64,000 nt of DNA from a virus, in the IMG/VR virus record IMGVR_UViG_3300007609_000017, positions 1 through 64,000 of that record. One strand, written 5' to 3'. The notes beneath the pieces are model-generated. The model ran no database searches. It was given only the letters and a program-made list of their open reading frames with translations, and had not been told where the DNA came from. The translations under genes were made by a program, and so were the position numbers. Below are positions 1 through 64,000 of this stretch, piece after piece; position 1 is the first letter of the stretch; each line of letters begins with the position of its first letter.

Positions 1-659
1 ATGTATTGCCAGTGCTGTTCGTACATGAGAGGCTCGCCACCGACCCAGTATATTTCTTCAACTCTGTGTTGTTCAACAGCCTCGGCAAATTCTTCTTCTA
101 CCACTGTTTGCTGAAACTCTTTGATTTTTTTGTTTACTTCAGGTTTGAGCCAGTTGTTCTGCGGATTGTCCCAATTGATTCTTTGGTTTTTTTTACTTTC
201 TGTTTCCCAGGCACTGCTGAGCATATCGCCACATTGTCTACATTTAAAATTGCACAAATTACTGAACCTATAATCCCAGCTTATTGGCTTCATTGTGGTA
301 CAGCCAGTTTCGTCTGTACTAGTCCAAACTTCATCGTATTTGTGCTTAAACAAGTGCCAAAAGTAATCTCTGTAAACATCTGTGTTGAGTAATTTTTTAT
401 CACAAACTACACACTCGTTTGGTGTTTCGCCTGACATCATCTGTCTGCGAACGCTTTTAATCCGTTCGCTGTTCCAGTATTCCTCTAGAGTTTGTGGTGT
501 GTATTTGCCGGTGCCGCTTGATGTATCAATATATTGCTCAAAATTTTGAGCAGGTTCTCGGCTTGCACAACACAGGCGTCTTTCGGTTTGTGGCGAAAGA
601 TATGTATGTGTCCAAGGTGCCATACATAGACTGTTTGGTTTATATTCGGGTTTTTTCAT
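1..659 (-). CDS. Radical SAM protein with N-terminal twitch-like domain (partial, runs off left edge)
   Basis: The reading frame starts at ATG 659 and is still open at base 1, so about 219 N-terminal residues are present. The N-terminal part has the pattern LCMAPW, then a CC pair, then CVVC, a cysteine-rich twitch/SPASM-like auxiliary-cluster region. It is followed by the radical SAM signature CNFKCRQC (CX3CX2C, three cysteines for the 4Fe-4S cluster that cleaves S-adenosylmethionine) and the GGEP SAM-binding motif. Its start overlaps the stop of the upstream radical SAM gene (ATGA), so it belongs to the same operon. The closest relative in the window is the 2900-4222 protein: both have the (C)MxPW start and the FSNLCNF(K/R)CR core. 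The substrate is unknown. Confidence 0.88.
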   Translation of the reverse strand, partial: MKKPEYKPNSLCMAPWTHTYLSPQTERRLCCASREPAQNFEQYIDTSSGTGKYTPQTLEEYWNSERIKSVRRQMMSGETPNECVVCDKKLLNTDVYRDYFWHLFKHKYDEVWTSTDETGCTTMKPISWDYRFSNLCNFKCRQCGDMLSSAWETESKKNQRINWDNPQNNWLKPEVNKKIKEFQQTVVEEEFAEAVEQHRVEEIYWVGGEPLMYEQHWQY

Positions 660-1696
660 CTGCCTAGGTGTATCTTATGTTTGTACTGTTCTACAATCTC
701 CATATACTGATTGTGCTCAGGATGATTAATTAGATGAACAGAATTTTTTTTGTAGAAATCACCGTCTCCGGTTGCCCAGTCTTCCAGTTCCGCATAGTGT
801 GTTCTAAACGCATAACGATCTGCTAATTCTATAAAATTTGGTATATCTCTGTAATTGGCTTTTTGTATTACAAAATTAAGTTGTGCTCTTATACCATGGT
901 TGTCCTGCAAAAACTTCAAATAATCTAAATTTTCCACCAATGTTGTCCACTTGCCCGGGCGTCTTACATCTTCATACACCTCCTGGCTACCTGCGTCCAT
1001 GCTGATCATTACTACCTGTGTGCAGTTGATTAAACTGGGATTTTGTTGCATGCGTTTTTTAAGCAATAACCCATTGGTTAAGAAACTGAATTTTTGATTT
1101 TGTTTGAGTTTGCAAGTAGTCAAAAAGTTTTGATAAATTTCGCTAGCAAATGGATCGCCGTTTCCGCTGGTAAAAATCTGTAAATTTCCATTGTGGTTTT
1201 TTACAATGTTGTGAAAGTGATTGATCCATTTGATTTTTTCTTCTAATTTATTGCCATTTTTTACAAAAATCATTTCATCTCTACAACTAGGACACTGTAA
1301 ATTACAACTTTCGTCTATGTTTAGAAATACTACACGCTGGGATTTATTTTGCTGAAAATGTTTACGTGTTGCATTCTTATTATGTAGTATTCCGCACCGA
1401 TTAACGTCGCAATAGCGAAAACTTCCGTCTATAATTGTGCTTTGTAAATAATGAGCTATATAATTTTGCCAGATGTCTTCTAGGCAATTAAAGTCTGTTA
1501 TATGACCAACACTCACAGGCAATTTACCGTCGCATGTACAAACAAAAACATCACCATTGCGATCTATACTACACCCAGTAAAAGGATCGGCACAAAATAT
1601 AGATAAATCTTTTGCTATACCAAAATTCTCAATTTGATCTTTTACAAATTGTTTTTCATGAGGAATGTGTTTTTTTATGTCAATGCTGTTAAACAT
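656..1696 (-). CDS. Radical SAM protein with N-terminal SPASM-like cysteine cluster
   Basis: This is a 346-residue protein. The radical SAM signature CNLQCPSC (CX3CX2C) lies near residue 135. Before it, at about residues 33-105, is a SPASM-like stretch with GCSIDRNGDVFVCTC and later CDVNRC, the type of region that normally follows a radical SAM core and binds auxiliary Fe-S clusters. The order looks inverted relative to standard SPASM enzymes. The usual GGEP motif is replaced by SGNGDPF. It overlaps the upstream radical SAM gene by 22 bp and the downstream one by 4 bp. It is the most divergent of the six tandem paralogues. The reaction and substrate cannot be inferred. Confidence 0.87.
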   Translation of the reverse strand: MFNSIDIKKHIPHEKQFVKDQIENFGIAKDLSIFCADPFTGCSIDRNGDVFVCTCDGKLPVSVGHITDFNCLEDIWQNYIAHYLQSTIIDGSFRYCDVNRCGILHNKNATRKHFQQNKSQRVVFLNIDESCNLQCPSCRDEMIFVKNGNKLEEKIKWINHFHNIVKNHNGNLQIFTSGNGDPFASEIYQNFLTTCKLKQNQKFSFLTNGLLLKKRMQQNPSLINCTQVVMISMDAGSQEVYEDVRRPGKWTTLVENLDYLKFLQDNHGIRAQLNFVIQKANYRDIPNFIELADRYAFRTHYAELEDWATGDGDFYKKNSVHLINHPEHNQYMEIVEQYKHKIHLGR

Positions 1697-2910
1697 TTGT
1701 GTAGCTCTGGGTACAATTCAGCAAAACTTTCGCCGCGATATTTGTCTGCTCGATTTATCATATCAAGTATTTTCTCGGCACTTACTAGTTGATTGTCCTG
1801 CTGTATAAAGCGGACTAGGCTATTAACTTCATCTATGTACTTTTTAGGAAATGTCTGTTTTCTTTGCAAACTTTCGACAAAAATATCTTTGAGGGGTTGT
1901 GGTACATAACTTACGTTAAAATGATTTGGATCATGCAACATATTCCAGTGCACCGCATCAAACTGCTTTTTTTCTGCCCATTCTAACAACTCGCTTATAT
2001 CCAAACAGTTGAACATGTTTATAGTAAAACACAACTGGCTACTGAGATTGGCATTGTACTGTTTGTGTAGATTAAATTGATCAATGGTTTGATTACTTTC
2101 TTTCCAATTTGCACCATGTCTTTCATATTCGAACTTGGCGCCGATATTATCAACACTGAATGCAACTTCTACTTCTTTGAAGTGCGGCCACAAATCCGTG
2201 AGTGCATGTTCGGGCATTTGTGTTGAGTTGGTGTTGTAATGAATGGTTATATTTTTGCTGACACCTGTGTCTACTGCCAACTTGAGAAGATCAAAATGCT
2301 CTTTGATTAAAAATGGCTCACCGCCTGTGAACTCGAAATATCTCACAGTTGGAAGCATTGCTGTTAAATCTTCCCAAAAATCTGCGCTTTCTCTGGGCCA
2401 GTTTCCTGCTTTTAGCATAGTGTAAGCAAAGGTATCTTCTTTGACTGCACCTTTACTAACATCATGTTTGATTTCTTCGCTTGCCCAGTTACTGCTACTC
2501 CAAGATCCGCAAATTCTGCATTTGAGATTGCAAATATTTCCTAACTTTAGATCTAAGAACCATAGCTGATTACTTTCTATACTGTCAAAGTTCATTTCCT
2601 CGACTTCGTGTTTGAATTTAACCAGTGTGTTTATTCGCTTGCTGGTTCTTCCGCTATCTTCTTCGGACCAACAACGATTGCAAGTAGCCAGACGCTGATC
2701 TTCCAAAAAAGACCGGCGCATGTTCTGCATATAGTTGCTGTTCATTGCTTGACTCAGCGTGTGCTCTTTAAGATTATATTTTTCGCCGTTGTCTTCTATT
2801 TCGTCAATGGCCAAACAACACGGACGTAACGTGCCCATTGGTGTAGTTTCGACACTCACCCATGGTAAAATACAGAAATTGGTATTGTCTATAATATCTT
2901 TATACTTCAT
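1675..2910 (-). CDS. Twitch-domain radical SAM protein
   Basis: This is a 411-residue protein. An N-terminal cysteine region (FCILPW near residue 12, RPCCLA near 30, CNRCW near 78) resembles the twitch domain found at the N terminus of a family of phage and marine bacterial radical SAM proteins. The core carries CNLKCRIC (CX3CX2C) near residue 130 and TGGEPF near 195. The C-terminal third is probably the rest of the partial TIM barrel and has no further recognised motif. It overlaps both neighbours (22 bp and 11 bp), implying translational coupling. Family membership is clear from the motifs; the substrate is unknown. Confidence 0.9.
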   Translation of the reverse strand: MKYKDIIDNTNFCILPWVSVETTPMGTLRPCCLAIDEIEDNGEKYNLKEHTLSQAMNSNYMQNMRRSFLEDQRLATCNRCWSEEDSGRTSKRINTLVKFKHEVEEMNFDSIESNQLWFLDLKLGNICNLKCRICGSWSSSNWASEEIKHDVSKGAVKEDTFAYTMLKAGNWPRESADFWEDLTAMLPTVRYFEFTGGEPFLIKEHFDLLKLAVDTGVSKNITIHYNTNSTQMPEHALTDLWPHFKEVEVAFSVDNIGAKFEYERHGANWKESNQTIDQFNLHKQYNANLSSQLCFTINMFNCLDISELLEWAEKKQFDAVHWNMLHDPNHFNVSYVPQPLKDIFVESLQRKQTFPKKYIDEVNSLVRFIQQDNQLVSAEKILDMINRADKYRGESFAELYPELHKCLTALT

Positions 2911-4222
2911 GCAAGATTTCTTCTAACTCAGGAAAAGAATCAAAGAAACTTTCATCTCTGAATTTGTCTAGGTCGGCCATTACTTGCTTGAATTTTGTCA
3001 ATAAATGACTGTTGTCTTCTGCCATCATAAAATCAATTGCACCTTTAAAACCGTTGGTTGCTCTAGTAAGATGATCATCAGGCTCAATGAGTGCAATGTG
3101 TTCCAGATACTTTTCTTTCACACGTTCTTTCATATGTTGCGGCAACATATCAATACGATAGTATTCAGGTCCTTGAAGAATGTTTACATTTAGATCAATG
3201 GCCCGTAAAAATCCTTTGTCCATCCAATCTCGATGAAAGTCCGGTAGATGAAAACTATTCATAATGCTCAATGTAGGAGAAATATAAAAGTCTACATCCG
3301 GGCACACTTTTAGCATGCGTTCGCGATTGCGTTCTGTTTGTGCCCAATCTTGCCCTTTACGAATATACTCGCCCCTTGTGCCCATTCCGTCTAGACTAGC
3401 GCCTACACTTACACTGTCAAACAACTTCCAATACTCGATTACATCCATGTCTTTGTAGGACATTTCAGAGAAGTTGGTATTGTAGATCAACTTTACATCA
3501 AATCTTTCGTTATCAACTAACCACTTGAGTATGCGATAGTGTTCCTCCATAATAAGAGGTTCGCCGCCAGCAAAATACACCTGTTCAACATATGGCATAT
3601 GTTCTTCGGCTTGTTCCCATATGTCCATTTTGTGGCGACCGGCATACTGTATAACTGGGGTGTCTTTGGGCAACCAACCATTGCGTATTTTTTCTTTGGC
3701 CCAGTTGCTGGAGAAGATATCACCGCAACTTCTACAACGGAAATTACATAGATTACTGAATCTGATGTCCCAATAAATCAGTTTAAATTCTGGATGTGTG
3801 CCATCTTCTAATGTAGTATCTACTTTGTCTATGTGATGTCCAAAATGCTTGTTCGAGCTGTTGCGCATGCTAAAGAAGCCATTCTTTTCTTGCTCGTAGC
3901 ACTTGACGCACTCTTTGCTGGGCTCGTCATTGAGCATGTTGCGACGCATTGTTCTATAAGCATCGCCATTGTATATTTCTTCTAAGGAATTTTCTCTCAT
4001 GTTTCCAATAGGATGATCCATGTGTCCTAAACAGCAAGGATATGCTTCGCCAGTTGGAAATCCATGTATATGGATCCATGGGATCATACAAAAATGATCG
4101 CTTTTCATCAACCGATCTTGCTGATCCTGTCTCAGTGTTTCGGGCTCTACAAACACCGGTCTACGACTGTTGTAGTCGTAGGTTTTGTAATAATCTTTGA
4201 TTTTGTCAACTTTTGTTGTCAT
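2900..4222 (-). CDS. Twitch-domain radical SAM protein
   Basis: This protein has about 440 residues. I prefer the ATG at 4222 because it forms an ATGA overlap with the stop of the upstream gene, as at other junctions of this operon; an in-frame ATG at 4237 would add five residues. The N-terminal cysteine region reads FCMIPW, YPCCLG, CVKC. The radical SAM motif is CNFRCRSC and the SAM-binding motif is AGGEPL. The stretch between CPCC and CVKC (GNMRENSLEEIYNGDAYRTMR) resembles the SPASM/twitch linker in which a helix packs against the auxiliary cluster. It is closest to the partial gene at the left edge. The role in the operon is unknown. Confidence 0.9.
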   Translation of the reverse strand: MTTKVDKIKDYYKTYDYNSRRPVFVEPETLRQDQQDRLMKSDHFCMIPWIHIHGFPTGEAYPCCLGHMDHPIGNMRENSLEEIYNGDAYRTMRRNMLNDEPSKECVKCYEQEKNGFFSMRNSSNKHFGHHIDKVDTTLEDGTHPEFKLIYWDIRFSNLCNFRCRSCGDIFSSNWAKEKIRNGWLPKDTPVIQYAGRHKMDIWEQAEEHMPYVEQVYFAGGEPLIMEEHYRILKWLVDNERFDVKLIYNTNFSEMSYKDMDVIEYWKLFDSVSVGASLDGMGTRGEYIRKGQDWAQTERNRERMLKVCPDVDFYISPTLSIMNSFHLPDFHRDWMDKGFLRAIDLNVNILQGPEYYRIDMLPQHMKERVKEKYLEHIALIEPDDHLTRATNGFKGAIDFMMAEDNSHLLTKFKQVMADLDKFRDESFFDSFPELEEILHEV

Positions 4223-5544
4223 AAGGATTGGTACCATTTTGATAAATTAGGAAATGCACGATGGAAATCGTGGCCCCTGCGTGTGTCGTACTGCGAATAA
4301 AACTTTTTGAAATCATTTAACAATTTAGGCATTTCAAACGTTTCGCTGTGCGGTTTGTCAACACTTTCTAAATATTCAATTAATCTAATTGTTTGATTTT
4401 CTTCCATGGCATGCAATTTATGATTGTTTGCATCAAGCCACTTTGCTATATTGTCTCTATACTTGCGTTTTTGTTCTTGTGGCAAAATAAGAGGACTTTG
4501 AAAACTTGGGAATCTAAGTATATTTAGTGTAAAAGTTGGAAAATCCTTACCATATCTATCTTTAAGTTCCAGCATCATACTAAGGAATTCTGGCAAACTA
4601 TCAAGACAAAGTGCATTCACTGTACACATCATGTGGAATCCTTTGAGTACTCCACTGTCGGATACTTTGTGTGCATTGGCTAGCCACCTGTCCCATTCTA
4701 GTCCATCTCTGATGTATTCTGCTTGATACCCTACTGCTTCGCAACTGGTGTATAAATGCAAATTGTTTATGTCTTTGCCTAGATCAATAAATCGATCAAT
4801 CAACGAGTCTTTGCCGCATAGATTACTATTCACAGCAAGATCAACATTCAATGTTGGGTCCCAACTTTCCATCAATCGCCATAATTCGCCGGCCATCATT
4901 GGCTCGCCACCGGTGATTCGCAATTCTTGTAGTGAGTTTTTAAGATCACTTTCCCACCATTTGAAAAATGCTTCCACATAAGGATTGTATTCGTCTTGCT
5001 TGTAGAGCTGTGCGCTTTCGTGTTCGTGCGTAAAGTGATTGCGTCCATCACTTACTAGTCCCTCGTATCCGCCGTTGGTTTTTAGATCTTTTACCCAGCT
5101 TGTGCTAAACGCAGGATTGCAATAACTGCACCCAAGATTGCAAGTTCTATCAAATGCAATTTCCAGTGTTTGTAGATCAAAGTCTTGGGCGTGGTCAGAA
5201 TCTTTAGCAATAATCAAGTCGTTATTACTGTAAATTTTGCTTTTATAAACCCGGTCACTAACGTACTCAGAGCCCATATCTTCAATTTTCCAACAATACT
5301 CACAACCTTGCGGACGTTCGCCGTTTTGCATTTGACGTCTTTGCTCTTTTTTTTGCGGAGTATTATGAATAGCTTTGGGATTTTGTTCTGCATGATGTGC
5401 TTGAATAAAATGAGGCAAAGGATGATGACAGCTTGTTGTCATTCCACTGCCTAACCATATGGTAGCATTGTACCACTTTGCTCCACAAAAACTAGCACTC
5501 TTGGGGTCTAATATATTCTTTTTATATTCTAAATCAGGATTCAT
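4219..5544 (-). CDS. Twitch-domain radical SAM protein (FCxAKW subgroup)
   Basis: This is a 441-residue protein. The N-terminal region has FCGAKW, a SCHHP motif where the other subgroup has PCC, and CEYCW. The core has CNLGCSYC (CX3CX2C) and TGGEPM, preceded by a NPYVEAFFKWW helix that is shared almost exactly with the next protein in the operon. The 441- and 466-residue proteins therefore form one paralogous pair, distinct from the MxPW/CC group. Its start codon overlaps the stop of the upstream gene by one base (TAATG). It carries all three core cysteines and so is expected to be catalytically competent. The substrate is unknown. Confidence 0.9.
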   Translation of the reverse strand: MNPDLEYKKNILDPKSASFCGAKWYNATIWLGSGMTTSCHHPLPHFIQAHHAEQNPKAIHNTPQKKEQRRQMQNGERPQGCEYCWKIEDMGSEYVSDRVYKSKIYSNNDLIIAKDSDHAQDFDLQTLEIAFDRTCNLGCSYCNPAFSTSWVKDLKTNGGYEGLVSDGRNHFTHEHESAQLYKQDEYNPYVEAFFKWWESDLKNSLQELRITGGEPMMAGELWRLMESWDPTLNVDLAVNSNLCGKDSLIDRFIDLGKDINNLHLYTSCEAVGYQAEYIRDGLEWDRWLANAHKVSDSGVLKGFHMMCTVNALCLDSLPEFLSMMLELKDRYGKDFPTFTLNILRFPSFQSPLILPQEQKRKYRDNIAKWLDANNHKLHAMEENQTIRLIEYLESVDKPHSETFEMPKLLNDFKKFYSQYDTRRGHDFHRAFPNLSKWYQSL

Positions 5545-6944
5545 TATATGCCTCTTTGATTACTTAGCATTTTACATTCGTTCCACCAATTGATCATTTG
5601 TGGAAATGTTGATTCAAAGTCTAGACCTCTTCTGCGATCATATTCAGAAAAAAACCTATAAAAATCTATTTTGCGCCTAACTATTTCTTCGTCTGATACT
5701 TGTTGCTGACGCATCCAAGCAACATCACGTTCAAACTTTTTAATTTCAAAATCTTTGAAATATTGAAAATGATCTTCGTTGCCTTGCTCCACTCTATCTT
5801 TGATTCCGTTTGTAATTTGCTCCAACTTCCATGCATAAGGTTCTGGCATGTGCTGTAGACTTTGCCACACAGGTTTGTACAACAACGGAATATCAAACCA
5901 AACTCTTTGATATGTTTTTGAATATTTTCCTCTAAGTTCGTATATCCATTCCAACAACTGGTCTAGGCTAAACAAACTTAGATTGTTCATAGTAACAATG
6001 AATGTTACACTACTGCGGTAAGGGACTTCCTCTAAAAACCTTTCTACATTGTGTTTCATACGTTCAAAGTTAAGACCGTCGCGCATATACTCTGCTTGTT
6101 TGCCCCATCCATCTATGCTAACAAACTGCATAAAATGCTCAACTTTTATTTCATCTATATCGCATAACTTTTTAACATAGGACATATATTTTTCAAACAA
6201 CACATTGTCGACACTGAAATTACTAGTGACGTTGAGATGTAGATCCGGTTTGGGATTATCTAATACCCAATCAAACACGCGATAGGTATTTTTATCCATT
6301 AACGGTTCGCCGCCTGTCATGCGAAAATGCTTGAGATCTTTGTAGAGATCTGGCCACCATTTCCAAAATGCTTCAACATATGGATTGTTTTCTCTCACAG
6401 GTATATTTCTGCGATCGCCGGAAAAATGCTCCGGAGCATTGTGCGGTGTTAAGGTAGGATATTCTCCAAACTTGTCGATTTCTTGTTGCCAAGCTGTGCT
6501 GAATTGCGGACTACAATAACTGCATGCAAGATTGCATCCGTGACTAAAATTGACTTCTACATAGCTTGGGTTTATATCGGAATCCCATGCACTGCTAGCA
6601 ATCACGTCATAGTCCTGCATTGCCCACGGCTCACCTGACCGATAGTGTCTGTCACTCATGTTGCCGGTGGATTCAATATTCCAACAATAACTGCATTCTT
6701 CGCACTGTACTCCTTCCAACATTTCTTTTCTTCTAAGCTTTTTGTGGCTGGTATTGTGTAGTGCACTAGGATTGCTTGCTATTTCTTCCAAAGGAATTTT
6801 ATGCAAAGGCGGATGATAGCAACTATTGTTGAATCCTGTGGGCAGATGCAAACTAACTTGTTTCCATTTTGCTAAACAAAAACTATCACTTACCTGTGCT
6901 AGCTTTTGTTTTGCTACTTGTGCATCATCTAAATAGTCGCTCAT
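5544..6944 (-). CDS. Twitch-domain radical SAM protein (FCxAKW subgroup)
   Basis: This is a 466-residue protein, the first radical SAM gene of the operon in the direction of transcription. The N terminus has FCLAKW, SCYHPPLHKIP and CSYCW; the core has CNLACSYC and TGGEPL with the conserved NPYVEAFWKWW helix before it. It is a clear paralogue of the 4219-5544 protein, sharing LHNT and KKxxRRxEM-type motifs between the N-terminal cysteines. The upstream glycosyltransferase-like gene ends inside its start codon (ATGA). This junction links the glycosyltransferase part of the operon to the radical SAM part and argues for co-translation. Confidence 0.9.
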   Translation of the reverse strand: MSDYLDDAQVAKQKLAQVSDSFCLAKWKQVSLHLPTGFNNSCYHPPLHKIPLEEIASNPSALHNTSHKKLRRKEMLEGVQCEECSYCWNIESTGNMSDRHYRSGEPWAMQDYDVIASSAWDSDINPSYVEVNFSHGCNLACSYCSPQFSTAWQQEIDKFGEYPTLTPHNAPEHFSGDRRNIPVRENNPYVEAFWKWWPDLYKDLKHFRMTGGEPLMDKNTYRVFDWVLDNPKPDLHLNVTSNFSVDNVLFEKYMSYVKKLCDIDEIKVEHFMQFVSIDGWGKQAEYMRDGLNFERMKHNVERFLEEVPYRSSVTFIVTMNNLSLFSLDQLLEWIYELRGKYSKTYQRVWFDIPLLYKPVWQSLQHMPEPYAWKLEQITNGIKDRVEQGNEDHFQYFKDFEIKKFERDVAWMRQQQVSDEEIVRRKIDFYRFFSEYDRRRGLDFESTFPQMINWWNECKMLSNQRGI

Positions 6945-7861
6945 CTTTCTGTTATAAAATCTTTTTCTGTGGTCATCACTGACTTTTGTACATGTGTCTG
7001 CCTGAAAACTTCTTTGAAAAATTTACTTTGCTGTGCAGAATACTCACTGATGCCCATATCTAACTGTTTGTTAAGAGCACCCATATATTCTTTTGAAACT
7101 TTATCACATTCTAACTCACTAACTTCTTGATTCCACATTTTTTCTAAACTAGGAAACCATTGTACTTGTGTGTGATCCCAATCTTCTAACATTGTTTTCA
7201 CAGTTCCCATTCTTGCACCAAGAATAGCCCAATCTCCGTTGTCAACGTCATGGCCGATAGTTTGCCAAATTTTTAAATTGTTTAAATTTTGCTTGTGTAC
7301 GCTGTCCTTGAATTCTTCTACAGATGGCTTTCTTCCCCTATCAAGACACATTTTTACACCTTCTCTGAATCCTGCTCTCCATGCTTGAAAAGGTGTGCCA
7401 TTAGGATAGGTGGTGCTGTAGACATTGTGCATTGCCCAATATCTATCATCAAAACAAAACTCTACATTGGTTTCGTCGTCTCCCTCGCTGTGTTCGTGTG
7501 TTTTCATGTTGAGCACAAAGTCTTTGGTCCAGCAACTCATGCCTCCATTGCCGTACATAAGTCCGTTGATTTCATTTACAGCTCTCCAGCGGAATACACA
7601 TTCTTTGTTAACGCTATCTAATTTTAGTTGTTGATTAAAAAAGCTTTCGTAAGGCAAGTTATCACCGTCGATTAAAACAAATCTATCAGTATGGCTAGCT
7701 TCAGCAGCTGCTTTATGCGCAGCATCACTACCCTCCACACCATCTACCCGTTTGGCCCATGGTACCATATTTTGTATGTGTGCCCAGAACTCTTCTTTTT
7801 GAGGTTCGTCGTAACTCAAATAAATGCAATCTAGGTCAGCAACATCTACTATTTCTGTCAT
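6941..7861 (-). CDS. Glycosyltransferase-like protein (GT-A type fold, DGD motif)
   Basis: The protein has about 306 residues. I chose ATG 7861, which overlaps the preceding stop as ATGA and has GGAG eight bases upstream; an in-frame GTG at 7870 would add three residues. The N-terminal part has an IYLSYDEP strand, a WAKRVDGVEG segment and then FVLIDGDNLP. This order resembles nucleotide-sugar-binding GT-A glycosyltransferases in which a DxD-like motif holds the metal and sugar diphosphate. Similar proteins are common in marine T4-like phages, where the acceptor is usually unknown. It sits between a small unknown gene and the radical SAM array. Glycosyltransferase activity is inferred from motif order only. 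Confidence 0.68.
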   Translation of the reverse strand: MTEIVDVADLDCIYLSYDEPQKEEFWAHIQNMVPWAKRVDGVEGSDAAHKAAAEASHTDRFVLIDGDNLPYESFFNQQLKLDSVNKECVFRWRAVNEINGLMYGNGGMSCWTKDFVLNMKTHEHSEGDDETNVEFCFDDRYWAMHNVYSTTYPNGTPFQAWRAGFREGVKMCLDRGRKPSVEEFKDSVHKQNLNNLKIWQTIGHDVDNGDWAILGARMGTVKTMLEDWDHTQVQWFPSLEKMWNQEVSELECDKVSKEYMGALNKQLDMGISEYSAQQSKFFKEVFRQTHVQKSVMTTEKDFITER

Positions 7862-8133
7862 TTGATCCACTCCACTGGTTGTCTTGCAAAAGGATGTATA
7901 TATTTTGTTTGTTCAAACTGTTTTTCTGTGGCTTTGCCATCTTTAATCTCAACTCGATCCAATCTAAAAGTGTTGTACTGTTGTTTAGTCAATACTATGT
8001 ATTTTCCAGCAGGTTTTTCAGTGGTCATGTACAAAGGATTATTGTCATCATCGTGATACAATCTATATTCCTGCTGTATAACTTGTGTTTCAAAATTATT
8101 TTGTTCAACTGCGTGAAAAAAAGAGCTGCTCAT
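7858..8133 (-). CDS. Small protein of unknown function in radical SAM operon
   Basis: This is a 91-residue protein with no cysteine and no motif I recognise. It is hydrophilic and rich in Gln, Lys and Tyr, with no signal peptide or membrane segment. Its start lies 29 bp inside the upstream glycosyltransferase-like gene and its stop overlaps the next start, so it is most likely translated as part of the operon. Its size raises the possibility of an accessory or substrate peptide for the radical SAM enzymes, but there is no leader-like or core-like repeat to support that, so it stays unassigned. Confidence 0.7.
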   Translation of the reverse strand: MSSSFFHAVEQNNFETQVIQQEYRLYHDDDNNPLYMTTEKPAGKYIVLTKQQYNTFRLDRVEIKDGKATEKQFEQTKYIHPFARQPVEWIK

Positions 8134-8977
8134 AGTGCGATATTACCTTGTCGGTAGCAAATTCTTTTTCGTAATAGTGAAAAGGATACAGTTGACGATA
8201 TCCTCCTACTATAATACTGGCATCGTCATTTAAACTGTACGGCAAAACATCTAGCCAATTGGTACTTTCGGGCCAATTATGTATGCCTGGTTTCATGTGC
8301 GTAAAGCACGGATAGTCCGTGTGCGATAAAAAGCATTTTTCTTTTCCAATTATGTTGGCAGCTACTGCATAGGCTTCGTCGGTGGCAATTTTATTGCAAT
8401 AAGAAAGATTTCTTTTTACAATATCTGTTTTTTCGAATATGTCTTTGAGTGCAACAAAAAAGTCTGCACTTGTTTTACTGTAGCGAAAATAACTGAAACC
8501 GTTGTAGGCATTAGGCAAATTGTTTTTGTCAAATGCTGTGCGATATGTCCTACTGTGACTTATTGCATTTCTATAGTCTCTTGCAACTACACTAAAACAA
8601 ACATCTTTATGTCTCAACATGTGCCACCAATGATCCTGCGGTACTGTGAGCAGAAGATCGCTTTCTAGTTTTATTGTTTCCTTGAACGGCGTTGCCCACC
8701 AAACTTGCCATTCGTTTTGTAATTTCCAGTTGACGTTCTCTGCCATATCGTCAAATGGCAACTCTATTACATAGTCAAACACTTGTCTGTGTAAATCAGT
8801 AACTTGCTTGACTGTATGAGAATCAACCACTACTGCATAATTGTTGATTTTTTGTGTAGCTTTAATACTTAATGCCTGCAGGTATGCTAAACGCAAATAA
8901 TCAACATCGTTGCTGTTTTGTGCTATAGTTAAATAACCTTGTTGCTGACTAAATGGTACTGTTCTGCGTAAATTCAT
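8105..8977 (-). CDS. Glycosyltransferase-like protein (GT-A type)
   Basis: This is a 290-residue protein. It begins with a GYLTIAQNSNDVDYLRLAYLQALSIK segment typical of family-8-like glycosyltransferases, where the first strand is followed by a helix carrying many small residues. KLESDLLLT near residue 103 occupies the position of the metal-binding DxD motif (here ESD). A later segment, NGFSYFRYSK, resembles the acceptor-site region of such enzymes. It overlaps the upstream glycosyltransferase by 29 bp and the downstream 91-aa gene by 29 bp. It is related in architecture to the 8949-9803 protein. The donor sugar and acceptor are unknown. Confidence 0.7.
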   Translation of the reverse strand: MNLRRTVPFSQQQGYLTIAQNSNDVDYLRLAYLQALSIKATQKINNYAVVVDSHTVKQVTDLHRQVFDYVIELPFDDMAENVNWKLQNEWQVWWATPFKETIKLESDLLLTVPQDHWWHMLRHKDVCFSVVARDYRNAISHSRTYRTAFDKNNLPNAYNGFSYFRYSKTSADFFVALKDIFEKTDIVKRNLSYCNKIATDEAYAVAANIIGKEKCFLSHTDYPCFTHMKPGIHNWPESTNWLDVLPYSLNDDASIIVGGYRQLYPFHYYEKEFATDKVISHYEQLFFSRS

Positions 8978-9803
8978 ATATTTTAGACAAATCTGACTTG
9001 TTCATCACGTGTAAATCGCCACGATATAGAGTTTGTTTCTTTACCACCTTGCCTGATTTATGACTGGGGTAACTTAAAAAAATTGTTCCAAATTTGGAAA
9101 TTTTATCAACTGTATGAGACGAGTTAAGAGTAGGCAATGCATAAGGAATACTGCAAAAATTGTTAACGTGCCCTTGTAGTGTATTTAGTGCTATAGTAAA
9201 AGCAAAATCATTTCTATAAGTTGCGCTCTTAAAATTGTACAAAACGCGATAATGATTCCAATTTTCTGCTACCTGTTTCCAGAGATCAAACACTTGCTTT
9301 ACAAAACTGCTTTTTTTAAAAACAATCACAGTGGCCCAATACATTTGCAGGCTGTTAAAATTGATGTATCGATCGATTTCGAACGAATTTTTGCCACTTA
9401 CATCATAGACAGAATCAAATGCAGTGATTTCTACATTGGAATTTAATATTTGAGCTAGTTTGTCAGTGAATACAAAGTAATCTGCATCCAGCAAAACAGT
9501 AGTGTCATATGGAGACAATTCGTATGCGCTGTATCTTCCACTGTTTTTCCAGTTGACCGTTTCGACACCCGAATCCCATCTAAAAGCACGCTTGTTTGTG
9601 CTGTGATTCTCTACAACTTTTACTTGATCAAAAATTGTATTGTCGATAGGAGAGTCTGTGATTAATGTTACAGGAATATTGAGATTTTTTTTGATCAATA
9701 CAGCATTAGCAACAGCAATACTAACATAATCTAAATCACTGTTGAATGCAAATATCAATGCACCAATGTTATTGGGGTTTTCTGATTGACTTTGCTTGAT
9801 CAT
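8949..9803 (-). CDS. Glycosyltransferase-like protein (GT-A type, DAD motif)
   Basis: This is a 284-residue protein. Its N terminus has ALIFAFNSDLDYVSIAVANAVLIKK, then VTLITDSP, and a textbook VLLDADYFVF motif near residue 108; the DxD aspartates coordinate the divalent cation and nucleotide-sugar in GT-A enzymes. It resembles the next gene in order of motifs. The start is ATG 9803, which lies 35 bp inside the end of the 104-aa upstream gene. With two other glycosyltransferase-like genes in the same operon, a function in building or modifying a glycan is likely. Which glycan (virion, nucleic acid or host surface) cannot be told. Confidence 0.74.
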   Translation of the reverse strand: MIKQSQSENPNNIGALIFAFNSDLDYVSIAVANAVLIKKNLNIPVTLITDSPIDNTIFDQVKVVENHSTNKRAFRWDSGVETVNWKNSGRYSAYELSPYDTTVLLDADYFVFTDKLAQILNSNVEITAFDSVYDVSGKNSFEIDRYINFNSLQMYWATVIVFKKSSFVKQVFDLWKQVAENWNHYRVLYNFKSATYRNDFAFTIALNTLQGHVNNFCSIPYALPTLNSSHTVDKISKFGTIFLSYPSHKSGKVVKKQTLYRGDLHVMNKSDLSKIYEFTQNSTI

Positions 9804-10083
9804 ATTCTGCTAACCAATTGTTCATTACTTCTTGGTACTTAATTTTACATTTGTATATAAAGTCTTGTATATTGGTAATTTTTACTGGATTTCCGTAGCT
9901 GTCTTCTAACACAATTTCTTCTTGCTCTGCAAACATATTTGCAAACACAATCAATTCTGGTGTGATTTTGAATAATCCGCCATTAACAGCAATTGTAAGA
10001 CTTTGTTGATTTTGTTCTCTAATGTTTTTTTTAGCTTGTTGTATGTCAAAACTTTTTTCTACAGTTTCTTCGAACGTACTCAT
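9769..10083 (-). CDS. Conserved-looking phage protein of unknown function, first gene of the operon
   Basis: This is a 104-residue soluble protein with no cysteine. It contains LTIAVNGGLFKITPELIVFANMF followed by an acidic turn and VKITNIQDF, which looks like a compact alpha/beta fold. I do not recognise a family. It is the promoter-proximal gene of the minus-strand radical SAM/glycosyltransferase operon. Its ATG lies roughly 25 bases downstream of the predicted start of the TTGACA/TATACT promoter, with GAGGG as a possible ribosome-binding site. It overlaps the following glycosyltransferase by 35 bp, so it is probably co-expressed with it. Confidence 0.7.
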   Translation of the reverse strand: MSTFEETVEKSFDIQQAKKNIREQNQQSLTIAVNGGLFKITPELIVFANMFAEQEEIVLEDSYGNPVKITNIQDFIYKCKIKYQEVMNNWLAEYDQAKSIRKPQ

Positions 10084-10102
10084 AGTGACCCTCTGGATAT
10101 AA

Positions 10103-10136
10103 AAAAGCGTATATAGTATATACTATATACGCTTTT
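10103..10136 (-). terminator. 34-bp perfect palindrome with U-run, terminator of the fibre operon
   Basis: Bases 10103-10136 read the same on both strands over 34 bp with no mismatch. On the minus strand the GC-containing ends (GCG/CGC) close the hairpin and are followed by six T residues, as in a rho-independent terminator for transcripts arriving from the 309-aa fibre gene. The same bases overlap the -10 of the promoter for the downstream operon, so the element separates late and early-type transcription units. Confidence 0.65.
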
Positions 10137-10143
10137 GTGTCAA
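10115..10143 (-). promoter_or_regulatory. Sigma70-type promoter for the radical SAM/glycosyltransferase operon
   Basis: On the minus strand TTGACA (10143-10138) is followed by a 17-base spacer and TATACT (10120-10115). The -35 matches the bacterial housekeeping consensus fully and the -10 matches in five of six positions. The -10 lies at the centre of a perfect palindrome, so a repressor or hairpin could influence it. It directs transcription leftward into the 104-aa gene. Confidence 0.68.
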
Positions 10144-10144
10144 T

Positions 10145-10164
10145 TTTAATTTAGCTAAATTAAA
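10145..10164. repeat. 20-bp perfect AT palindrome next to the terminator
   Basis: TTTAATTTAG followed by its exact reverse complement lies directly after the stop codon of the 309-aa gene and nine bases before the 34-bp palindrome. It is AT-only apart from the central GC. It could be a protein-binding site or a weak second hairpin; no function is shown by the sequence alone. Confidence 0.5.
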
Positions 10165-10167
10165 TTT

Positions 10168-11097
10168 TTACGATGTGCTATTGGTGCTTCCCCAAGTTGG
10201 TGTGCCCCAAGTAGAGGTAAGTGCTGTTGTGCTTGGCTGACGTGCAACTGTGGTAGTTGTTGTTGTACCGTCAACTTGATCAAGAACGTTATACACACTC
10301 TTGTCGAAGCTTGTACTATCAGCCGCGTCATCACGATAGCTAATTGTTAAAGTGATAACATTGCCGTTATTGCCGTTGCCGTCGCTGTGTGCAGCGCTAA
10401 CTTTTGCTCTTACTTCAATGTAGTTTGTGGTATACGGACTCGAGTCTGCGAACTGCTTGAAAATCACAGTGTCGGTTGTGCTCAAGTCGTAGTAGCCTGT
10501 GGTTGTAGCAAGTGTACTTACTGTGCCACTGCCGCCATTTTTACTTGTAGTGCTTGCGCCCAATACTATCGTTCCTGATTGTGTAGCTAGCTGATTCCAC
10601 TCTGTGTTTTTAGCACTGCTAGTGCTGCCTGTGTGATTAAAACTAATACGAACTTCGCCGCCTGCGTTAAAGAAGTAACGTGCTTCGTTGCCGCCGGCAA
10701 AAGTAAGTGTTTGTGTGTGCGTAGTTTCTGTGAACCATGTAGCCGTGGTTGCATTTGTATCGCTTGTGTCTGTTCCTGTACCTGCACGATCCAGTCTGTT
10801 GGTGTCAACAGTGCTGATATTTGTGCTGAGTGCAGTGTATGCTTCGATCGTATCACCTGTGGTCGGATTAGTGATGCTTGTGATTGAACTATTTTGGTGT
10901 GTTGCCAAGCTTGAAATTCTGCTTAAAAGTGTAGTCCACTGTGTAGCAGTAACTGTGTTACCCGCGCTTACAGAACTAACTGTAGTTGATTGGCCATAAC
11001 CACGGTCACCTGTGCCGGTGCCCCATAGTGCATTCACACTAGCAACAAAATCGTTGTAGTGATCGTCTAGAATTATATCTCCAGATTGATATGCCAT
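10168..11097 (-). CDS. Virion fibre/appendage protein
   Basis: This is a 309-residue protein, Thr/Ser/Asn/Gly-rich throughout. The N-terminal 60 residues (GDIILDDHYNDF, WGTGTGDRGYGQ) look like an attachment domain of the kind repeated in marine T4-like appendage proteins. The rest is predicted beta-rich, with AGGEVRISFNHTGS typical of fibre domains. It follows the 487-aa fibre gene with a 28-bp gap and a GGGGAT ribosome-binding site, and precedes the strong terminator. A structural role is inferred from composition and location; the receptor is unknown. Confidence 0.7.
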   Translation of the reverse strand: MAYQSGDIILDDHYNDFVASVNALWGTGTGDRGYGQSTTVSSVSAGNTVTATQWTTLLSRISSLATHQNSSITSITNPTTGDTIEAYTALSTNISTVDTNRLDRAGTGTDTSDTNATTATWFTETTHTQTLTFAGGNEARYFFNAGGEVRISFNHTGSTSSAKNTEWNQLATQSGTIVLGASTTSKNGGSGTVSTLATTTGYYDLSTTDTVIFKQFADSSPYTTNYIEVRAKVSAAHSDGNGNNGNVITLTISYRDDAADSTSFDKSVYNVLDQVDGTTTTTTVARQPSTTALTSTWGTPTWGSTNSTS

Positions 11098-11125
11098 GTA
11101 TTATATCCCCAATTGGTTGTATTTT

Positions 11126-12589
11126 TTAGTGAATGCTAACAATAGCTTCCACCAGTTGAATGTCGACACTGTATTTATCTTCCAGTGCTCTACCAATGGT
11201 GTTAAACGCTGTTGCTTCACCTTCTTTGGCTGTTCTTGCAACGCCGTTGCCTGCACTAACCAATCGATCGCCTTTGCGACATTCACCTTCAACTTTTACT
11301 GGTACTCTTCCTTGCATTGCAACTGCTGGGTGAGTTTCATCAGTGCCTGCTCCTGCATTCATCAAGTAAGCAGCTCTGCCACTGATTACACCAAAAACAC
11401 TACTGCTAGCAGCTTCTGAGCTGGCAGTAATTTCTTCGGCTCCGCCAAGTGCTACCACTGTGCCTACATCATATGTTTGGTCTGCGGCAAATCTTTCTGC
11501 CAAGTCGGCATATTGTGCTTGTGTGGCTGTGCCATTGAATGTAGTAGCGTAAATTGTTTGAAATCTCACACTATTAGTACCAATATCTTGTGTTCCGTCG
11601 CTGGACAAAATATCACCAGTCATAGTACCGCCAGTGGTTAGTAGTGCTCCTGCACCACTTACCTGTCCATCTACATACTGCTTGGTTGCCGCACCTAGGT
11701 TGCTCACAGGATCGCCTGCTAGTAAAATTCTGCTGCTAGCGCCATCAATTGTTAACGCAGTGGTTACAACACCCCCGTCGTTGACTCGCAGCAAGATATC
11801 GCCATTTTGTGTTTGGTTTTGAATCACAACATCGTCGGTGCTTACACTCACCTTAAAATCATTGTCTGCACCTACTTGCAATCCATTGTCATTGTTGACT
11901 GCAAGTGTGCCTGTGGTTGTGTCATTTGCGTCACTGCGTAGGAAGCTTGATGCACTTACTCCGCCTAACGCATCACTGTCTGAACTTGTACCATGGAATT
12001 TGGCTGATGCTAGTGTACTATTAAGATTGTAACCTTGTTTGATGGTTGCAAATCCACTGATTGCTACCTGTGGTGTAAATTCTGCATCTTTGCTGACAAT
12101 GCCAACAATCACATCGCTAACAAAATCTTTTACAACCACGTGGTCTGTTCCAAGATTGTCAGTCACAGTATCAACTACTGCACCACTTTCTCCGGTGCCT
12201 GCTGTAAAGCTAGGTCCAATAAGAGTAAAGCTGGAGCCATTGTACACTTTGAGCTGATTGTTGCTGGTATCCCACCAAAGATCACCAGTAACATTGCTGG
12301 TAGGTGCACTAGCACTAGCTGTACTACTGCTCACTGTTTTAAAAGTAGTACCATTGTAAACCTTTAGCAGGTTACCACTGGTGTCCCACCAAATTTGTCC
12401 TGCAATAGGATTGGTTGGTTGTGTGCTGTTTGCAAAGTTTTCCAGTAGTTTAACATAGTTTTCGTTTAGAATTTCACCGTAACCACTATAGTTCTTACCT
12501 ACTAGAGTTAAATCTGTTGTTGTATCAATCGTACCGTCTGCTACTGTAGCAAGAATCGATCCGTTTGTTTTGTTAATGGTGTAAGCCAT
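11126..12589 (-). CDS. Tail fibre protein with C-terminal GxVxVKVxGxxxKGDRL-type domain
   Basis: This is a 487-residue protein. It contains two copies of an IWWDTSGNLLKVYNGTTF-type repeat near residues 65 and 105, a collagen-like or beta-rich middle, and the fibre motif DPVSNLGAATKQYVD. The last 130 residues (YADLAERFAADQTYDVGTVV to the end) form a domain with AMQGRVPVKVEG and KGDRLVSAG, reminiscent of the C-terminal IMC/Peptidase_G2-type domains of phage tail fibres. The same domain ends the 789-aa fibre protein. A perfect TATAAATA late-promoter box lies 36 bp upstream of the start. It is probably part of the host-recognition apparatus. Confidence 0.75.
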   Translation of the reverse strand: MAYTINKTNGSILATVADGTIDTTTDLTLVGKNYSGYGEILNENYVKLLENFANSTQPTNPIAGQIWWDTSGNLLKVYNGTTFKTVSSSTASASAPTSNVTGDLWWDTSNNQLKVYNGSSFTLIGPSFTAGTGESGAVVDTVTDNLGTDHVVVKDFVSDVIVGIVSKDAEFTPQVAISGFATIKQGYNLNSTLASAKFHGTSSDSDALGGVSASSFLRSDANDTTTGTLAVNNDNGLQVGADNDFKVSVSTDDVVIQNQTQNGDILLRVNDGGVVTTALTIDGASSRILLAGDPVSNLGAATKQYVDGQVSGAGALLTTGGTMTGDILSSDGTQDIGTNSVRFQTIYATTFNGTATQAQYADLAERFAADQTYDVGTVVALGGAEEITASSEAASSSVFGVISGRAAYLMNAGAGTDETHPAVAMQGRVPVKVEGECRKGDRLVSAGNGVARTAKEGEATAFNTIGRALEDKYSVDIQLVEAIVSIH

Positions 12590-12624
12590 GGTTTTATCTC
12601 ATCTCCAATAATACAAGTTATATG

Positions 12625-12632
12625 TATTTATA
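12625..12632 (-). promoter_or_regulatory. Late promoter box TATAAATA
   Basis: There is an exact match to the T4 late-promoter box on the minus strand, about 36 bp before the 487-aa fibre gene. It is flanked by a 7-bp inverted repeat (ATACAAG at 12611-12617, CTTGTAT at 12635-12641). The gp55 gene in this window supplies the matching sigma factor. Confidence 0.65.
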
Positions 12633-12654
12633 TTCTTGTATAATATACTGTTAT

Positions 12655-13323
12655 TTAGGTAATATCACCCAAATTGGTTAGTGTTTGTATTCTCACTGTG
12701 TAATCGATTTGAATAAGTCTATTCAATGACTTTTGCACAGGGTGAAATACCACGTGTGTTAGTAATTTTCCTTGTCCGGCTTCGCCTGTCCAGCTTTTAA
12801 GACCCAGTTCATCAAACACAAAATCACCTTCTAGGTCTGTGCTGTTGTCGAACGCTTGTTGACCACTGGGTTCGCCGTAGTCTAGCAAGCAACTTACCAA
12901 TATGTCAGTGTAGACCTGTCCTACTGTGTGTCTTATTGTCATTTTGTTTCTAGCAGGATCTGTGTTTAAACTACTGGTATCGTCTACTACTTTGTAGTAA
13001 GTTTGGTTGTAAAGGTCGCTGTTTACACCAGTATTGTTGGCAGGAAGATATGTGATCAAGCCTGTAGGATCCACACTGGTACCACCGTTGCCAAAATGCA
13101 TTTCGTGTATGAAGCCAGTTGACTTGTTGGCCAGCATATTTGCCATTGCTTCTGATATATTTTCAAAGTGAATGGCATTTCTTTTATCTACAAATATTTC
13201 TTTGGTTTCTGGGTCAAAAATTTTGATATGCCCTTGTACGTGGACACCGCCTTTTTCGTCAGGCTTTTTCATTTTGTTTTCTTCCTGCTGTGTGTTTTGT
13301 TTTTTTAAATCTTTAGCAGACAT
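12655..13323 (-). CDS. Virion structural protein of the tail fibre block
   Basis: This is a 222-residue protein. The highly charged N terminus (residues 1-25) is followed by HVQGHIKIFDPETKEIFVDKRNAIHFENISEAMANML, a beta-strand segment typical of a conserved structural protein of marine T4-like phages, and HEMHFGNGG. The C terminus alternates beta strands. It overlaps the upstream 789-aa fibre by 19 bp, suggesting coupled translation and perhaps association of the two products. The precise place in the baseplate or fibre is unknown. Confidence 0.68.
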   Translation of the reverse strand: MSAKDLKKQNTQQEENKMKKPDEKGGVHVQGHIKIFDPETKEIFVDKRNAIHFENISEAMANMLANKSTGFIHEMHFGNGGTSVDPTGLITYLPANNTGVNSDLYNQTYYKVVDDTSSLNTDPARNKMTIRHTVGQVYTDILVSCLLDYGEPSGQQAFDNSTDLEGDFVFDELGLKSWTGEAGQGKLLTHVVFHPVQKSLNRLIQIDYTVRIQTLTNLGDIT

Positions 13324-15674
13324 TCTACCAATCCTAATCCTGTTGTTGTTTTTGTTTCTAGTGCAATGCCTACTAGCGCACCTGTGCCTGCGACGGCATA
13401 TCCTGCTGACTGTGCATATACTGGCTGTCCTTTTTGCACACTATCTTTAATCAAAACAGGCACGCGGCCAGCAAGTGCAACTGCAATTCCGTTTTCCAGT
13501 TCACTGTTCATTAAATATGCTGGCTGTGTAGATACTACGCCAGCCACAAAGCCTTCCTGGTACTCTTCAAGTTCGTAGTCTTCACAACTACTTACCTGTA
13601 GTACAGTACCCGGGGTATAATCTTTGTTTGCGGTGTACTTTTCAGCTAAGTCAGCATATCGTGCTTGTGTAGCCACTGCCGAAACTTCCCCAGTTACTGT
13701 CAGTGTGTTGGTACTGGGATTGTAGCTGATTCCTGCATCAGTGTAAACATTTTCATATGCACTGCTGACGTTGTTACTGTCAACAAATGTAGGATAAAAT
13801 GTTGCATTAGTAGAAGTAGATGTGGTTGCTACAGTGTTTGCTTGTGTTGCAACACCGGCACTTGTAGCACTATTAACTGTGCCAGTGACACTGATGGTTA
13901 CTGTGTTGTCTGTTACGGCTGTTGTAATATTTGTTCCGCCTGCAAAAGCAAGAGATTCTCCCAACGACACAGAGTCGGTTCCGCTGTCTCCACTTATATC
14001 GAATGATGTTGTGCTGCTGGCAATAGATGAATCTACATACGACTTGGTTGCTGCATCTTGTGCACTCACTGGATCAACCACATCTACAATTCTGTTGGTG
14101 TCGGCACTGATATTTCCTGCAGGAGACAGCACAAGATCATTTGACAGTGTTGTTATAACGTGATTGCCTGCATTGTTGAGTACTAGCTCGCCAATTTCTA
14201 GCGTGCCTTTTGACACAACCAAGTTGCCGGTGCTGGTACTACTGAATGTGCCAGTGCCCATTGTAAATCTGTCTGCACTTTCATCGTAACCAATAAATGC
14301 ATTGTTTAGATCGCCGCGTTCTATGATTATACCGCCATCGCCACTGGGCGTTCCGGTTCTGCCATTGCCCAAATACATCAATAGATCTTCTACCAGTATG
14401 TTGGCTGTGTTCACAGTGGTAACGCTACCGTTTACTGTTAAGTTGCCCTGCAACACAAGATTATCAAATGTAGGGCTGTCGCTGGTTCCTATGCTTTGTG
14501 GTATACTTACTACCACATTTGCACTTTCTGCGGTGTTGCCTGAAACTGTTACACCTGTGCCTGCTGTGATATCTGCCACATAGATACCAGTAGTATGAGT
14601 GCCCAAATCCACACTGTTGTCGGCAACCTGTGTTGTGATATTGATGTTGGCGCTTCCGTCAAAGCTTGCACTGCCAGCTACATCGCCGCTGATTTGTATT
14701 GTTCTGGAAGTCTGTAACTTGGTGGCTGTTGCTGTGTTGACCGCAAGACTGCTGGGCAACGATAATGTTATTGTTCCTGCACCGTCGTTGGTTGTGTTGA
14801 TCTGTCCTGTGGTTCCATTGATTGTAAATGTACCATTGCTGTCTATGTTTAGAGTACTCAACGAGCCGATGTCTGCAGCAAAATTTATAGCATAACTTCC
14901 TATGGTGTTGTCTACATATGCTTTGGTTGCTGAATCTTGGTCGCTTATTGGATCGGCTAGACCAGTTATCCTGTTTGCATCCATTGCTAGATTGTTGGTA
15001 GGATCAAAATTAATTGTGATTCTTTCGCTGGACTGTGACATGTTGATATTGTCACCTGATTCAAAACTTCTAAACTGTAGATCTACACCTACTTTTTGTG
15101 CAAACACTTCAAATCCGCTGTTTAGATTGGTTGCTGTGTTTGCTTCACCGCCTGATGCTCCAGGAGCTTCTGCAGCTACCCATCTGCTGCCGTTCCAAGT
15201 TAGCACGTGACTCAATGTTGGCGTGGTTGCAAATTCAACATTGGCTAAATCGTCTATGTTTGCCGAAGCAATCCTTGCATCAGCACGAGCATCTGTGTAG
15301 TATAGATTGCTGCCTTCTGCTAAATCGTTGGTGGTTTTTGCACTGAGATCAAGATTTGTGCCGGTGTTGAGTGCTATTCTGCTGTCTGCTCGGGCATTTG
15401 TATAATAGAGATTGCTTCCTTCGCTGACATCACTGGTAGATTTTGTTGCCAGTCTAGCATCAAACGCATTGTTTGCTCTGCTGGTTGTAAAATATAAATT
15501 TCCACTTTCGGTGATTTCGGCTGTGGTGAGATTTACCGCTCCGGTTAGTCCGTTGACAGAACTTACATTACTTTCTTCAATGGCACTAAGTCTGTTGTTT
15601 AGTTCACTGAAGTTTCCATCCACTTCTTCAAATGTTAATGGTACACTTTTGTTTGCTCGAAGTACAATTGCCAT
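13305..15674 (-). CDS. Large modular tail fibre protein
   Basis: This is a 789-residue protein. Residues 1-30 (LRANKSVPLTFEEVDGNFSELNNRL) form a typical attachment module. Three copies of a SGNLYFTTSRANNAFDARLA-type repeat occupy about residues 50-145. Two NRI(T/V)xxxDPxSxQDxATK(A/S)YVD motifs occur later, and a GNLTVNGSVTTVNTANILVEDL segment is shared with the 210-aa protein at 59392. The C-terminal domain (YADLAEKYTANKDYTPGTVL onward, LAGRVPVLIK) is paralogous to that of the 487-aa fibre. An AATAAATA late box lies about 25 bp upstream. It probably forms a trimeric distal fibre. Confidence 0.78.
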   Translation of the reverse strand: MAIVLRANKSVPLTFEEVDGNFSELNNRLSAIEESNVSSVNGLTGAVNLTTAEITESGNLYFTTSRANNAFDARLATKSTSDVSEGSNLYYTNARADSRIALNTGTNLDLSAKTTNDLAEGSNLYYTDARADARIASANIDDLANVEFATTPTLSHVLTWNGSRWVAAEAPGASGGEANTATNLNSGFEVFAQKVGVDLQFRSFESGDNINMSQSSERITINFDPTNNLAMDANRITGLADPISDQDSATKAYVDNTIGSYAINFAADIGSLSTLNIDSNGTFTINGTTGQINTTNDGAGTITLSLPSSLAVNTATATKLQTSRTIQISGDVAGSASFDGSANINITTQVADNSVDLGTHTTGIYVADITAGTGVTVSGNTAESANVVVSIPQSIGTSDSPTFDNLVLQGNLTVNGSVTTVNTANILVEDLLMYLGNGRTGTPSGDGGIIIERGDLNNAFIGYDESADRFTMGTGTFSSTSTGNLVVSKGTLEIGELVLNNAGNHVITTLSNDLVLSPAGNISADTNRIVDVVDPVSAQDAATKSYVDSSIASSTTSFDISGDSGTDSVSLGESLAFAGGTNITTAVTDNTVTISVTGTVNSATSAGVATQANTVATTSTSTNATFYPTFVDSNNVSSAYENVYTDAGISYNPSTNTLTVTGEVSAVATQARYADLAEKYTANKDYTPGTVLQVSSCEDYELEEYQEGFVAGVVSTQPAYLMNSELENGIAVALAGRVPVLIKDSVQKGQPVYAQSAGYAVAGTGALVGIALETKTTTGLGLVECLLKI

Positions 15675-15697
15675 TTTTGTTCCTATATACTATGTTT

Positions 15698-15705
15698 TAT
15701 TTATT
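15698..15705 (-). promoter_or_regulatory. Late promoter-like box AATAAATA
   Basis: The minus-strand sequence CGAATAAATAAAA lies 24 bp before the 789-aa fibre gene and differs from TATAAATA by one base. It overlaps the 3' end of the giant gene, so it would be an internal promoter for the fibre genes. Confidence 0.45.
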
Positions 15706-18700
15706 CGTTAATTTCCACGTATCCTTCGTTGACGTATCCGGATTCTAGATATCTACCACGCTGATCGTTGATCAATATTGGCAGTATGCCACGCTTTTCG
15801 CGCAGGAATTTTGCCTGTGCAGTGTTGGCTTTTTGCATACCTCTGCCATCGGCAGCTGTGCTAGTTCCTTGATCTAGCCACGTGTTTGTATCAGTATTAG
15901 AGCCTGCAATTACATTTTCTATGCCGGCGTCGACTACTGGCATATTCACAGGATGTTCATTTGCAACTCCTGTGCCAGCTGTTCCCCTTCTGATCTGCGA
16001 AAGTATATTTCCAGTTTTTTGCCAATATGTTATTCTTTCAGCATCAACAAATATCACACCCGGACGATTTTCGGGTATGCTAGGCTCCGACAACACTGAA
16101 CCGTCTGCTACATATATTTCAGTGTCTTGGGCCAACAAAGGTTGTGTTAACTCAGTAACGCCTTGTTTGATCATTCTGTGGTATTCTACATCACCCAGCA
16201 TACTGTGGAAAATACGCCAACTTATAGCATCAACACTGGTTTCTTCAGTAAAGCTGCTAACAACAACCAAACTGTCTGCTCTAACACCAAAGCTATCGCT
16301 CACAACAACCTTGTTGCCTTGTACCACAAAATCTATGCCAGGATGCAACTTGATTCCATCTACGGTTACCCAAACATAATTGCTGTTGGTAATAGGTCTA
16401 TCCAACTGATATTCTGCGTTGCTGATAATTGTTATGGTTTCACTGTCGAAGTCTGTTACATCATACGGAGCACCACCGAATCCAATAGTGGTAGTGATTG
16501 TGCTTTCTGCAGTTCCTACAAAAACTTTTGTTTCAATGTCGTTGTTGTCGTGATTTGTGAATGTTATTGCTCGTAGATTGCCGCCTTCACTGATGTCAAT
16601 GCTGTCGCTTAACACCACAATATTTTCGCTTTCAACTCGGTACTCTGCATCAGCACTGTTGCTCACAGTTATACGACTGCCAGATGCGGGCGGAGTGTAA
16701 AAAATAACAAATCGTTGTGTGCTACCGTCGTCAAAACTGATGTCATAATCAATAAACTGTTCTTGCTTGACATCGTCTACCCAAACACCAATTTCAGTGT
16801 CGCTGATGCCAAACTGTGTGTCATTGGCGCTGGCTGGAGTATCATAAACAATAGTACTGCTGTCGCCAGTGTAGTACACACTGTTGGCTGGTCGTAGTCT
16901 ACTACCATTGTATTCCAAAATCATTTGGCTGCTTGCTGGACCAGTAAACAGCACACGATTGTCCAATTGGTAACTGAGCGTGCTTCCATCTAGTTGTATC
17001 ACTTGTTCGTGTATTTCACTGTACGGTATTGCTTGTTCAGAATTAAACACCCAAATCTTTACACGATCTCCTAGCGCAGGAGTTCTTCCAAGCACTACTG
17101 TGATGTTATCGCCGGTGTCTACTATGGTGCTGACTACACCTTCGCCTTCTATCATTGCAAAGCTAGCCAGTGCAATCTCTGGATCTACCTGTAGGCTAAA
17201 TTCATTGGTTCCGCCTGTGCCAATTTCTGTTACTTCAGCAACAGTGTTCTCGCCTGCTACTTGGAAAATATAGCAGTATGCAATGTCTCCCTCGGCTAGA
17301 GGAGTATTAAACACTATCAAGCTATTGGCATAATCAACTTCGTAGTGAGTGCCTGCATATCTAGGGCCTAGGTTTTTGGTGTACACCACCACCATATCGC
17401 CGTCCGCTATTTCAAATACTGCGGTACTGCCGTCACCTTCTAGGTATGATACTGCAATATTGATGCCATTTCCGGTGCCTCTGCTGTTGCTAGTAGGTGC
17501 TTGATATACTTTTAGATCAAGTGTGTCGAACACTCTTCCAGGCACTAATTCCTCTGGCGAATGACTGCTGTATTCATCTACAAATTCACTGCCATCGATC
17601 ACTATATCACTTGGACGAAGTCCTAAATTGCTGTCACTGAACTGACTTTGTACAAATGTATCGTATGCGTCATCACTGATCACTTCCCTGCCTTCTGGTC
17701 CAATTTGGAAGTTATCAAAAGACTCAATGTCAAACACAGGCAAATCAAATCCAGGTCCTTGATTGAACAACGGCCCTACTACATTTACTCCTGGATATTC
17801 TACGCCATATACCTGCTGTGAAAGTTCTTTGCCAAGCATACCGCTGGTTGGTGTGTAGTAGGCTGATATTCTATCGTTGGCATTTGTGAAATTTTCATCA
17901 GCATACACACTTAGATTGTCGGCTGTAAACGCAGTTCCGCTGACAAAATCACTGGTGGCAACAAATGCTTCACCGTTGTAGCCAATAATGTCACTGGTTT
18001 GATATACTGTGTTTGCGGCCCAAGTTTTAACATCACTGGTGTATCTAAATCTATCAAATTTAATTGTGGTAGATATTTTTCTAGTTTTTTGGTTTTCCAA
18101 TCTAACCGACAATCTTGCTCCAGAGCCGTTTCCACCTACCAGTGTTACAGTCGGAGTGGTAGTGTATCCGCTGCCCGGCTCTGTCACAGTAACTTTGTCA
18201 ATTCCACCGTTTCTGATTCTCGCTACAGCGGTTGCTGTAGTACCGCCTGGTAAATCTGGGTCGCTAATAACTAATTGTGGCGCCACAGTGTAATTTTCGC
18301 CAGGTGATGCTATTGCAATACTGCTGACAATATAATCATAGTTGCTGTTCCAGCTGGAATTTTGTGCTTGTTCAAATAACGCATCATCCAACGGATTGTC
18401 ACTTTCTGGTTTGCGGTAAATTTCTAAAGACTGATCATAAAAACTTGCAACATCAAAATCTGTGACATCACCCAAGTATTCTTCTTGTTTGTTGTACCTG
18501 TACAAATATTCTCTGATCTTTGTGTGATATGGTTTGGCTTCGTTTACATAATCCAACAAGAAGCTTTGATTATCAGGCTGATACACGCTGTATTGCTCTA
18601 AGCCGCGTATTTTGTGTTCTAAACTGATAAATGATGTTTTAAACAACCAATCAACATACTGCTGTTCTTTGAGAATATATTCAAACAAATCAAAAGTAAA

Positions 18701-21700
18701 TCTGTTGAATAGATCGGTTTTATCCGAAATAAAGATATCATCTCTGACAGCATCTATGATTTTGTGTGTTTCCAGTGTTGGCAATTCGTCCCAACGATTT
18801 CCATCAAATACTTCTGCGCCAAACCCTAAATTTTCCACAGTAGGTTCATACAAGGCAGTACTGATTTGTATAGTACCGTTTTGCAATCCAACCAATACCA
18901 GCTCGCCGTTTTGCACCACATAGATTTCGAAATTGCCTGCAAGATTGGCTTCAACTTTTACAACGTCATCTTCTGCTAAGTTTAGGTCGACTACACTATT
19001 GATTGATGCTATGCTGTAGTCAATTACCGTATCGCTGCTATATCCTTCTGCATACCAGTCAGTAAAACTCCAGTAGTTGCTGGTTTTGTATGATTGAACT
19101 TTGACCTTTTTCCAGTTGCCGTTGGTCTGTAACTGTCTTATAGTCCATAAATTGTCTTCGGTGGTGTCTAATTGAACAAGGATTTTATACCCAACTGGCA
19201 ATGCCGAGATGTCAATGAAATCCAAATCGCCGGCTGTTGCCACCTGCTGGTTCCACTCGCCACTTGTACTACTAGGAGGTTGTTGCTCGCTGTTGAGGTT
19301 GGCAAATTGTATGGAAGTTGCATATGATTCTTTTTGTAATTCGTTGTTGACAAAGGTTAAAACATTTTTCAGTGCTGCCTGTCTATCCAACACTATTGTT
19401 TGCCTTGGACGGAACTCTAGACCAAGTTTTTCGCTTATGCTTAGATTTTTATCAGGCACTGTTTCGCCGGTGAAAGTGGTGCCTGCTAAACTGTCCTTTA
19501 TTTTTCTAAACATTCTATCATTGACAACACTATCACCGCTGCCTTGTTTGATCAATTCAAATTCTGTGTGTAGATTTTTGTCATTGCGCTCTACATCGTA
19601 GTTTACCTTCAGCACACTTTCTTTGTTTTCCAAAAGATTGTTGGCATTGTATACCAGCATTGCATTTGAATCAACAAAAGCAACATATGGAAATCCTTGA
19701 GTATTAGGAGATTGAATATAATCTGCTATTTGTGCTACACTTAGTGTCTTGTTGTTGGCAACTTGTGATTTGTTTTTAACCCAAAAATAGTAAGTGGTAG
19801 TAAAGGTATTTCTGGCTTGATTATACTGTGTATCAATGGTATAAATGTTGCCTGTTGGATATTTCAAAAGCTGGCCTGGATTTTGATCTATGTAATCCAG
19901 TGGAGGCAACACACTGCTTGTCCATTCGTATACATCTATCTGACTGCCCGGGAAGAAACTGTTCCAATATTGGGCTCTGTCCTCTAGTGTGCCTTGTTCG
20001 TACTCAAGATATTTTGCAGTACTGGTATCCCACCATATTGTTCCTTGATTGGGCTCACACCAAGCACTGTATTGATTTTGATTTTTGCTGTTGCCGGTGT
20101 TGTATTTGGCAGGATCGTTGTCGCTGATGATGTCAATATTTTGTTGTGCTGCACCTGCAATCTTGCCTTTGGCACCGTCAATATAATCCAAACGATCTAT
20201 GATTGTGTTTGTTCTAGTGTTGTACAGCATCACACTGTTGAATAAATCTGTATCAACTTTGGTGTCTTCTGATCTATATGTTTCCCAGGCTCTTTTGCCG
20301 GTGGAATTTTTAAACACATACAATGCGCCACTGTTTGTGGTAGAATCTTCGTCAAATGGTGCACCCACAATTAATGTATCTGCACTAGCCGCAATAGCTG
20401 TGCCAAATCTGTCGTTTAAGCTTATTTCGGCACTATAAAACTGCTGACTAGGAACAAATGCGCCAGGATCTTGCAGACTGGCGTTTTCGGCTTCTACAAA
20501 CTCAAACACATACACACTACCACTGTCCACATCGTCACTGAACTCTGTGGTTTCGCTGTCAAACACAGTGGTTTGCTGATCAAATTCTGTGATTTTGTAG
20601 GTGGTTGCAAAAGGTGATCCTACAAACAAAACATTGCTGTTTCTATTGAGTTCAAGTGTAGTGCCGAACTGTTCATTTGGCTGTGGATCTGGATGATCAA
20701 GAGTTTGTACGTATTGCACAGGCTCTAATCCCATTGCTGTTAACACACTGGATTGTAGTGCACTTATTGACATTTCGCCTGTGCTGGTAACAGTTAACTG
20801 GTTGTTGGTTGCAGTTGCACTAATTCCGCTGATGTGTTGGTTGTTGATATTTTGTGCAATTGTACTTGCACTAGTGCCAGTGATAATCACCGGACGATTG
20901 TTGATTTTGACAATATCGCCTATGTTCAATGATGAGCTGTCTACTGTGCCTGTGATTGTGCTGTATTGAACCGGGACATTGGTGTATCTGTACACCGAGC
21001 CTTGGTTAAGGTTATTACCAACATCGCGACCAGGTGCACTTGTGTACACACTACAATTATTGTAACAAATAATAACATCTGTGCCAAACCGGTCATTGAA
21101 CCCAGGATTGCTCAACTCAATTGTTTGAACGAGATTGAAGTTGTTGGTTTCGACATCTATCAGTTGTCCAATTTCAGGCGGAGTAGAAAAAACTATGTTT
21201 GCAAGATTTACAGTAGTGCTGTTGTTTTCTACACCATTAACCAGTACACGATTTGCAGTTGAATTGATATTTTGCACTGTTGAGTATACTGTGGTGCTAC
21301 CATCGCCTGTGTAACTTTCTATACTACGCTCATAGTAATACAGCTTGCCGCTGTTTTGTGTGCCAAATTTGGGTGCACTTACCAGTATTTTGTCGCCTGT
21401 GGTCGTGGTGGCTATTTTATCGCCAAATCTATCCCCTTGGCTACTGTCGCTTGCACTGGCAGTATCAACATACACATAGCTAGCATCACGAGTGATTAAA
21501 AATTCCGTTCCAATTTGCGGTGCACTGGTAAAATGAATTTCGTTGTTGTTTACTAGATCGAAATCTATGTAAGGAGCATAAATTTTACCTGTGTTATCAC
21601 TGATATGAACTTGCCAAATATTGTCGTAATCACGATCCATATAGTAAACAGTGGTGCTGCTGTCTGCTGTGAATGTATTAGTGCTAACAGTACTGCCGTC

Positions 21701-24700
21701 ATCTTCAGGTGTTTGTTGATTGAATGCAAACACTTTGTTAACACCGGGTGCTCCTACATACAACCAACTTCCGTTTCTGCTCAACTCTACAGTTGACCCA
21801 AATTCGCTGTTGTTTTCTAGAGTTGGATCGACCAGTAGTTGATCAATAACTGTGTTTCCTAGTGCATCTCGCTTGAGTACTACAACATAACCTTTGTTGT
21901 TGTTGCTGGCTGGAGCACCCACTGCAATGTATCCATTGTCTGACTCCGAAACACTGTGACCAAATTGTTGCAAATCCTCAATATTAGGCGACACAATGCC
22001 TTTTTGTTGATATGTTTGGTCAGTTTTTACAAAAGTTATGGCTTGATTGTTGTGAGGCTGTGTTGCCAACACAAAATTGCTGTCTCTGCTGATGTTTACT
22101 GCCTGACCAAGGTTGAAATCAGTGCCAGGTGTGCTGGCCAATATTCTCTGCGAATCTTCCCAAGGACTGGTTCTGTTAAGCACACTCCAACCACCATCCC
22201 GGGTGCTGTCTATCCATAATTTTTCGTTGTTTTTGAATTGACTTGTGTTGGTGAGATTTCCAACGTCTGTGCCTGATGCAAATCTCACATTCTGCAACTT
22301 CAACACATAACCTTTACTGTCAACTTCTACATTATCCACATCGGTGGTGCATATCACAGTTTTTAGACCGCTCACACGTTGTACAATATGAAATCCATCT
22401 ACTTCATCGTCAAAATTTCTCAGCAGAACTACATCATTTTTTACAAAATCAATGTTTTTGTCAAATCCTAGTTCTAATTTACCGTCTACTGTGGATGCAG
22501 ATTTTACAACCGCATCAGTTGCAGAGATTCTATAAACAGCCCAGTCTTTGTCAAAACTTTGTGCTACCCAAATTGCACTGCCTTCGGGAGCGGATTTTGA
22601 TGCTGTGTCCAAAGTTTTTATATCAGATATGTTGAACAATGTATATTCTACATCTTCTAAATTTACGTAACCAGCTGTTTTGATATCAGTTTCGTATTGT
22701 GCATCCAAATTTCTTGTTTTAAACAAGTCAGGAACATAATTATTAGGTTTTTTGTAAACATCGCTTGGCTTGATCTGGTATCTATCTTCTACTGGATCAA
22801 ATGATTCGTTGACCAGCTCTACAATTTTTACGTTGCTGTCAAACACACCTTCTTCTAGCACCAGTTCAATCTCTTGATTGAGATCTACAGCACCATACGT
22901 GCCCACACGTACTGCCCACTCTTCGTAAAAATCTAGATCAACTGTGAGATTATCAAGTTTTGTTTTGAGCAGATTGTTGAAACTGTTGCTTGTGCCTTTT
23001 TCCTGCAACATTCCTTGATAGAATTTTACTTGACTAACATCATCTAACTGTAGATTTTCAAGATAATTGCGTTTCTGATAGCCTATCAGTCCTTTGCCGA
23101 ATTTATCCAGATCATTTTCATTGTTTGCAACATCTAAGTTGTAGAAATTTTCAAATTGTCCAGCCTTTGTGCCTAGGTTGGGCAACATACCCACAGGAAT
23201 GTTGTCGCTCACAGAAAACTTTTCAAAATCAAAACTTTCACTGGCTTCCTGATTGATTTTGCTCACATACACTTTGCCTTTGAAACGTACAAATTCGCCC
23301 TTGGCATAGTTTTTGGTGGCACTCCACTGCTGTATGTTGTCTTGGTTTATCACAAATCCTGGGGAATACAACGTGCCGTTCCATTCTCCGCTGACATAGC
23401 CTGTGAGTTTGATTGCTTGTTGGCGATTGCCTAATTCAGGTTGATAAACAATATCACTAAAAATAGTGTTGTTGTCAAACACCGCTAAGTGCTCATATTG
23501 CACTGTTTGGCATTTGAACAAGCCAACGGTATCTGCAGAACTAGAAAATGCAAGAGTATTTTGATCTCTTTGTATTTGACAGTTTTGTATTTTGATTGGC
23601 GCAAAATTATTGTCTAAAATCTGTGCAGTGGTATTGAGATTGTCTACTACTTCTCCGGTTCTTGATATTTTAACTGTTCCGCCAACGGGCGTAAGACTTA
23701 TAATATTGCCGGCTTGCCAATTCTGGCTAGTCCAGAATAGAAATTCTTTTGCAGACAACACAAAATCCTGTGCGGTACCTACTTCACTCAGCACATTGTC
23801 AAACACAAATCCTTGCGAAATCAAAAATCTTTCATAGCTAACCAAAAAATCAACCACTTGATCTCTGTTGTTAAAACTTGTACCATACGGTATTCGAACA
23901 ATTGTATTGCCGAAATCTTTGTATACAGTACTAACAATTTCACCTGCTGAAATACTATATCTATTGTTGTTGACCACGCTAGGAATAATATCAAAATATG
24001 GGCTGTCAAAATCATATCCCCGGACACTATATCCGTTGACTTGTTTTTCGACTATCACTCCACTATAGCTAACTTGGGCAACTGGTTGACTTTTGTGTAC
24101 CAATAGCTGTATATTTTCGTCTGGTATTAGAACACTTTGATTTTCTGTATTAGGAGTAACCTGCGTGGCAAAAAACTTGGTTTTGTTAAGATCGGTATAA
24201 CCTGCTAATTTGTATGCAAGATTGATCTGTAGGTTTTCTAGTTTGTCGGCTAGGTTATCTGTGTTGTATCCTAAAAATACATTATAATCGCTGATAAATT
24301 GACCTAGGCCGTTGACATAGTAATTGCTGTTGTGTACTTTATGGTCAGTGAACTTGTGTCTAGTGTTGTCAACTGCACTTACATACTGACCATTTTTTAA
24401 CAGTGTACTGTCAATGTCGTAGCATAGATCTAAAAACTTTCCGGGTTGAGCAAGTGATGCAAGTATGATCAAAGCATATGGATATTCACTACTTCTGCGC
24501 CAGGCTGTTTCTGCTGGGCTCAAATCGCCAAAAACAAAGTTATTTCCAGATTGCAAGGAATTGTACTCTTTTACCAAACAATCCAGTGGAGATTTCAAGT
24601 TGCCGTATTCGTCAACTGGAATAATATCGGCTAGTCCTGTGCGCACAAAGTCTGCATTAACATTGTATGTACCAGTAGCGGATTGATAGATTTTGCCGGC

Positions 24701-27700
24701 TTCTAAGTCGTCCCACAAAATTTTGTTTCCGCTGGTATAGGGTGCTGGTCCATATAAGTTTTCCCACCAATCTGGTTTTTGAGAAAATCCCAACATTTCC
24801 CAAGGAGTTAGATGCGGAGTTTCGGTATCGTAGTGATATCTATAGATTGATCTCCAACTTCCTTGTAGCAAAGACCCATCTACTTTGCTGCTAAATGCAC
24901 TGTAGTTCCAAGTAAACGGATTGTTTTGATCATAATTTCTTGCATCATTAATCGAAACATTGTTTTTGCTAGACCACAAATTGAATTGTGAACTAATTAT
25001 TTGATTGATTTCTTCTCTGGTGTAATCAGTTGACCTAAATTTACTGGGCAAAATTTCATACCAATCATAGCGATTGATATTGTATTCTGTTTTGAGGTTA
25101 TTGTATATTCTTTTTTCCAGTTCCAGTATTAAGTTGTCTAATGCATCTCCGTAGGCAACTGTTATGCTTCCATCGTGACCTCTGATAACTTCAGTTGCTG
25201 TTACGTAGCTGGTATCAATATATTTTTCGGGTGTATACTTGTACCATAGCCCGAGCTTAGTGGGTGTTGGCGGTACAAAGCTGCCTCGTGTGTTGTTGTA
25301 TTCTACTATTTTTATGCTGTCGTTTTGTTGAACGTCAAACAATTCTACAGCAGGTCTGCCCGATACGAAAGCATAGTCCACATCCTTGACCAACTGCACA
25401 CCATTTTTGTATACCAGCACACTAACAAAACTTTTTTGATTGTCTAAAAATTCACTTGATATTTCGTATTCCTTGATGCTGGAATCAATCACAGTATAAT
25501 TTAGAGTTTGTTTATCACTGGAATATCCCAACATATCACTGAGATAAAATGGAAAATCCTGTGCACTCTTGTACTGATTGAGTTCTTCTAGCACAGTGTC
25601 AACACTGCCAGGAATATCAGCGAGATCGAGATCTAGGTTTCTTGCTTTGTCAACGAAACTGTTTTTAAATTTGGTATACTGTTGTTTTACATATTCTACC
25701 GATTCTACAATATCAAAATTATTGTCGCAGAACAACAGTGCAGTTGCACTAAAACTACTGGCATTTTGTTTGATTTTTCCGCCGGTGCGATAATAATCTC
25801 CTAAATCTCTGAGATTTCCAAAACCCGGAAAATCGCCTTCAAAGTTCGGCGAGTTTTCAGCTATAGATTGCAAGTGATTGCGAATCTGGCCAAGTGTAAA
25901 ATTGCTCAACAATTTGTTGTTGGCATTGAATTCAAGGTTTGATGGAATTTCGTAATAGCTTCTGCTATCCTTAACTTCACTTCTAAATCTAATCACCAAT
26001 TCTGTGCCAACAGCAAGCAGTGTATCAAAAGAAATTACAGTTTTGTTTTGTGATCTGTCAACACTATAACTGTCAGTTAATACTCCGTTGGTGTAAACAA
26101 ATAGTGTGTTTACAAATTCAGAAGAATCTATCACAGGTATTTCGTATACTGATAACCCTGTGTCTAACACTTGCTCAATCACTTGGTATTGACGATTTTG
26201 TTCGTAGACAGGCTCCCATATGTTTTTGGATTGCACAGTTGTTCTGTCAACAATCAATGCCAAATCATACAAATTTATTTTCTGTGATGTGCTGTTGCCG
26301 TTGGATATAAAATTAAAATTATCAGTATCTAGATAACTTTCGAACTCAATATCGCCAATGTTGTTGAATGTGCTGTAAGAAAGAGAAAATCCTAGTTCAG
26401 AATCAACAACCCCGTTGCCCAGCTTATAACCAAAAACTTTGGTTCCTTGGAAACTGCTGCTGTTGAAAAAATCAGTATTGCCCAACGATATGCTTGCAGA
26501 GTCAACTACATCAAACAAAGGCGGCTGATTGATTTTGGTTTTTTGCTGAGAATGGATCCAATCTTTTCCGTCAAAATACAAACTTTTTCCTTGATTGGAC
26601 AGTCCTTTGGTTACCACAATAGTGTCATTTTCCAAAGCTGTGGATTCGGTGTCTTCTACTAGATGTATCTGTTTTTCACCATCTGTGGTTGTTTCTATAA
26701 AACTCACATTGTATACTTTGTTCACAACATCAGGATTAGTGTCTGCTGTAAACAATACTCGCATACCTTCGGCCAATGATACACCGTCAACAAAGTAGCC
26801 AGCAGACCCTTCAATTTGCGAAAACACATCTGATGTTGTGCTGTCAATCAAATCTACTTGTGTTTTTCCAATTTTTCCGTTGTTGTACAACAAAAGATTT
26901 CGTTCAAATTCAATAATAGGCCTTTTTGCTCTAGATGTTTGATCGATTTCTGGAGAAAAATTGTTGTATTCAGCAGTTTTGTTAATAATATCTTCGTGGA
27001 ACCATCTATTGTGTCGACTCCAAGCGTTTCTATCAATACTGGCTCGATTTATAACGATATAATCTTTTTCCACAGGACTATTGCCTGTTTCTTCAAAACC
27101 GCCTTTGTCATATAGGGTATTGTCATAGCCTTCGCTGAGATTTTGAGTAAAGGTTTCTGGAGTTATCAACTGATCCACAGGCACAAGCACAATGCCCGAA
27201 CCTACGCCTTCTACGTAGTACTCTCTGTCTTGGTACTGTTGCTGAACAACATCTGTGTCGAATCTAATTTTTAGTCCGTTGGTAAATTCCACTCCATTAG
27301 GACTGGTATAATTGGTCTGGTCTAGTATGTCCTGCTCTACATCAATTTGCGCAGTAGACTGAGCCAATATTATTTCAATTTTACCAAATATGGTTTCGTC
27401 AGAGCCGTCCTGATAAAACAGACTGGTTTTGTTTGCAGTTATAATCGGTATTAGATCCAACTCGCCGTTGGATTTTTTCCACAATTCTCTGTTTCCAAAA
27501 CGATTGCCTTCGCCTATGACAACTTTGTTTTCTGTAGGCCATTCTTTGATTCTATCAAGTTTTAAAAACTCAACTCCGCCAAAGTCTTGCACACGGATTC
27601 TAAAAATATCTCTGCGTTGAGATTCAGGTACTGCTTCTCCTACATCATAGGATCTAGCATTGTACTCACTGCTGGCATACGGTTCGTTTGCGGCCCAATT

Positions 27701-28588
27701 GTCTTGGTCTGACTGATAAAATACCACCAATTTACCATCTAGATTGAGTTGTCCATCAATACCTCCTAACTCTACAACACTTTGCAGTGTACGATTGTGC
27801 AGTTGATTGTAGTTCAGCGTGGTTGCAAGATTTACATTCTCAACCACAGGCATTTGTAAAAACTTGTCTTGTGAGTTCTCCAGAGGAACATTAAAGATTA
27901 GTTCGCCTTGATCTTCGCCATTGTTGACAACACCTAGTACATCTCTTGTGCTGATGTTGGATTGTACACTGCTAACACCACTGGTGCCTTGCTCGGTTTG
28001 TATAAAAAACTGATGCCCTGGCTGATCCAGCTGAAAAGTGTAGCTACCGCCGCGTTTAAAAGTCAGTCTCGGGTTAGTTTCTGATGACTGCTTGAAAGTG
28101 TATCCTTTGCTTGTGCGGCCAACTTCAATAGTGTCTGTGGCTGGTACCGCTCCTGCAAACACATCTACCGCATCAGGACCGTTGGGCAACCAGTAGTATT
28201 TGCTGAAGTTTACAAACTTGTCAAGATCGACCAAACCACTGAGACTGTATTCTGTGTGTGCAAACAGTCTATCGTGTCGATCTACTATGGCACCTTTGGT
28301 GCGCATTTTATCTATTACTTCTGTGTAGGGCACAAAATTGGTCGTGCTGTCAGGATTGGTTATTTTTAACCCGGGTTCAAGCTGATAATTCTTGCGCTGA
28401 CTTGTTTGCTCGCTGATAAAACTATCTTGCTGTATAAATCTGCTGCCGAACCCCCTGCCAACAAACCCGTTGATTTTTTTGAGTTCGATATCACTTATTA
28501 ATTGATCAAGAGTTGCGGCCAAAAACTTTTTGTTGGCACCACTTTGGTGTATTTGTGGCAGTAATTCTACGGATTTTCTATTGGCCAT
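15701..28588 (-). CDS. Giant baseplate/tail structural protein with seven FG-GAP repeats
   Basis: This is a 4295-residue single reading frame. The N terminus (NKKFLAATLDQLISD, GFVGRGFGSRF, DLDKFVNFSKYYWLP) matches the large structural protein that follows gp6 in marine T4-like phages, at the position of T4 gp7. At about residues 2160-2750 there are seven consecutive FG-GAP-type motifs (for example EFGSTVELSRNGSWLYVGAPG-like, RFGTAIAASADTLIVGAP), the number expected for one integrin-alpha-like seven-bladed propeller. Near residue 3440 a GENYTVAPQLVISDPDLPGG region suggests beta-rich repeats, and several GDGST motifs match the fibre modules. Its ATG overlaps the gp6 stop (TAATG). It is probably a wedge-to-fibre connector; catalytic function is not indicated. 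Confidence 0.85.
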   Translation of the reverse strand: MANRKSVELLPQIHQSGANKKFLAATLDQLISDIELKKINGFVGRGFGSRFIQQDSFISEQTSQRKNYQLEPGLKITNPDSTTNFVPYTEVIDKMRTKGAIVDRHDRLFAHTEYSLSGLVDLDKFVNFSKYYWLPNGPDAVDVFAGAVPATDTIEVGRTSKGYTFKQSSETNPRLTFKRGGSYTFQLDQPGHQFFIQTEQGTSGVSSVQSNISTRDVLGVVNNGEDQGELIFNVPLENSQDKFLQMPVVENVNLATTLNYNQLHNRTLQSVVELGGIDGQLNLDGKLVVFYQSDQDNWAANEPYASSEYNARSYDVGEAVPESQRRDIFRIRVQDFGGVEFLKLDRIKEWPTENKVVIGEGNRFGNRELWKKSNGELDLIPIITANKTSLFYQDGSDETIFGKIEIILAQSTAQIDVEQDILDQTNYTSPNGVEFTNGLKIRFDTDVVQQQYQDREYYVEGVGSGIVLVPVDQLITPETFTQNLSEGYDNTLYDKGGFEETGNSPVEKDYIVINRASIDRNAWSRHNRWFHEDIINKTAEYNNFSPEIDQTSRAKRPIIEFERNLLLYNNGKIGKTQVDLIDSTTSDVFSQIEGSAGYFVDGVSLAEGMRVLFTADTNPDVVNKVYNVSFIETTTDGEKQIHLVEDTESTALENDTIVVTKGLSNQGKSLYFDGKDWIHSQQKTKINQPPLFDVVDSASISLGNTDFFNSSSFQGTKVFGYKLGNGVVDSELGFSLSYSTFNNIGDIEFESYLDTDNFNFISNGNSTSQKINLYDLALIVDRTTVQSKNIWEPVYEQNRQYQVIEQVLDTGLSVYEIPVIDSSEFVNTLFVYTNGVLTDSYSVDRSQNKTVISFDTLLAVGTELVIRFRSEVKDSRSYYEIPSNLEFNANNKLLSNFTLGQIRNHLQSIAENSPNFEGDFPGFGNLRDLGDYYRTGGKIKQNASSFSATALLFCDNNFDIVESVEYVKQQYTKFKNSFVDKARNLDLDLADIPGSVDTVLEELNQYKSAQDFPFYLSDMLGYSSDKQTLNYTVIDSSIKEYEISSEFLDNQKSFVSVLVYKNGVQLVKDVDYAFVSGRPAVELFDVQQNDSIKIVEYNNTRGSFVPPTPTKLGLWYKYTPEKYIDTSYVTATEVIRGHDGSITVAYGDALDNLILELEKRIYNNLKTEYNINRYDWYEILPSKFRSTDYTREEINQIISSQFNLWSSKNNVSINDARNYDQNNPFTWNYSAFSSKVDGSLLQGSWRSIYRYHYDTETPHLTPWEMLGFSQKPDWWENLYGPAPYTSGNKILWDDLEAGKIYQSATGTYNVNADFVRTGLADIIPVDEYGNLKSPLDCLVKEYNSLQSGNNFVFGDLSPAETAWRRSSEYPYALIILASLAQPGKFLDLCYDIDSTLLKNGQYVSAVDNTRHKFTDHKVHNSNYYVNGLGQFISDYNVFLGYNTDNLADKLENLQINLAYKLAGYTDLNKTKFFATQVTPNTENQSVLIPDENIQLLVHKSQPVAQVSYSGVIVEKQVNGYSVRGYDFDSPYFDIIPSVVNNNRYSISAGEIVSTVYKDFGNTIVRIPYGTSFNNRDQVVDFLVSYERFLISQGFVFDNVLSEVGTAQDFVLSAKEFLFWTSQNWQAGNIISLTPVGGTVKISRTGEVVDNLNTTAQILDNNFAPIKIQNCQIQRDQNTLAFSSSADTVGLFKCQTVQYEHLAVFDNNTIFSDIVYQPELGNRQQAIKLTGYVSGEWNGTLYSPGFVINQDNIQQWSATKNYAKGEFVRFKGKVYVSKINQEASESFDFEKFSVSDNIPVGMLPNLGTKAGQFENFYNLDVANNENDLDKFGKGLIGYQKRNYLENLQLDDVSQVKFYQGMLQEKGTSNSFNNLLKTKLDNLTVDLDFYEEWAVRVGTYGAVDLNQEIELVLEEGVFDSNVKIVELVNESFDPVEDRYQIKPSDVYKKPNNYVPDLFKTRNLDAQYETDIKTAGYVNLEDVEYTLFNISDIKTLDTASKSAPEGSAIWVAQSFDKDWAVYRISATDAVVKSASTVDGKLELGFDKNIDFVKNDVVLLRNFDDEVDGFHIVQRVSGLKTVICTTDVDNVEVDSKGYVLKLQNVRFASGTDVGNLTNTSQFKNNEKLWIDSTRDGGWSVLNRTSPWEDSQRILASTPGTDFNLGQAVNISRDSNFVLATQPHNNQAITFVKTDQTYQQKGIVSPNIEDLQQFGHSVSESDNGYIAVGAPASNNNKGYVVVLKRDALGNTVIDQLLVDPTLENNSEFGSTVELSRNGSWLYVGAPGVNKVFAFNQQTPEDDGSTVSTNTFTADSSTTVYYMDRDYDNIWQVHISDNTGKIYAPYIDFDLVNNNEIHFTSAPQIGTEFLITRDASYVYVDTASASDSSQGDRFGDKIATTTTGDKILVSAPKFGTQNSGKLYYYERSIESYTGDGSTTVYSTVQNINSTANRVLVNGVENNSTTVNLANIVFSTPPEIGQLIDVETNNFNLVQTIELSNPGFNDRFGTDVIICYNNCSVYTSAPGRDVGNNLNQGSVYRYTNVPVQYSTITGTVDSSSLNIGDIVKINNRPVIITGTSASTIAQNINNQHISGISATATNNQLTVTSTGEMSISALQSSVLTAMGLEPVQYVQTLDHPDPQPNEQFGTTLELNRNSNVLFVGSPFATTYKITEFDQQTTVFDSETTEFSDDVDSGSVYVFEFVEAENASLQDPGAFVPSQQFYSAEISLNDRFGTAIAASADTLIVGAPFDEDSTTNSGALYVFKNSTGKRAWETYRSEDTKVDTDLFNSVMLYNTRTNTIIDRLDYIDGAKGKIAGAAQQNIDIISDNDPAKYNTGNSKNQNQYSAWCEPNQGTIWWDTSTAKYLEYEQGTLEDRAQYWNSFFPGSQIDVYEWTSSVLPPLDYIDQNPGQLLKYPTGNIYTIDTQYNQARNTFTTTYYFWVKNKSQVANNKTLSVAQIADYIQSPNTQGFPYVAFVDSNAMLVYNANNLLENKESVLKVNYDVERNDKNLHTEFELIKQGSGDSVVNDRMFRKIKDSLAGTTFTGETVPDKNLSISEKLGLEFRPRQTIVLDRQAALKNVLTFVNNELQKESYATSIQFANLNSEQQPPSSTSGEWNQQVATAGDLDFIDISALPVGYKILVQLDTTEDNLWTIRQLQTNGNWKKVKVQSYKTSNYWSFTDWYAEGYSSDTVIDYSIASINSVVDLNLAEDDVVKVEANLAGNFEIYVVQNGELVLVGLQNGTIQISTALYEPTVENLGFGAEVFDGNRWDELPTLETHKIIDAVRDDIFISDKTDLFNRFTFDLFEYILKEQQYVDWLFKTSFISLEHKIRGLEQYSVYQPDNQSFLLDYVNEAKPYHTKIREYLYRYNKQEEYLGDVTDFDVASFYDQSLEIYRKPESDNPLDDALFEQAQNSSWNSNYDYIVSSIAIASPGENYTVAPQLVISDPDLPGGTTATAVARIRNGGIDKVTVTEPGSGYTTTPTVTLVGGNGSGARLSVRLENQKTRKISTTIKFDRFRYTSDVKTWAANTVYQTSDIIGYNGEAFVATSDFVSGTAFTADNLSVYADENFTNANDRISAYYTPTSGMLGKELSQQVYGVEYPGVNVVGPLFNQGPGFDLPVFDIESFDNFQIGPEGREVISDDAYDTFVQSQFSDSNLGLRPSDIVIDGSEFVDEYSSHSPEELVPGRVFDTLDLKVYQAPTSNSRGTGNGINIAVSYLEGDGSTAVFEIADGDMVVVYTKNLGPRYAGTHYEVDYANSLIVFNTPLAEGDIAYCYIFQVAGENTVAEVTEIGTGGTNEFSLQVDPEIALASFAMIEGEGVVSTIVDTGDNITVVLGRTPALGDRVKIWVFNSEQAIPYSEIHEQVIQLDGSTLSYQLDNRVLFTGPASSQMILEYNGSRLRPANSVYYTGDSSTIVYDTPASANDTQFGISDTEIGVWVDDVKQEQFIDYDISFDDGSTQRFVIFYTPPASGSRITVSNSADAEYRVESENIVVLSDSIDISEGGNLRAITFTNHDNNDIETKVFVGTAESTITTTIGFGGAPYDVTDFDSETITIISNAEYQLDRPITNSNYVWVTVDGIKLHPGIDFVVQGNKVVVSDSFGVRADSLVVVSSFTEETSVDAISWRIFHSMLGDVEYHRMIKQGVTELTQPLLAQDTEIYVADGSVLSEPSIPENRPGVIFVDAERITYWQKTGNILSQIRRGTAGTGVANEHPVNMPVVDAGIENVIAGSNTDTNTWLDQGTSTAADGRGMQKANTAQAKFLREKRGILPILINDQRGRYLESGYVNEGYVEINE

Positions 28589-31500
28589 TATTGGCTACCT
28601 CCGGTTTGAATTTGGTCAGCTTTTATCTTGCTGGCAGTTATACTGTCTATAATCTCTACATTGTCTACAGTTGCACTGCTGATAAAAATTTCATCTGGTT
28701 GGCATTTAATTTCGTATAGGCTACCGAAGGTTTGATTGTTGCTGGTAGGCACTAAAACTATGCTACTGGCAATTGTACGCAACTCGTTGTGCAGGTATGC
28801 ACTTAATTCAGAGAAGTAAAATGTTTCGCCAAAATCCCAATTTTCGATGCTAAAATATTCATTCACTGCTGAAATAAGCTGACTTTTGACTTCGCTGTCA
28901 GTAACAACAGTGTTGGCGTTTTTCACTACTTTGAAGCTGGCCTGAAGTTCTTCTTCTGCTTTGTTGCCAAACAACGGTTTAAATCTTGCGTGATTGTATA
29001 TGATGCTGTCGCTAACACTTTTTACTGTTTCTAGATCACTGAATTCTGTTTTTAGTTGCTCTACAGTAGGCACGCTGGGCTGTTGCACTGTACCAGTAAA
29101 ATCTTCTGCGTAGTTTCTATAGGCTTCTTCGTAATTTTTTGTCAGCAAGAATAGATCAATTATATTGCTAGGACTAGGATCTATCCGGCGATTGTTTGGT
29201 GCGTTGTGTTTGTATTGAAATTTAAGGTTGCTTCTTCCTATTCTAGCCACATAGTCATCGCTGACATCAACAACAGTTTTTTCTCCTGTGACTGCATTGT
29301 CACTGATTTGATAGAATTTATTGTCACTGATTGCGTAAAACAATGTGCCATCTGCGAATAGATTTTTTTCATTTTGCAATTGTTCCAGTGTGGCATAATC
29401 TGTGCTGACCAATTCACTGTATGGCACATATGTGATGTAATTTTGATTGCTGATTTGTTTTTCAAAGAACACATACTTTTGCGTGCTGTTGGTTTCAGGA
29501 GCAACCACAATATCAAATATTTCTGGATTGTCTAGGATGCCATCTTTGTCAGTGTCTGGGAATGTGACTTTTACTTTTTTATTGTCAATATAGCCATCAC
29601 TTTCTAAAATCACATCTTCAACAAACATTACATAATCTCTGTTGAGACCTGTGGTGGAATCTGGCTCGCTGTTTATGCCCAATACTACTATCTGATCGTC
29701 TACTGTTGTGCCTGTGGCGCTGTCGTAAATTCTTGTGACAGGATCAAAATAAAATCTTGTTTGAATAACACTTTCAAACAGTATACTGATTCCTCTGTAT
29801 TTCACTGTGTAGGTCTGTCCGTCAGTTTCGAACAACACTATCCAGCTGGCATCACTGCCAGTGCTGGTGATATCTCCGGTGTTGTCAATGCTCCAATCAC
29901 TGGTTTTGTTTAAATTGTTGGCTGTGATTATTTTCCAGGTTTGCGAGTCTCTGTCAAATCTCAGTCCAAAATCTTTATACAAGGTCACATTGGAAACTAT
30001 TTCATTGCTCACTGTGGATAGTGTGGTGTTGAAAGGTGGTATTACAGTTTCCACAATGGCACCAACTGGTATGTTTTGATTGAGAGAAACAGGTCCTGAT
30101 CCGTCAGACAAATTGCCCAGCCCTTGATTGGTTCCGTCATCTACAATGCTGTTGACTCCGCACCAAATGTAGGAAAGCTGATTTTGTCCTGATGGTGTGC
30201 CTAATTCAAGCTTGTTTCCGCTGGCAAGATCAAAGTAAAACCCTGCAGGAGCAACAAATTTTATCAAAGATCCTACCACAATGTTGCGTCTGCTGTTGCC
30301 AACAAATGCACCTATGCCTTGCGGTACTGAGCCGTTGCTGAAGTAGCCAGTGCTGGCATTTGTGCCCACAGTGGCTCTTTCCCACACTGTGGCAAGATTG
30401 GTAAGATCCACACTGCCATATTTGCCCAGATAAAAATGCAGTGTGTCAGGATCGTTTATAATATTCAACAAGTCACCACGAACCACACGCAAAATATCAT
30501 TGGTGTTGGTCCATTCAAAACTAAAACTGCTTAAAAATTCATTTCTGTAGAATATACCATCGTCGCAGAATACATTGGTGCTGCTGTATTTTCCTGTGGT
30601 GTCTTTGACATCTAAAAATCTACTGATACCGCTGCTGGTTCTGTTGACTGCTTTGCTCTTGATAATATTAGTATATTGCGTGAGTGGATATACATTGTAG
30701 TCTTCGCCGTTGACCATTCTGTTTTGAGTGTAGTACTGTTGCGGAGCTTTGGTACGAATGTCGTTGAGGCTTTCTCTTTCTACTGCATTTGCTACTGTGT
30801 ACTGAAGAGCTAATCCAACAGTGAGAGTTTCCAACTGTCCTGCGCGACTGATGTAGTCAATTTCTATTTGAGAGTTGGAAATCTCGCTGGGTTTAATTCT
30901 ATAACTGGATCCGTTGCTGGTTCGATAGAACAGTCTAAAATCGCCAACAGGAATTTCTGCAAACACGCCATCGCCAAAAATCAAATCAATTTGATCATTG
31001 TTTCTGGTATTGACGGCAAATATTTTTCGTTGGCCTTGCTCCAAGCTGTTGTATGCTATGTTACTACCAACCACTGCAGGTACTTTGATCCATTCTTCTG
31101 TAAGGACACCGTTTTCATCTAGCTTGTACAACCAAACATCATCGTTGTTGATGTTGTCCACGTTGATGTTTACAATTCTATTGTCCAGTCTCTGCGAAAT
31201 GGTAAAGTCAGTGGATTTTAATTCGCCTTGTTTGAAGTAAAAGAAAAATCCAGTGTCGGCTGATGCATTGCCGCGGCTGTCGTTTTTGTACAACAGATTG
31301 AAATTGCTGCCTAAATTTGGCGAAGGTTCATACAAAAACTCTTTGCCAACTAGATCTGCGCTAACCAATTCAAATGGCATATTCACGCCATCGACTTTGG
31401 CTCTAAATGCATAGCGAGGCAGCACTCCGGTAGGTGTGTTCACTTGATAAATTTCATTTCTTACGCCCAGCAGTGTTTTTTTAACAGCTGGCTTTCCGAA

Positions 31501-32007
31501 CTTTTGATTGCTGGCAAATGCGGCGTTCATCACCGCAACAAACTGTTCAAAAAAATCCGTGTTGGTTGTGTCGTTCCATATCACTTCTAGACCGCGGAGA
31601 TTGATTCCGTTGCTGTCAAACACATCTTCGGTGGTGGTTACACTGGCTACTTTGAGTACGCCCTTGGCATTCACGTGACGTTTGGGCACATAGCTGAGCA
31701 TTTTAGCCAAGCGTAGCACACTGTCTCTGCGTTCGGCAGTTTCTAAAAAATTCTCTCGAGCATTTAGGTCTGTTCTAAAGCTAATGCTTTGTCCCAAAAA
31801 CGCAATCAATTCTATGAGAGCAATGTATTCGCTGCTTTCAATATAATCGTTGAAATCTTCAGGATAATAGGTACGTAGATAGTCAATCATTGTTTTGCGA
31901 AGAGTTTCAAAATCATAGCTTTGAAAGTCAGCTTCGCGGAAGGTTTGGTAGATTTTTGTCCAATTCTCAGCTGAGAAAAGTGTAGCTTGTCTTGTGGTTG
32001 TTGCCAT
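28588..32007 (-). CDS. 6: Baseplate wedge protein gp6
   Basis: This is a 1139-residue protein. Its N terminus (FREADFQSYDFETLRKTMIDYLRTYYPEDFNDYIESSEYIALIELIAFLGQSISFRTDLNARENFLETA) is the conserved core of T4 gp6, the protein that forms the inner ring joining baseplate wedges. The baseplate_J-like fold follows. At 1139 residues it is much longer than T4 gp6 (about 660), as in marine relatives. The extra length is in beta-rich insertions in the middle and C-terminal half. Gene order gp25-gp6-giant protein follows the T4-like baseplate operon. A late box lies about 30 bp upstream. Confidence 0.92.
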   Translation of the reverse strand: MATTTRQATLFSAENWTKIYQTFREADFQSYDFETLRKTMIDYLRTYYPEDFNDYIESSEYIALIELIAFLGQSISFRTDLNARENFLETAERRDSVLRLAKMLSYVPKRHVNAKGVLKVASVTTTEDVFDSNGINLRGLEVIWNDTTNTDFFEQFVAVMNAAFASNQKFGKPAVKKTLLGVRNEIYQVNTPTGVLPRYAFRAKVDGVNMPFELVSADLVGKEFLYEPSPNLGSNFNLLYKNDSRGNASADTGFFFYFKQGELKSTDFTISQRLDNRIVNINVDNINNDDVWLYKLDENGVLTEEWIKVPAVVGSNIAYNSLEQGQRKIFAVNTRNNDQIDLIFGDGVFAEIPVGDFRLFYRTSNGSSYRIKPSEISNSQIEIDYISRAGQLETLTVGLALQYTVANAVERESLNDIRTKAPQQYYTQNRMVNGEDYNVYPLTQYTNIIKSKAVNRTSSGISRFLDVKDTTGKYSSTNVFCDDGIFYRNEFLSSFSFEWTNTNDILRVVRGDLLNIINDPDTLHFYLGKYGSVDLTNLATVWERATVGTNASTGYFSNGSVPQGIGAFVGNSRRNIVVGSLIKFVAPAGFYFDLASGNKLELGTPSGQNQLSYIWCGVNSIVDDGTNQGLGNLSDGSGPVSLNQNIPVGAIVETVIPPFNTTLSTVSNEIVSNVTLYKDFGLRFDRDSQTWKIITANNLNKTSDWSIDNTGDITSTGSDASWIVLFETDGQTYTVKYRGISILFESVIQTRFYFDPVTRIYDSATGTTVDDQIVVLGINSEPDSTTGLNRDYVMFVEDVILESDGYIDNKKVKVTFPDTDKDGILDNPEIFDIVVAPETNSTQKYVFFEKQISNQNYITYVPYSELVSTDYATLEQLQNEKNLFADGTLFYAISDNKFYQISDNAVTGEKTVVDVSDDYVARIGRSNLKFQYKHNAPNNRRIDPSPSNIIDLFLLTKNYEEAYRNYAEDFTGTVQQPSVPTVEQLKTEFSDLETVKSVSDSIIYNHARFKPLFGNKAEEELQASFKVVKNANTVVTDSEVKSQLISAVNEYFSIENWDFGETFYFSELSAYLHNELRTIASSIVLVPTSNNQTFGSLYEIKCQPDEIFISSATVDNVEIIDSITASKIKADQIQTGGSQ

Positions 32008-32036
32008 TGTTATACTTTACCTAAATGTCGATAAAG

Positions 32037-32044
32037 TATTTATT
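32037..32044 (-). promoter_or_regulatory. Late promoter-like box AATAAATA
   Basis: The minus-strand CAAATAAATAC lies about 30 bp ahead of the gp6 start codon, in the 57-bp gap between gp25 and gp6. It has one difference from TATAAATA. Confidence 0.45.
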
Positions 32045-32064
32045 TGCTGTATAATATGATGTTA

Positions 32065-32451
32065 TTATTGTGTGACTGTAGCGCTGGATAAACTGAGATT
32101 TCTGCTGTCAAACTCCACAAACAACAGTTCTGTGGCCTGCAGATTGACATAGTTCAATTCCAACACAACCTGCAGTCCGTGCTCATATTCTTGTAGTCTA
32201 ATGCCCACAAGTTGCAGTCTCGGATCCAAGGATATAATACGTTTTAACTCTGTGACCACTGCATCTTTGGTGGCATCATCCAAGGGTTCGTGAATATAGT
32301 TCCACACACCGCACCCATAATCTCCGCGCATCAATCTTTCGCCTTGGCGTGTTTTCAGCACATTCAAAAGATCTTGTTTGATTAGTTCTGTGTCTGTAAC
32401 AGTGTAGTTGTCTATTCTGCCGTCTGTGCTAAATCCTTTGAAAAATGCCAT
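32065..32451 (-). CDS. 25: Baseplate wedge protein gp25
   Basis: This protein has about 128 residues and starts at ATG 32451, preceded by AGGAGATTA; an earlier in-frame ATG at 32466 lacks this ribosome-binding site. It contains RQGERLMRGDYGCGVWNYIHEPLDD, the EPR-type core of the gp25/TssE family, with the motif here written EPL. gp25 joins the gp6 ring and triggers sheath contraction; type VI secretion TssE is its homologue. Its start lies directly after the PAAR gene stop, so the two are co-translated. Length is close to T4 gp25 (132). Confidence 0.93.
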   Translation of the reverse strand: MAFFKGFSTDGRIDNYTVTDTELIKQDLLNVLKTRQGERLMRGDYGCGVWNYIHEPLDDATKDAVVTELKRIISLDPRLQLVGIRLQEYEHGLQVVLELNYVNLQATELLFVEFDSRNLSLSSATVTQ

Positions 32452-32452
32452 A

Positions 32453-32758
32453 TTAATCTCCTGCACTCACATCAGGCGACCCTTTAGTCATTTCGCCTGC
32501 GTCGGCACTATCGCCTACTCTGCCCACCTCAATTCCATTAATTTTTACTGTTTCGGATCCTTCATTTAGAAAAGCTATATGTGGTACACAAATACCTTCT
32601 ACAAGTATAGTATGAGATACTGTAGGTGCACCTACTACAGCAATAGCAATACCGTTGGCTTTTACTGTACGATCTGTATTGGAATTTCCAAGAGTAGTAG
32701 ATCCTGCACAAAAATGACCGGTGCTCAAACCGTCTCCAATTCTTACAACTGCTGGCAT
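32453..32758 (-). CDS. PAAR-repeat spike tip protein (gp5.4-like)
   Basis: This is a 101-residue protein. It opens with PAVVRIGDGLSTGHFC and continues with alternating small residues and Gly/Val (NGIAIAVVGAPTVSHT, KINGIEVGRVGDS), the pattern of PAAR proteins that form the sharp cone at the tip of the gp5/VgrG spike. Cys, His and Asp residues could bind the usual metal ion. It lies between gp5 and gp25 and abuts both, as expected for the spike tip encoded beside its spike. Confidence 0.88.
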   Translation of the reverse strand: MPAVVRIGDGLSTGHFCAGSTTLGNSNTDRTVKANGIAIAVVGAPTVSHTILVEGICVPHIAFLNEGSETVKINGIEVGRVGDSADAGEMTKGSPDVSAGD

Positions 32759-34116
32759 TATTTTTCTTCTTCCTGTCTATCGGTGCTCTGTGCCAAATTC
32801 AAGTGGGTGTAGCTAGGCTCGTGCGCAGGCACTCTTTTACTTAGTCCATTTTTAGGCGAGCTTTTTTGTTGCCATTCACCGTCGACTTTTTCGCTGTCTG
32901 TCCATTGGAACAATTCTAGCTGCGCGGCTTTTTCGGCTTCTGGTCCGTTAAAATCAATGGTTTTTCCTTTGAAAATCATTGCTTTTTCTGATTTGACTTG
33001 ATATTTGCTATCAGTTGTACATCGCATTTCATCTACGCTTTTGAAATCCATTTTAGCATTACTATTAAGAGTAGTATTGATTTTACTTAACAAGTTAAAA
33101 TCTCGTTCAGCAGTTATATTAACATCTCTGTTAGCGTGTATGTTTAAGTCTGTTTCGGTATGAATACTAATACTGTCTGCACTATACACATCAATTTTAC
33201 CAGTGTTGCTCATCTGTATCCAACTGTTGCCATCTGCTGTTGCCACATAGATAATGCCAGCAGTGTCGTGCATTACAATTTGATGCCCAGTGGAAGTTTT
33301 TAATCTCACTAGTTTGTTGTTGCCTTCTGCGTCACCGTCGTCTAATACCAGCTGATGCCCAGGTTTGCGCACTTTTATTGGTGGAATTTTTTGACTGCTG
33401 GCTTCGCTGGTGCTTTGGTTACTGTCCACTGTGATTTCAGGATCGGGCGATCCGGGTGTGCTGAAGCCAAACACTCTGCTGGGCGTTTCTCTTTTGCTGC
33501 TACTAGAAGTCAAGCCTCTGGTTTCATCTTCTATCAACCCTTGATTTACCAATTGGTCACTGATGTAAGGATTGGCAGGTTTGGGATTTTTTTTGTAGTT
33601 TTGATGACGATTTTGCTCGTTTCTGTCGTTGTATTCGCTGGCTGGCAACTTTGTCTTGTTGTACTTTTGCAAATCTTCGCTGACAATAGCTTCGCTGGCA
33701 GCGTGACCGGGTACAGCGTGATGGTTGTGCTGATCAGGCAAGCACCCGAAATAGAATCCTTGGTTAGGGTCACCTTTGACAAATGTACACAGCACTCGCA
33801 CACCCAAGTCAGGAGGTGTAAACCACATACCGTAGCTGTGATTGGTGTTGTCAAAATTGTTTTCCACGCTTTTGCCTGCGTCAGAAGTCTGTCCAAAAAA
33901 CGGACTGCTGTATCGCACAGGCAGCCACTGACTTTCGTCATTTTCGTTACCTCCGAATCCTTCTACAAACACACTCACTCTACCTTTGCGCAAAGGATCA
34001 ATGTTGGCTTTGACAATGCCAATGTGCGGACCAGGGTCTAGTTTTACTCCGGGCTTGAGTTCTGTTTGTGCATATTCGGGCACCACTCTATTGTATCGTC
34101 TTATGCTTCCGCTCAT
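32758..34116 (-). CDS. 5: Baseplate central spike protein gp5 lacking the lysozyme domain
   Basis: This is a 452-residue protein. Residues 25-135 (GPHIGIVKANIDPLRKGRVSVFVEGFGG to KGDPNQGFYFGCLPD) form the OB-fold domain of gp5/VgrG. A linker of about 110 hydrophilic residues follows, and residues about 260-400 have the periodic TETDLNIHANRDVNITAERDF pattern of the triple-stranded beta-helix needle. T4 gp5 has a lysozyme domain between these two parts; here there is only the disordered linker, so peptidoglycan cleavage must come from elsewhere. It overlaps the upstream hub gene by 4 bp. Confidence 0.9.
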   Translation of the reverse strand: MSGSIRRYNRVVPEYAQTELKPGVKLDPGPHIGIVKANIDPLRKGRVSVFVEGFGGNENDESQWLPVRYSSPFFGQTSDAGKSVENNFDNTNHSYGMWFTPPDLGVRVLCTFVKGDPNQGFYFGCLPDQHNHHAVPGHAASEAIVSEDLQKYNKTKLPASEYNDRNEQNRHQNYKKNPKPANPYISDQLVNQGLIEDETRGLTSSSSKRETPSRVFGFSTPGSPDPEITVDSNQSTSEASSQKIPPIKVRKPGHQLVLDDGDAEGNNKLVRLKTSTGHQIVMHDTAGIIYVATADGNSWIQMSNTGKIDVYSADSISIHTETDLNIHANRDVNITAERDFNLLSKINTTLNSNAKMDFKSVDEMRCTTDSKYQVKSEKAMIFKGKTIDFNGPEAEKAAQLELFQWTDSEKVDGEWQQKSSPKNGLSKRVPAHEPSYTHLNLAQSTDRQEEEK

Positions 34117-37100
34117 TGTTCATCTGTTCCTGGTAATGGTTGATTTGATATTATTGTGCCGTCCCCAGACACTACTGTTACTCCTGTTTGATTTACAGAT
34201 CCTTGATCGGCATCCACACCAACTGCGGTTGGTCCTGGGGTTCGCACAACTCTTTGTGTTACCACGCCTACACCCGGTTTTACATCTCCTGGTCCAAATA
34301 CAGTGCCAGCACTGGGTGCGCTGTCCAATGGAAATGATTGAAATGTTTGATTTCCGTCACCTTGGTTGTTAAACAAGCCGCGGCCTGCACTACCAGTGGC
34401 AGGCGATAGTCCACTACCGGGTGGTTCTTCTGCTAGATTTTGTAGTTCGGCAAAGTGTGCTGTGTTGCTGATTTCACCTAGGTTGTCGCCAACACCTGAG
34501 ACACCTCCAAATTGTGTTACAGGATTGTCGCCGGGATTGAATCCGGAGCCGCCTAGGCCTGGCAATGGACTGGTAGCAACACCGCCTAAATTGGTTTTGG
34601 GCAAACTGTAGTCGCCTGCAATGCCTTTTCCTATACTGTCACTGATTGCACCGTTGAGTATGCCGGCACCTAACTGCTCGCTGATTTGTGCATCACTCAA
34701 CAGATTGTTTTCGGGCGCTGTGAGCTTGACAGCACTCACTGTTTGTGTAAACTGCCCGGCACTCAAAGAACTTTGCACCTCTAACACACGATATTTTCCT
34801 GAAACCAACACACTGTTTTTGGCATTTGTGATGTCCATTTCTCCTGTAACAGGATCATAATCTGTGGGTGTTTTGAGAAACAACTCCAGATATGTTTCTC
34901 TGGCATTGTAGTTGATTCCGCCATCAGGCAGGTACACTGAGGAGGAGACGTCGTTATCTAATGCTGGCACACTGTAGTTTGTAGTGTCGATATAATCCGG
35001 ATCTCCCAGAATTTCCAAACTTAACTCCAACATATCAACACTGTTGTTTAGTATTTGTCTAGTTATATCGCCTGCTAATTTTACATTTTCAATATCACCT
35101 ACTATAGCATCAGTTTCATAGCTGTTGTGGTAGTGTACAGGCATAGGCATAACTGTGTCTTTGCTGGTATTTCTGTCTGTGCCTTGTGGCACATAGGGCT
35201 GTGCCTGTGCAAAGTTTTGTATCAAACTTCTAGCTTGATAGTAGGTGGCGTCAAACTGTAGATTGAGATTGATGATGTCTTCGTTTTGTCCAGTGTAGAT
35301 ATAGCTGTAGCTTTTGTGCACACCTTCTGGCATTTTTTTGCCTATTCCGTCGATGTTGCGACCATTTAGATCAATTTTTTTAGTATAAAATGTAACTCGC
35401 TTGGCATAAGACTTGCGGGCTTCGTCATAGCCCAGCAATTCAATTCTTGGCACTATTTTCCACCATTGTATAGGTTTGCTGGCGTTTTCTTGCGAGGTAT
35501 CAATTTGGTTTGTCATATAAGTAGCGCGTCTAATCACAAGGTTTATCAACTCTGTAATACTAGTACCTTGTCGGATCACAAATGTTTTTTGTGCTTCACT
35601 GTAGCTGATGTTAGGATCAATACTGCTTCTAAAATCTTCAAAATTGTTGCGTGCCATTGGCACTTTTTCTTCTTCGATGTTGAGTAAATCAGCCAGTGTA
35701 AATCGTGCTTCGCCTAGTTCTTTGTCAAACTCAAACACATATTCGTCAGCAATATACTGGTATCCATTGACAACTTTTCTCTGTTCAAAGGCGTTCAATG
35801 CTGCAGCTAGTCCATCAAACTCGCTGCGTTTTTGTGTGTTTTTGGTGCGCTCAACACTGACCAAATCCTCGCGCTCCACTGACACAGTAGACACAACTCC
35901 TACTCGTGCGTTGAAAAAACTTTCCACATTGCCTGCGGCTATTACAATACTAAAAGGAATAACGTTTCTTATGGTGTCATAGCCTTGGTGATGATAGGGA
36001 ATTGCAGTAATCTCATAGTTACTTCCAGTTTTGTCTATGTTGAATCGCATATCAGTGATACGTATAGGAATATTCTTGGTTTGCACGCCGTCAGTTATTT
36101 CTGTACCGTTGTCGTCGTACCCTAAAAAACTCACGCTCAACATATAAGGTTGATCTATGTAGTTACCTTCGCCTAGTGTGCTGTTGGCCAACACAAGGTT
36201 TTCTATCAAACTAACACCATAGGGTTCGTAGATGGTAAAACTTAATTCAGTGACATTGGTGTTTCTGTTTCTGCCACTGAATCCTATAAGACTATTGATA
36301 TTAAGATTATCTATGTGATACTGGCTGTTTGCAAATGCAGGATTCCTGCCTACCTGTACAAAATTGTTATAGCTTGCGGTGCCACTGTTACTGATCAATA
36401 GATCGTTGCTGGTTTTTGTCCAACTGCCTCCGGTACTGATTTGATTTAATTTGCTCAAAGGCAGTATGTAAAGTTCTACGTGGTAACTAAAACTGGCATA
36501 TGGTCTTAATGGATTTTGTTTTGTGGTAATCACTTTGCTTGATGCACTGCTGCCTTCTACACTGCTGATGGGCTGTTGTGTTGCACTGTCCAATTTGTTT
36601 TGTGCATTGCTTTGTATTGCACTTGCTGTTTGTTCAGCCTCATCAACAGCAGCAGTGTTTTCAGAAGATTGGATAGCACCACCTTGCCCGGGCTCGTCTT
36701 CGGGGACAATGTCTTGTCCTACCAATCTTTCACGTTCCTCTGCAGAGGTTATTCTGCCTGTTGTTACAGCACCTTCGGCTTGATCTGCAGGGTCTTGTGG
36801 ATTTTTATCTTGCTCTGCTTGTTTGGCGTTTTGTACAGCTTGTTCGCGTTCTATGGTTTTTTGTTGTGTGGCTGTTTGAATATTGGTTTCAGGAGCGGGT
36901 TCAAAGGTGTCAGAGGGAGGTTGTACCTGTACTCGCTGTTCGTTGATATCGTCTCTCAGTTGATCACGTTCTTGTTTTAGCGACACAACTTCTGGATCGT
37001 TGACTGCTTCCTTAAAACTAGCGCCTTGTGCCCGTTTTTCTGCAATTAGATCTTGACGTCGTTGAGCAACTTCTTGCTCTCTTTGTCTTAGGGCAGTTCC

Positions 37101-37547
37101 TTGCGGGCCATCTTCGTACACACCAGCAGTGCGTGTTCTTGTTCCGCCGCCTGTTGTTTGCACATTTTGTGTTGTAGTGCTAGTTACCGTTCTTGTGGTT
37201 GTGGTCTGACTGGATAGCGGTGGCACAGTAGTGTTGCTTTCTTTTGGCTGATTAACAGTAGTACTTTCCACAACCTGTCTAGGTTGCACTGTGCGAGAAA
37301 CAGTTTGTCCTCCACTAGCGCCATTTTGTATGTTGGTGCCTGTGCCAATACTGAATGTTTCAAGTTGGCCATACTGAGGATTATAATCCGGTGCGCTTGG
37401 GTTAGGGCTTCCTACTTCATTGACCACATAGTCGTAATTGTCTAATTCGCTGTCTGTAATGCCGCTCTGAGTTAGTGCATCACCTTCACTGAATCCCTGG
37501 GACCGAAGTTGATTGTAGAGTTTGGCTTTTTCTGACTGACTGGCCAC
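34113..37547 (-). CDS. Large baseplate hub protein, probable gp27-like
   Basis: This is a 1144-residue protein. Residues 1-340 are low-complexity, rich in Gln, Thr, Glu and Pro, and probably disordered with coiled-coil stretches. Residues about 350-880 are folded and include ITDMRFNIDKTGSNYEITAIPYHH and FVIRQGTSITELINLVIRRATYM, the latter resembling the hub-type domains of gp27 and phage tail proteins that bind the spike. The C-terminal 200 residues are Gly/Pro/Thr-rich. It lies between gp5 and gp53, the position expected for the hub partner of gp5. The gp27 assignment rests on position and this segment, so it is tentative. Confidence 0.6.
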   Translation of the reverse strand: MASQSEKAKLYNQLRSQGFSEGDALTQSGITDSELDNYDYVVNEVGSPNPSAPDYNPQYGQLETFSIGTGTNIQNGASGGQTVSRTVQPRQVVESTTVNQPKESNTTVPPLSSQTTTTRTVTSTTTQNVQTTGGGTRTRTAGVYEDGPQGTALRQREQEVAQRRQDLIAEKRAQGASFKEAVNDPEVVSLKQERDQLRDDINEQRVQVQPPSDTFEPAPETNIQTATQQKTIEREQAVQNAKQAEQDKNPQDPADQAEGAVTTGRITSAEERERLVGQDIVPEDEPGQGGAIQSSENTAAVDEAEQTASAIQSNAQNKLDSATQQPISSVEGSSASSKVITTKQNPLRPYASFSYHVELYILPLSKLNQISTGGSWTKTSNDLLISNSGTASYNNFVQVGRNPAFANSQYHIDNLNINSLIGFSGRNRNTNVTELSFTIYEPYGVSLIENLVLANSTLGEGNYIDQPYMLSVSFLGYDDNGTEITDGVQTKNIPIRITDMRFNIDKTGSNYEITAIPYHHQGYDTIRNVIPFSIVIAAGNVESFFNARVGVVSTVSVEREDLVSVERTKNTQKRSEFDGLAAALNAFEQRKVVNGYQYIADEYVFEFDKELGEARFTLADLLNIEEEKVPMARNNFEDFRSSIDPNISYSEAQKTFVIRQGTSITELINLVIRRATYMTNQIDTSQENASKPIQWWKIVPRIELLGYDEARKSYAKRVTFYTKKIDLNGRNIDGIGKKMPEGVHKSYSYIYTGQNEDIINLNLQFDATYYQARSLIQNFAQAQPYVPQGTDRNTSKDTVMPMPVHYHNSYETDAIVGDIENVKLAGDITRQILNNSVDMLELSLEILGDPDYIDTTNYSVPALDNDVSSSVYLPDGGINYNARETYLELFLKTPTDYDPVTGEMDITNAKNSVLVSGKYRVLEVQSSLSAGQFTQTVSAVKLTAPENNLLSDAQISEQLGAGILNGAISDSIGKGIAGDYSLPKTNLGGVATSPLPGLGGSGFNPGDNPVTQFGGVSGVGDNLGEISNTAHFAELQNLAEEPPGSGLSPATGSAGRGLFNNQGDGNQTFQSFPLDSAPSAGTVFGPGDVKPGVGVVTQRVVRTPGPTAVGVDADQGSVNQTGVTVVSGDGTIISNQPLPGTDEQ

Positions 37548-37548
37548 T

Positions 37549-37848
37549 TTAGATTCCTAGATCGTTTTTGATATTACTGAGTTTTGGCAATCGGATCACA
37601 ATGCCTGTGCGAAAATCAAACAGTGGATCTTTGAGTGTATTGGGATTTCTTTTGGCAAACACCCACCACAGATTGCTGTCTTTATAGAGGTCAAATGCCA
37701 ACAAATCAGGACGACGATCATACACAGCATCAATTTGATAGGTAACGTCGTCTGGTTCGGCTGTGATTGGCTGATTGGTCCACACATCAAGATAGAAATT
37801 ATTAGTAGATGTGTTTTTATAAAAACTGGTTGCTTTGTATTCTGCCAT
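37549..37848 (-). CDS. 53: Baseplate wedge protein gp53
   Basis: This is a 99-residue protein with YDRRPDLLAFDLYKDSNLWWVF followed by DPLFDFRTGIVIRLP, the core of T4 gp53 that clamps neighbouring wedges together. T4 gp53 is about twice as long; the short form containing only this core is usual in marine T4-like phages. Its stop is separated from the next start by one base and its start overlaps the upstream gene by one base. Confidence 0.88.
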   Translation of the reverse strand: MAEYKATSFYKNTSTNNFYLDVWTNQPITAEPDDVTYQIDAVYDRRPDLLAFDLYKDSNLWWVFAKRNPNTLKDPLFDFRTGIVIRLPKLSNIKNDLGI

Positions 37849-38735
37849 TAGATAAATCCACCTTTGCTGCCACTGCTGGTCAACTCTCCGTTGGCAAATG
37901 CCTTCACACTGAATTCACTGCTGACCCGCTGTCTGCTGTACAGTGGCATCAATGTTATGTTCATTACAGTACTGGTTGGCACCATTGTGGTATTTTCACT
38001 ACCCAAAAACTGCTCTGGTGAGCCTAAACTGAATTCATTTGTGCCCACAGGTATATAGTCCACATCGTCAGGCAACACATAGTTAAAGTCTGTGACAACC
38101 ACTGGAATGTCGTCAAACATATATTTGCCGTGACCTTTGAGTCTCAACACTGGCGGCGGAGTTCCTCTGTTGGCATCGTTGCTGTAGTACATCTTGGTTG
38201 CGGTACGGAAAAAATGTATGGCTGCTAGTACGTATCTAGCTTCGTCTAGGTTGCTGGCACTAAACTCGCCTGGTACAATTATACTCTGTATCATACTGTT
38301 TTCGTAGGCAGGATAAGGATAGTTGGTTTGAGCTGGCTGAACCATACTGTAGTTGGCACTGTGAATAACACTGATGTTGGGCTGAAAGGGAAATATCACA
38401 CCAAATCTATTTTCACCGGTGTATCTCAGTGGACTGAGTATGTCGCTCTCAAACACGCTTTGGCCTATAGTACTGCCAGCAGGACATAGTATTTTAACTC
38501 TAGTGTCCTGCTGAGTGCCAGCACTGGGAGTAAAATTCACAGGTGTGATAGGTTGTGCGCCAGGTGTTAGTCCTGCGCTGTCTAGTCTGCCTCCACTGAG
38601 TGTGCCAGCGAACGCTTGTACACCAGGCTGGTTAGCCAAAGTAGACACAGCACTCTGTGCTAGATTGTTTCCTATCTGTCGGGCCTGCGAAACTGCGCTG
38701 CTGGCTATTTCTTTGATTGGTGGAATTAATGCCAT
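37848..38735 (-). CDS. Baseplate/tail tube junction protein (gp48/gp54-like)
   Basis: This is a 295-residue protein. After a Ser/Gln-rich N-terminal 80 residues comes VKILCPAGSTIGQ, then FGVIFPFQPNISV and GEFSASNLDEARYVLAAIHFFRTATKMYY, the segment that characterises the tail-tube-associated baseplate proteins gp48 and gp54 of T4-like phages. HGKYMFDDIPVVVTDFNY near the C terminus is typical of tube-like folds. It is the first gene of the minus-strand baseplate operon, downstream of a late box. I cannot decide between gp48 and gp54. Confidence 0.78.
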   Translation of the reverse strand: MALIPPIKEIASSAVSQARQIGNNLAQSAVSTLANQPGVQAFAGTLSGGRLDSAGLTPGAQPITPVNFTPSAGTQQDTRVKILCPAGSTIGQSVFESDILSPLRYTGENRFGVIFPFQPNISVIHSANYSMVQPAQTNYPYPAYENSMIQSIIVPGEFSASNLDEARYVLAAIHFFRTATKMYYSNDANRGTPPPVLRLKGHGKYMFDDIPVVVTDFNYVLPDDVDYIPVGTNEFSLGSPEQFLGSENTTMVPTSTVMNITLMPLYSRQRVSSEFSVKAFANGELTSSGSKGGFI

Positions 38736-38750
38736 TCTTAAAAAAATCTC

Positions 38751-38779
38751 TTGTTTTTATTATTTATTGAGTGTATAAT
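38751..38779 (+). promoter_or_regulatory. Sigma70-like promoter for the gp55 operon
   Basis: TTGTTT (38751-38756) is followed by 17 bases and a perfect TATAAT (38774-38779), 33 bp before the gp55 start. The -35 matches weakly, the -10 fully. It is divergent from, and overlaps, the leftward late box. Confidence 0.5.
38761..38768 (-). promoter_or_regulatory. Late promoter-like box AATAAATA
   Basis: The minus-strand CAATAAATAATAA lies 26 bp ahead of the gp48/gp54-like gene and would start the long leftward baseplate operon. It has one difference from TATAAATA. Confidence 0.5.
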
Positions 38780-38796
38780 AACTCCATATAATTGGA

Positions 38797-38804
38797 GATA
38801 AATA
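38797..38804 (+). promoter_or_regulatory. Late promoter-like box GATAAATA
   Basis: GATAAATA lies eight bases before the gp55 start codon. One difference from TATAAATA, but the short distance would give almost no leader, so its use is uncertain. Confidence 0.3.
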
Positions 38805-38811
38805 TCAATCT

Positions 38812-39651
38812 ATGCGAATCAACTATCTAAACAACCGAGATATCCTCAAAGAAATTCACCGAAGCAAATGCACCTACAGCAGTTTTCTCAGCAAATACGA
38901 CAGCGACTGCGACTATATTGTCAGCGACTTGAGCGAGATCACAGCTCAGACTATTTCGCAGGCCAAACACAATCGTGCAGATAGAATCAGCAAAGCTGCT
39001 TACTACGATCATATCAAAGCACACGGCAAAAAAGATGTAAAAATGAGTGACTTTGACATTGATCCGTTGACTTACACAGACACTGATGTAGTATTTAGAT
39101 TGATGACTTTTGACCACGTCCCAGAAGAGCCGGGTCGTAAAAAAACAGTCAAGTCCGAAGCTGACAAACACACTAGACTGAACTTTCCTCCGTTCCAGCA
39201 CTATCGACTAGACGAAGAAGGCAACCTCAATCTTGTGGGAAAAAGCCACTGGAAAGGTGATGTACACACTGGCAAGTTCAGCAAGGATCACGGCAGAATG
39301 ACTGACGAACTGGGCAAAATGTTTTTGAAATTGTGTGACAGATATGGTACTAGAGCCAACTGGAGAGGGTACACCTACAATGACGAAATGAGAGGTCAAG
39401 CAATTGTCCAACTGGCCCATATTGGTCTACAGTTTGATGAAAGCAAAAGTCAAAATCCATTTGCATACTACACAGCAGCCATCACCAACAGTTTTACTAG
39501 AGTGCTAAACATTGAAAAGAAAAATCAAAACATTCGTGATGACATTCTAGAAATGAATGATTATAATCCCAGTTACACTAGACAGGCGGCGCACGAACAC
39601 GCTGTAGGTCTAGCTAGATTCAACGAAGCAGAAGGCCACAACGATGAGTAA
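38812..39651 (+). CDS. 55: Late-transcription sigma factor gp55
   Basis: This is a 279-residue protein. The C-terminal half contains LGKMFLKLCDRYGTRANWRGYTYNDEMRGQAIVQLAHIGLQFD and NPFAYYTAAITNSFTRVLNIEKKNQNIRDDIL, the region-2-like core of T4 gp55 that contacts host RNA polymerase and melts the TATAAATA box. T4 gp55 is 185 residues; the extra 90 or so residues here are in an N-terminal and middle extension rich in charged residues. It overlaps gp47 by 8 bp. It would direct expression of the head, tail and fibre operons in this window. Confidence 0.9.
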   Translation: MRINYLNNRDILKEIHRSKCTYSSFLSKYDSDCDYIVSDLSEITAQTISQAKHNRADRISKAAYYDHIKAHGKKDVKMSDFDIDPLTYTDTDVVFRLMTFDHVPEEPGRKKTVKSEADKHTRLNFPPFQHYRLDEEGNLNLVGKSHWKGDVHTGKFSKDHGRMTDELGKMFLKLCDRYGTRANWRGYTYNDEMRGQAIVQLAHIGLQFDESKSQNPFAYYTAAITNSFTRVLNIEKKNQNIRDDILEMNDYNPSYTRQAAHEHAVGLARFNEAEGHNDE

Positions 39652-40663
39652 TCTGTTCAATCGAGCAGCAATTTTCACAGACATACACTTCGGCAACAAA
39701 AGCAACAGTCATTCACATAACCAAGACTGTTTGGACTTTGTGGAATGGGCTATTGCTACTGCCAAAGCACACAACTGCGACACTGGTATGTTTTTGGGCG
39801 ACTGGCACCATCATCGAGCCAGCATCAACATTGCCACACTCAACTACAGTCTGCAAGCACTAGAGCAATTGGCCAACGGATTTGGACAATTTTTCTTTAT
39901 TCCAGGCAATCACGATTTGTACTATCGCGACAAACGCGATATTCAAAGCGCAGAGTGGGCAAGAAACATCAAAGGCATAGAAATTGTCAACGATTTTTTC
40001 AAAGAAGGTGATGTTAGCATTGTGCCTTGGCTGGTTGGCGACGATCACAAAAAGTTAAAAAAGATCGATGCAAAGTATATGTTCGGTCATTTTGAACTGC
40101 CGCACTTTTATATGAATGCAATGGTGCAAATGCCAGATCACGGCGAAGCCAGTTCAAAGGACTTAGTTGGTGTGGAGCACGTGTACAGTGGGCACTTTCA
40201 CAAGCGCCAAACGCAGGGCAACATCACATATATGGGCAACTGCTTTCCGCACAATTACGCAGATGCACACGACGATGACAGAGGACTAATGATTCTAGAC
40301 TGGCACAATGGGCCTACATTTATTCCCTGGCCAGGTGCACCCAAGTATCGCAAATACAAACTAAGCCAGCTGTTAGAAGAAGGTGGTGCTGATCGCTTGC
40401 TATCAGAAAAAATGTATTGTAGGGTCGATCTAGACATTGATATCAGCTACGAAGAAGCAGGATTTATCAAAGAAACATTTGTCGACAACTACAATCTGAG
40501 AGATCTACACCTGATACCTATCAAAAAACAAGAGCACGACAAAGAGTATTCAGGCGAAATTAGCTTTGAGAGTGTAGATCAAATTGTCAGCACAGAACTT
40601 AAACAGGTAGAGAGCGATTTTTACGATCCTAAAATTTTAATGGAGTTGTATCAGAACTTATGA
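39644..40663 (+). CDS. 47: Recombination nuclease subunit gp47 (Mre11/SbcD family)
   Basis: This is a 339-residue protein. The metallophosphoesterase motifs are present in order: FTDIHFG near residue 11, LGDWHHH near 50, PGNHD near 85 and SGHFHKRQ near 187, whose His and Asp residues bind the two catalytic metals. With gp46 it forms the phage Mre11-Rad50-like complex that resects DNA ends for recombination-dependent replication and host DNA breakdown. Length matches T4 gp47 (339). In this window gp47 and gp46 are separated by two accessory reading frames. Confidence 0.95.
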   Translation: MSNLFNRAAIFTDIHFGNKSNSHSHNQDCLDFVEWAIATAKAHNCDTGMFLGDWHHHRASINIATLNYSLQALEQLANGFGQFFFIPGNHDLYYRDKRDIQSAEWARNIKGIEIVNDFFKEGDVSIVPWLVGDDHKKLKKIDAKYMFGHFELPHFYMNAMVQMPDHGEASSKDLVGVEHVYSGHFHKRQTQGNITYMGNCFPHNYADAHDDDRGLMILDWHNGPTFIPWPGAPKYRKYKLSQLLEEGGADRLLSEKMYCRVDLDIDISYEEAGFIKETFVDNYNLRDLHLIPIKKQEHDKEYSGEISFESVDQIVSTELKQVESDFYDPKILMELYQNL

Positions 40664-41244
40664 ACACTGCAAACAAAAACAATCTAAGTAATCATATTCC
40701 AGAACAATTTTGCACATTATTAAGTAAACATTTTAAAATATTAGAATTTATAAACTTCCTGCAATTTGACCACAACTACGATGTTTTATACGAAAAATTA
40801 AGCAATTTAAAAAAACAAACATTTGATCGAAACGAAAAGATCATAATTGAACATTTTGATACAGATTATTACAAAAAGGATATACTAAAATATGGTTTAA
40901 TTTTGTATAACTTTTTTAGTATTGCAAAAACTTTAGACATTCCGCTTAGTGTTTTTGTATTTTTTTCTGGTCATTTTGGCATAAGCAAAGAAATAGACAA
41001 AATATTAGCCAATCATGACAAGAATGATAGACCGTTAATATTTGAAACATTTATCGAAAAACCAGTATATGATACCAAACCCAATGCATACAAAGATATT
41101 GATATTAATATTAACAAAATTAAATATCAAGGATTATCAATGATGGGTGCACCGCGCAGTCATAGATTTGCATTTTATAACTATTTGGTTAAAAATAATT
41201 TGCTAGATAAAATTGAAGTCAGTGTTAGAGCACAAGAAAAGTAA
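40660..41244 (+). CDS. N-terminal half of a split glycosyltransferase-like protein
   Basis: This is a 194-residue protein with very low GC (about 18-22% in sampled lines against about 40% in gp55). Its last 30 residues (MMGAPRSHRFAFYNYLVKNNLLDK) resemble the middle of a family of glycosyltransferase-like proteins in which a R-x-HR-x-x-x-x-x-L segment precedes the SEKTxRPI region. That second region is found in the next reading frame, so the two genes look like halves of one protein. Its stop overlaps the next ATG (TAATG). Its start overlaps the gp47 stop (ATGA). Function is inferred only. Confidence 0.55.
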   Translation: MNTANKNNLSNHIPEQFCTLLSKHFKILEFINFLQFDHNYDVLYEKLSNLKKQTFDRNEKIIIEHFDTDYYKKDILKYGLILYNFFSIAKTLDIPLSVFVFFSGHFGISKEIDKILANHDKNDRPLIFETFIEKPVYDTKPNAYKDIDININKIKYQGLSMMGAPRSHRFAFYNYLVKNNLLDKIEVSVRAQEK

Positions 41245-41792
41245 TGTTATACAAATCTGTCCTTACTATTGATCCTTTCACTAGAGTCAATGATAAGTTA
41301 TCAAGTACAATTGATCAAACGCCAGTGATCCAAAATGTAGTAAGCTCGGTTATTCCGGGCAAGCCCAATGATAAATCTACTCATTATCAAGCGGAATTTT
41401 ATAATGAATTTGGAGTTGACATTGTAACAGAAACTGTGTTTGATTATCCATATCCTTTTATTTCAGAAAAAACATTAAGACCCATTTCTAGCAAAAGACC
41501 ATTTATTATCATCGGAGCACCTGGCACTTTGAAAATGTTAAAGACAAAAGGTTTTACAACATACAGTAATATCATTGATGAGTCGTACGATGAAATCTCA
41601 GATCATGAATTAAGATTCTTTGCTGTTTGCGAATCTGTAAAAAAATTCACAAATCGGCCAATTGCTAAAATTAAACAAGATATTAAAAGTATTGAATCAA
41701 CTATTGAAGAAAATTTCCAAACATTAAAAAATTTACAAAACTTAGAGCTACAACGACTAGAAAAAATACTGAGAGAATATGTTAAAAATTAA
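41244..41792 (+). CDS. C-terminal half of a split glycosyltransferase-like protein
   Basis: This is a 182-residue protein. It contains IVTETVFDYPYPFISEKTLRPISSKRPFIIIGAPGTLKMLKTKGF and IIDESYDE, which resembles the nucleotide-sugar-binding region of fucosyltransferase-like GT-B proteins (TEK...P motif) found in many marine phages and bacteria. The C-terminal 50 residues are a coiled coil. It starts in the -1 frame relative to the preceding gene with a TAATG overlap, so translation probably restarts there. It overlaps gp46 by 14 bp. AT-rich like its partner. Confidence 0.6.
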   Translation: MLYKSVLTIDPFTRVNDKLSSTIDQTPVIQNVVSSVIPGKPNDKSTHYQAEFYNEFGVDIVTETVFDYPYPFISEKTLRPISSKRPFIIIGAPGTLKMLKTKGFTTYSNIIDESYDEISDHELRFFAVCESVKKFTNRPIAKIKQDIKSIESTIEENFQTLKNLQNLELQRLEKILREYVKN

Positions 41793-43548
41793 CAATCTTA
41801 CTGTTAAAAACTTTATGAGTGTTGGCAACCAGACACAGGCTATAGATTTCAATAGAGAAGATCTAACTTTAGTGCTGGGCGAGAATTTAGACACTGGCAG
41901 CGGCGACACTGGCAGTAGAAACGGCACAGGTAAAACCACTATTATCAATGCACTCAGCTATGGACTTTTTGGCAGTGCTCTAACTAATATTCGCAAAGAC
42001 AATTTGATTAATAAAACCAACGGAAAACATATGTTAGTTACCATTGATTTTGAGTGCAGTGGTACTGGCTATCGTATTGAACGAGGCAGAAAGCCTAATC
42101 TGTTGAAACTGTACATTAATGACTGCGAAAAGCAAGCAGAGGACGACAACAGCCAAGGCGACAGCAGAGAAACACAGGCAGAAATTGAGCAAATCTTGCA
42201 GATGAGCCATGACATGTTCAAACACGTGATTGCTTTGAACACATACACTGAACCGTTTTTAAGCATGCGTTCAAACGATCAAAGAAATATTATTGAACAA
42301 TTGTTAGGCATAACACAGCTCAGCGAAAAAGCAGATAGTCTCAAGGAACAAACAAAAGTCACACGCGATCAAATCCAACAGGAAGAATACAGAATTAAAA
42401 GTGTACTTGATGCAAACAAAAGAATCGAAGAACAGATTGAGAATTTACAACGTAGACAAGCACTATGGCAAAAGAATCATCAAAATAGTATAGATGAATT
42501 AACAAAAGCAATTCAAGAATTGTCACACGTGGATATTGAAATCGAACTACAATCACACGCAAAACTAGTAGAATACAACGAAGCAGTTGTTAAGAAATCA
42601 ACTGCACAACAGTGGATCGACAGCATAAATCGCGACATAACAAAACAAAACAAGCTACTAGAAACACTCAAAAAAGAAATTACTGATTTAGAATCGCACA
42701 CCTGCTATGCATGCGGTCAGCAATTGCATGATAATACACACGAAAAAATTCTAAAGGAAAAACAAGATTTACTGCAAGAAACTGCACTGAATATTTTGTC
42801 AGCCGAATCACAAAGAGACGAGCACACAAAAATATTAAGCGAAACAGTTGAAATTGACAAACCAGAGGTTTTTTACACAGATGTTAACGATGCCTACAAT
42901 CACAGAACAAGTGTAGAACAATTAGCATCAGAGTTAGAAAAAACCATACAACAAACAGATCCTTACTTTGATCAAATCAAAGAAATGAAAACCAATGCTA
43001 TTGAACAAGTAAACTACAATGAATTAAACAGACTGTCCAAGATAAAGGATCATCAAGATTTCCTATACAAGCTGCTCACTAACAAAGATAGTTTTATACG
43101 CAAACGTATCATTGATCAAAACATTAGCTTTTTAAACAGCAGATTAGATATGTACTTGGATAAATTGGGATTGCCGCACAACGTAGAATTTAAAAATGAT
43201 CTCAGCGTAGAAATTGCAGAACTAGGCAGACAACTTGATTTTGATAATCTCAGTCGTGGAGAAAGAACTAGATTAATTTTATCGCTAAGTTGGAGTTTTA
43301 GAGATGTTTGGGAACATTTATATCAAAGCATTAACTTGTTGTTTGTTGACGAATTAATGGACAATGGTTTAGATTCCAACGGTACTGATAATGCGCTCAG
43401 TGTGCTCAAACAGATGAGCAGGGAAAGAAACAAAAGTGTATGGCTGGTTTCGCACAAGGAAGACTTGGCTACTAGGGTACACAATATACTGAAAGTAATA
43501 AAAGAAAACGGATTCACATCTTACAATACAGATATCGAAGTAATATGA
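41779..43548 (+). CDS. 46: Recombination ATPase subunit gp46 (Rad50/SbcC family)
   Basis: This is a 589-residue protein. A Walker A-like SRNGTGKTT at residues 46-54 opens the ATPase head; the first position is Ser instead of Gly. Long coiled-coil arms flank a zinc hook CYACGQQL near residue 309. The second half of the head has LSRGERTRL (ABC signature) near 490 and LLFVDELMD (Walker B) near 517. It works with gp47 in end resection and recombination-dependent replication. Length is close to T4 gp46 (560). Its stop overlaps the next start by 4 bp. Confidence 0.95.
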   Translation: MLKINNLTVKNFMSVGNQTQAIDFNREDLTLVLGENLDTGSGDTGSRNGTGKTTIINALSYGLFGSALTNIRKDNLINKTNGKHMLVTIDFECSGTGYRIERGRKPNLLKLYINDCEKQAEDDNSQGDSRETQAEIEQILQMSHDMFKHVIALNTYTEPFLSMRSNDQRNIIEQLLGITQLSEKADSLKEQTKVTRDQIQQEEYRIKSVLDANKRIEEQIENLQRRQALWQKNHQNSIDELTKAIQELSHVDIEIELQSHAKLVEYNEAVVKKSTAQQWIDSINRDITKQNKLLETLKKEITDLESHTCYACGQQLHDNTHEKILKEKQDLLQETALNILSAESQRDEHTKILSETVEIDKPEVFYTDVNDAYNHRTSVEQLASELEKTIQQTDPYFDQIKEMKTNAIEQVNYNELNRLSKIKDHQDFLYKLLTNKDSFIRKRIIDQNISFLNSRLDMYLDKLGLPHNVEFKNDLSVEIAELGRQLDFDNLSRGERTRLILSLSWSFRDVWEHLYQSINLLFVDELMDNGLDSNGTDNALSVLKQMSRERNKSVWLVSHKEDLATRVHNILKVIKENGFTSYNTDIEVI

Positions 43549-44150
43549 ATATTGCAATAACAGGAACATCTAGCGGAATAGGCAAAGAATTGTCTTATTT
43601 GCTAAAACCTAACCATAATATCACCTCACTAAACAGGCAAATATTAAATCTGTCTGATTTGGATCAAGTTATTAATTTTAACTTACAATACTGTGATATT
43701 TTAATCAACTGTGCCGGCACAGACGAAGGGGGCAAGATTGATTTCTGCAATCATAAATTAAACGAAATAAAAAACATAATGCATACTAATTTAATTTCTC
43801 CTATGATGCTTACACATCACGCATTATCAAAAAATCCTAAATGTAAAATAGTAAACATTACAAGTACTAATAATAAAAGGTATTGGCCTGATGATCTAGC
43901 TTATAGTTTGACTAAGATAAGTTTGCATAATTTTTCAGAAATGATTCGTATAGAATATCCAAATACTAATATTCTTGAAGTTCAGTTAGGCCTTACTAAA
44001 ACAAATTTTAATCAAAATAGATATAAAAAACACAAAGATAGATATCAAGATATCTACAAAAATAAACACTTGCAAGCAGATTTTGTTGCACAAAAAATTT
44101 GTTCAGTGCTGTTTGATAACAGTATTAAGTTGATAGAGATTTCTCCATGA
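43545..44150 (+). CDS. Short-chain dehydrogenase/reductase
   Basis: This is a 201-residue protein. TGTSSGIG at residues 6-13 is the dinucleotide-binding glycine motif, NCAG near 56 is the structural NNAG motif, and ITST with YSLTK near 122 provides the catalytic Ser, Tyr and Lys. All signature residues are present, so it should be an active NAD(P)-dependent oxidoreductase, though shorter than typical SDRs (about 250). GC is low (27% in a sampled line). It overlaps both gp46 and the downstream radical SAM gene by 4 bp and probably acts on a metabolite also handled by that cluster. Confidence 0.85.
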   Translation: MNIAITGTSSGIGKELSYLLKPNHNITSLNRQILNLSDLDQVINFNLQYCDILINCAGTDEGGKIDFCNHKLNEIKNIMHTNLISPMMLTHHALSKNPKCKIVNITSTNNKRYWPDDLAYSLTKISLHNFSEMIRIEYPNTNILEVQLGLTKTNFNQNRYKKHKDRYQDIYKNKHLQADFVAQKICSVLFDNSIKLIEISP

Positions 44151-45244
44151 CTGATTATTGGCAATTATACCATTGGCATTTTGAAGTAAGTGGCAAATGT
44201 ACGTTGAAATGTCCTAGATGTCCACGCAATGATGCTCAACCAGTTCCGTGGATTAACAAAGAACTAGACCTAAAGTTTTTTCAAGACTTGTTTTCGCCTG
44301 ATATGCTAAAAAAAGAAGTGAAAAGGATTACTATGTGCGGCGACATTGGTGATCCTATTTATGCTAGTCAATACTTAGAAATTGTCGACTACCTTAAGAC
44401 ACACAATCATAAACTACATTTGTTTACAATCACCAACGGTAGCTACCGGAAGTCGGACTGGTGGAGAGACTTTGCTAAACTAAGCAACAAATACGACACT
44501 GTAAACTTTAGTATAGACGGCTTCGACAACTATAGTAACAATCTGTATCGCATCGGCAGTGATTGGGACAGTATTATGCAAGGCATGGATATTATGTGTA
44601 ACGAAAGTAAAGCCTTTGTAAATTGGGCTAGTATTGTTTTCAATTTCAACCAGGATAAACTTGATTACATTAAACAGCTTGCAACTACGAAGGGATGCGA
44701 CGGACTACAACTTACCTATAGTACAAAATTTGGAAGTAAATATAGTGAAGCATATGGTGGCAAAAATGATTCATTAGAACCACGTAGCGAATATATAAGC
44801 CCTACGCATCGATATGAAAGATATTTTTATAAATTAAGTGATAGGGATATTGATAATAAAGAATATCTATCATACAATTTACAACAGTTTAAAAATGTAA
44901 AGAAAAAACATAATTCTTATATTACGCCGATGTGCAGCATAGGTAATAGAGGATTGTATGTTAGTGCCGATGGAGTTTTACATCCTTGTAGTTGGGTAAG
45001 CTATCCTTATGATACCATTGCAACCGATAGAAAATCAATTCGTTTTGTGGATAGTTTTCACCAAGTTTACAGAGATAAACTTAATTTAAAAATCCGTAGA
45101 ATAGACGAAGTAATGGGCGACCCAGTGTGGAATTATTTGTTTAACACATTTGACAACGATTCCAAAGCTTGGGTTGAGTGCGAACAGAAATGCAATTGTG
45201 ATCTAGTAAATCAAGAATACGCAGTAGGGTGGTTGACAAATTAA
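44147..45244 (+). CDS. Radical SAM/SPASM protein
   Basis: This is a 365-residue protein. CTLKCPRCPRND near residue 17 gives the CX3CX2C cluster motif. MCGDIGDP near 65 stands where GGEP is usual. The C terminus has a SPASM-like region, CSIGNRGLYVSADGVLHPCSW, and a final CEQKCNCD. It shares the CPxCPRN signature with the 45612-46538 protein, so the two form a pair distinct from the left-hand array, where the cysteine domain is N-terminal. It is translationally coupled to the SDR gene. The substrate is unknown. Confidence 0.88.
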   Translation: MTDYWQLYHWHFEVSGKCTLKCPRCPRNDAQPVPWINKELDLKFFQDLFSPDMLKKEVKRITMCGDIGDPIYASQYLEIVDYLKTHNHKLHLFTITNGSYRKSDWWRDFAKLSNKYDTVNFSIDGFDNYSNNLYRIGSDWDSIMQGMDIMCNESKAFVNWASIVFNFNQDKLDYIKQLATTKGCDGLQLTYSTKFGSKYSEAYGGKNDSLEPRSEYISPTHRYERYFYKLSDRDIDNKEYLSYNLQQFKNVKKKHNSYITPMCSIGNRGLYVSADGVLHPCSWVSYPYDTIATDRKSIRFVDSFHQVYRDKLNLKIRRIDEVMGDPVWNYLFNTFDNDSKAWVECEQKCNCDLVNQEYAVGWLTN

Positions 45245-45302
45245 CATATTTCAATTTTTGATTATTAGTCAAAAATTAAATCTGAAGTTTATCTATTAGC
45301 TA

Positions 45303-45385
45303 TATAATATGCACAAACACTAGTAAATCTAAAAAACATGTTTACTATGTTTGAACTAACTTTGTTAAACTTATCACTGTATAAT
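45303..45385 (+). promoter_or_regulatory. Intergenic promoter region ahead of the histone-like gene
   Basis: The 181-bp gap 45245-45425 is the largest in this operon. It carries two TATAAT boxes (45303-45308 and 45380-45385) but no convincing -35 at the correct distance, and an AAGGAGAT ribosome-binding site just before the next gene. No terminator hairpin is seen. The gap likely starts a separate transcript. Confidence 0.4.
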
Positions 45386-45425
45386 ATAACTTAAATTAGT
45401 CCGATCATTTTTAAGGAGATCCTAA

Positions 45426-45611
45426 ATGACTATACACGAACAAATTGTAGAACAATTTGAAGCATACCTAGAAGAGAACGAAAAGTTTGAAGAAAAAGGC
45501 GTTAAAGCAGCTGCAACACGTGCTCGTAAAGCACTAGGCGAATTAGGCAAACTAGCCAAAACTCGTCGTGCTGAGATTCAAGCTAAGAAAAACGACATGG
45601 AAGGAAAGTAA
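45426..45611 (+). CDS. Hc1-like histone H1 family DNA-binding protein
   Basis: This is a 61-residue protein with a helical acidic first half and a basic second half: KGVKAAATRARKALGELGKLAKTRRAEIQAKK. This matches the histone H1-like Hc1 family (short Lys/Arg/Ala-rich helical proteins, first known from Chlamydia and seen in marine phages), which condense or bind DNA. A strong ribosome-binding site (AAGGAGAT) precedes it, suggesting high expression. GC is higher than in the flanking radical SAM genes. Its stop is directly followed by the TTG start of the next gene. Confidence 0.8.
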   Translation: MTIHEQIVEQFEAYLEENEKFEEKGVKAAATRARKALGELGKLAKTRRAEIQAKKNDMEGK

Positions 45612-46538
45612 TTGCTTCCTTGTGATATTTTTGAGCTACACATTGAGGCTAGTAATGCATGTAATGCAGATTGCCCAATGTGTCCCAGAAATGTCAACGG
45701 TAAAAAAATTAACCCAGATCTAATAATTAATAGCATTACATTAGACTGGGTTAAAAGCCATATCTCGTTGGAGTTAATTAACAATCTAAAAAAAGTTACT
45801 ATTATAGGTAGTCTAGGCGACCCGGCTTCTTGTACTGATCTTATTCCTATTATTAATTACATCAAGCAACACAACAACAATTGTGTAATTGGTTTAAATT
45901 CCAATGGAGGACTTAGATCTGAGCAATGGTGGGCCGATTTAGCGGGTTCATTGAACGGAATTTATGATTATACAGTCTTTTCCATTGATGGGCTGGAAGA
46001 TACTAACCACTTGTATAGAAGAAATGTAAATTGGCGAAAGCTTATTGCTAATGTGTCTTCTTATATAAATGCAGGTGGAAAAGCACATTGGGATATGTTA
46101 ATTTTTGAACACAACAAACATCAAATCGACAATTGTTTATCGTTGGCAAAACAATTAGGATTTACTTGGTTTAGAACCAAGCTAACAGATCGATGGGACA
46201 TGTATGACCCAAATATTATAGGTGTGTTTCCGGCAGAAGAATACCTGTCTATTGATTACAACAACATTACTAATATAATCTGCGAAAAAGAAAGAGACAA
46301 CAGTCTATATTTAGACAGCAATAAAAATGTATGGCCTTGTTGTCACTTATCAGAAGCACACGCTTCGAAAAATCACCACGACAAAGATGTAAAAAAATAT
46401 TCAGCTGATGAATTATTAACTGTTTATAAAGAGAAACTAGATACAACACCATTTTATACTTGTAAAAGGACCTGTGGGATTTTAAAAAAGACTACTGTGA
46501 AAAGATCACAATGGAAAAAAGAAATTCAAATAAAATAA
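45612..46538 (+). CDS. Radical SAM protein with C-terminal cysteine cluster
   Basis: This is a 308-residue protein. CNADCPMCPRN near residue 17 is the CX3CX2C motif. GSLGDP replaces GGEP near 65, and SIDGLEDTNHLYRR near 125 parallels SIDGFDNYSNNLYRI in the 44147 protein, so they are paralogues. The C-terminal part has NVWPCCHLSEAH and CKRTCG, a reduced SPASM-like site. The start is a TTG immediately after the stop of the Hc1-like gene; no ATG precedes the radical SAM motif in this frame. This TTG start implies translation coupled to the histone-like gene. Confidence 0.83.
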   Translation: MLPCDIFELHIEASNACNADCPMCPRNVNGKKINPDLIINSITLDWVKSHISLELINNLKKVTIIGSLGDPASCTDLIPIINYIKQHNNNCVIGLNSNGGLRSEQWWADLAGSLNGIYDYTVFSIDGLEDTNHLYRRNVNWRKLIANVSSYINAGGKAHWDMLIFEHNKHQIDNCLSLAKQLGFTWFRTKLTDRWDMYDPNIIGVFPAEEYLSIDYNNITNIICEKERDNSLYLDSNKNVWPCCHLSEAHASKNHHDKDVKKYSADELLTVYKEKLDTTPFYTCKRTCGILKKTTVKRSQWKKEIQIK

Positions 46539-46942
46539 AAGATTATTTGATTGTGAGTGTTTACGAACCGTCTATATCAATGCTTCGCGTTGAAATCAAT
46601 AACCAAGTTGTATCTACTAAAAAGTATAAAAACAATTTTTACTTTAAAGCACAAAATCAAAGCAATGTTAAAATATTTTTTGAACCGTGGAAAATAAAGC
46701 CTTTAATTAGATTTAATCATCACTTAGTGGACTATAGTTTAGTAAATATAAGTCAATACGATCATATGTTAGAACTTAACGTAAACACTAATTACTTAGA
46801 ACAGTATTTTAAAAAAATAGTCGAGCACAAAAAAGTCTATTTTTTAAGTCAAAAAATGGATATAAACTTAGTTGACAACTTTATTGGTGTGGATGTAAAC
46901 TATACTGATATAGTAAATGATATAAAAAGAAAACTAAAGTGA
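46511..46942 (+). CDS. Unknown protein between radical SAM genes
   Basis: This is a 143-residue protein, Lys/Asn/Tyr-rich, with one of the lowest GC contents in the window (17% in a sampled line). It has no cysteine, no membrane segment and no recognised motif; it looks like a small beta-rich domain. It overlaps the upstream radical SAM gene by 28 bp and its stop overlaps the GTG start of the downstream one. It may be an accessory subunit, but nothing in the sequence proves a role. Confidence 0.65.
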   Translation: MEKRNSNKIKDYLIVSVYEPSISMLRVEINNQVVSTKKYKNNFYFKAQNQSNVKIFFEPWKIKPLIRFNHHLVDYSLVNISQYDHMLELNVNTNYLEQYFKKIVEHKKVYFLSQKMDINLVDNFIGVDVNYTDIVNDIKRKLK

Positions 46943-55102: not shown

Positions 55103-55801
55103 ATGGCTAACAAATTTGAACAATTGATTGAGCACATTGTCAATTCAGAAGAAGACAAAGCTCAAAATCTTTTTCACGAAATTGTTGTGGAAAAAAGCAG
55201 AGAAATCTACGAAAACATCATCGACGATGAAACAGCTGATCTAGAAGAAGCTGAAGAAGCCGACGAGGACAGCGAAACAGTAGAAGAGAATATCTATACT
55301 GACGAAACTGACGACTTGATTGCTGATATCCAAGCCGACGAAGTCAGCGAAGAAGATGACGACGAAGAAATGGAAATGCCAGGTGCAGAAGCAGACAGTG
55401 AAGAAGCCGAAGACGAAATGTATGATATGAACAACGACGGCGAGCTAGATGATCACGAAGGCGAGCACGAAGAAATTGACGATCGTGTAGACGACTTGGA
55501 ATCAGCACTAGACGAGCTGAAAGCAGAATTCGACAAGCTAATGGATATGGAAGCTGACGAAGAAACAGAAGAAGAAATGCCAGAAGGTATTGTGCGTGAG
55601 TATGATGAAAAAGCGCCAGCACCTTCAATGCCATCAGCTGACAATGATCACAGTCCAGTAGCCGACAAAGGTGCTCCAGAAACAGACAAAGATCCTGCAG
55701 ACATGCCAGCAAAAGGCGGTGAAGAATCAGGTCGTGAAGCACCAAGCAGTGAAAAAATGACAGATGCTTCAACAGAAGCAGATATGAAAGAAGTAAAGTA
55801 A
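55103..55801 (+). CDS. Acidic prohead core protein with an EF-hand-like loop
   Basis: This is a 232-residue protein. Its N terminus (FEQLIEHIVNSEEDKAQNLFHEIVVEKSREIYENII) is the conserved part of the prohead core protein of marine T4-like phages. The remainder is extremely rich in Asp and Glu. Residues 108-119, DMNNDGELDDHE, match a canonical calcium-binding EF-hand loop at positions 1, 3, 5, 6, 8 and 12. Core proteins are normally cleaved by gp21 and leave the head. A strong TAGGAGATT ribosome-binding site precedes it. It could be regarded as the gp68 counterpart. Confidence 0.72.
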   Translation: MANKFEQLIEHIVNSEEDKAQNLFHEIVVEKSREIYENIIDDETADLEEAEEADEDSETVEENIYTDETDDLIADIQADEVSEEDDDEEMEMPGAEADSEEAEDEMYDMNNDGELDDHEGEHEEIDDRVDDLESALDELKAEFDKLMDMEADEETEEEMPEGIVREYDEKAPAPSMPSADNDHSPVADKGAPETDKDPADMPAKGGEESGREAPSSEKMTDASTEADMKEVK

Positions 55802-55815
55802 TAGGAAACTAGTTG

Positions 55816-56445
55816 ATGCATTACTTACGTGAAAACCTAACATTCAACGAAGCGCAAATTGTTGTTGAATCGACCAACGAAGGCAAGGACCTTTACATGA
55901 AAGGCATTTGCATTCAAGGTGGCGTAGAGAATGCAAATCGCAGAGTATACCCTGTAGAAGAAATTGAACGTGCTGTTAAAACTATTAATGAGCAAGTGCA
56001 AAAAGGACAGAGTGTGCTAGGTGAAGTAGACCATCCAGATGATTTGAAAATTAATTTAGATCGTGTTAGCCATATGATACAAAGCATGTGGATGGATGGT
56101 CCAAATGGCTATGGCAAACTAAAGATTTTGCCTACTCCAATGGGCCAACTAGTAAAAACTATGTTAGATGCCGGTGTGCTTCTTGGCGTGAGTTCAAGAG
56201 GCAGTGGCGAAGTGGATGACACTACCGGGCAAGTTCGAGGGTTTGAAATGATCACTGTTGATATTGTAGCACAACCAAGTGCTCCAAATGCGTATCCAAC
56301 AGCAGTGTATGAAGGACTGATGAACATGCGTGGCGGTCATGGTGTACTTGAGGTTGCTAAAGAAGCGCAATACAATCCAAAAGTACAAAAATACTTGAAA
56401 GACGAAGTGACTCGTCTTATCAAGGAATTAAAAATCGGGAGATAA
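55816..56445 (+). CDS. 21: Prohead protease gp21
   Basis: The protein has about 209 residues, starting at ATG 55816 after an AGGAAA site. It has the serine protease motifs of the gp21 (herpes protease-like) fold: GEVDHPDD with the catalytic His, and GVSSRGSGEV with the nucleophilic Ser, plus an Asp in VDIVAQPS. Residues VENANRRVYP near the N terminus are typical. gp21 matures the prohead by cleaving core and capsid proteins. It lies between the core protein and the scaffold gp22, as in T4, and matches the T4 length of about 212. Confidence 0.94.
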   Translation: MHYLRENLTFNEAQIVVESTNEGKDLYMKGICIQGGVENANRRVYPVEEIERAVKTINEQVQKGQSVLGEVDHPDDLKINLDRVSHMIQSMWMDGPNGYGKLKILPTPMGQLVKTMLDAGVLLGVSSRGSGEVDDTTGQVRGFEMITVDIVAQPSAPNAYPTAVYEGLMNMRGGHGVLEVAKEAQYNPKVQKYLKDEVTRLIKELKIGR

Positions 56446-56447
56446 AC

Positions 56448-57536
56448 ATGCTAGATGCTATCAAACCATTGCTAGATAGTGACTTAGTAAACGAAGAAAC
56501 TCGCAGAGAAATCAGCGAAGCTTGGGATGCTAAGATAAACGAAACTCGAGAAGAAATTCGCACAGAACTTCGCGAAGAGTTTGCTCGTCGCTATGAGCAT
56601 GACAAGAGTGTAATGGTTGAAGCATTAGATAAAATGGTAACTGAATCACTGGCCAAAGAAATCAATGAAATTGCACAAGAAAAACGTGCAATTGCAGAAG
56701 ATCGTGTTAGTACCAAAGAGCAACTTGCAAAAGTTGCACAAACCTTTGAAACTTTTCTAACACAAAAGCTAAGTGAAGAGATCCGTGAACTACATGAAGA
56801 TCGTAAAGCACAGCAAGAAAAAATCACAAAACTAGAACAGTTTGTAGTAGAAAATCTTGCAGAAGAAATTCAAGAATTTGCCACAGACAAAAAAGAATTA
56901 GTTGAAACAAGAGTTCGTCTAGTAGCCGAAGCCAAAGACAAACTAGAACAACTCAAGAAAAGCTTTATTGCTCGTAGTGCCAAAATGGTTCAGGAAACAG
57001 TTGCTAATAATCTAACTTCAGAGATTACACAGCTAAAAGAAGATATCCAGCTTGCTAAAGAAAACAACTTTGGACGCAAGATTTTTGAAGCATTTGCTGC
57101 AGAGTTTGGTACAAGTTACCTAAGCGAAAATGTTGAGATCAAAAAGCTGATGGATGCCATCAGTGAAAAAGAATCACAACTTGCAGAAGCAGAAGAAAAA
57201 ATTGCACAAACCGAATCACTGGTCGAAAGCAAGGTGCAAGAGATAAACGTTATCAATGAAAGTGTACAAAGAACCAAAAAGATGGGTACACTACTAAAAT
57301 CATTGAACAAAGAGAAAGCAGCTATTATGGAAAGTTTGTTAGAAAACGTTGCAACCAACAAACTAGATAGTGCATTCGAAAAGTATTTGCCAGCAGTTCT
57401 AAAGGAAAGCAAAGTTAGTGTTTCACAAACACTAACAGAGTCTACCAAAGAAGTAACTGGCAATAAAGGGACTGCCACCAAGGCCGATGAAAAGGGCAAC
57501 ATCATCGATATTAAAAGACTGGCAGGTTTAAAATAA
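56448..57536 (+). CDS. 22: Prohead scaffold protein gp22
   Basis: This is a 362-residue protein, almost wholly charged helix with heptad coiled-coil character (many EL/AK/EE pairs), as expected for the gp22 scaffold. ARRYEHDKSVMVEALDKMVTESLAKEINEI and RKIFEAFAAEFGTSYL are typical of marine gp22 versions. It starts two bases after gp21. The scaffold is cleaved by gp21 during maturation. Longer than T4 gp22 (269) but in line with marine relatives. The C-terminal 60 residues are less helical. Confidence 0.88.
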   Translation: MLDAIKPLLDSDLVNEETRREISEAWDAKINETREEIRTELREEFARRYEHDKSVMVEALDKMVTESLAKEINEIAQEKRAIAEDRVSTKEQLAKVAQTFETFLTQKLSEEIRELHEDRKAQQEKITKLEQFVVENLAEEIQEFATDKKELVETRVRLVAEAKDKLEQLKKSFIARSAKMVQETVANNLTSEITQLKEDIQLAKENNFGRKIFEAFAAEFGTSYLSENVEIKKLMDAISEKESQLAEAEEKIAQTESLVESKVQEINVINESVQRTKKMGTLLKSLNKEKAAIMESLLENVATNKLDSAFEKYLPAVLKESKVSVSQTLTESTKEVTGNKGTATKADEKGNIIDIKRLAGLK

Positions 57537-57563
57537 AAACTAAAATATTAGGAGATGAAAAAA

Positions 57564-58733
57564 ATGTCAAACGAACTACTTGAAAGTCGCTGGACAGAAA
57601 CAAAGGACGCCCTACTAGAAGGTCTTGAGGGCTCTAAGAAAAACAGCATGGCTGTTATTCTAGAAAATACTAAGAAGCATCTTGCAGAAGCTAGCACAGC
57701 TGGCGCAACTAGTGCAGGTAACGTAGCTACACTTAACCGTGTGATTCTACCAGTTATCCGTCGTGTAATGCCAACTGTTATTGCAAACGAAATTGTTGGT
57801 GTACAGCCAATGCAAGGTCCTGTAAGCCAGATCCACACACTACGTGTTCGTTACGCTGACAGCGTAAACAGCACAAGTGGCACTGACGTTACAGCAGGTG
57901 ACGAAGCACTGTCACCATTCAAGATTGCTACTGCATATTCTGGTGCACTAGATGACAAAGCTGCTCCAACAGCACAGTTAGAAGGTCAGCCAGGTAACCG
58001 TATCAACGTACAGATCTTGAAGCAAGCAGTCGAAGCCAAGACACGTAAGCTAAGTGCACGTTGGACATTCGAAGCTGCACAAGACGCTAACGCTATGCAC
58101 GGTCTAGATGTTGAAGCAGAAGTAATGGCTGCACTAGCACAAGAAATCACTGCTGAAATTGACCAAGAGATCCTAGCATCTCTACGTGCTCTAGCAGCAA
58201 CTGAAGAAACATACGACCAGAGTTCAATCACTGGTACTCCAACATACGTTGGTGACGAGCACGCTACACTGGCTATTCTTGTTAACCGTGTTGCCAACAA
58301 GATTGCTAGTCGTACACGTCGTGGCGCTGGTAACTGGGCAGTTGTGTCTCCACAGGCATTAACTATTCTACAAAGTGCAACAACTAGTGCATTTGCTCGC
58401 ACAACTGAAGGTACTTTTGAAGCTCCAACCAACACTAAGTTTGTTGGTACACTAAATGGCGCTATGCGTGTATACGTAGACAGCTATGCAAGTGACAACA
58501 CACCAGTACTAGTTGGTTACAAAGGTTCTACAGAAACAGACGCGGCAGCATTCTATTGCCCATATGTCCCGCTAATGAGCTCAGGTGTGATCCTTGATCC
58601 ATCAACATTCGAGCCAGTAGTAGGCTTTATGACACGTTATGGTTATGTTGAGCTAACAAACACTGCTAGTTCATTGGGTAACGCAGGTGACTACCTAGGT
58701 GAAATCAGCATCAGCAACGTAAGCTTCTCTTAA
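57564..58733 (+). CDS. 23: Major capsid protein gp23
   Basis: The protein has about 389 residues. I chose ATG 57564 (MSNELLES), nine bases after AGGAG; the upstream in-frame ATG at 57555 directly abuts that site. The N-terminal segment STAGATSAGNVATLNRVILPVIRRVMPTVIANEIVGVQPMQGPVSQIHTLRVRY is the hallmark of T4-like gp23. RWTFEAAQDANAMHGLDVEAEV and GAGNWAVVSPQALTILQS are also family blocks. It is shorter than T4 gp23 (521), consistent with a compact marine capsid protein. It is followed by a strong terminator. Codon use is richer in GC-ending codons than flanking genes, as expected of a highly expressed gene. Confidence 0.95.
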   Translation: MSNELLESRWTETKDALLEGLEGSKKNSMAVILENTKKHLAEASTAGATSAGNVATLNRVILPVIRRVMPTVIANEIVGVQPMQGPVSQIHTLRVRYADSVNSTSGTDVTAGDEALSPFKIATAYSGALDDKAAPTAQLEGQPGNRINVQILKQAVEAKTRKLSARWTFEAAQDANAMHGLDVEAEVMAALAQEITAEIDQEILASLRALAATEETYDQSSITGTPTYVGDEHATLAILVNRVANKIASRTRRGAGNWAVVSPQALTILQSATTSAFARTTEGTFEAPTNTKFVGTLNGAMRVYVDSYASDNTPVLVGYKGSTETDAAAFYCPYVPLMSSGVILDPSTFEPVVGFMTRYGYVELTNTASSLGNAGDYLGEISISNVSFS

Positions 58734-58760
58734 TAGTTTAGAAAGTTTACACGCTTCAAG

Positions 58761-58790
58761 AAGGGCAGTTTTTTAACTGCCTTTCTTTTT
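58761..58790 (+). terminator. Rho-independent terminator after gp23
   Basis: GGCAGTT (58764-58770) pairs with AACTGCC (58775-58781), extended by AAG/TTT pairs, and is followed by TTTCTTTTT. It closes the head operon. Confidence 0.85.
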
Positions 58791-58806
58791 GTCCGTAAAT
58801 AATATT

Positions 58807-59382
58807 ATGATAGCATTTGCCTTAGGAAATGGCCGCAGCAGACTGGATATTGATTTTAAAAAATTAAAATCTGCAGGCACAGTGTTTGGTTGTAATGCAT
58901 TGTACAGAGACTATTATCCAGATGTGCTGATTAGTACCGATCCTCCAATCAGTGAAGAAATACAGCACAGCGGCTATAGCCAATCAAACACGCACTACAC
59001 TAGACAGCCGTTGCATCGCAGTGGCGCAAAACAAATAGATGATGTTTGCAAAGGATGGAGTTCGGGTCCTATTGCTGTGAGATATGCAAGCAAGCAACAC
59101 CATCAAGTTTATCTTATTGGCTTTGATCTATCCAGCCCTGATGACAAAATAAACAATGTGTATGCTGGATCCGAATGCTATCGTCCTCCGGACAGTGATA
59201 TTACCTACTACGGAAACTGGGTAGGGCAAATATGTAAAGTGTGGCGTGAGTTTCCACGTGTGAAGTTTACTAGAGTAACAACCTGGTACACTGACACACC
59301 AAAAGAATGGTCCAACTACGAAAACTACTCCGAAGTAGACATAAACGAGTTTACCTCTTGGCTAAATAAACAAATACAATAG
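58807..59382 (+). CDS. MptE/DUF115-like protein of unknown function
   Basis: This is a 191-residue protein starting at ATG 58807; the frame is open further upstream but only with a TTG in the terminator. FALGNGRSRLDIDFKKLKSAGTVFGCNALYRDYYPDVLISTDPP resembles the Rossmann-like N-terminal part of MptE/DUF115-type proteins often encoded by marine phages. QVYLIGFDLSSPDDKINNVYAG near 110 resembles the second half of that domain. It follows the gp23 terminator; a CGTAAATA sequence (58794-58801) five bases before the start could be a degenerate late box. Confidence 0.6.
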   Translation: MIAFALGNGRSRLDIDFKKLKSAGTVFGCNALYRDYYPDVLISTDPPISEEIQHSGYSQSNTHYTRQPLHRSGAKQIDDVCKGWSSGPIAVRYASKQHHQVYLIGFDLSSPDDKINNVYAGSECYRPPDSDITYYGNWVGQICKVWREFPRVKFTRVTTWYTDTPKEWSNYENYSEVDINEFTSWLNKQIQ

Positions 59383-59391
59383 GATAAAACA

Positions 59392-60024
59392 ATGTCAAGA
59401 ACTATTAGAGCTGACAATATTACACTAGACGGCAATGTAACCATCACAGGTCAAACCACTCTGGGCAATATCGAAGAAGTCACAGTTCAGCAAACACTAA
59501 TCGAAGACAACTTTATTACTCTCAACAGAGGTGGCGGCAGTGCAAGTGGCATTACTCCTACTGATCCTGTTGATGGAGTACCTGCAGCAGGCATAGAAGT
59601 TGACAGAGGCGATCTTACAAATGCAAAATTAAGATACAACGAATCAGACGATCGCTGGGAAATTTCCAATGACGGAGTAAACTTTCTGGCAATTTCCGGC
59701 ACCACTGGCGGTAGTGGACTAGAAAATGTAGTAGAAGATTTGTCACCACAACTAGGCGGTGATTTAGATGTTAACGGCCAAGACATTGTTAGTGTAACAA
59801 ATGGCGATATTAGATTAGTTCCCGATGGTACAGGCAAACTCATACTCAACACATATGTAAGATTAGAAGAGGTTGCAAGTGCACCTAGTATGGCTGCCGG
59901 GTATGCTACTGTTTATGCGGACACAGTGAGCAGCGGTGGCAGTGGTGTATATGTGAGCAATACTTTAGGACAAGATGAATTAACTACTAAAAGAAAGGCA
60001 ATTGCTTTTAGTATAGTATTTTGA
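59392..60024 (+). CDS. Virion fibre/appendage protein
   Basis: This is a 210-residue beta-rich protein. GNVTITGQTTLGNIEEVTVQQTLIEDNFITLNRGG and AGIEVDRGDLTNAKLRYNESDDRWEIS are homologous to GNLTVNGSVTTVNTANILVEDLLMYLGNG and GGIIIERGDLNNAFIGYDESADRFTM in the 789-aa fibre, showing a shared fibre module of about 60 residues. It starts after an AGGA site nine bases from the preceding stop. Likely a structural appendage protein rather than an enzyme. Confidence 0.7.
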   Translation: MSRTIRADNITLDGNVTITGQTTLGNIEEVTVQQTLIEDNFITLNRGGGSASGITPTDPVDGVPAAGIEVDRGDLTNAKLRYNESDDRWEISNDGVNFLAISGTTGGSGLENVVEDLSPQLGGDLDVNGQDIVSVTNGDIRLVPDGTGKLILNTYVRLEEVASAPSMAAGYATVYADTVSSGGSGVYVSNTLGQDELTTKRKAIAFSIVF

Positions 60025-60032
60025 GGTAAAAA

Positions 60033-60344
60033 ATGGCAATTCAACAGACAACTTTAACAACTAGCCCTCAGTCAGTGTTTACTGCAAGCGCAGATACTGC
60101 TGTTACTATTGTAAACTTTTGCAATACAGCAAGCAGCATAGACACTGCTTTTGATTTTTATGTAATTCCGAGCGGTGAAAGTGCCGGCTCTGGCACACAA
60201 GTTTTAAATCAAGTAGAGCTAACGCAAACCAATACGTATGTGATTGATAGTGAGAGGTTTATTTTAGAATCAGGTGATGCATTGTTTGCATCTGCAAACA
60301 ATGACGGAATTGTAACTGTTACAGTCAGTACAATAGGATTGTAA
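60033..60344 (+). CDS. Small beta-rich structural protein
   Basis: This is a 103-residue protein. The pattern TSPQSVFTASADTAVTIVNFCNTA with alternating hydrophobic residues and ILESGDALFASAN at the end suggests a compact beta-sandwich, as in small decoration or appendage proteins. A GAGG ribosome-binding site precedes the ATG. It is flanked by fibre-type genes. No specific family is recognised. Confidence 0.6.
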   Translation: MAIQQTTLTTSPQSVFTASADTAVTIVNFCNTASSIDTAFDFYVIPSGESAGSGTQVLNQVELTQTNTYVIDSERFILESGDALFASANNDGIVTVTVSTIGL

Positions 60345-60345
60345 T

Positions 60346-60756
60346 ATGGGCAGATATATAAAAGTGCCACTGGCAACACAAACCACAGACGGCGTTGTAG
60401 TTCCTGTTGGTTCAACAGTACAACGTCCGCCTACACCCGGTACAGGAACACTGAGATTCAACACTGACAGCAATGTATTAGAAGTTTTTAATGGTGTAGA
60501 ATTCAAAAACGTTACCAAACAAGGCACTGTTAATATCACCAAAGACACTTTTACAGGTGACGGCAGTACCACAGATTATGATCTTAGTTTAGCACCTAGT
60601 GCAGCAGAAAACATCATAGTATTTGTAGGAAACGTGTTTCAAATATCTGGCACAAACTACACAATATCAGGCACAACTATAACATTTACCAGTCCTCCGC
60701 CAGACACTCATACCGTTGTGGTTCTTCACGGGTTTGACAGTACTGTGGTAGATTAA
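60346..60756 (+). CDS. Appendage protein with GDGSTT module
   Basis: This is a 136-residue protein. The N-terminal GTLRFNTDSNVLEVFNGVEFKNVT matches the RFNTxNxxxEFYNGxxWKxV module of other appendage proteins here, and DTFTGDGSTTDYDLS with FVGNVFQISGTNYTISGTTITFTSPPP is a second module also present in the 62802 gene. The two-module order is the same in both proteins. It is probably a fibre or tail accessory component. Confidence 0.65.
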   Translation: MGRYIKVPLATQTTDGVVVPVGSTVQRPPTPGTGTLRFNTDSNVLEVFNGVEFKNVTKQGTVNITKDTFTGDGSTTDYDLSLAPSAAENIIVFVGNVFQISGTNYTISGTTITFTSPPPDTHTVVVLHGFDSTVVD

Positions 60757-60762
60757 TCACAG

Positions 60763-60770
60763 TATAAATA
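60763..60770 (+). promoter_or_regulatory. Late promoter box TATAAATA
   Basis: An exact late box in AGTATAAATAATAATAC, 55 bp before the 658-aa structural gene, which also has AGGAGA just before its ATG. Confidence 0.65.
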
Positions 60771-60825
60771 ATAATACAGACCCAGGCACACCCGGGATAG
60801 AACAGTGGTGTAGGAGAACAACACT

Positions 60826-62802
60826 ATGGCAATTGGCCGTATTAGTGGTGCTATGCTTAAGAGCAATCTCTTAAGACAAGGCACTGATTTAGCATTTGAA
60901 ACAAATTTATTATATGTTGATGTAAACAATGGTCGCATTGGCATAAACACAGACACCCCATCCTCTTCACTGCACGTTGATAATGTAACTGTGCAATCAA
61001 ACCAAATTAGAAGTACCACAGGCACATTAGACCTAGGTGATGATGCTGCAAACATCAGCATTGGTGGCGGTGCTGAAAATTATGTACTCAGCACAGATGG
61101 CAATGGAAATATCGCTTGGAATAGTCTTAGTAGTTTGTCACCTGGTAGTTTAACAGGAATGGACATTGTGTTAAGCACGCCCACAGACGGTGATCTTGGT
61201 GGGAATGTAGCAGTAGAACTCGAAACCACTACCAAAGTAACCGATGCGATAGATACACTCAATGAAGTACTCGGCAAGTTGGTTCCAACTGCACCTGGAG
61301 ATTTTCCACGCAGTCAAACCTTGTCTATATCAAGCACAAGCACATACCGAATGTGTGATTTCGTTCAAACAGACAATACAGACACTGGCGGAGCGAGTGT
61401 AGCAGGTGGCACAACAGTGTCTACTGTAAGACGCAGTGCAAGTTATTCTACAAACACAATATCTGACAGCGGGCCCGGTAATAGAGGCAATGTTAGTGTG
61501 TATGTAAATGGAGTCAGCACCGGCACTGTGCAATTAGACAATGATTCCAACAATGGCAATACTAGCGATTTAGTGATCAGTGATAATGTGGACTACGGTA
61601 CAAAAACTGGCGATGCACTAGGTTTTTGGCAGAGCTTTGATACTAAAGCAACAGGTAGTGTGAGTGCTGGCTGGAACGAAGTTTACATCGAACACGACCA
61701 AGCCAGCAATACAAATACAGCCGTTTGGTATTATGATGCTAGTTCACCGGGCACACCTCAAATTTCAAACACAGTTTTTACTGTTGACAACGAAGACTTG
61801 AGTTATAGCAGTAGTGTTCCGCATTACACAAGCAACACAACTTGGGATATTAGTTTTGACGTCAACCGATTGTCAGGAGATATGTATCCAACAAGCAACA
61901 CATTTGTATCAGGAAGTGCCGGGGGTGCATTCAGTGCTCCTAGCAGTGTTACATACTCTGGTGCAAGCATAACCACACCTTTGGCAAGAAATTTATATGT
62001 AGCTTCAGGATCAGCAAGCGTTACAACCAGTGTTAGTGTACGTAGCGGCCACGGCAGTAGCAACGGCAGCCCTAGTGTAAATGTACAAAACAGCTATGCT
62101 ACTGGCACTGGGTCGCTAGATCCAAGTGCAACAGTGTTGTATATGACGGGTGCTAGCACCGGTGTTGTTGACGAAGACAATATAGAGGTTAGCAATGTTG
62201 GCGGCGGAAGTGGAAATGCAATTAGAGTAAGTGGCACTGGTACAGGAGATACACCTGACCTGAGTGGAGCTACAATCAGCGCCTGGAACGGCGAAAACAC
62301 TATATTAGAAACCTACGAAGCAACAGTGGTTGCCGGAGCTGCCAGACACGATACTACAGATTACAGCACAGCTTATTTGCCAGTTGGACCAGATCTAAGC
62401 ACAGGAAGAACCGGCTCGCAGTATCTTACATTTAGATTTGCAAGAACCACTGTAAGCAAGTTTGATATTCAGTATAGCGGAAAGATCACAGGATGTCAAG
62501 TTGCAATGCCTGGCACGGAATTAGACAACACTAGCAGTGCAAATGGATGGATTGATCCAACCAGCGAATATGCAGGATCTGGTATTCCAGGAGACAACAA
62601 CACAGGTACAAACAGTGGAGATTTAGGGTGTGCTATTGGTGGTGTAATGTCCACAGGCAGTACAGTAAACAATCAAAGAACCACTGTAACATTTGGCACA
62701 GAAAGCAGCACCAATAGCACAAATAACTTTATATATGTAAGATTCAAACTGGAAGACGGTGACAGTATTACCAGTCTACAATTCCGGGAGGCTAGCAACT
62801 AA
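60826..62802 (+). CDS. Large virion structural/fibre protein
   Basis: This is a 658-residue protein, Ser/Thr/Asn/Gly-rich. The N terminus ISGAMLKSNLLRQGTDLAFETNLLYVDVNNGRIGINTDTPSSSLHVDN is a recognisable attachment module of marine T4-like appendage proteins (GRIGIxTxTPxxxLHV is common in tail fibre repeats). The middle is a succession of beta-rich segments with NVSVYVNGVSTGTVQLD and the C terminus has RTTVTFGTESSTN. It is preceded by a late promoter and overlaps the start of the next gene. Its function is probably a distal fibre or head fibre. Confidence 0.7.
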   Translation: MAIGRISGAMLKSNLLRQGTDLAFETNLLYVDVNNGRIGINTDTPSSSLHVDNVTVQSNQIRSTTGTLDLGDDAANISIGGGAENYVLSTDGNGNIAWNSLSSLSPGSLTGMDIVLSTPTDGDLGGNVAVELETTTKVTDAIDTLNEVLGKLVPTAPGDFPRSQTLSISSTSTYRMCDFVQTDNTDTGGASVAGGTTVSTVRRSASYSTNTISDSGPGNRGNVSVYVNGVSTGTVQLDNDSNNGNTSDLVISDNVDYGTKTGDALGFWQSFDTKATGSVSAGWNEVYIEHDQASNTNTAVWYYDASSPGTPQISNTVFTVDNEDLSYSSSVPHYTSNTTWDISFDVNRLSGDMYPTSNTFVSGSAGGAFSAPSSVTYSGASITTPLARNLYVASGSASVTTSVSVRSGHGSSNGSPSVNVQNSYATGTGSLDPSATVLYMTGASTGVVDEDNIEVSNVGGGSGNAIRVSGTGTGDTPDLSGATISAWNGENTILETYEATVVAGAARHDTTDYSTAYLPVGPDLSTGRTGSQYLTFRFARTTVSKFDIQYSGKITGCQVAMPGTELDNTSSANGWIDPTSEYAGSGIPGDNNTGTNSGDLGCAIGGVMSTGSTVNNQRTTVTFGTESSTNSTNNFIYVRFKLEDGDSITSLQFREASN

Positions 62803-64000: not shown

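Follow-up and report, generated by a model that had tools for sequence, protein, structure and literature searches.

Gene content of the locus

The window analysed here is a stretch of 64,000 bases (bases 1-64000 of a virus record of 65,894 bases), and its left end, positions 1-10083, holds 11 open reading frames, all on the minus strand and overlapping at every junction by 1-35 bases. They make up a cassette (3-10083) with the order o104-gtC-gtB-o91-gtA-r6-r5-r4-r3-r2-r1. An earlier note, made from the DNA letters, had described six adjacent radical SAM (rSAM) genes with all junctions overlapping; this description is confirmed, the genes being intact except that r1 is truncated by the contig end. 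Nothing exists to the left of base 1 because the window starts where the record starts. From upstream to downstream, followed by a set of genes elsewhere in the window, the features are:

11126-12589, minus strand: fib487, tail-fibre-type protein (homologues in PA5oct, Atu_ph07 and Phosso; phrog tail fibre matches)
10168-11097, minus strand: fib309, tail-fibre/virion-type protein, upstream, proposed acceptor (fib309-seeded linkage)
10115-10143, minus strand: candidate sigma70-type promoter TTGACA-17-TATACT, spacer overlapping a perfect palindrome (sequence)
9769-10083, minus strand: o104, conserved small protein encoded by the first cassette gene (53/57, 65/65 and 62/62 related loci)
8949-9803, minus strand: gtC, GT8/glycogenin-like glycosyltransferase, distant gtB paralogue (joint gtB/gtC profile)
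8105-8977, minus strand: gtB, GT8/glycogenin-like glycosyltransferase (joint gtB/gtC profile against glycogenin)
7858-8133, minus strand: o91, small protein of a fast-evolving 'YRLYY..G' family (91-139 aa ORFs in the relatives' slot)
6941-7870, minus strand: gtA, GT-A-fold glycosyltransferase-like protein, DGDN motif, helical C-terminal domain (AlphaFold and structure match)
5544-6944, minus strand: r6, N_Twi_rSAM, r5/r6 subgroup, most constant rSAM (NF033640, 317 bits)
4219-5544, minus strand: r5, N_Twi_rSAM, r5/r6 subgroup (NF033640, 310 bits; 57/57 loci)
2900-4237, minus strand: r4, N_Twi_rSAM (NF033640, 413 bits; 57/57 loci)
1675-2910, minus strand: r3, N_Twi_rSAM (NF033640, 348 bits; 57/57 loci)
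656-1696, minus strand: r2, divergent rSAM of generic SPASM type, variable member (TIGR04317, 62 bits; NF033640, 35 bits)
3-659, minus strand: r1, N_Twi_rSAM, lacking its 3' end because the contig stops there (NF033640, 168 bits for the half that is present)
44147-48399, plus strand: three further rSAM genes, outside the cassette

The capsid protein of the window phage is 70% identical to its counterpart in Sinorhizobium phage Phosso, and s222 is 56% identical to the Phosso protein and 54% to that of Agrobacterium phage Atu_ph07. Because these two phages, the nearest to the window's capsid and fibre proteins, have genomes of 469-490 kb, the record most likely covers part of the genome of a T4-like jumbo phage. 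The records of its relatives hold 6-19 rSAM matches each.

Radical SAM enzymes and glycosyltransferases

Membership of N_Twi_rSAM was taken as a whole-protein score against NF033640 above the curated cut-off of 170 bits. By this measure r3, r4, r5 and r6 belong to the family (310-413 bits); r1, truncated at base 3, scores 168 bits, its full-length counterparts in relatives being about 430-450 aa; and r2 (35 bits) matches generic SPASM/rSAM models only. The earlier count of five twitch-type enzymes and one SPASM-like enzyme therefore stands, as does the division into two paralogous subgroups plus one divergent member: in a tree, r5/r6 lie apart from r1/r3/r4 with a support of 98, and r2 is divergent. 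For each of r1 and r3-r6, all of the 53-65 relatives compared keep the CX3CX2C motif and four or more additional N-terminal cysteines, a pattern consistent with a predicted catalytic cluster and one auxiliary, twitch-type iron-sulphur cluster. For example, C23, C42, C84 and C87 of r6 are kept in 65/65 relatives, and their equivalents are invariant in r1, r3, r4 and r5; the cysteines of r2 are invariant across 9 rows.

Which class of substrate does the fold suggest? The AlphaFold model of r6 (pLDDT 92) is an rSAM barrel that matches SkfB at Z 14.2 and BlsE at Z 13.5, and it is about equally near to peptide maturases (SkfB, SuiB, AnSME) and to nucleoside/sugar enzymes (BlsE, DesII); the fold therefore makes no choice between peptide and sugar substrates. 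An r4 profile had no match among solved structures, we found no solved structure for any NF033640 enzyme, and an incomplete literature search found no published function for N_Twi_rSAM. With the family at large, r1 and r3-r6 share a match over the length of the model, the rSAM motif and the N-terminal cysteines of the auxiliary cluster; what sets them apart is that a single fixed operon unites five distinct subfamilies with glycosyltransferases.

The three glycosyltransferase-like genes that had been noticed upstream of the rSAM genes hold up under profile and structure comparison. A joint gtB/gtC profile matches glycogenin in the PDB (E 2e-5, over about 100 residues); gtB and gtC have no Pfam GT8 match, and Pfam scans of gtA, gtB and gtC together with their relatives gave nothing useful. 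The AlphaFold model of gtA (pLDDT 93.7) has a GT-A domain and an extra helical domain; residues 7-157 align with several GT-A enzymes at Z 8 to 9.2 (B4GALNT1, Z 9.2), and the residues D68 G69 D70 N71 are invariant in relatives, with the DGD motif satisfying D-x-D. A first structure search with gtA returned low TM-scores, and a second aligner resolved the single GT-A domain. Among 50,697 isolate phage records gtA has no match.

Predicted promoter

At the fib309-o104 junction the near-consensus hexamers TTGACA-17-TATACT lie over the perfect palindrome. Sites of at least 10/12 are present at this junction in 32/59 relatives, versus 5.5% in shuffles, and sites of at least 11/12 in 20/59, versus 0.34%; other junctions are mostly at background (31% after gtB). 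In many loci the sequence of the spacer palindrome changes and its arms remain complementary. The cassette is thus probably a separate transcription unit with a predicted host-type sigma70 promoter of its own, and would not simply be part of the fibre transcription unit. A T4 late promoter was considered and rejected: TATAAATA occurs at chance in the window (4 versus 3.3 expected) and is absent at the cassette start.

Conservation among viral relatives

Scanning viral sequences with r6 yielded 567 matches, and the best 80 were kept; scans seeded with gtA and fib309 were added so that loci were not picked by their rSAM genes; the three sets, each the best 80 by similarity, share contigs. In the r6 set (best 80 of 567), the order fib309-gtC-gtB-gtA-r6-r5-r4-r3 is found on one strand in all 57 long loci; clustering the 65 r6 rows leaves 59 groups at 95% identity and 20 groups at 75%. 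All 65 long loci of the gtA set (best 80) have fib487, fib309, o104, gtC, gtB, gtA and at least one rSAM gene, with r5, r3 and r1 at times missing or replaced. From fib309 (best 80), o104, three glycosyltransferases and at least one rSAM gene lie downstream in 62/62 loci with enough sequence. The three scans therefore define an invariant core of fibre gene, o104 and three glycosyltransferases, and an rSAM part that is the variable layer: r6 is present in 57/57 (r6 seed), 62/65 (gtA seed) and 60/62 (fib309 seed) loci, and r2 in 10/57 long loci. This linkage (57/57, 65/65 and 62/62 loci) upholds the earlier proposal of a multi-enzyme rSAM and glycosyltransferase pathway with duplicated enzymes, tied to the tail-fibre locus. 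Inheritance within a viral lineage could account for part of the linkage between fibre, glycosyltransferase and rSAM genes.

The cassette genes are under purifying selection: r1, r3-r6 and the glycosyltransferases have median dN/dS ratios of 0.07-0.12 (approximate values, with dS mostly near 1.1). Decay of most copies, which the earlier note had named as grounds for dropping its proposal, was not what we found, given these ratios and the invariant catalytic cysteines, and a chance array is ruled out by synteny, dN/dS and cysteine conservation.

Between the core genes, relatives carry inserts (carbamoyltransferases, an NAD-dependent sugar epimerase, 2OG-Fe oxygenases, B12-rSAMs and extra rSAMs, and, called by eye, SGNH-type proteins and an amidinotransferase-like protein), and the inserted genes are predicted to have glycan or tailoring functions. 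In 10 loci a PNP_UDP_1 gene (PF01048, nucleosidase superfamily) resembles MTA/SAH nucleosidases, enzymes that also cleave 5'-deoxyadenosine, the rSAM by-product. Neither Pfam nor the PDB gave a match for d356, a gene that follows r1 in 41 loci. A reading of the insert d336 as GT10-like, from its TEKTW motif, was unsupported by a PDB profile search.

Relatives in cultured phages and in Bdellovibrionota

In the isolate collection r4 and r6 have no match besides Vibrio phages K566 and K567; K566 carries four N_Twi-related rSAM genes and, interspersed among them, genes whose products look GT8- and GT4-like. Phosso and Atu_ph07 keep s222-fib487, after which the same slot holds other, SPASM-type rSAMs, which in Phosso are not N_Twi_rSAM; PA5oct, which also has fib487, lacks an operon of this kind. 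The slot after fib487 thus repeatedly houses rSAM operons.

The phage enzymes also have bacterial relatives. A bacterial genome scan with an r4 alignment found, on a Bacteriovoracaceae chromosome, a row r5-r1-r3-r4-r3'-r6-r5' between rplU/rpmA/obg and lgt. In a FastTree phylogeny of 123 rows, with long branches flagged for some of them, phage r1, r3, r4, r5 and r6 each group with Bdellovibrionota genes, and the clade of r1 with two such genes has a support of 100. Of 191 Bdellovibrionota genomes, 7 have r1, 46 have r6 and 10 have gtA; r6 is present in 7/7 genomes with r1 (P 3e-5) and 9/10 with gtA (P 1e-5), in tests that ignore phylogeny. In three genomes gtA lies 2-7 kb from r6, and a GT2 gene lies within 10 kb of 8/21 r6 loci (12 genomes) versus 1.5 expected (P 6e-5; counted by hand). 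The neighbours of the r6 loci that we examined are GT2, GT4, a flavin amine oxidoreductase-like protein and GDSL/SGNH proteins. The earlier note had held that homologues standing without glycosyltransferases would speak against it. This is partly the case, as the Bacteriovoracaceae rSAM operon is without gtA-C or any other glycosyltransferase, but r6 is enriched near GT2 and gtA co-occurs with r6. Judged by its gene neighbourhoods, the Bdellovibrionota context favours glycan chemistry.

Proposed function

What might such an assembly do? Our preferred reading, held tentatively and at somewhat less than even confidence, is that soluble glycosyltransferases glycosylate a tail-fibre protein, likely fib309, and that the rSAM enzymes tailor the glycan. 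The enzyme families, the operon, its synteny and selection, the promoter-like site and the link to glycosyltransferase loci come from the data; we infer which protein is the acceptor, in which order the steps run and what chemistry they involve. gtC and gtB would initiate or extend a short glycan, most likely on fib309, and gtA would extend it; r6, found in nearly all loci, would act first among the radical enzymes, with r5, r4, r3 and r1 following in later, partly optional radical steps, and each enzyme would have a position or step of its own. The radical chemistry could be, for example, epimerisation, deoxygenation or C-C bond formation, and could take place after assembly of the glycan or before it, on the sugar donor, with the inserted genes adding further groups. 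By joining a fixed core of fibre and glycosyltransferases to rSAM and tailoring genes that vary, the cassette would diversify the virion surface, for host binding or for escape. We regard as rather doubtful the fuller version of this proposal, in which a five-rSAM relay rebuilds the fibre glycan, as an undescribed virion decoration and carbohydrate chemistry with an enzyme set shared with Bdellovibrionota.

Confidence in the glycan reading is held at this level because in the Phosso/Atu_ph07 branch the rSAM target may be a peptide tail. The main rival, which we consider unlikely, is a RiPP-like route in which the rSAMs cross-link or epimerise residues of fib309 or of a small protein (o104 or o91) and the glycosyltransferases act separately. 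Most characterised twitch/SPASM rSAMs have peptide substrates, and the C-terminal tail of fib309, PPSTT..WGTP, is conserved. In the Phosso/Atu_ph07 slot, a virion-like protein beside the SPASM-type rSAMs ends CHTSCHASCHSSRSRR / CHSSCHASCHNSRSRR (CHxSCHASCHxSRSRR), and one rSAM of the slot weakly matches the peptide maturases PapB, DynA and HxsB. The three C-H-x-S repeats beside rSAMs recall the Hxs (His-Xaa-Ser) RiPP systems; the repeats are, however, absent from the window, and the Phosso/Atu_ph07 rSAMs are far below the HxsB/HxsC cut-offs, and those of Phosso are not N_Twi_rSAM enzymes. In a motif scan of ORF tails, none from the window or the related loci was Cys-rich or of HxS type, o104 and o91 are without a conserved leader and variable core, and the Bdellovibrionota r6 homologues adjoin polysaccharide genes. 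The earlier note had allowed for a peptide route and had seen no clear precursor: the scan likewise yielded no candidate precursor in the window, and the route is kept alive by the probable peptide-type target in the same slot of Phosso and Atu_ph07.

Less likely still is remodelling of the host surface, as has been proposed for the glycosyltransferase clusters of cyano jumbo phages (PMC7824862); here an early-expressed cassette would alter LPS or capsule sugars of the host, for example to exclude other phages. The near-consensus sigma70-type promoter, host-type rather than T4-late and set apart from the fibre genes, would fit such early expression, signal-peptide-like small ORFs occupy the gtB-gtA slot in some loci, and r6 homologues occur in bacterial surface-glycan loci. 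Host remodelling leaves the strict coupling to fib309 unexplained, however, and we saw no lipid-linked initiating transferase, flippase, polymerase or membrane enzyme in the cassette, so that a soluble, protein-linked glycan fits better than a new polysaccharide. Finally, modification of DNA, RNA or nucleotides, or a diffusible small molecule glycosylated by the glycosyltransferases, is improbable: T4-like phages do glycosylate their DNA and the r6 fold is close to the nucleotide-acting viperin and BlsE, but the cassette holds no DNA-modification genes, adjoins fibre rather than replication genes and is strictly linked to fib309.

Relation to known systems and outlook

Multiple rSAM genes in uncultured phages, near host-recognition genes, have precedents: the T4-like marine virus TARA_ERS488813_N000010 has 12 rSAM genes (PMC5332604), pelagimyophages carry rSAM cassettes in a host-recognition cluster (PMC7029224), and rSAM and glycosyltransferase genes are among those enriched in Tasman Sea phage samples of an East Australian Current survey (PMC7150976). 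The portions of PMC5332604 and PMC7029224 available to us give counts and auxiliary cassettes only, and describe neither a fixed order, nor a promoter, nor bacterial sister sets. Glycans on virion proteins, which we propose here from genes, are likewise on record, on the capsid and tail tube of mycobacteriophages (cited in PMC12619734), and the part of that source available to us names no rSAM enzymes. An incomplete literature search found no description of a fixed cassette of fibre, glycosyltransferase and rSAM genes.

The cassette is real, widespread and selected; its enzyme families are known, and their combination is one that we did not find described. Five N_Twi_rSAM subfamilies stand in fixed order with three glycosyltransferases and a fibre gene on hundreds of aquatic virus contigs, a fixed linkage that narrows the search for the substrate to a single fibre protein or to its glycan, and related loci occur in cultured phages. 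If the glycan reading is true, oxygen-sensitive radical chemistry would join virion decoration, and enzymology would gain unexplored sugar- or protein-active radical enzymes.

Further genes of related loci and the window

Beyond the glycosyltransferase-radical SAM operon itself, related viral loci carry further genes within or directly behind it, and the window holds other features of note.

Features of the window, related loci and cultured phages
Window 10100-10143: palindromic promoter spacer at the junction of the fibre-type gene fib309 and o104; also in relatives L013-L056
Window 15701-28588, minus strand: single ORF of 4295 aa, adjoining baseplate-wedge genes
Window 43545-48399, plus strand: second radical SAM group, adjoining SbcCD-like genes
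L057 8669-9049, L031 and others: small ORFs (114-127 aa) in the gtB-gtA slot
L065 17802-18872, for example: d356, directly downstream of r1
L054, L055 and others (10 loci): nucleosidase-superfamily gene (PF01048) between r3 and r1
L231 16281-17201 and L230 18449-19339: virion-like proteins with a CHxS tail, phages Phosso and Atu_ph07

The conserved gene d356 (~356 aa) directly follows r1 in 41 related loci, and searches of Pfam and PDB returned no match for it; the window lacks this gene, as r1 itself is cut short by the end of the contig. The nucleosidase-superfamily gene possibly clears 5'-deoxyadenosine produced by the radical SAM enzymes. In the subset of loci that have them, the small ORFs begin with signal-peptide-like sequences. 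At the promoter spacer, sequence varies across relatives while arm complementarity is kept; this palindrome may be a terminator plus promoter, or an operator.

Radical SAM genes elsewhere

The second group comprises a short-chain dehydrogenase, two radical SAM proteins, a 143-aa gene and a B12-binding radical SAM protein akin to RiPP C-methyltransferases and P-methyltransferases. A single 2.9 Mb bacterial bin, Elusimicrobia bin-0981 (genome G022; locus L099), has 84 matches to N_Twi_rSAM, the family of r1 and r3-r6, many of them carrying TPR repeat fusions and arranged in tandem. Contig NZVE01000006.1 (L133), titled Rhodobacteraceae, carries the fibre-glycosyltransferase-radical SAM order and therefore looks like a phage contig within a bacterial bin. 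In Phosso and Atu_ph07, the virion-like proteins end in CHxSCHASCHxSRSRR and lie directly after fibre genes, surrounded by SPASM-type radical SAM genes; a His-Xaa-Ser-like modification of this phage protein is possible.
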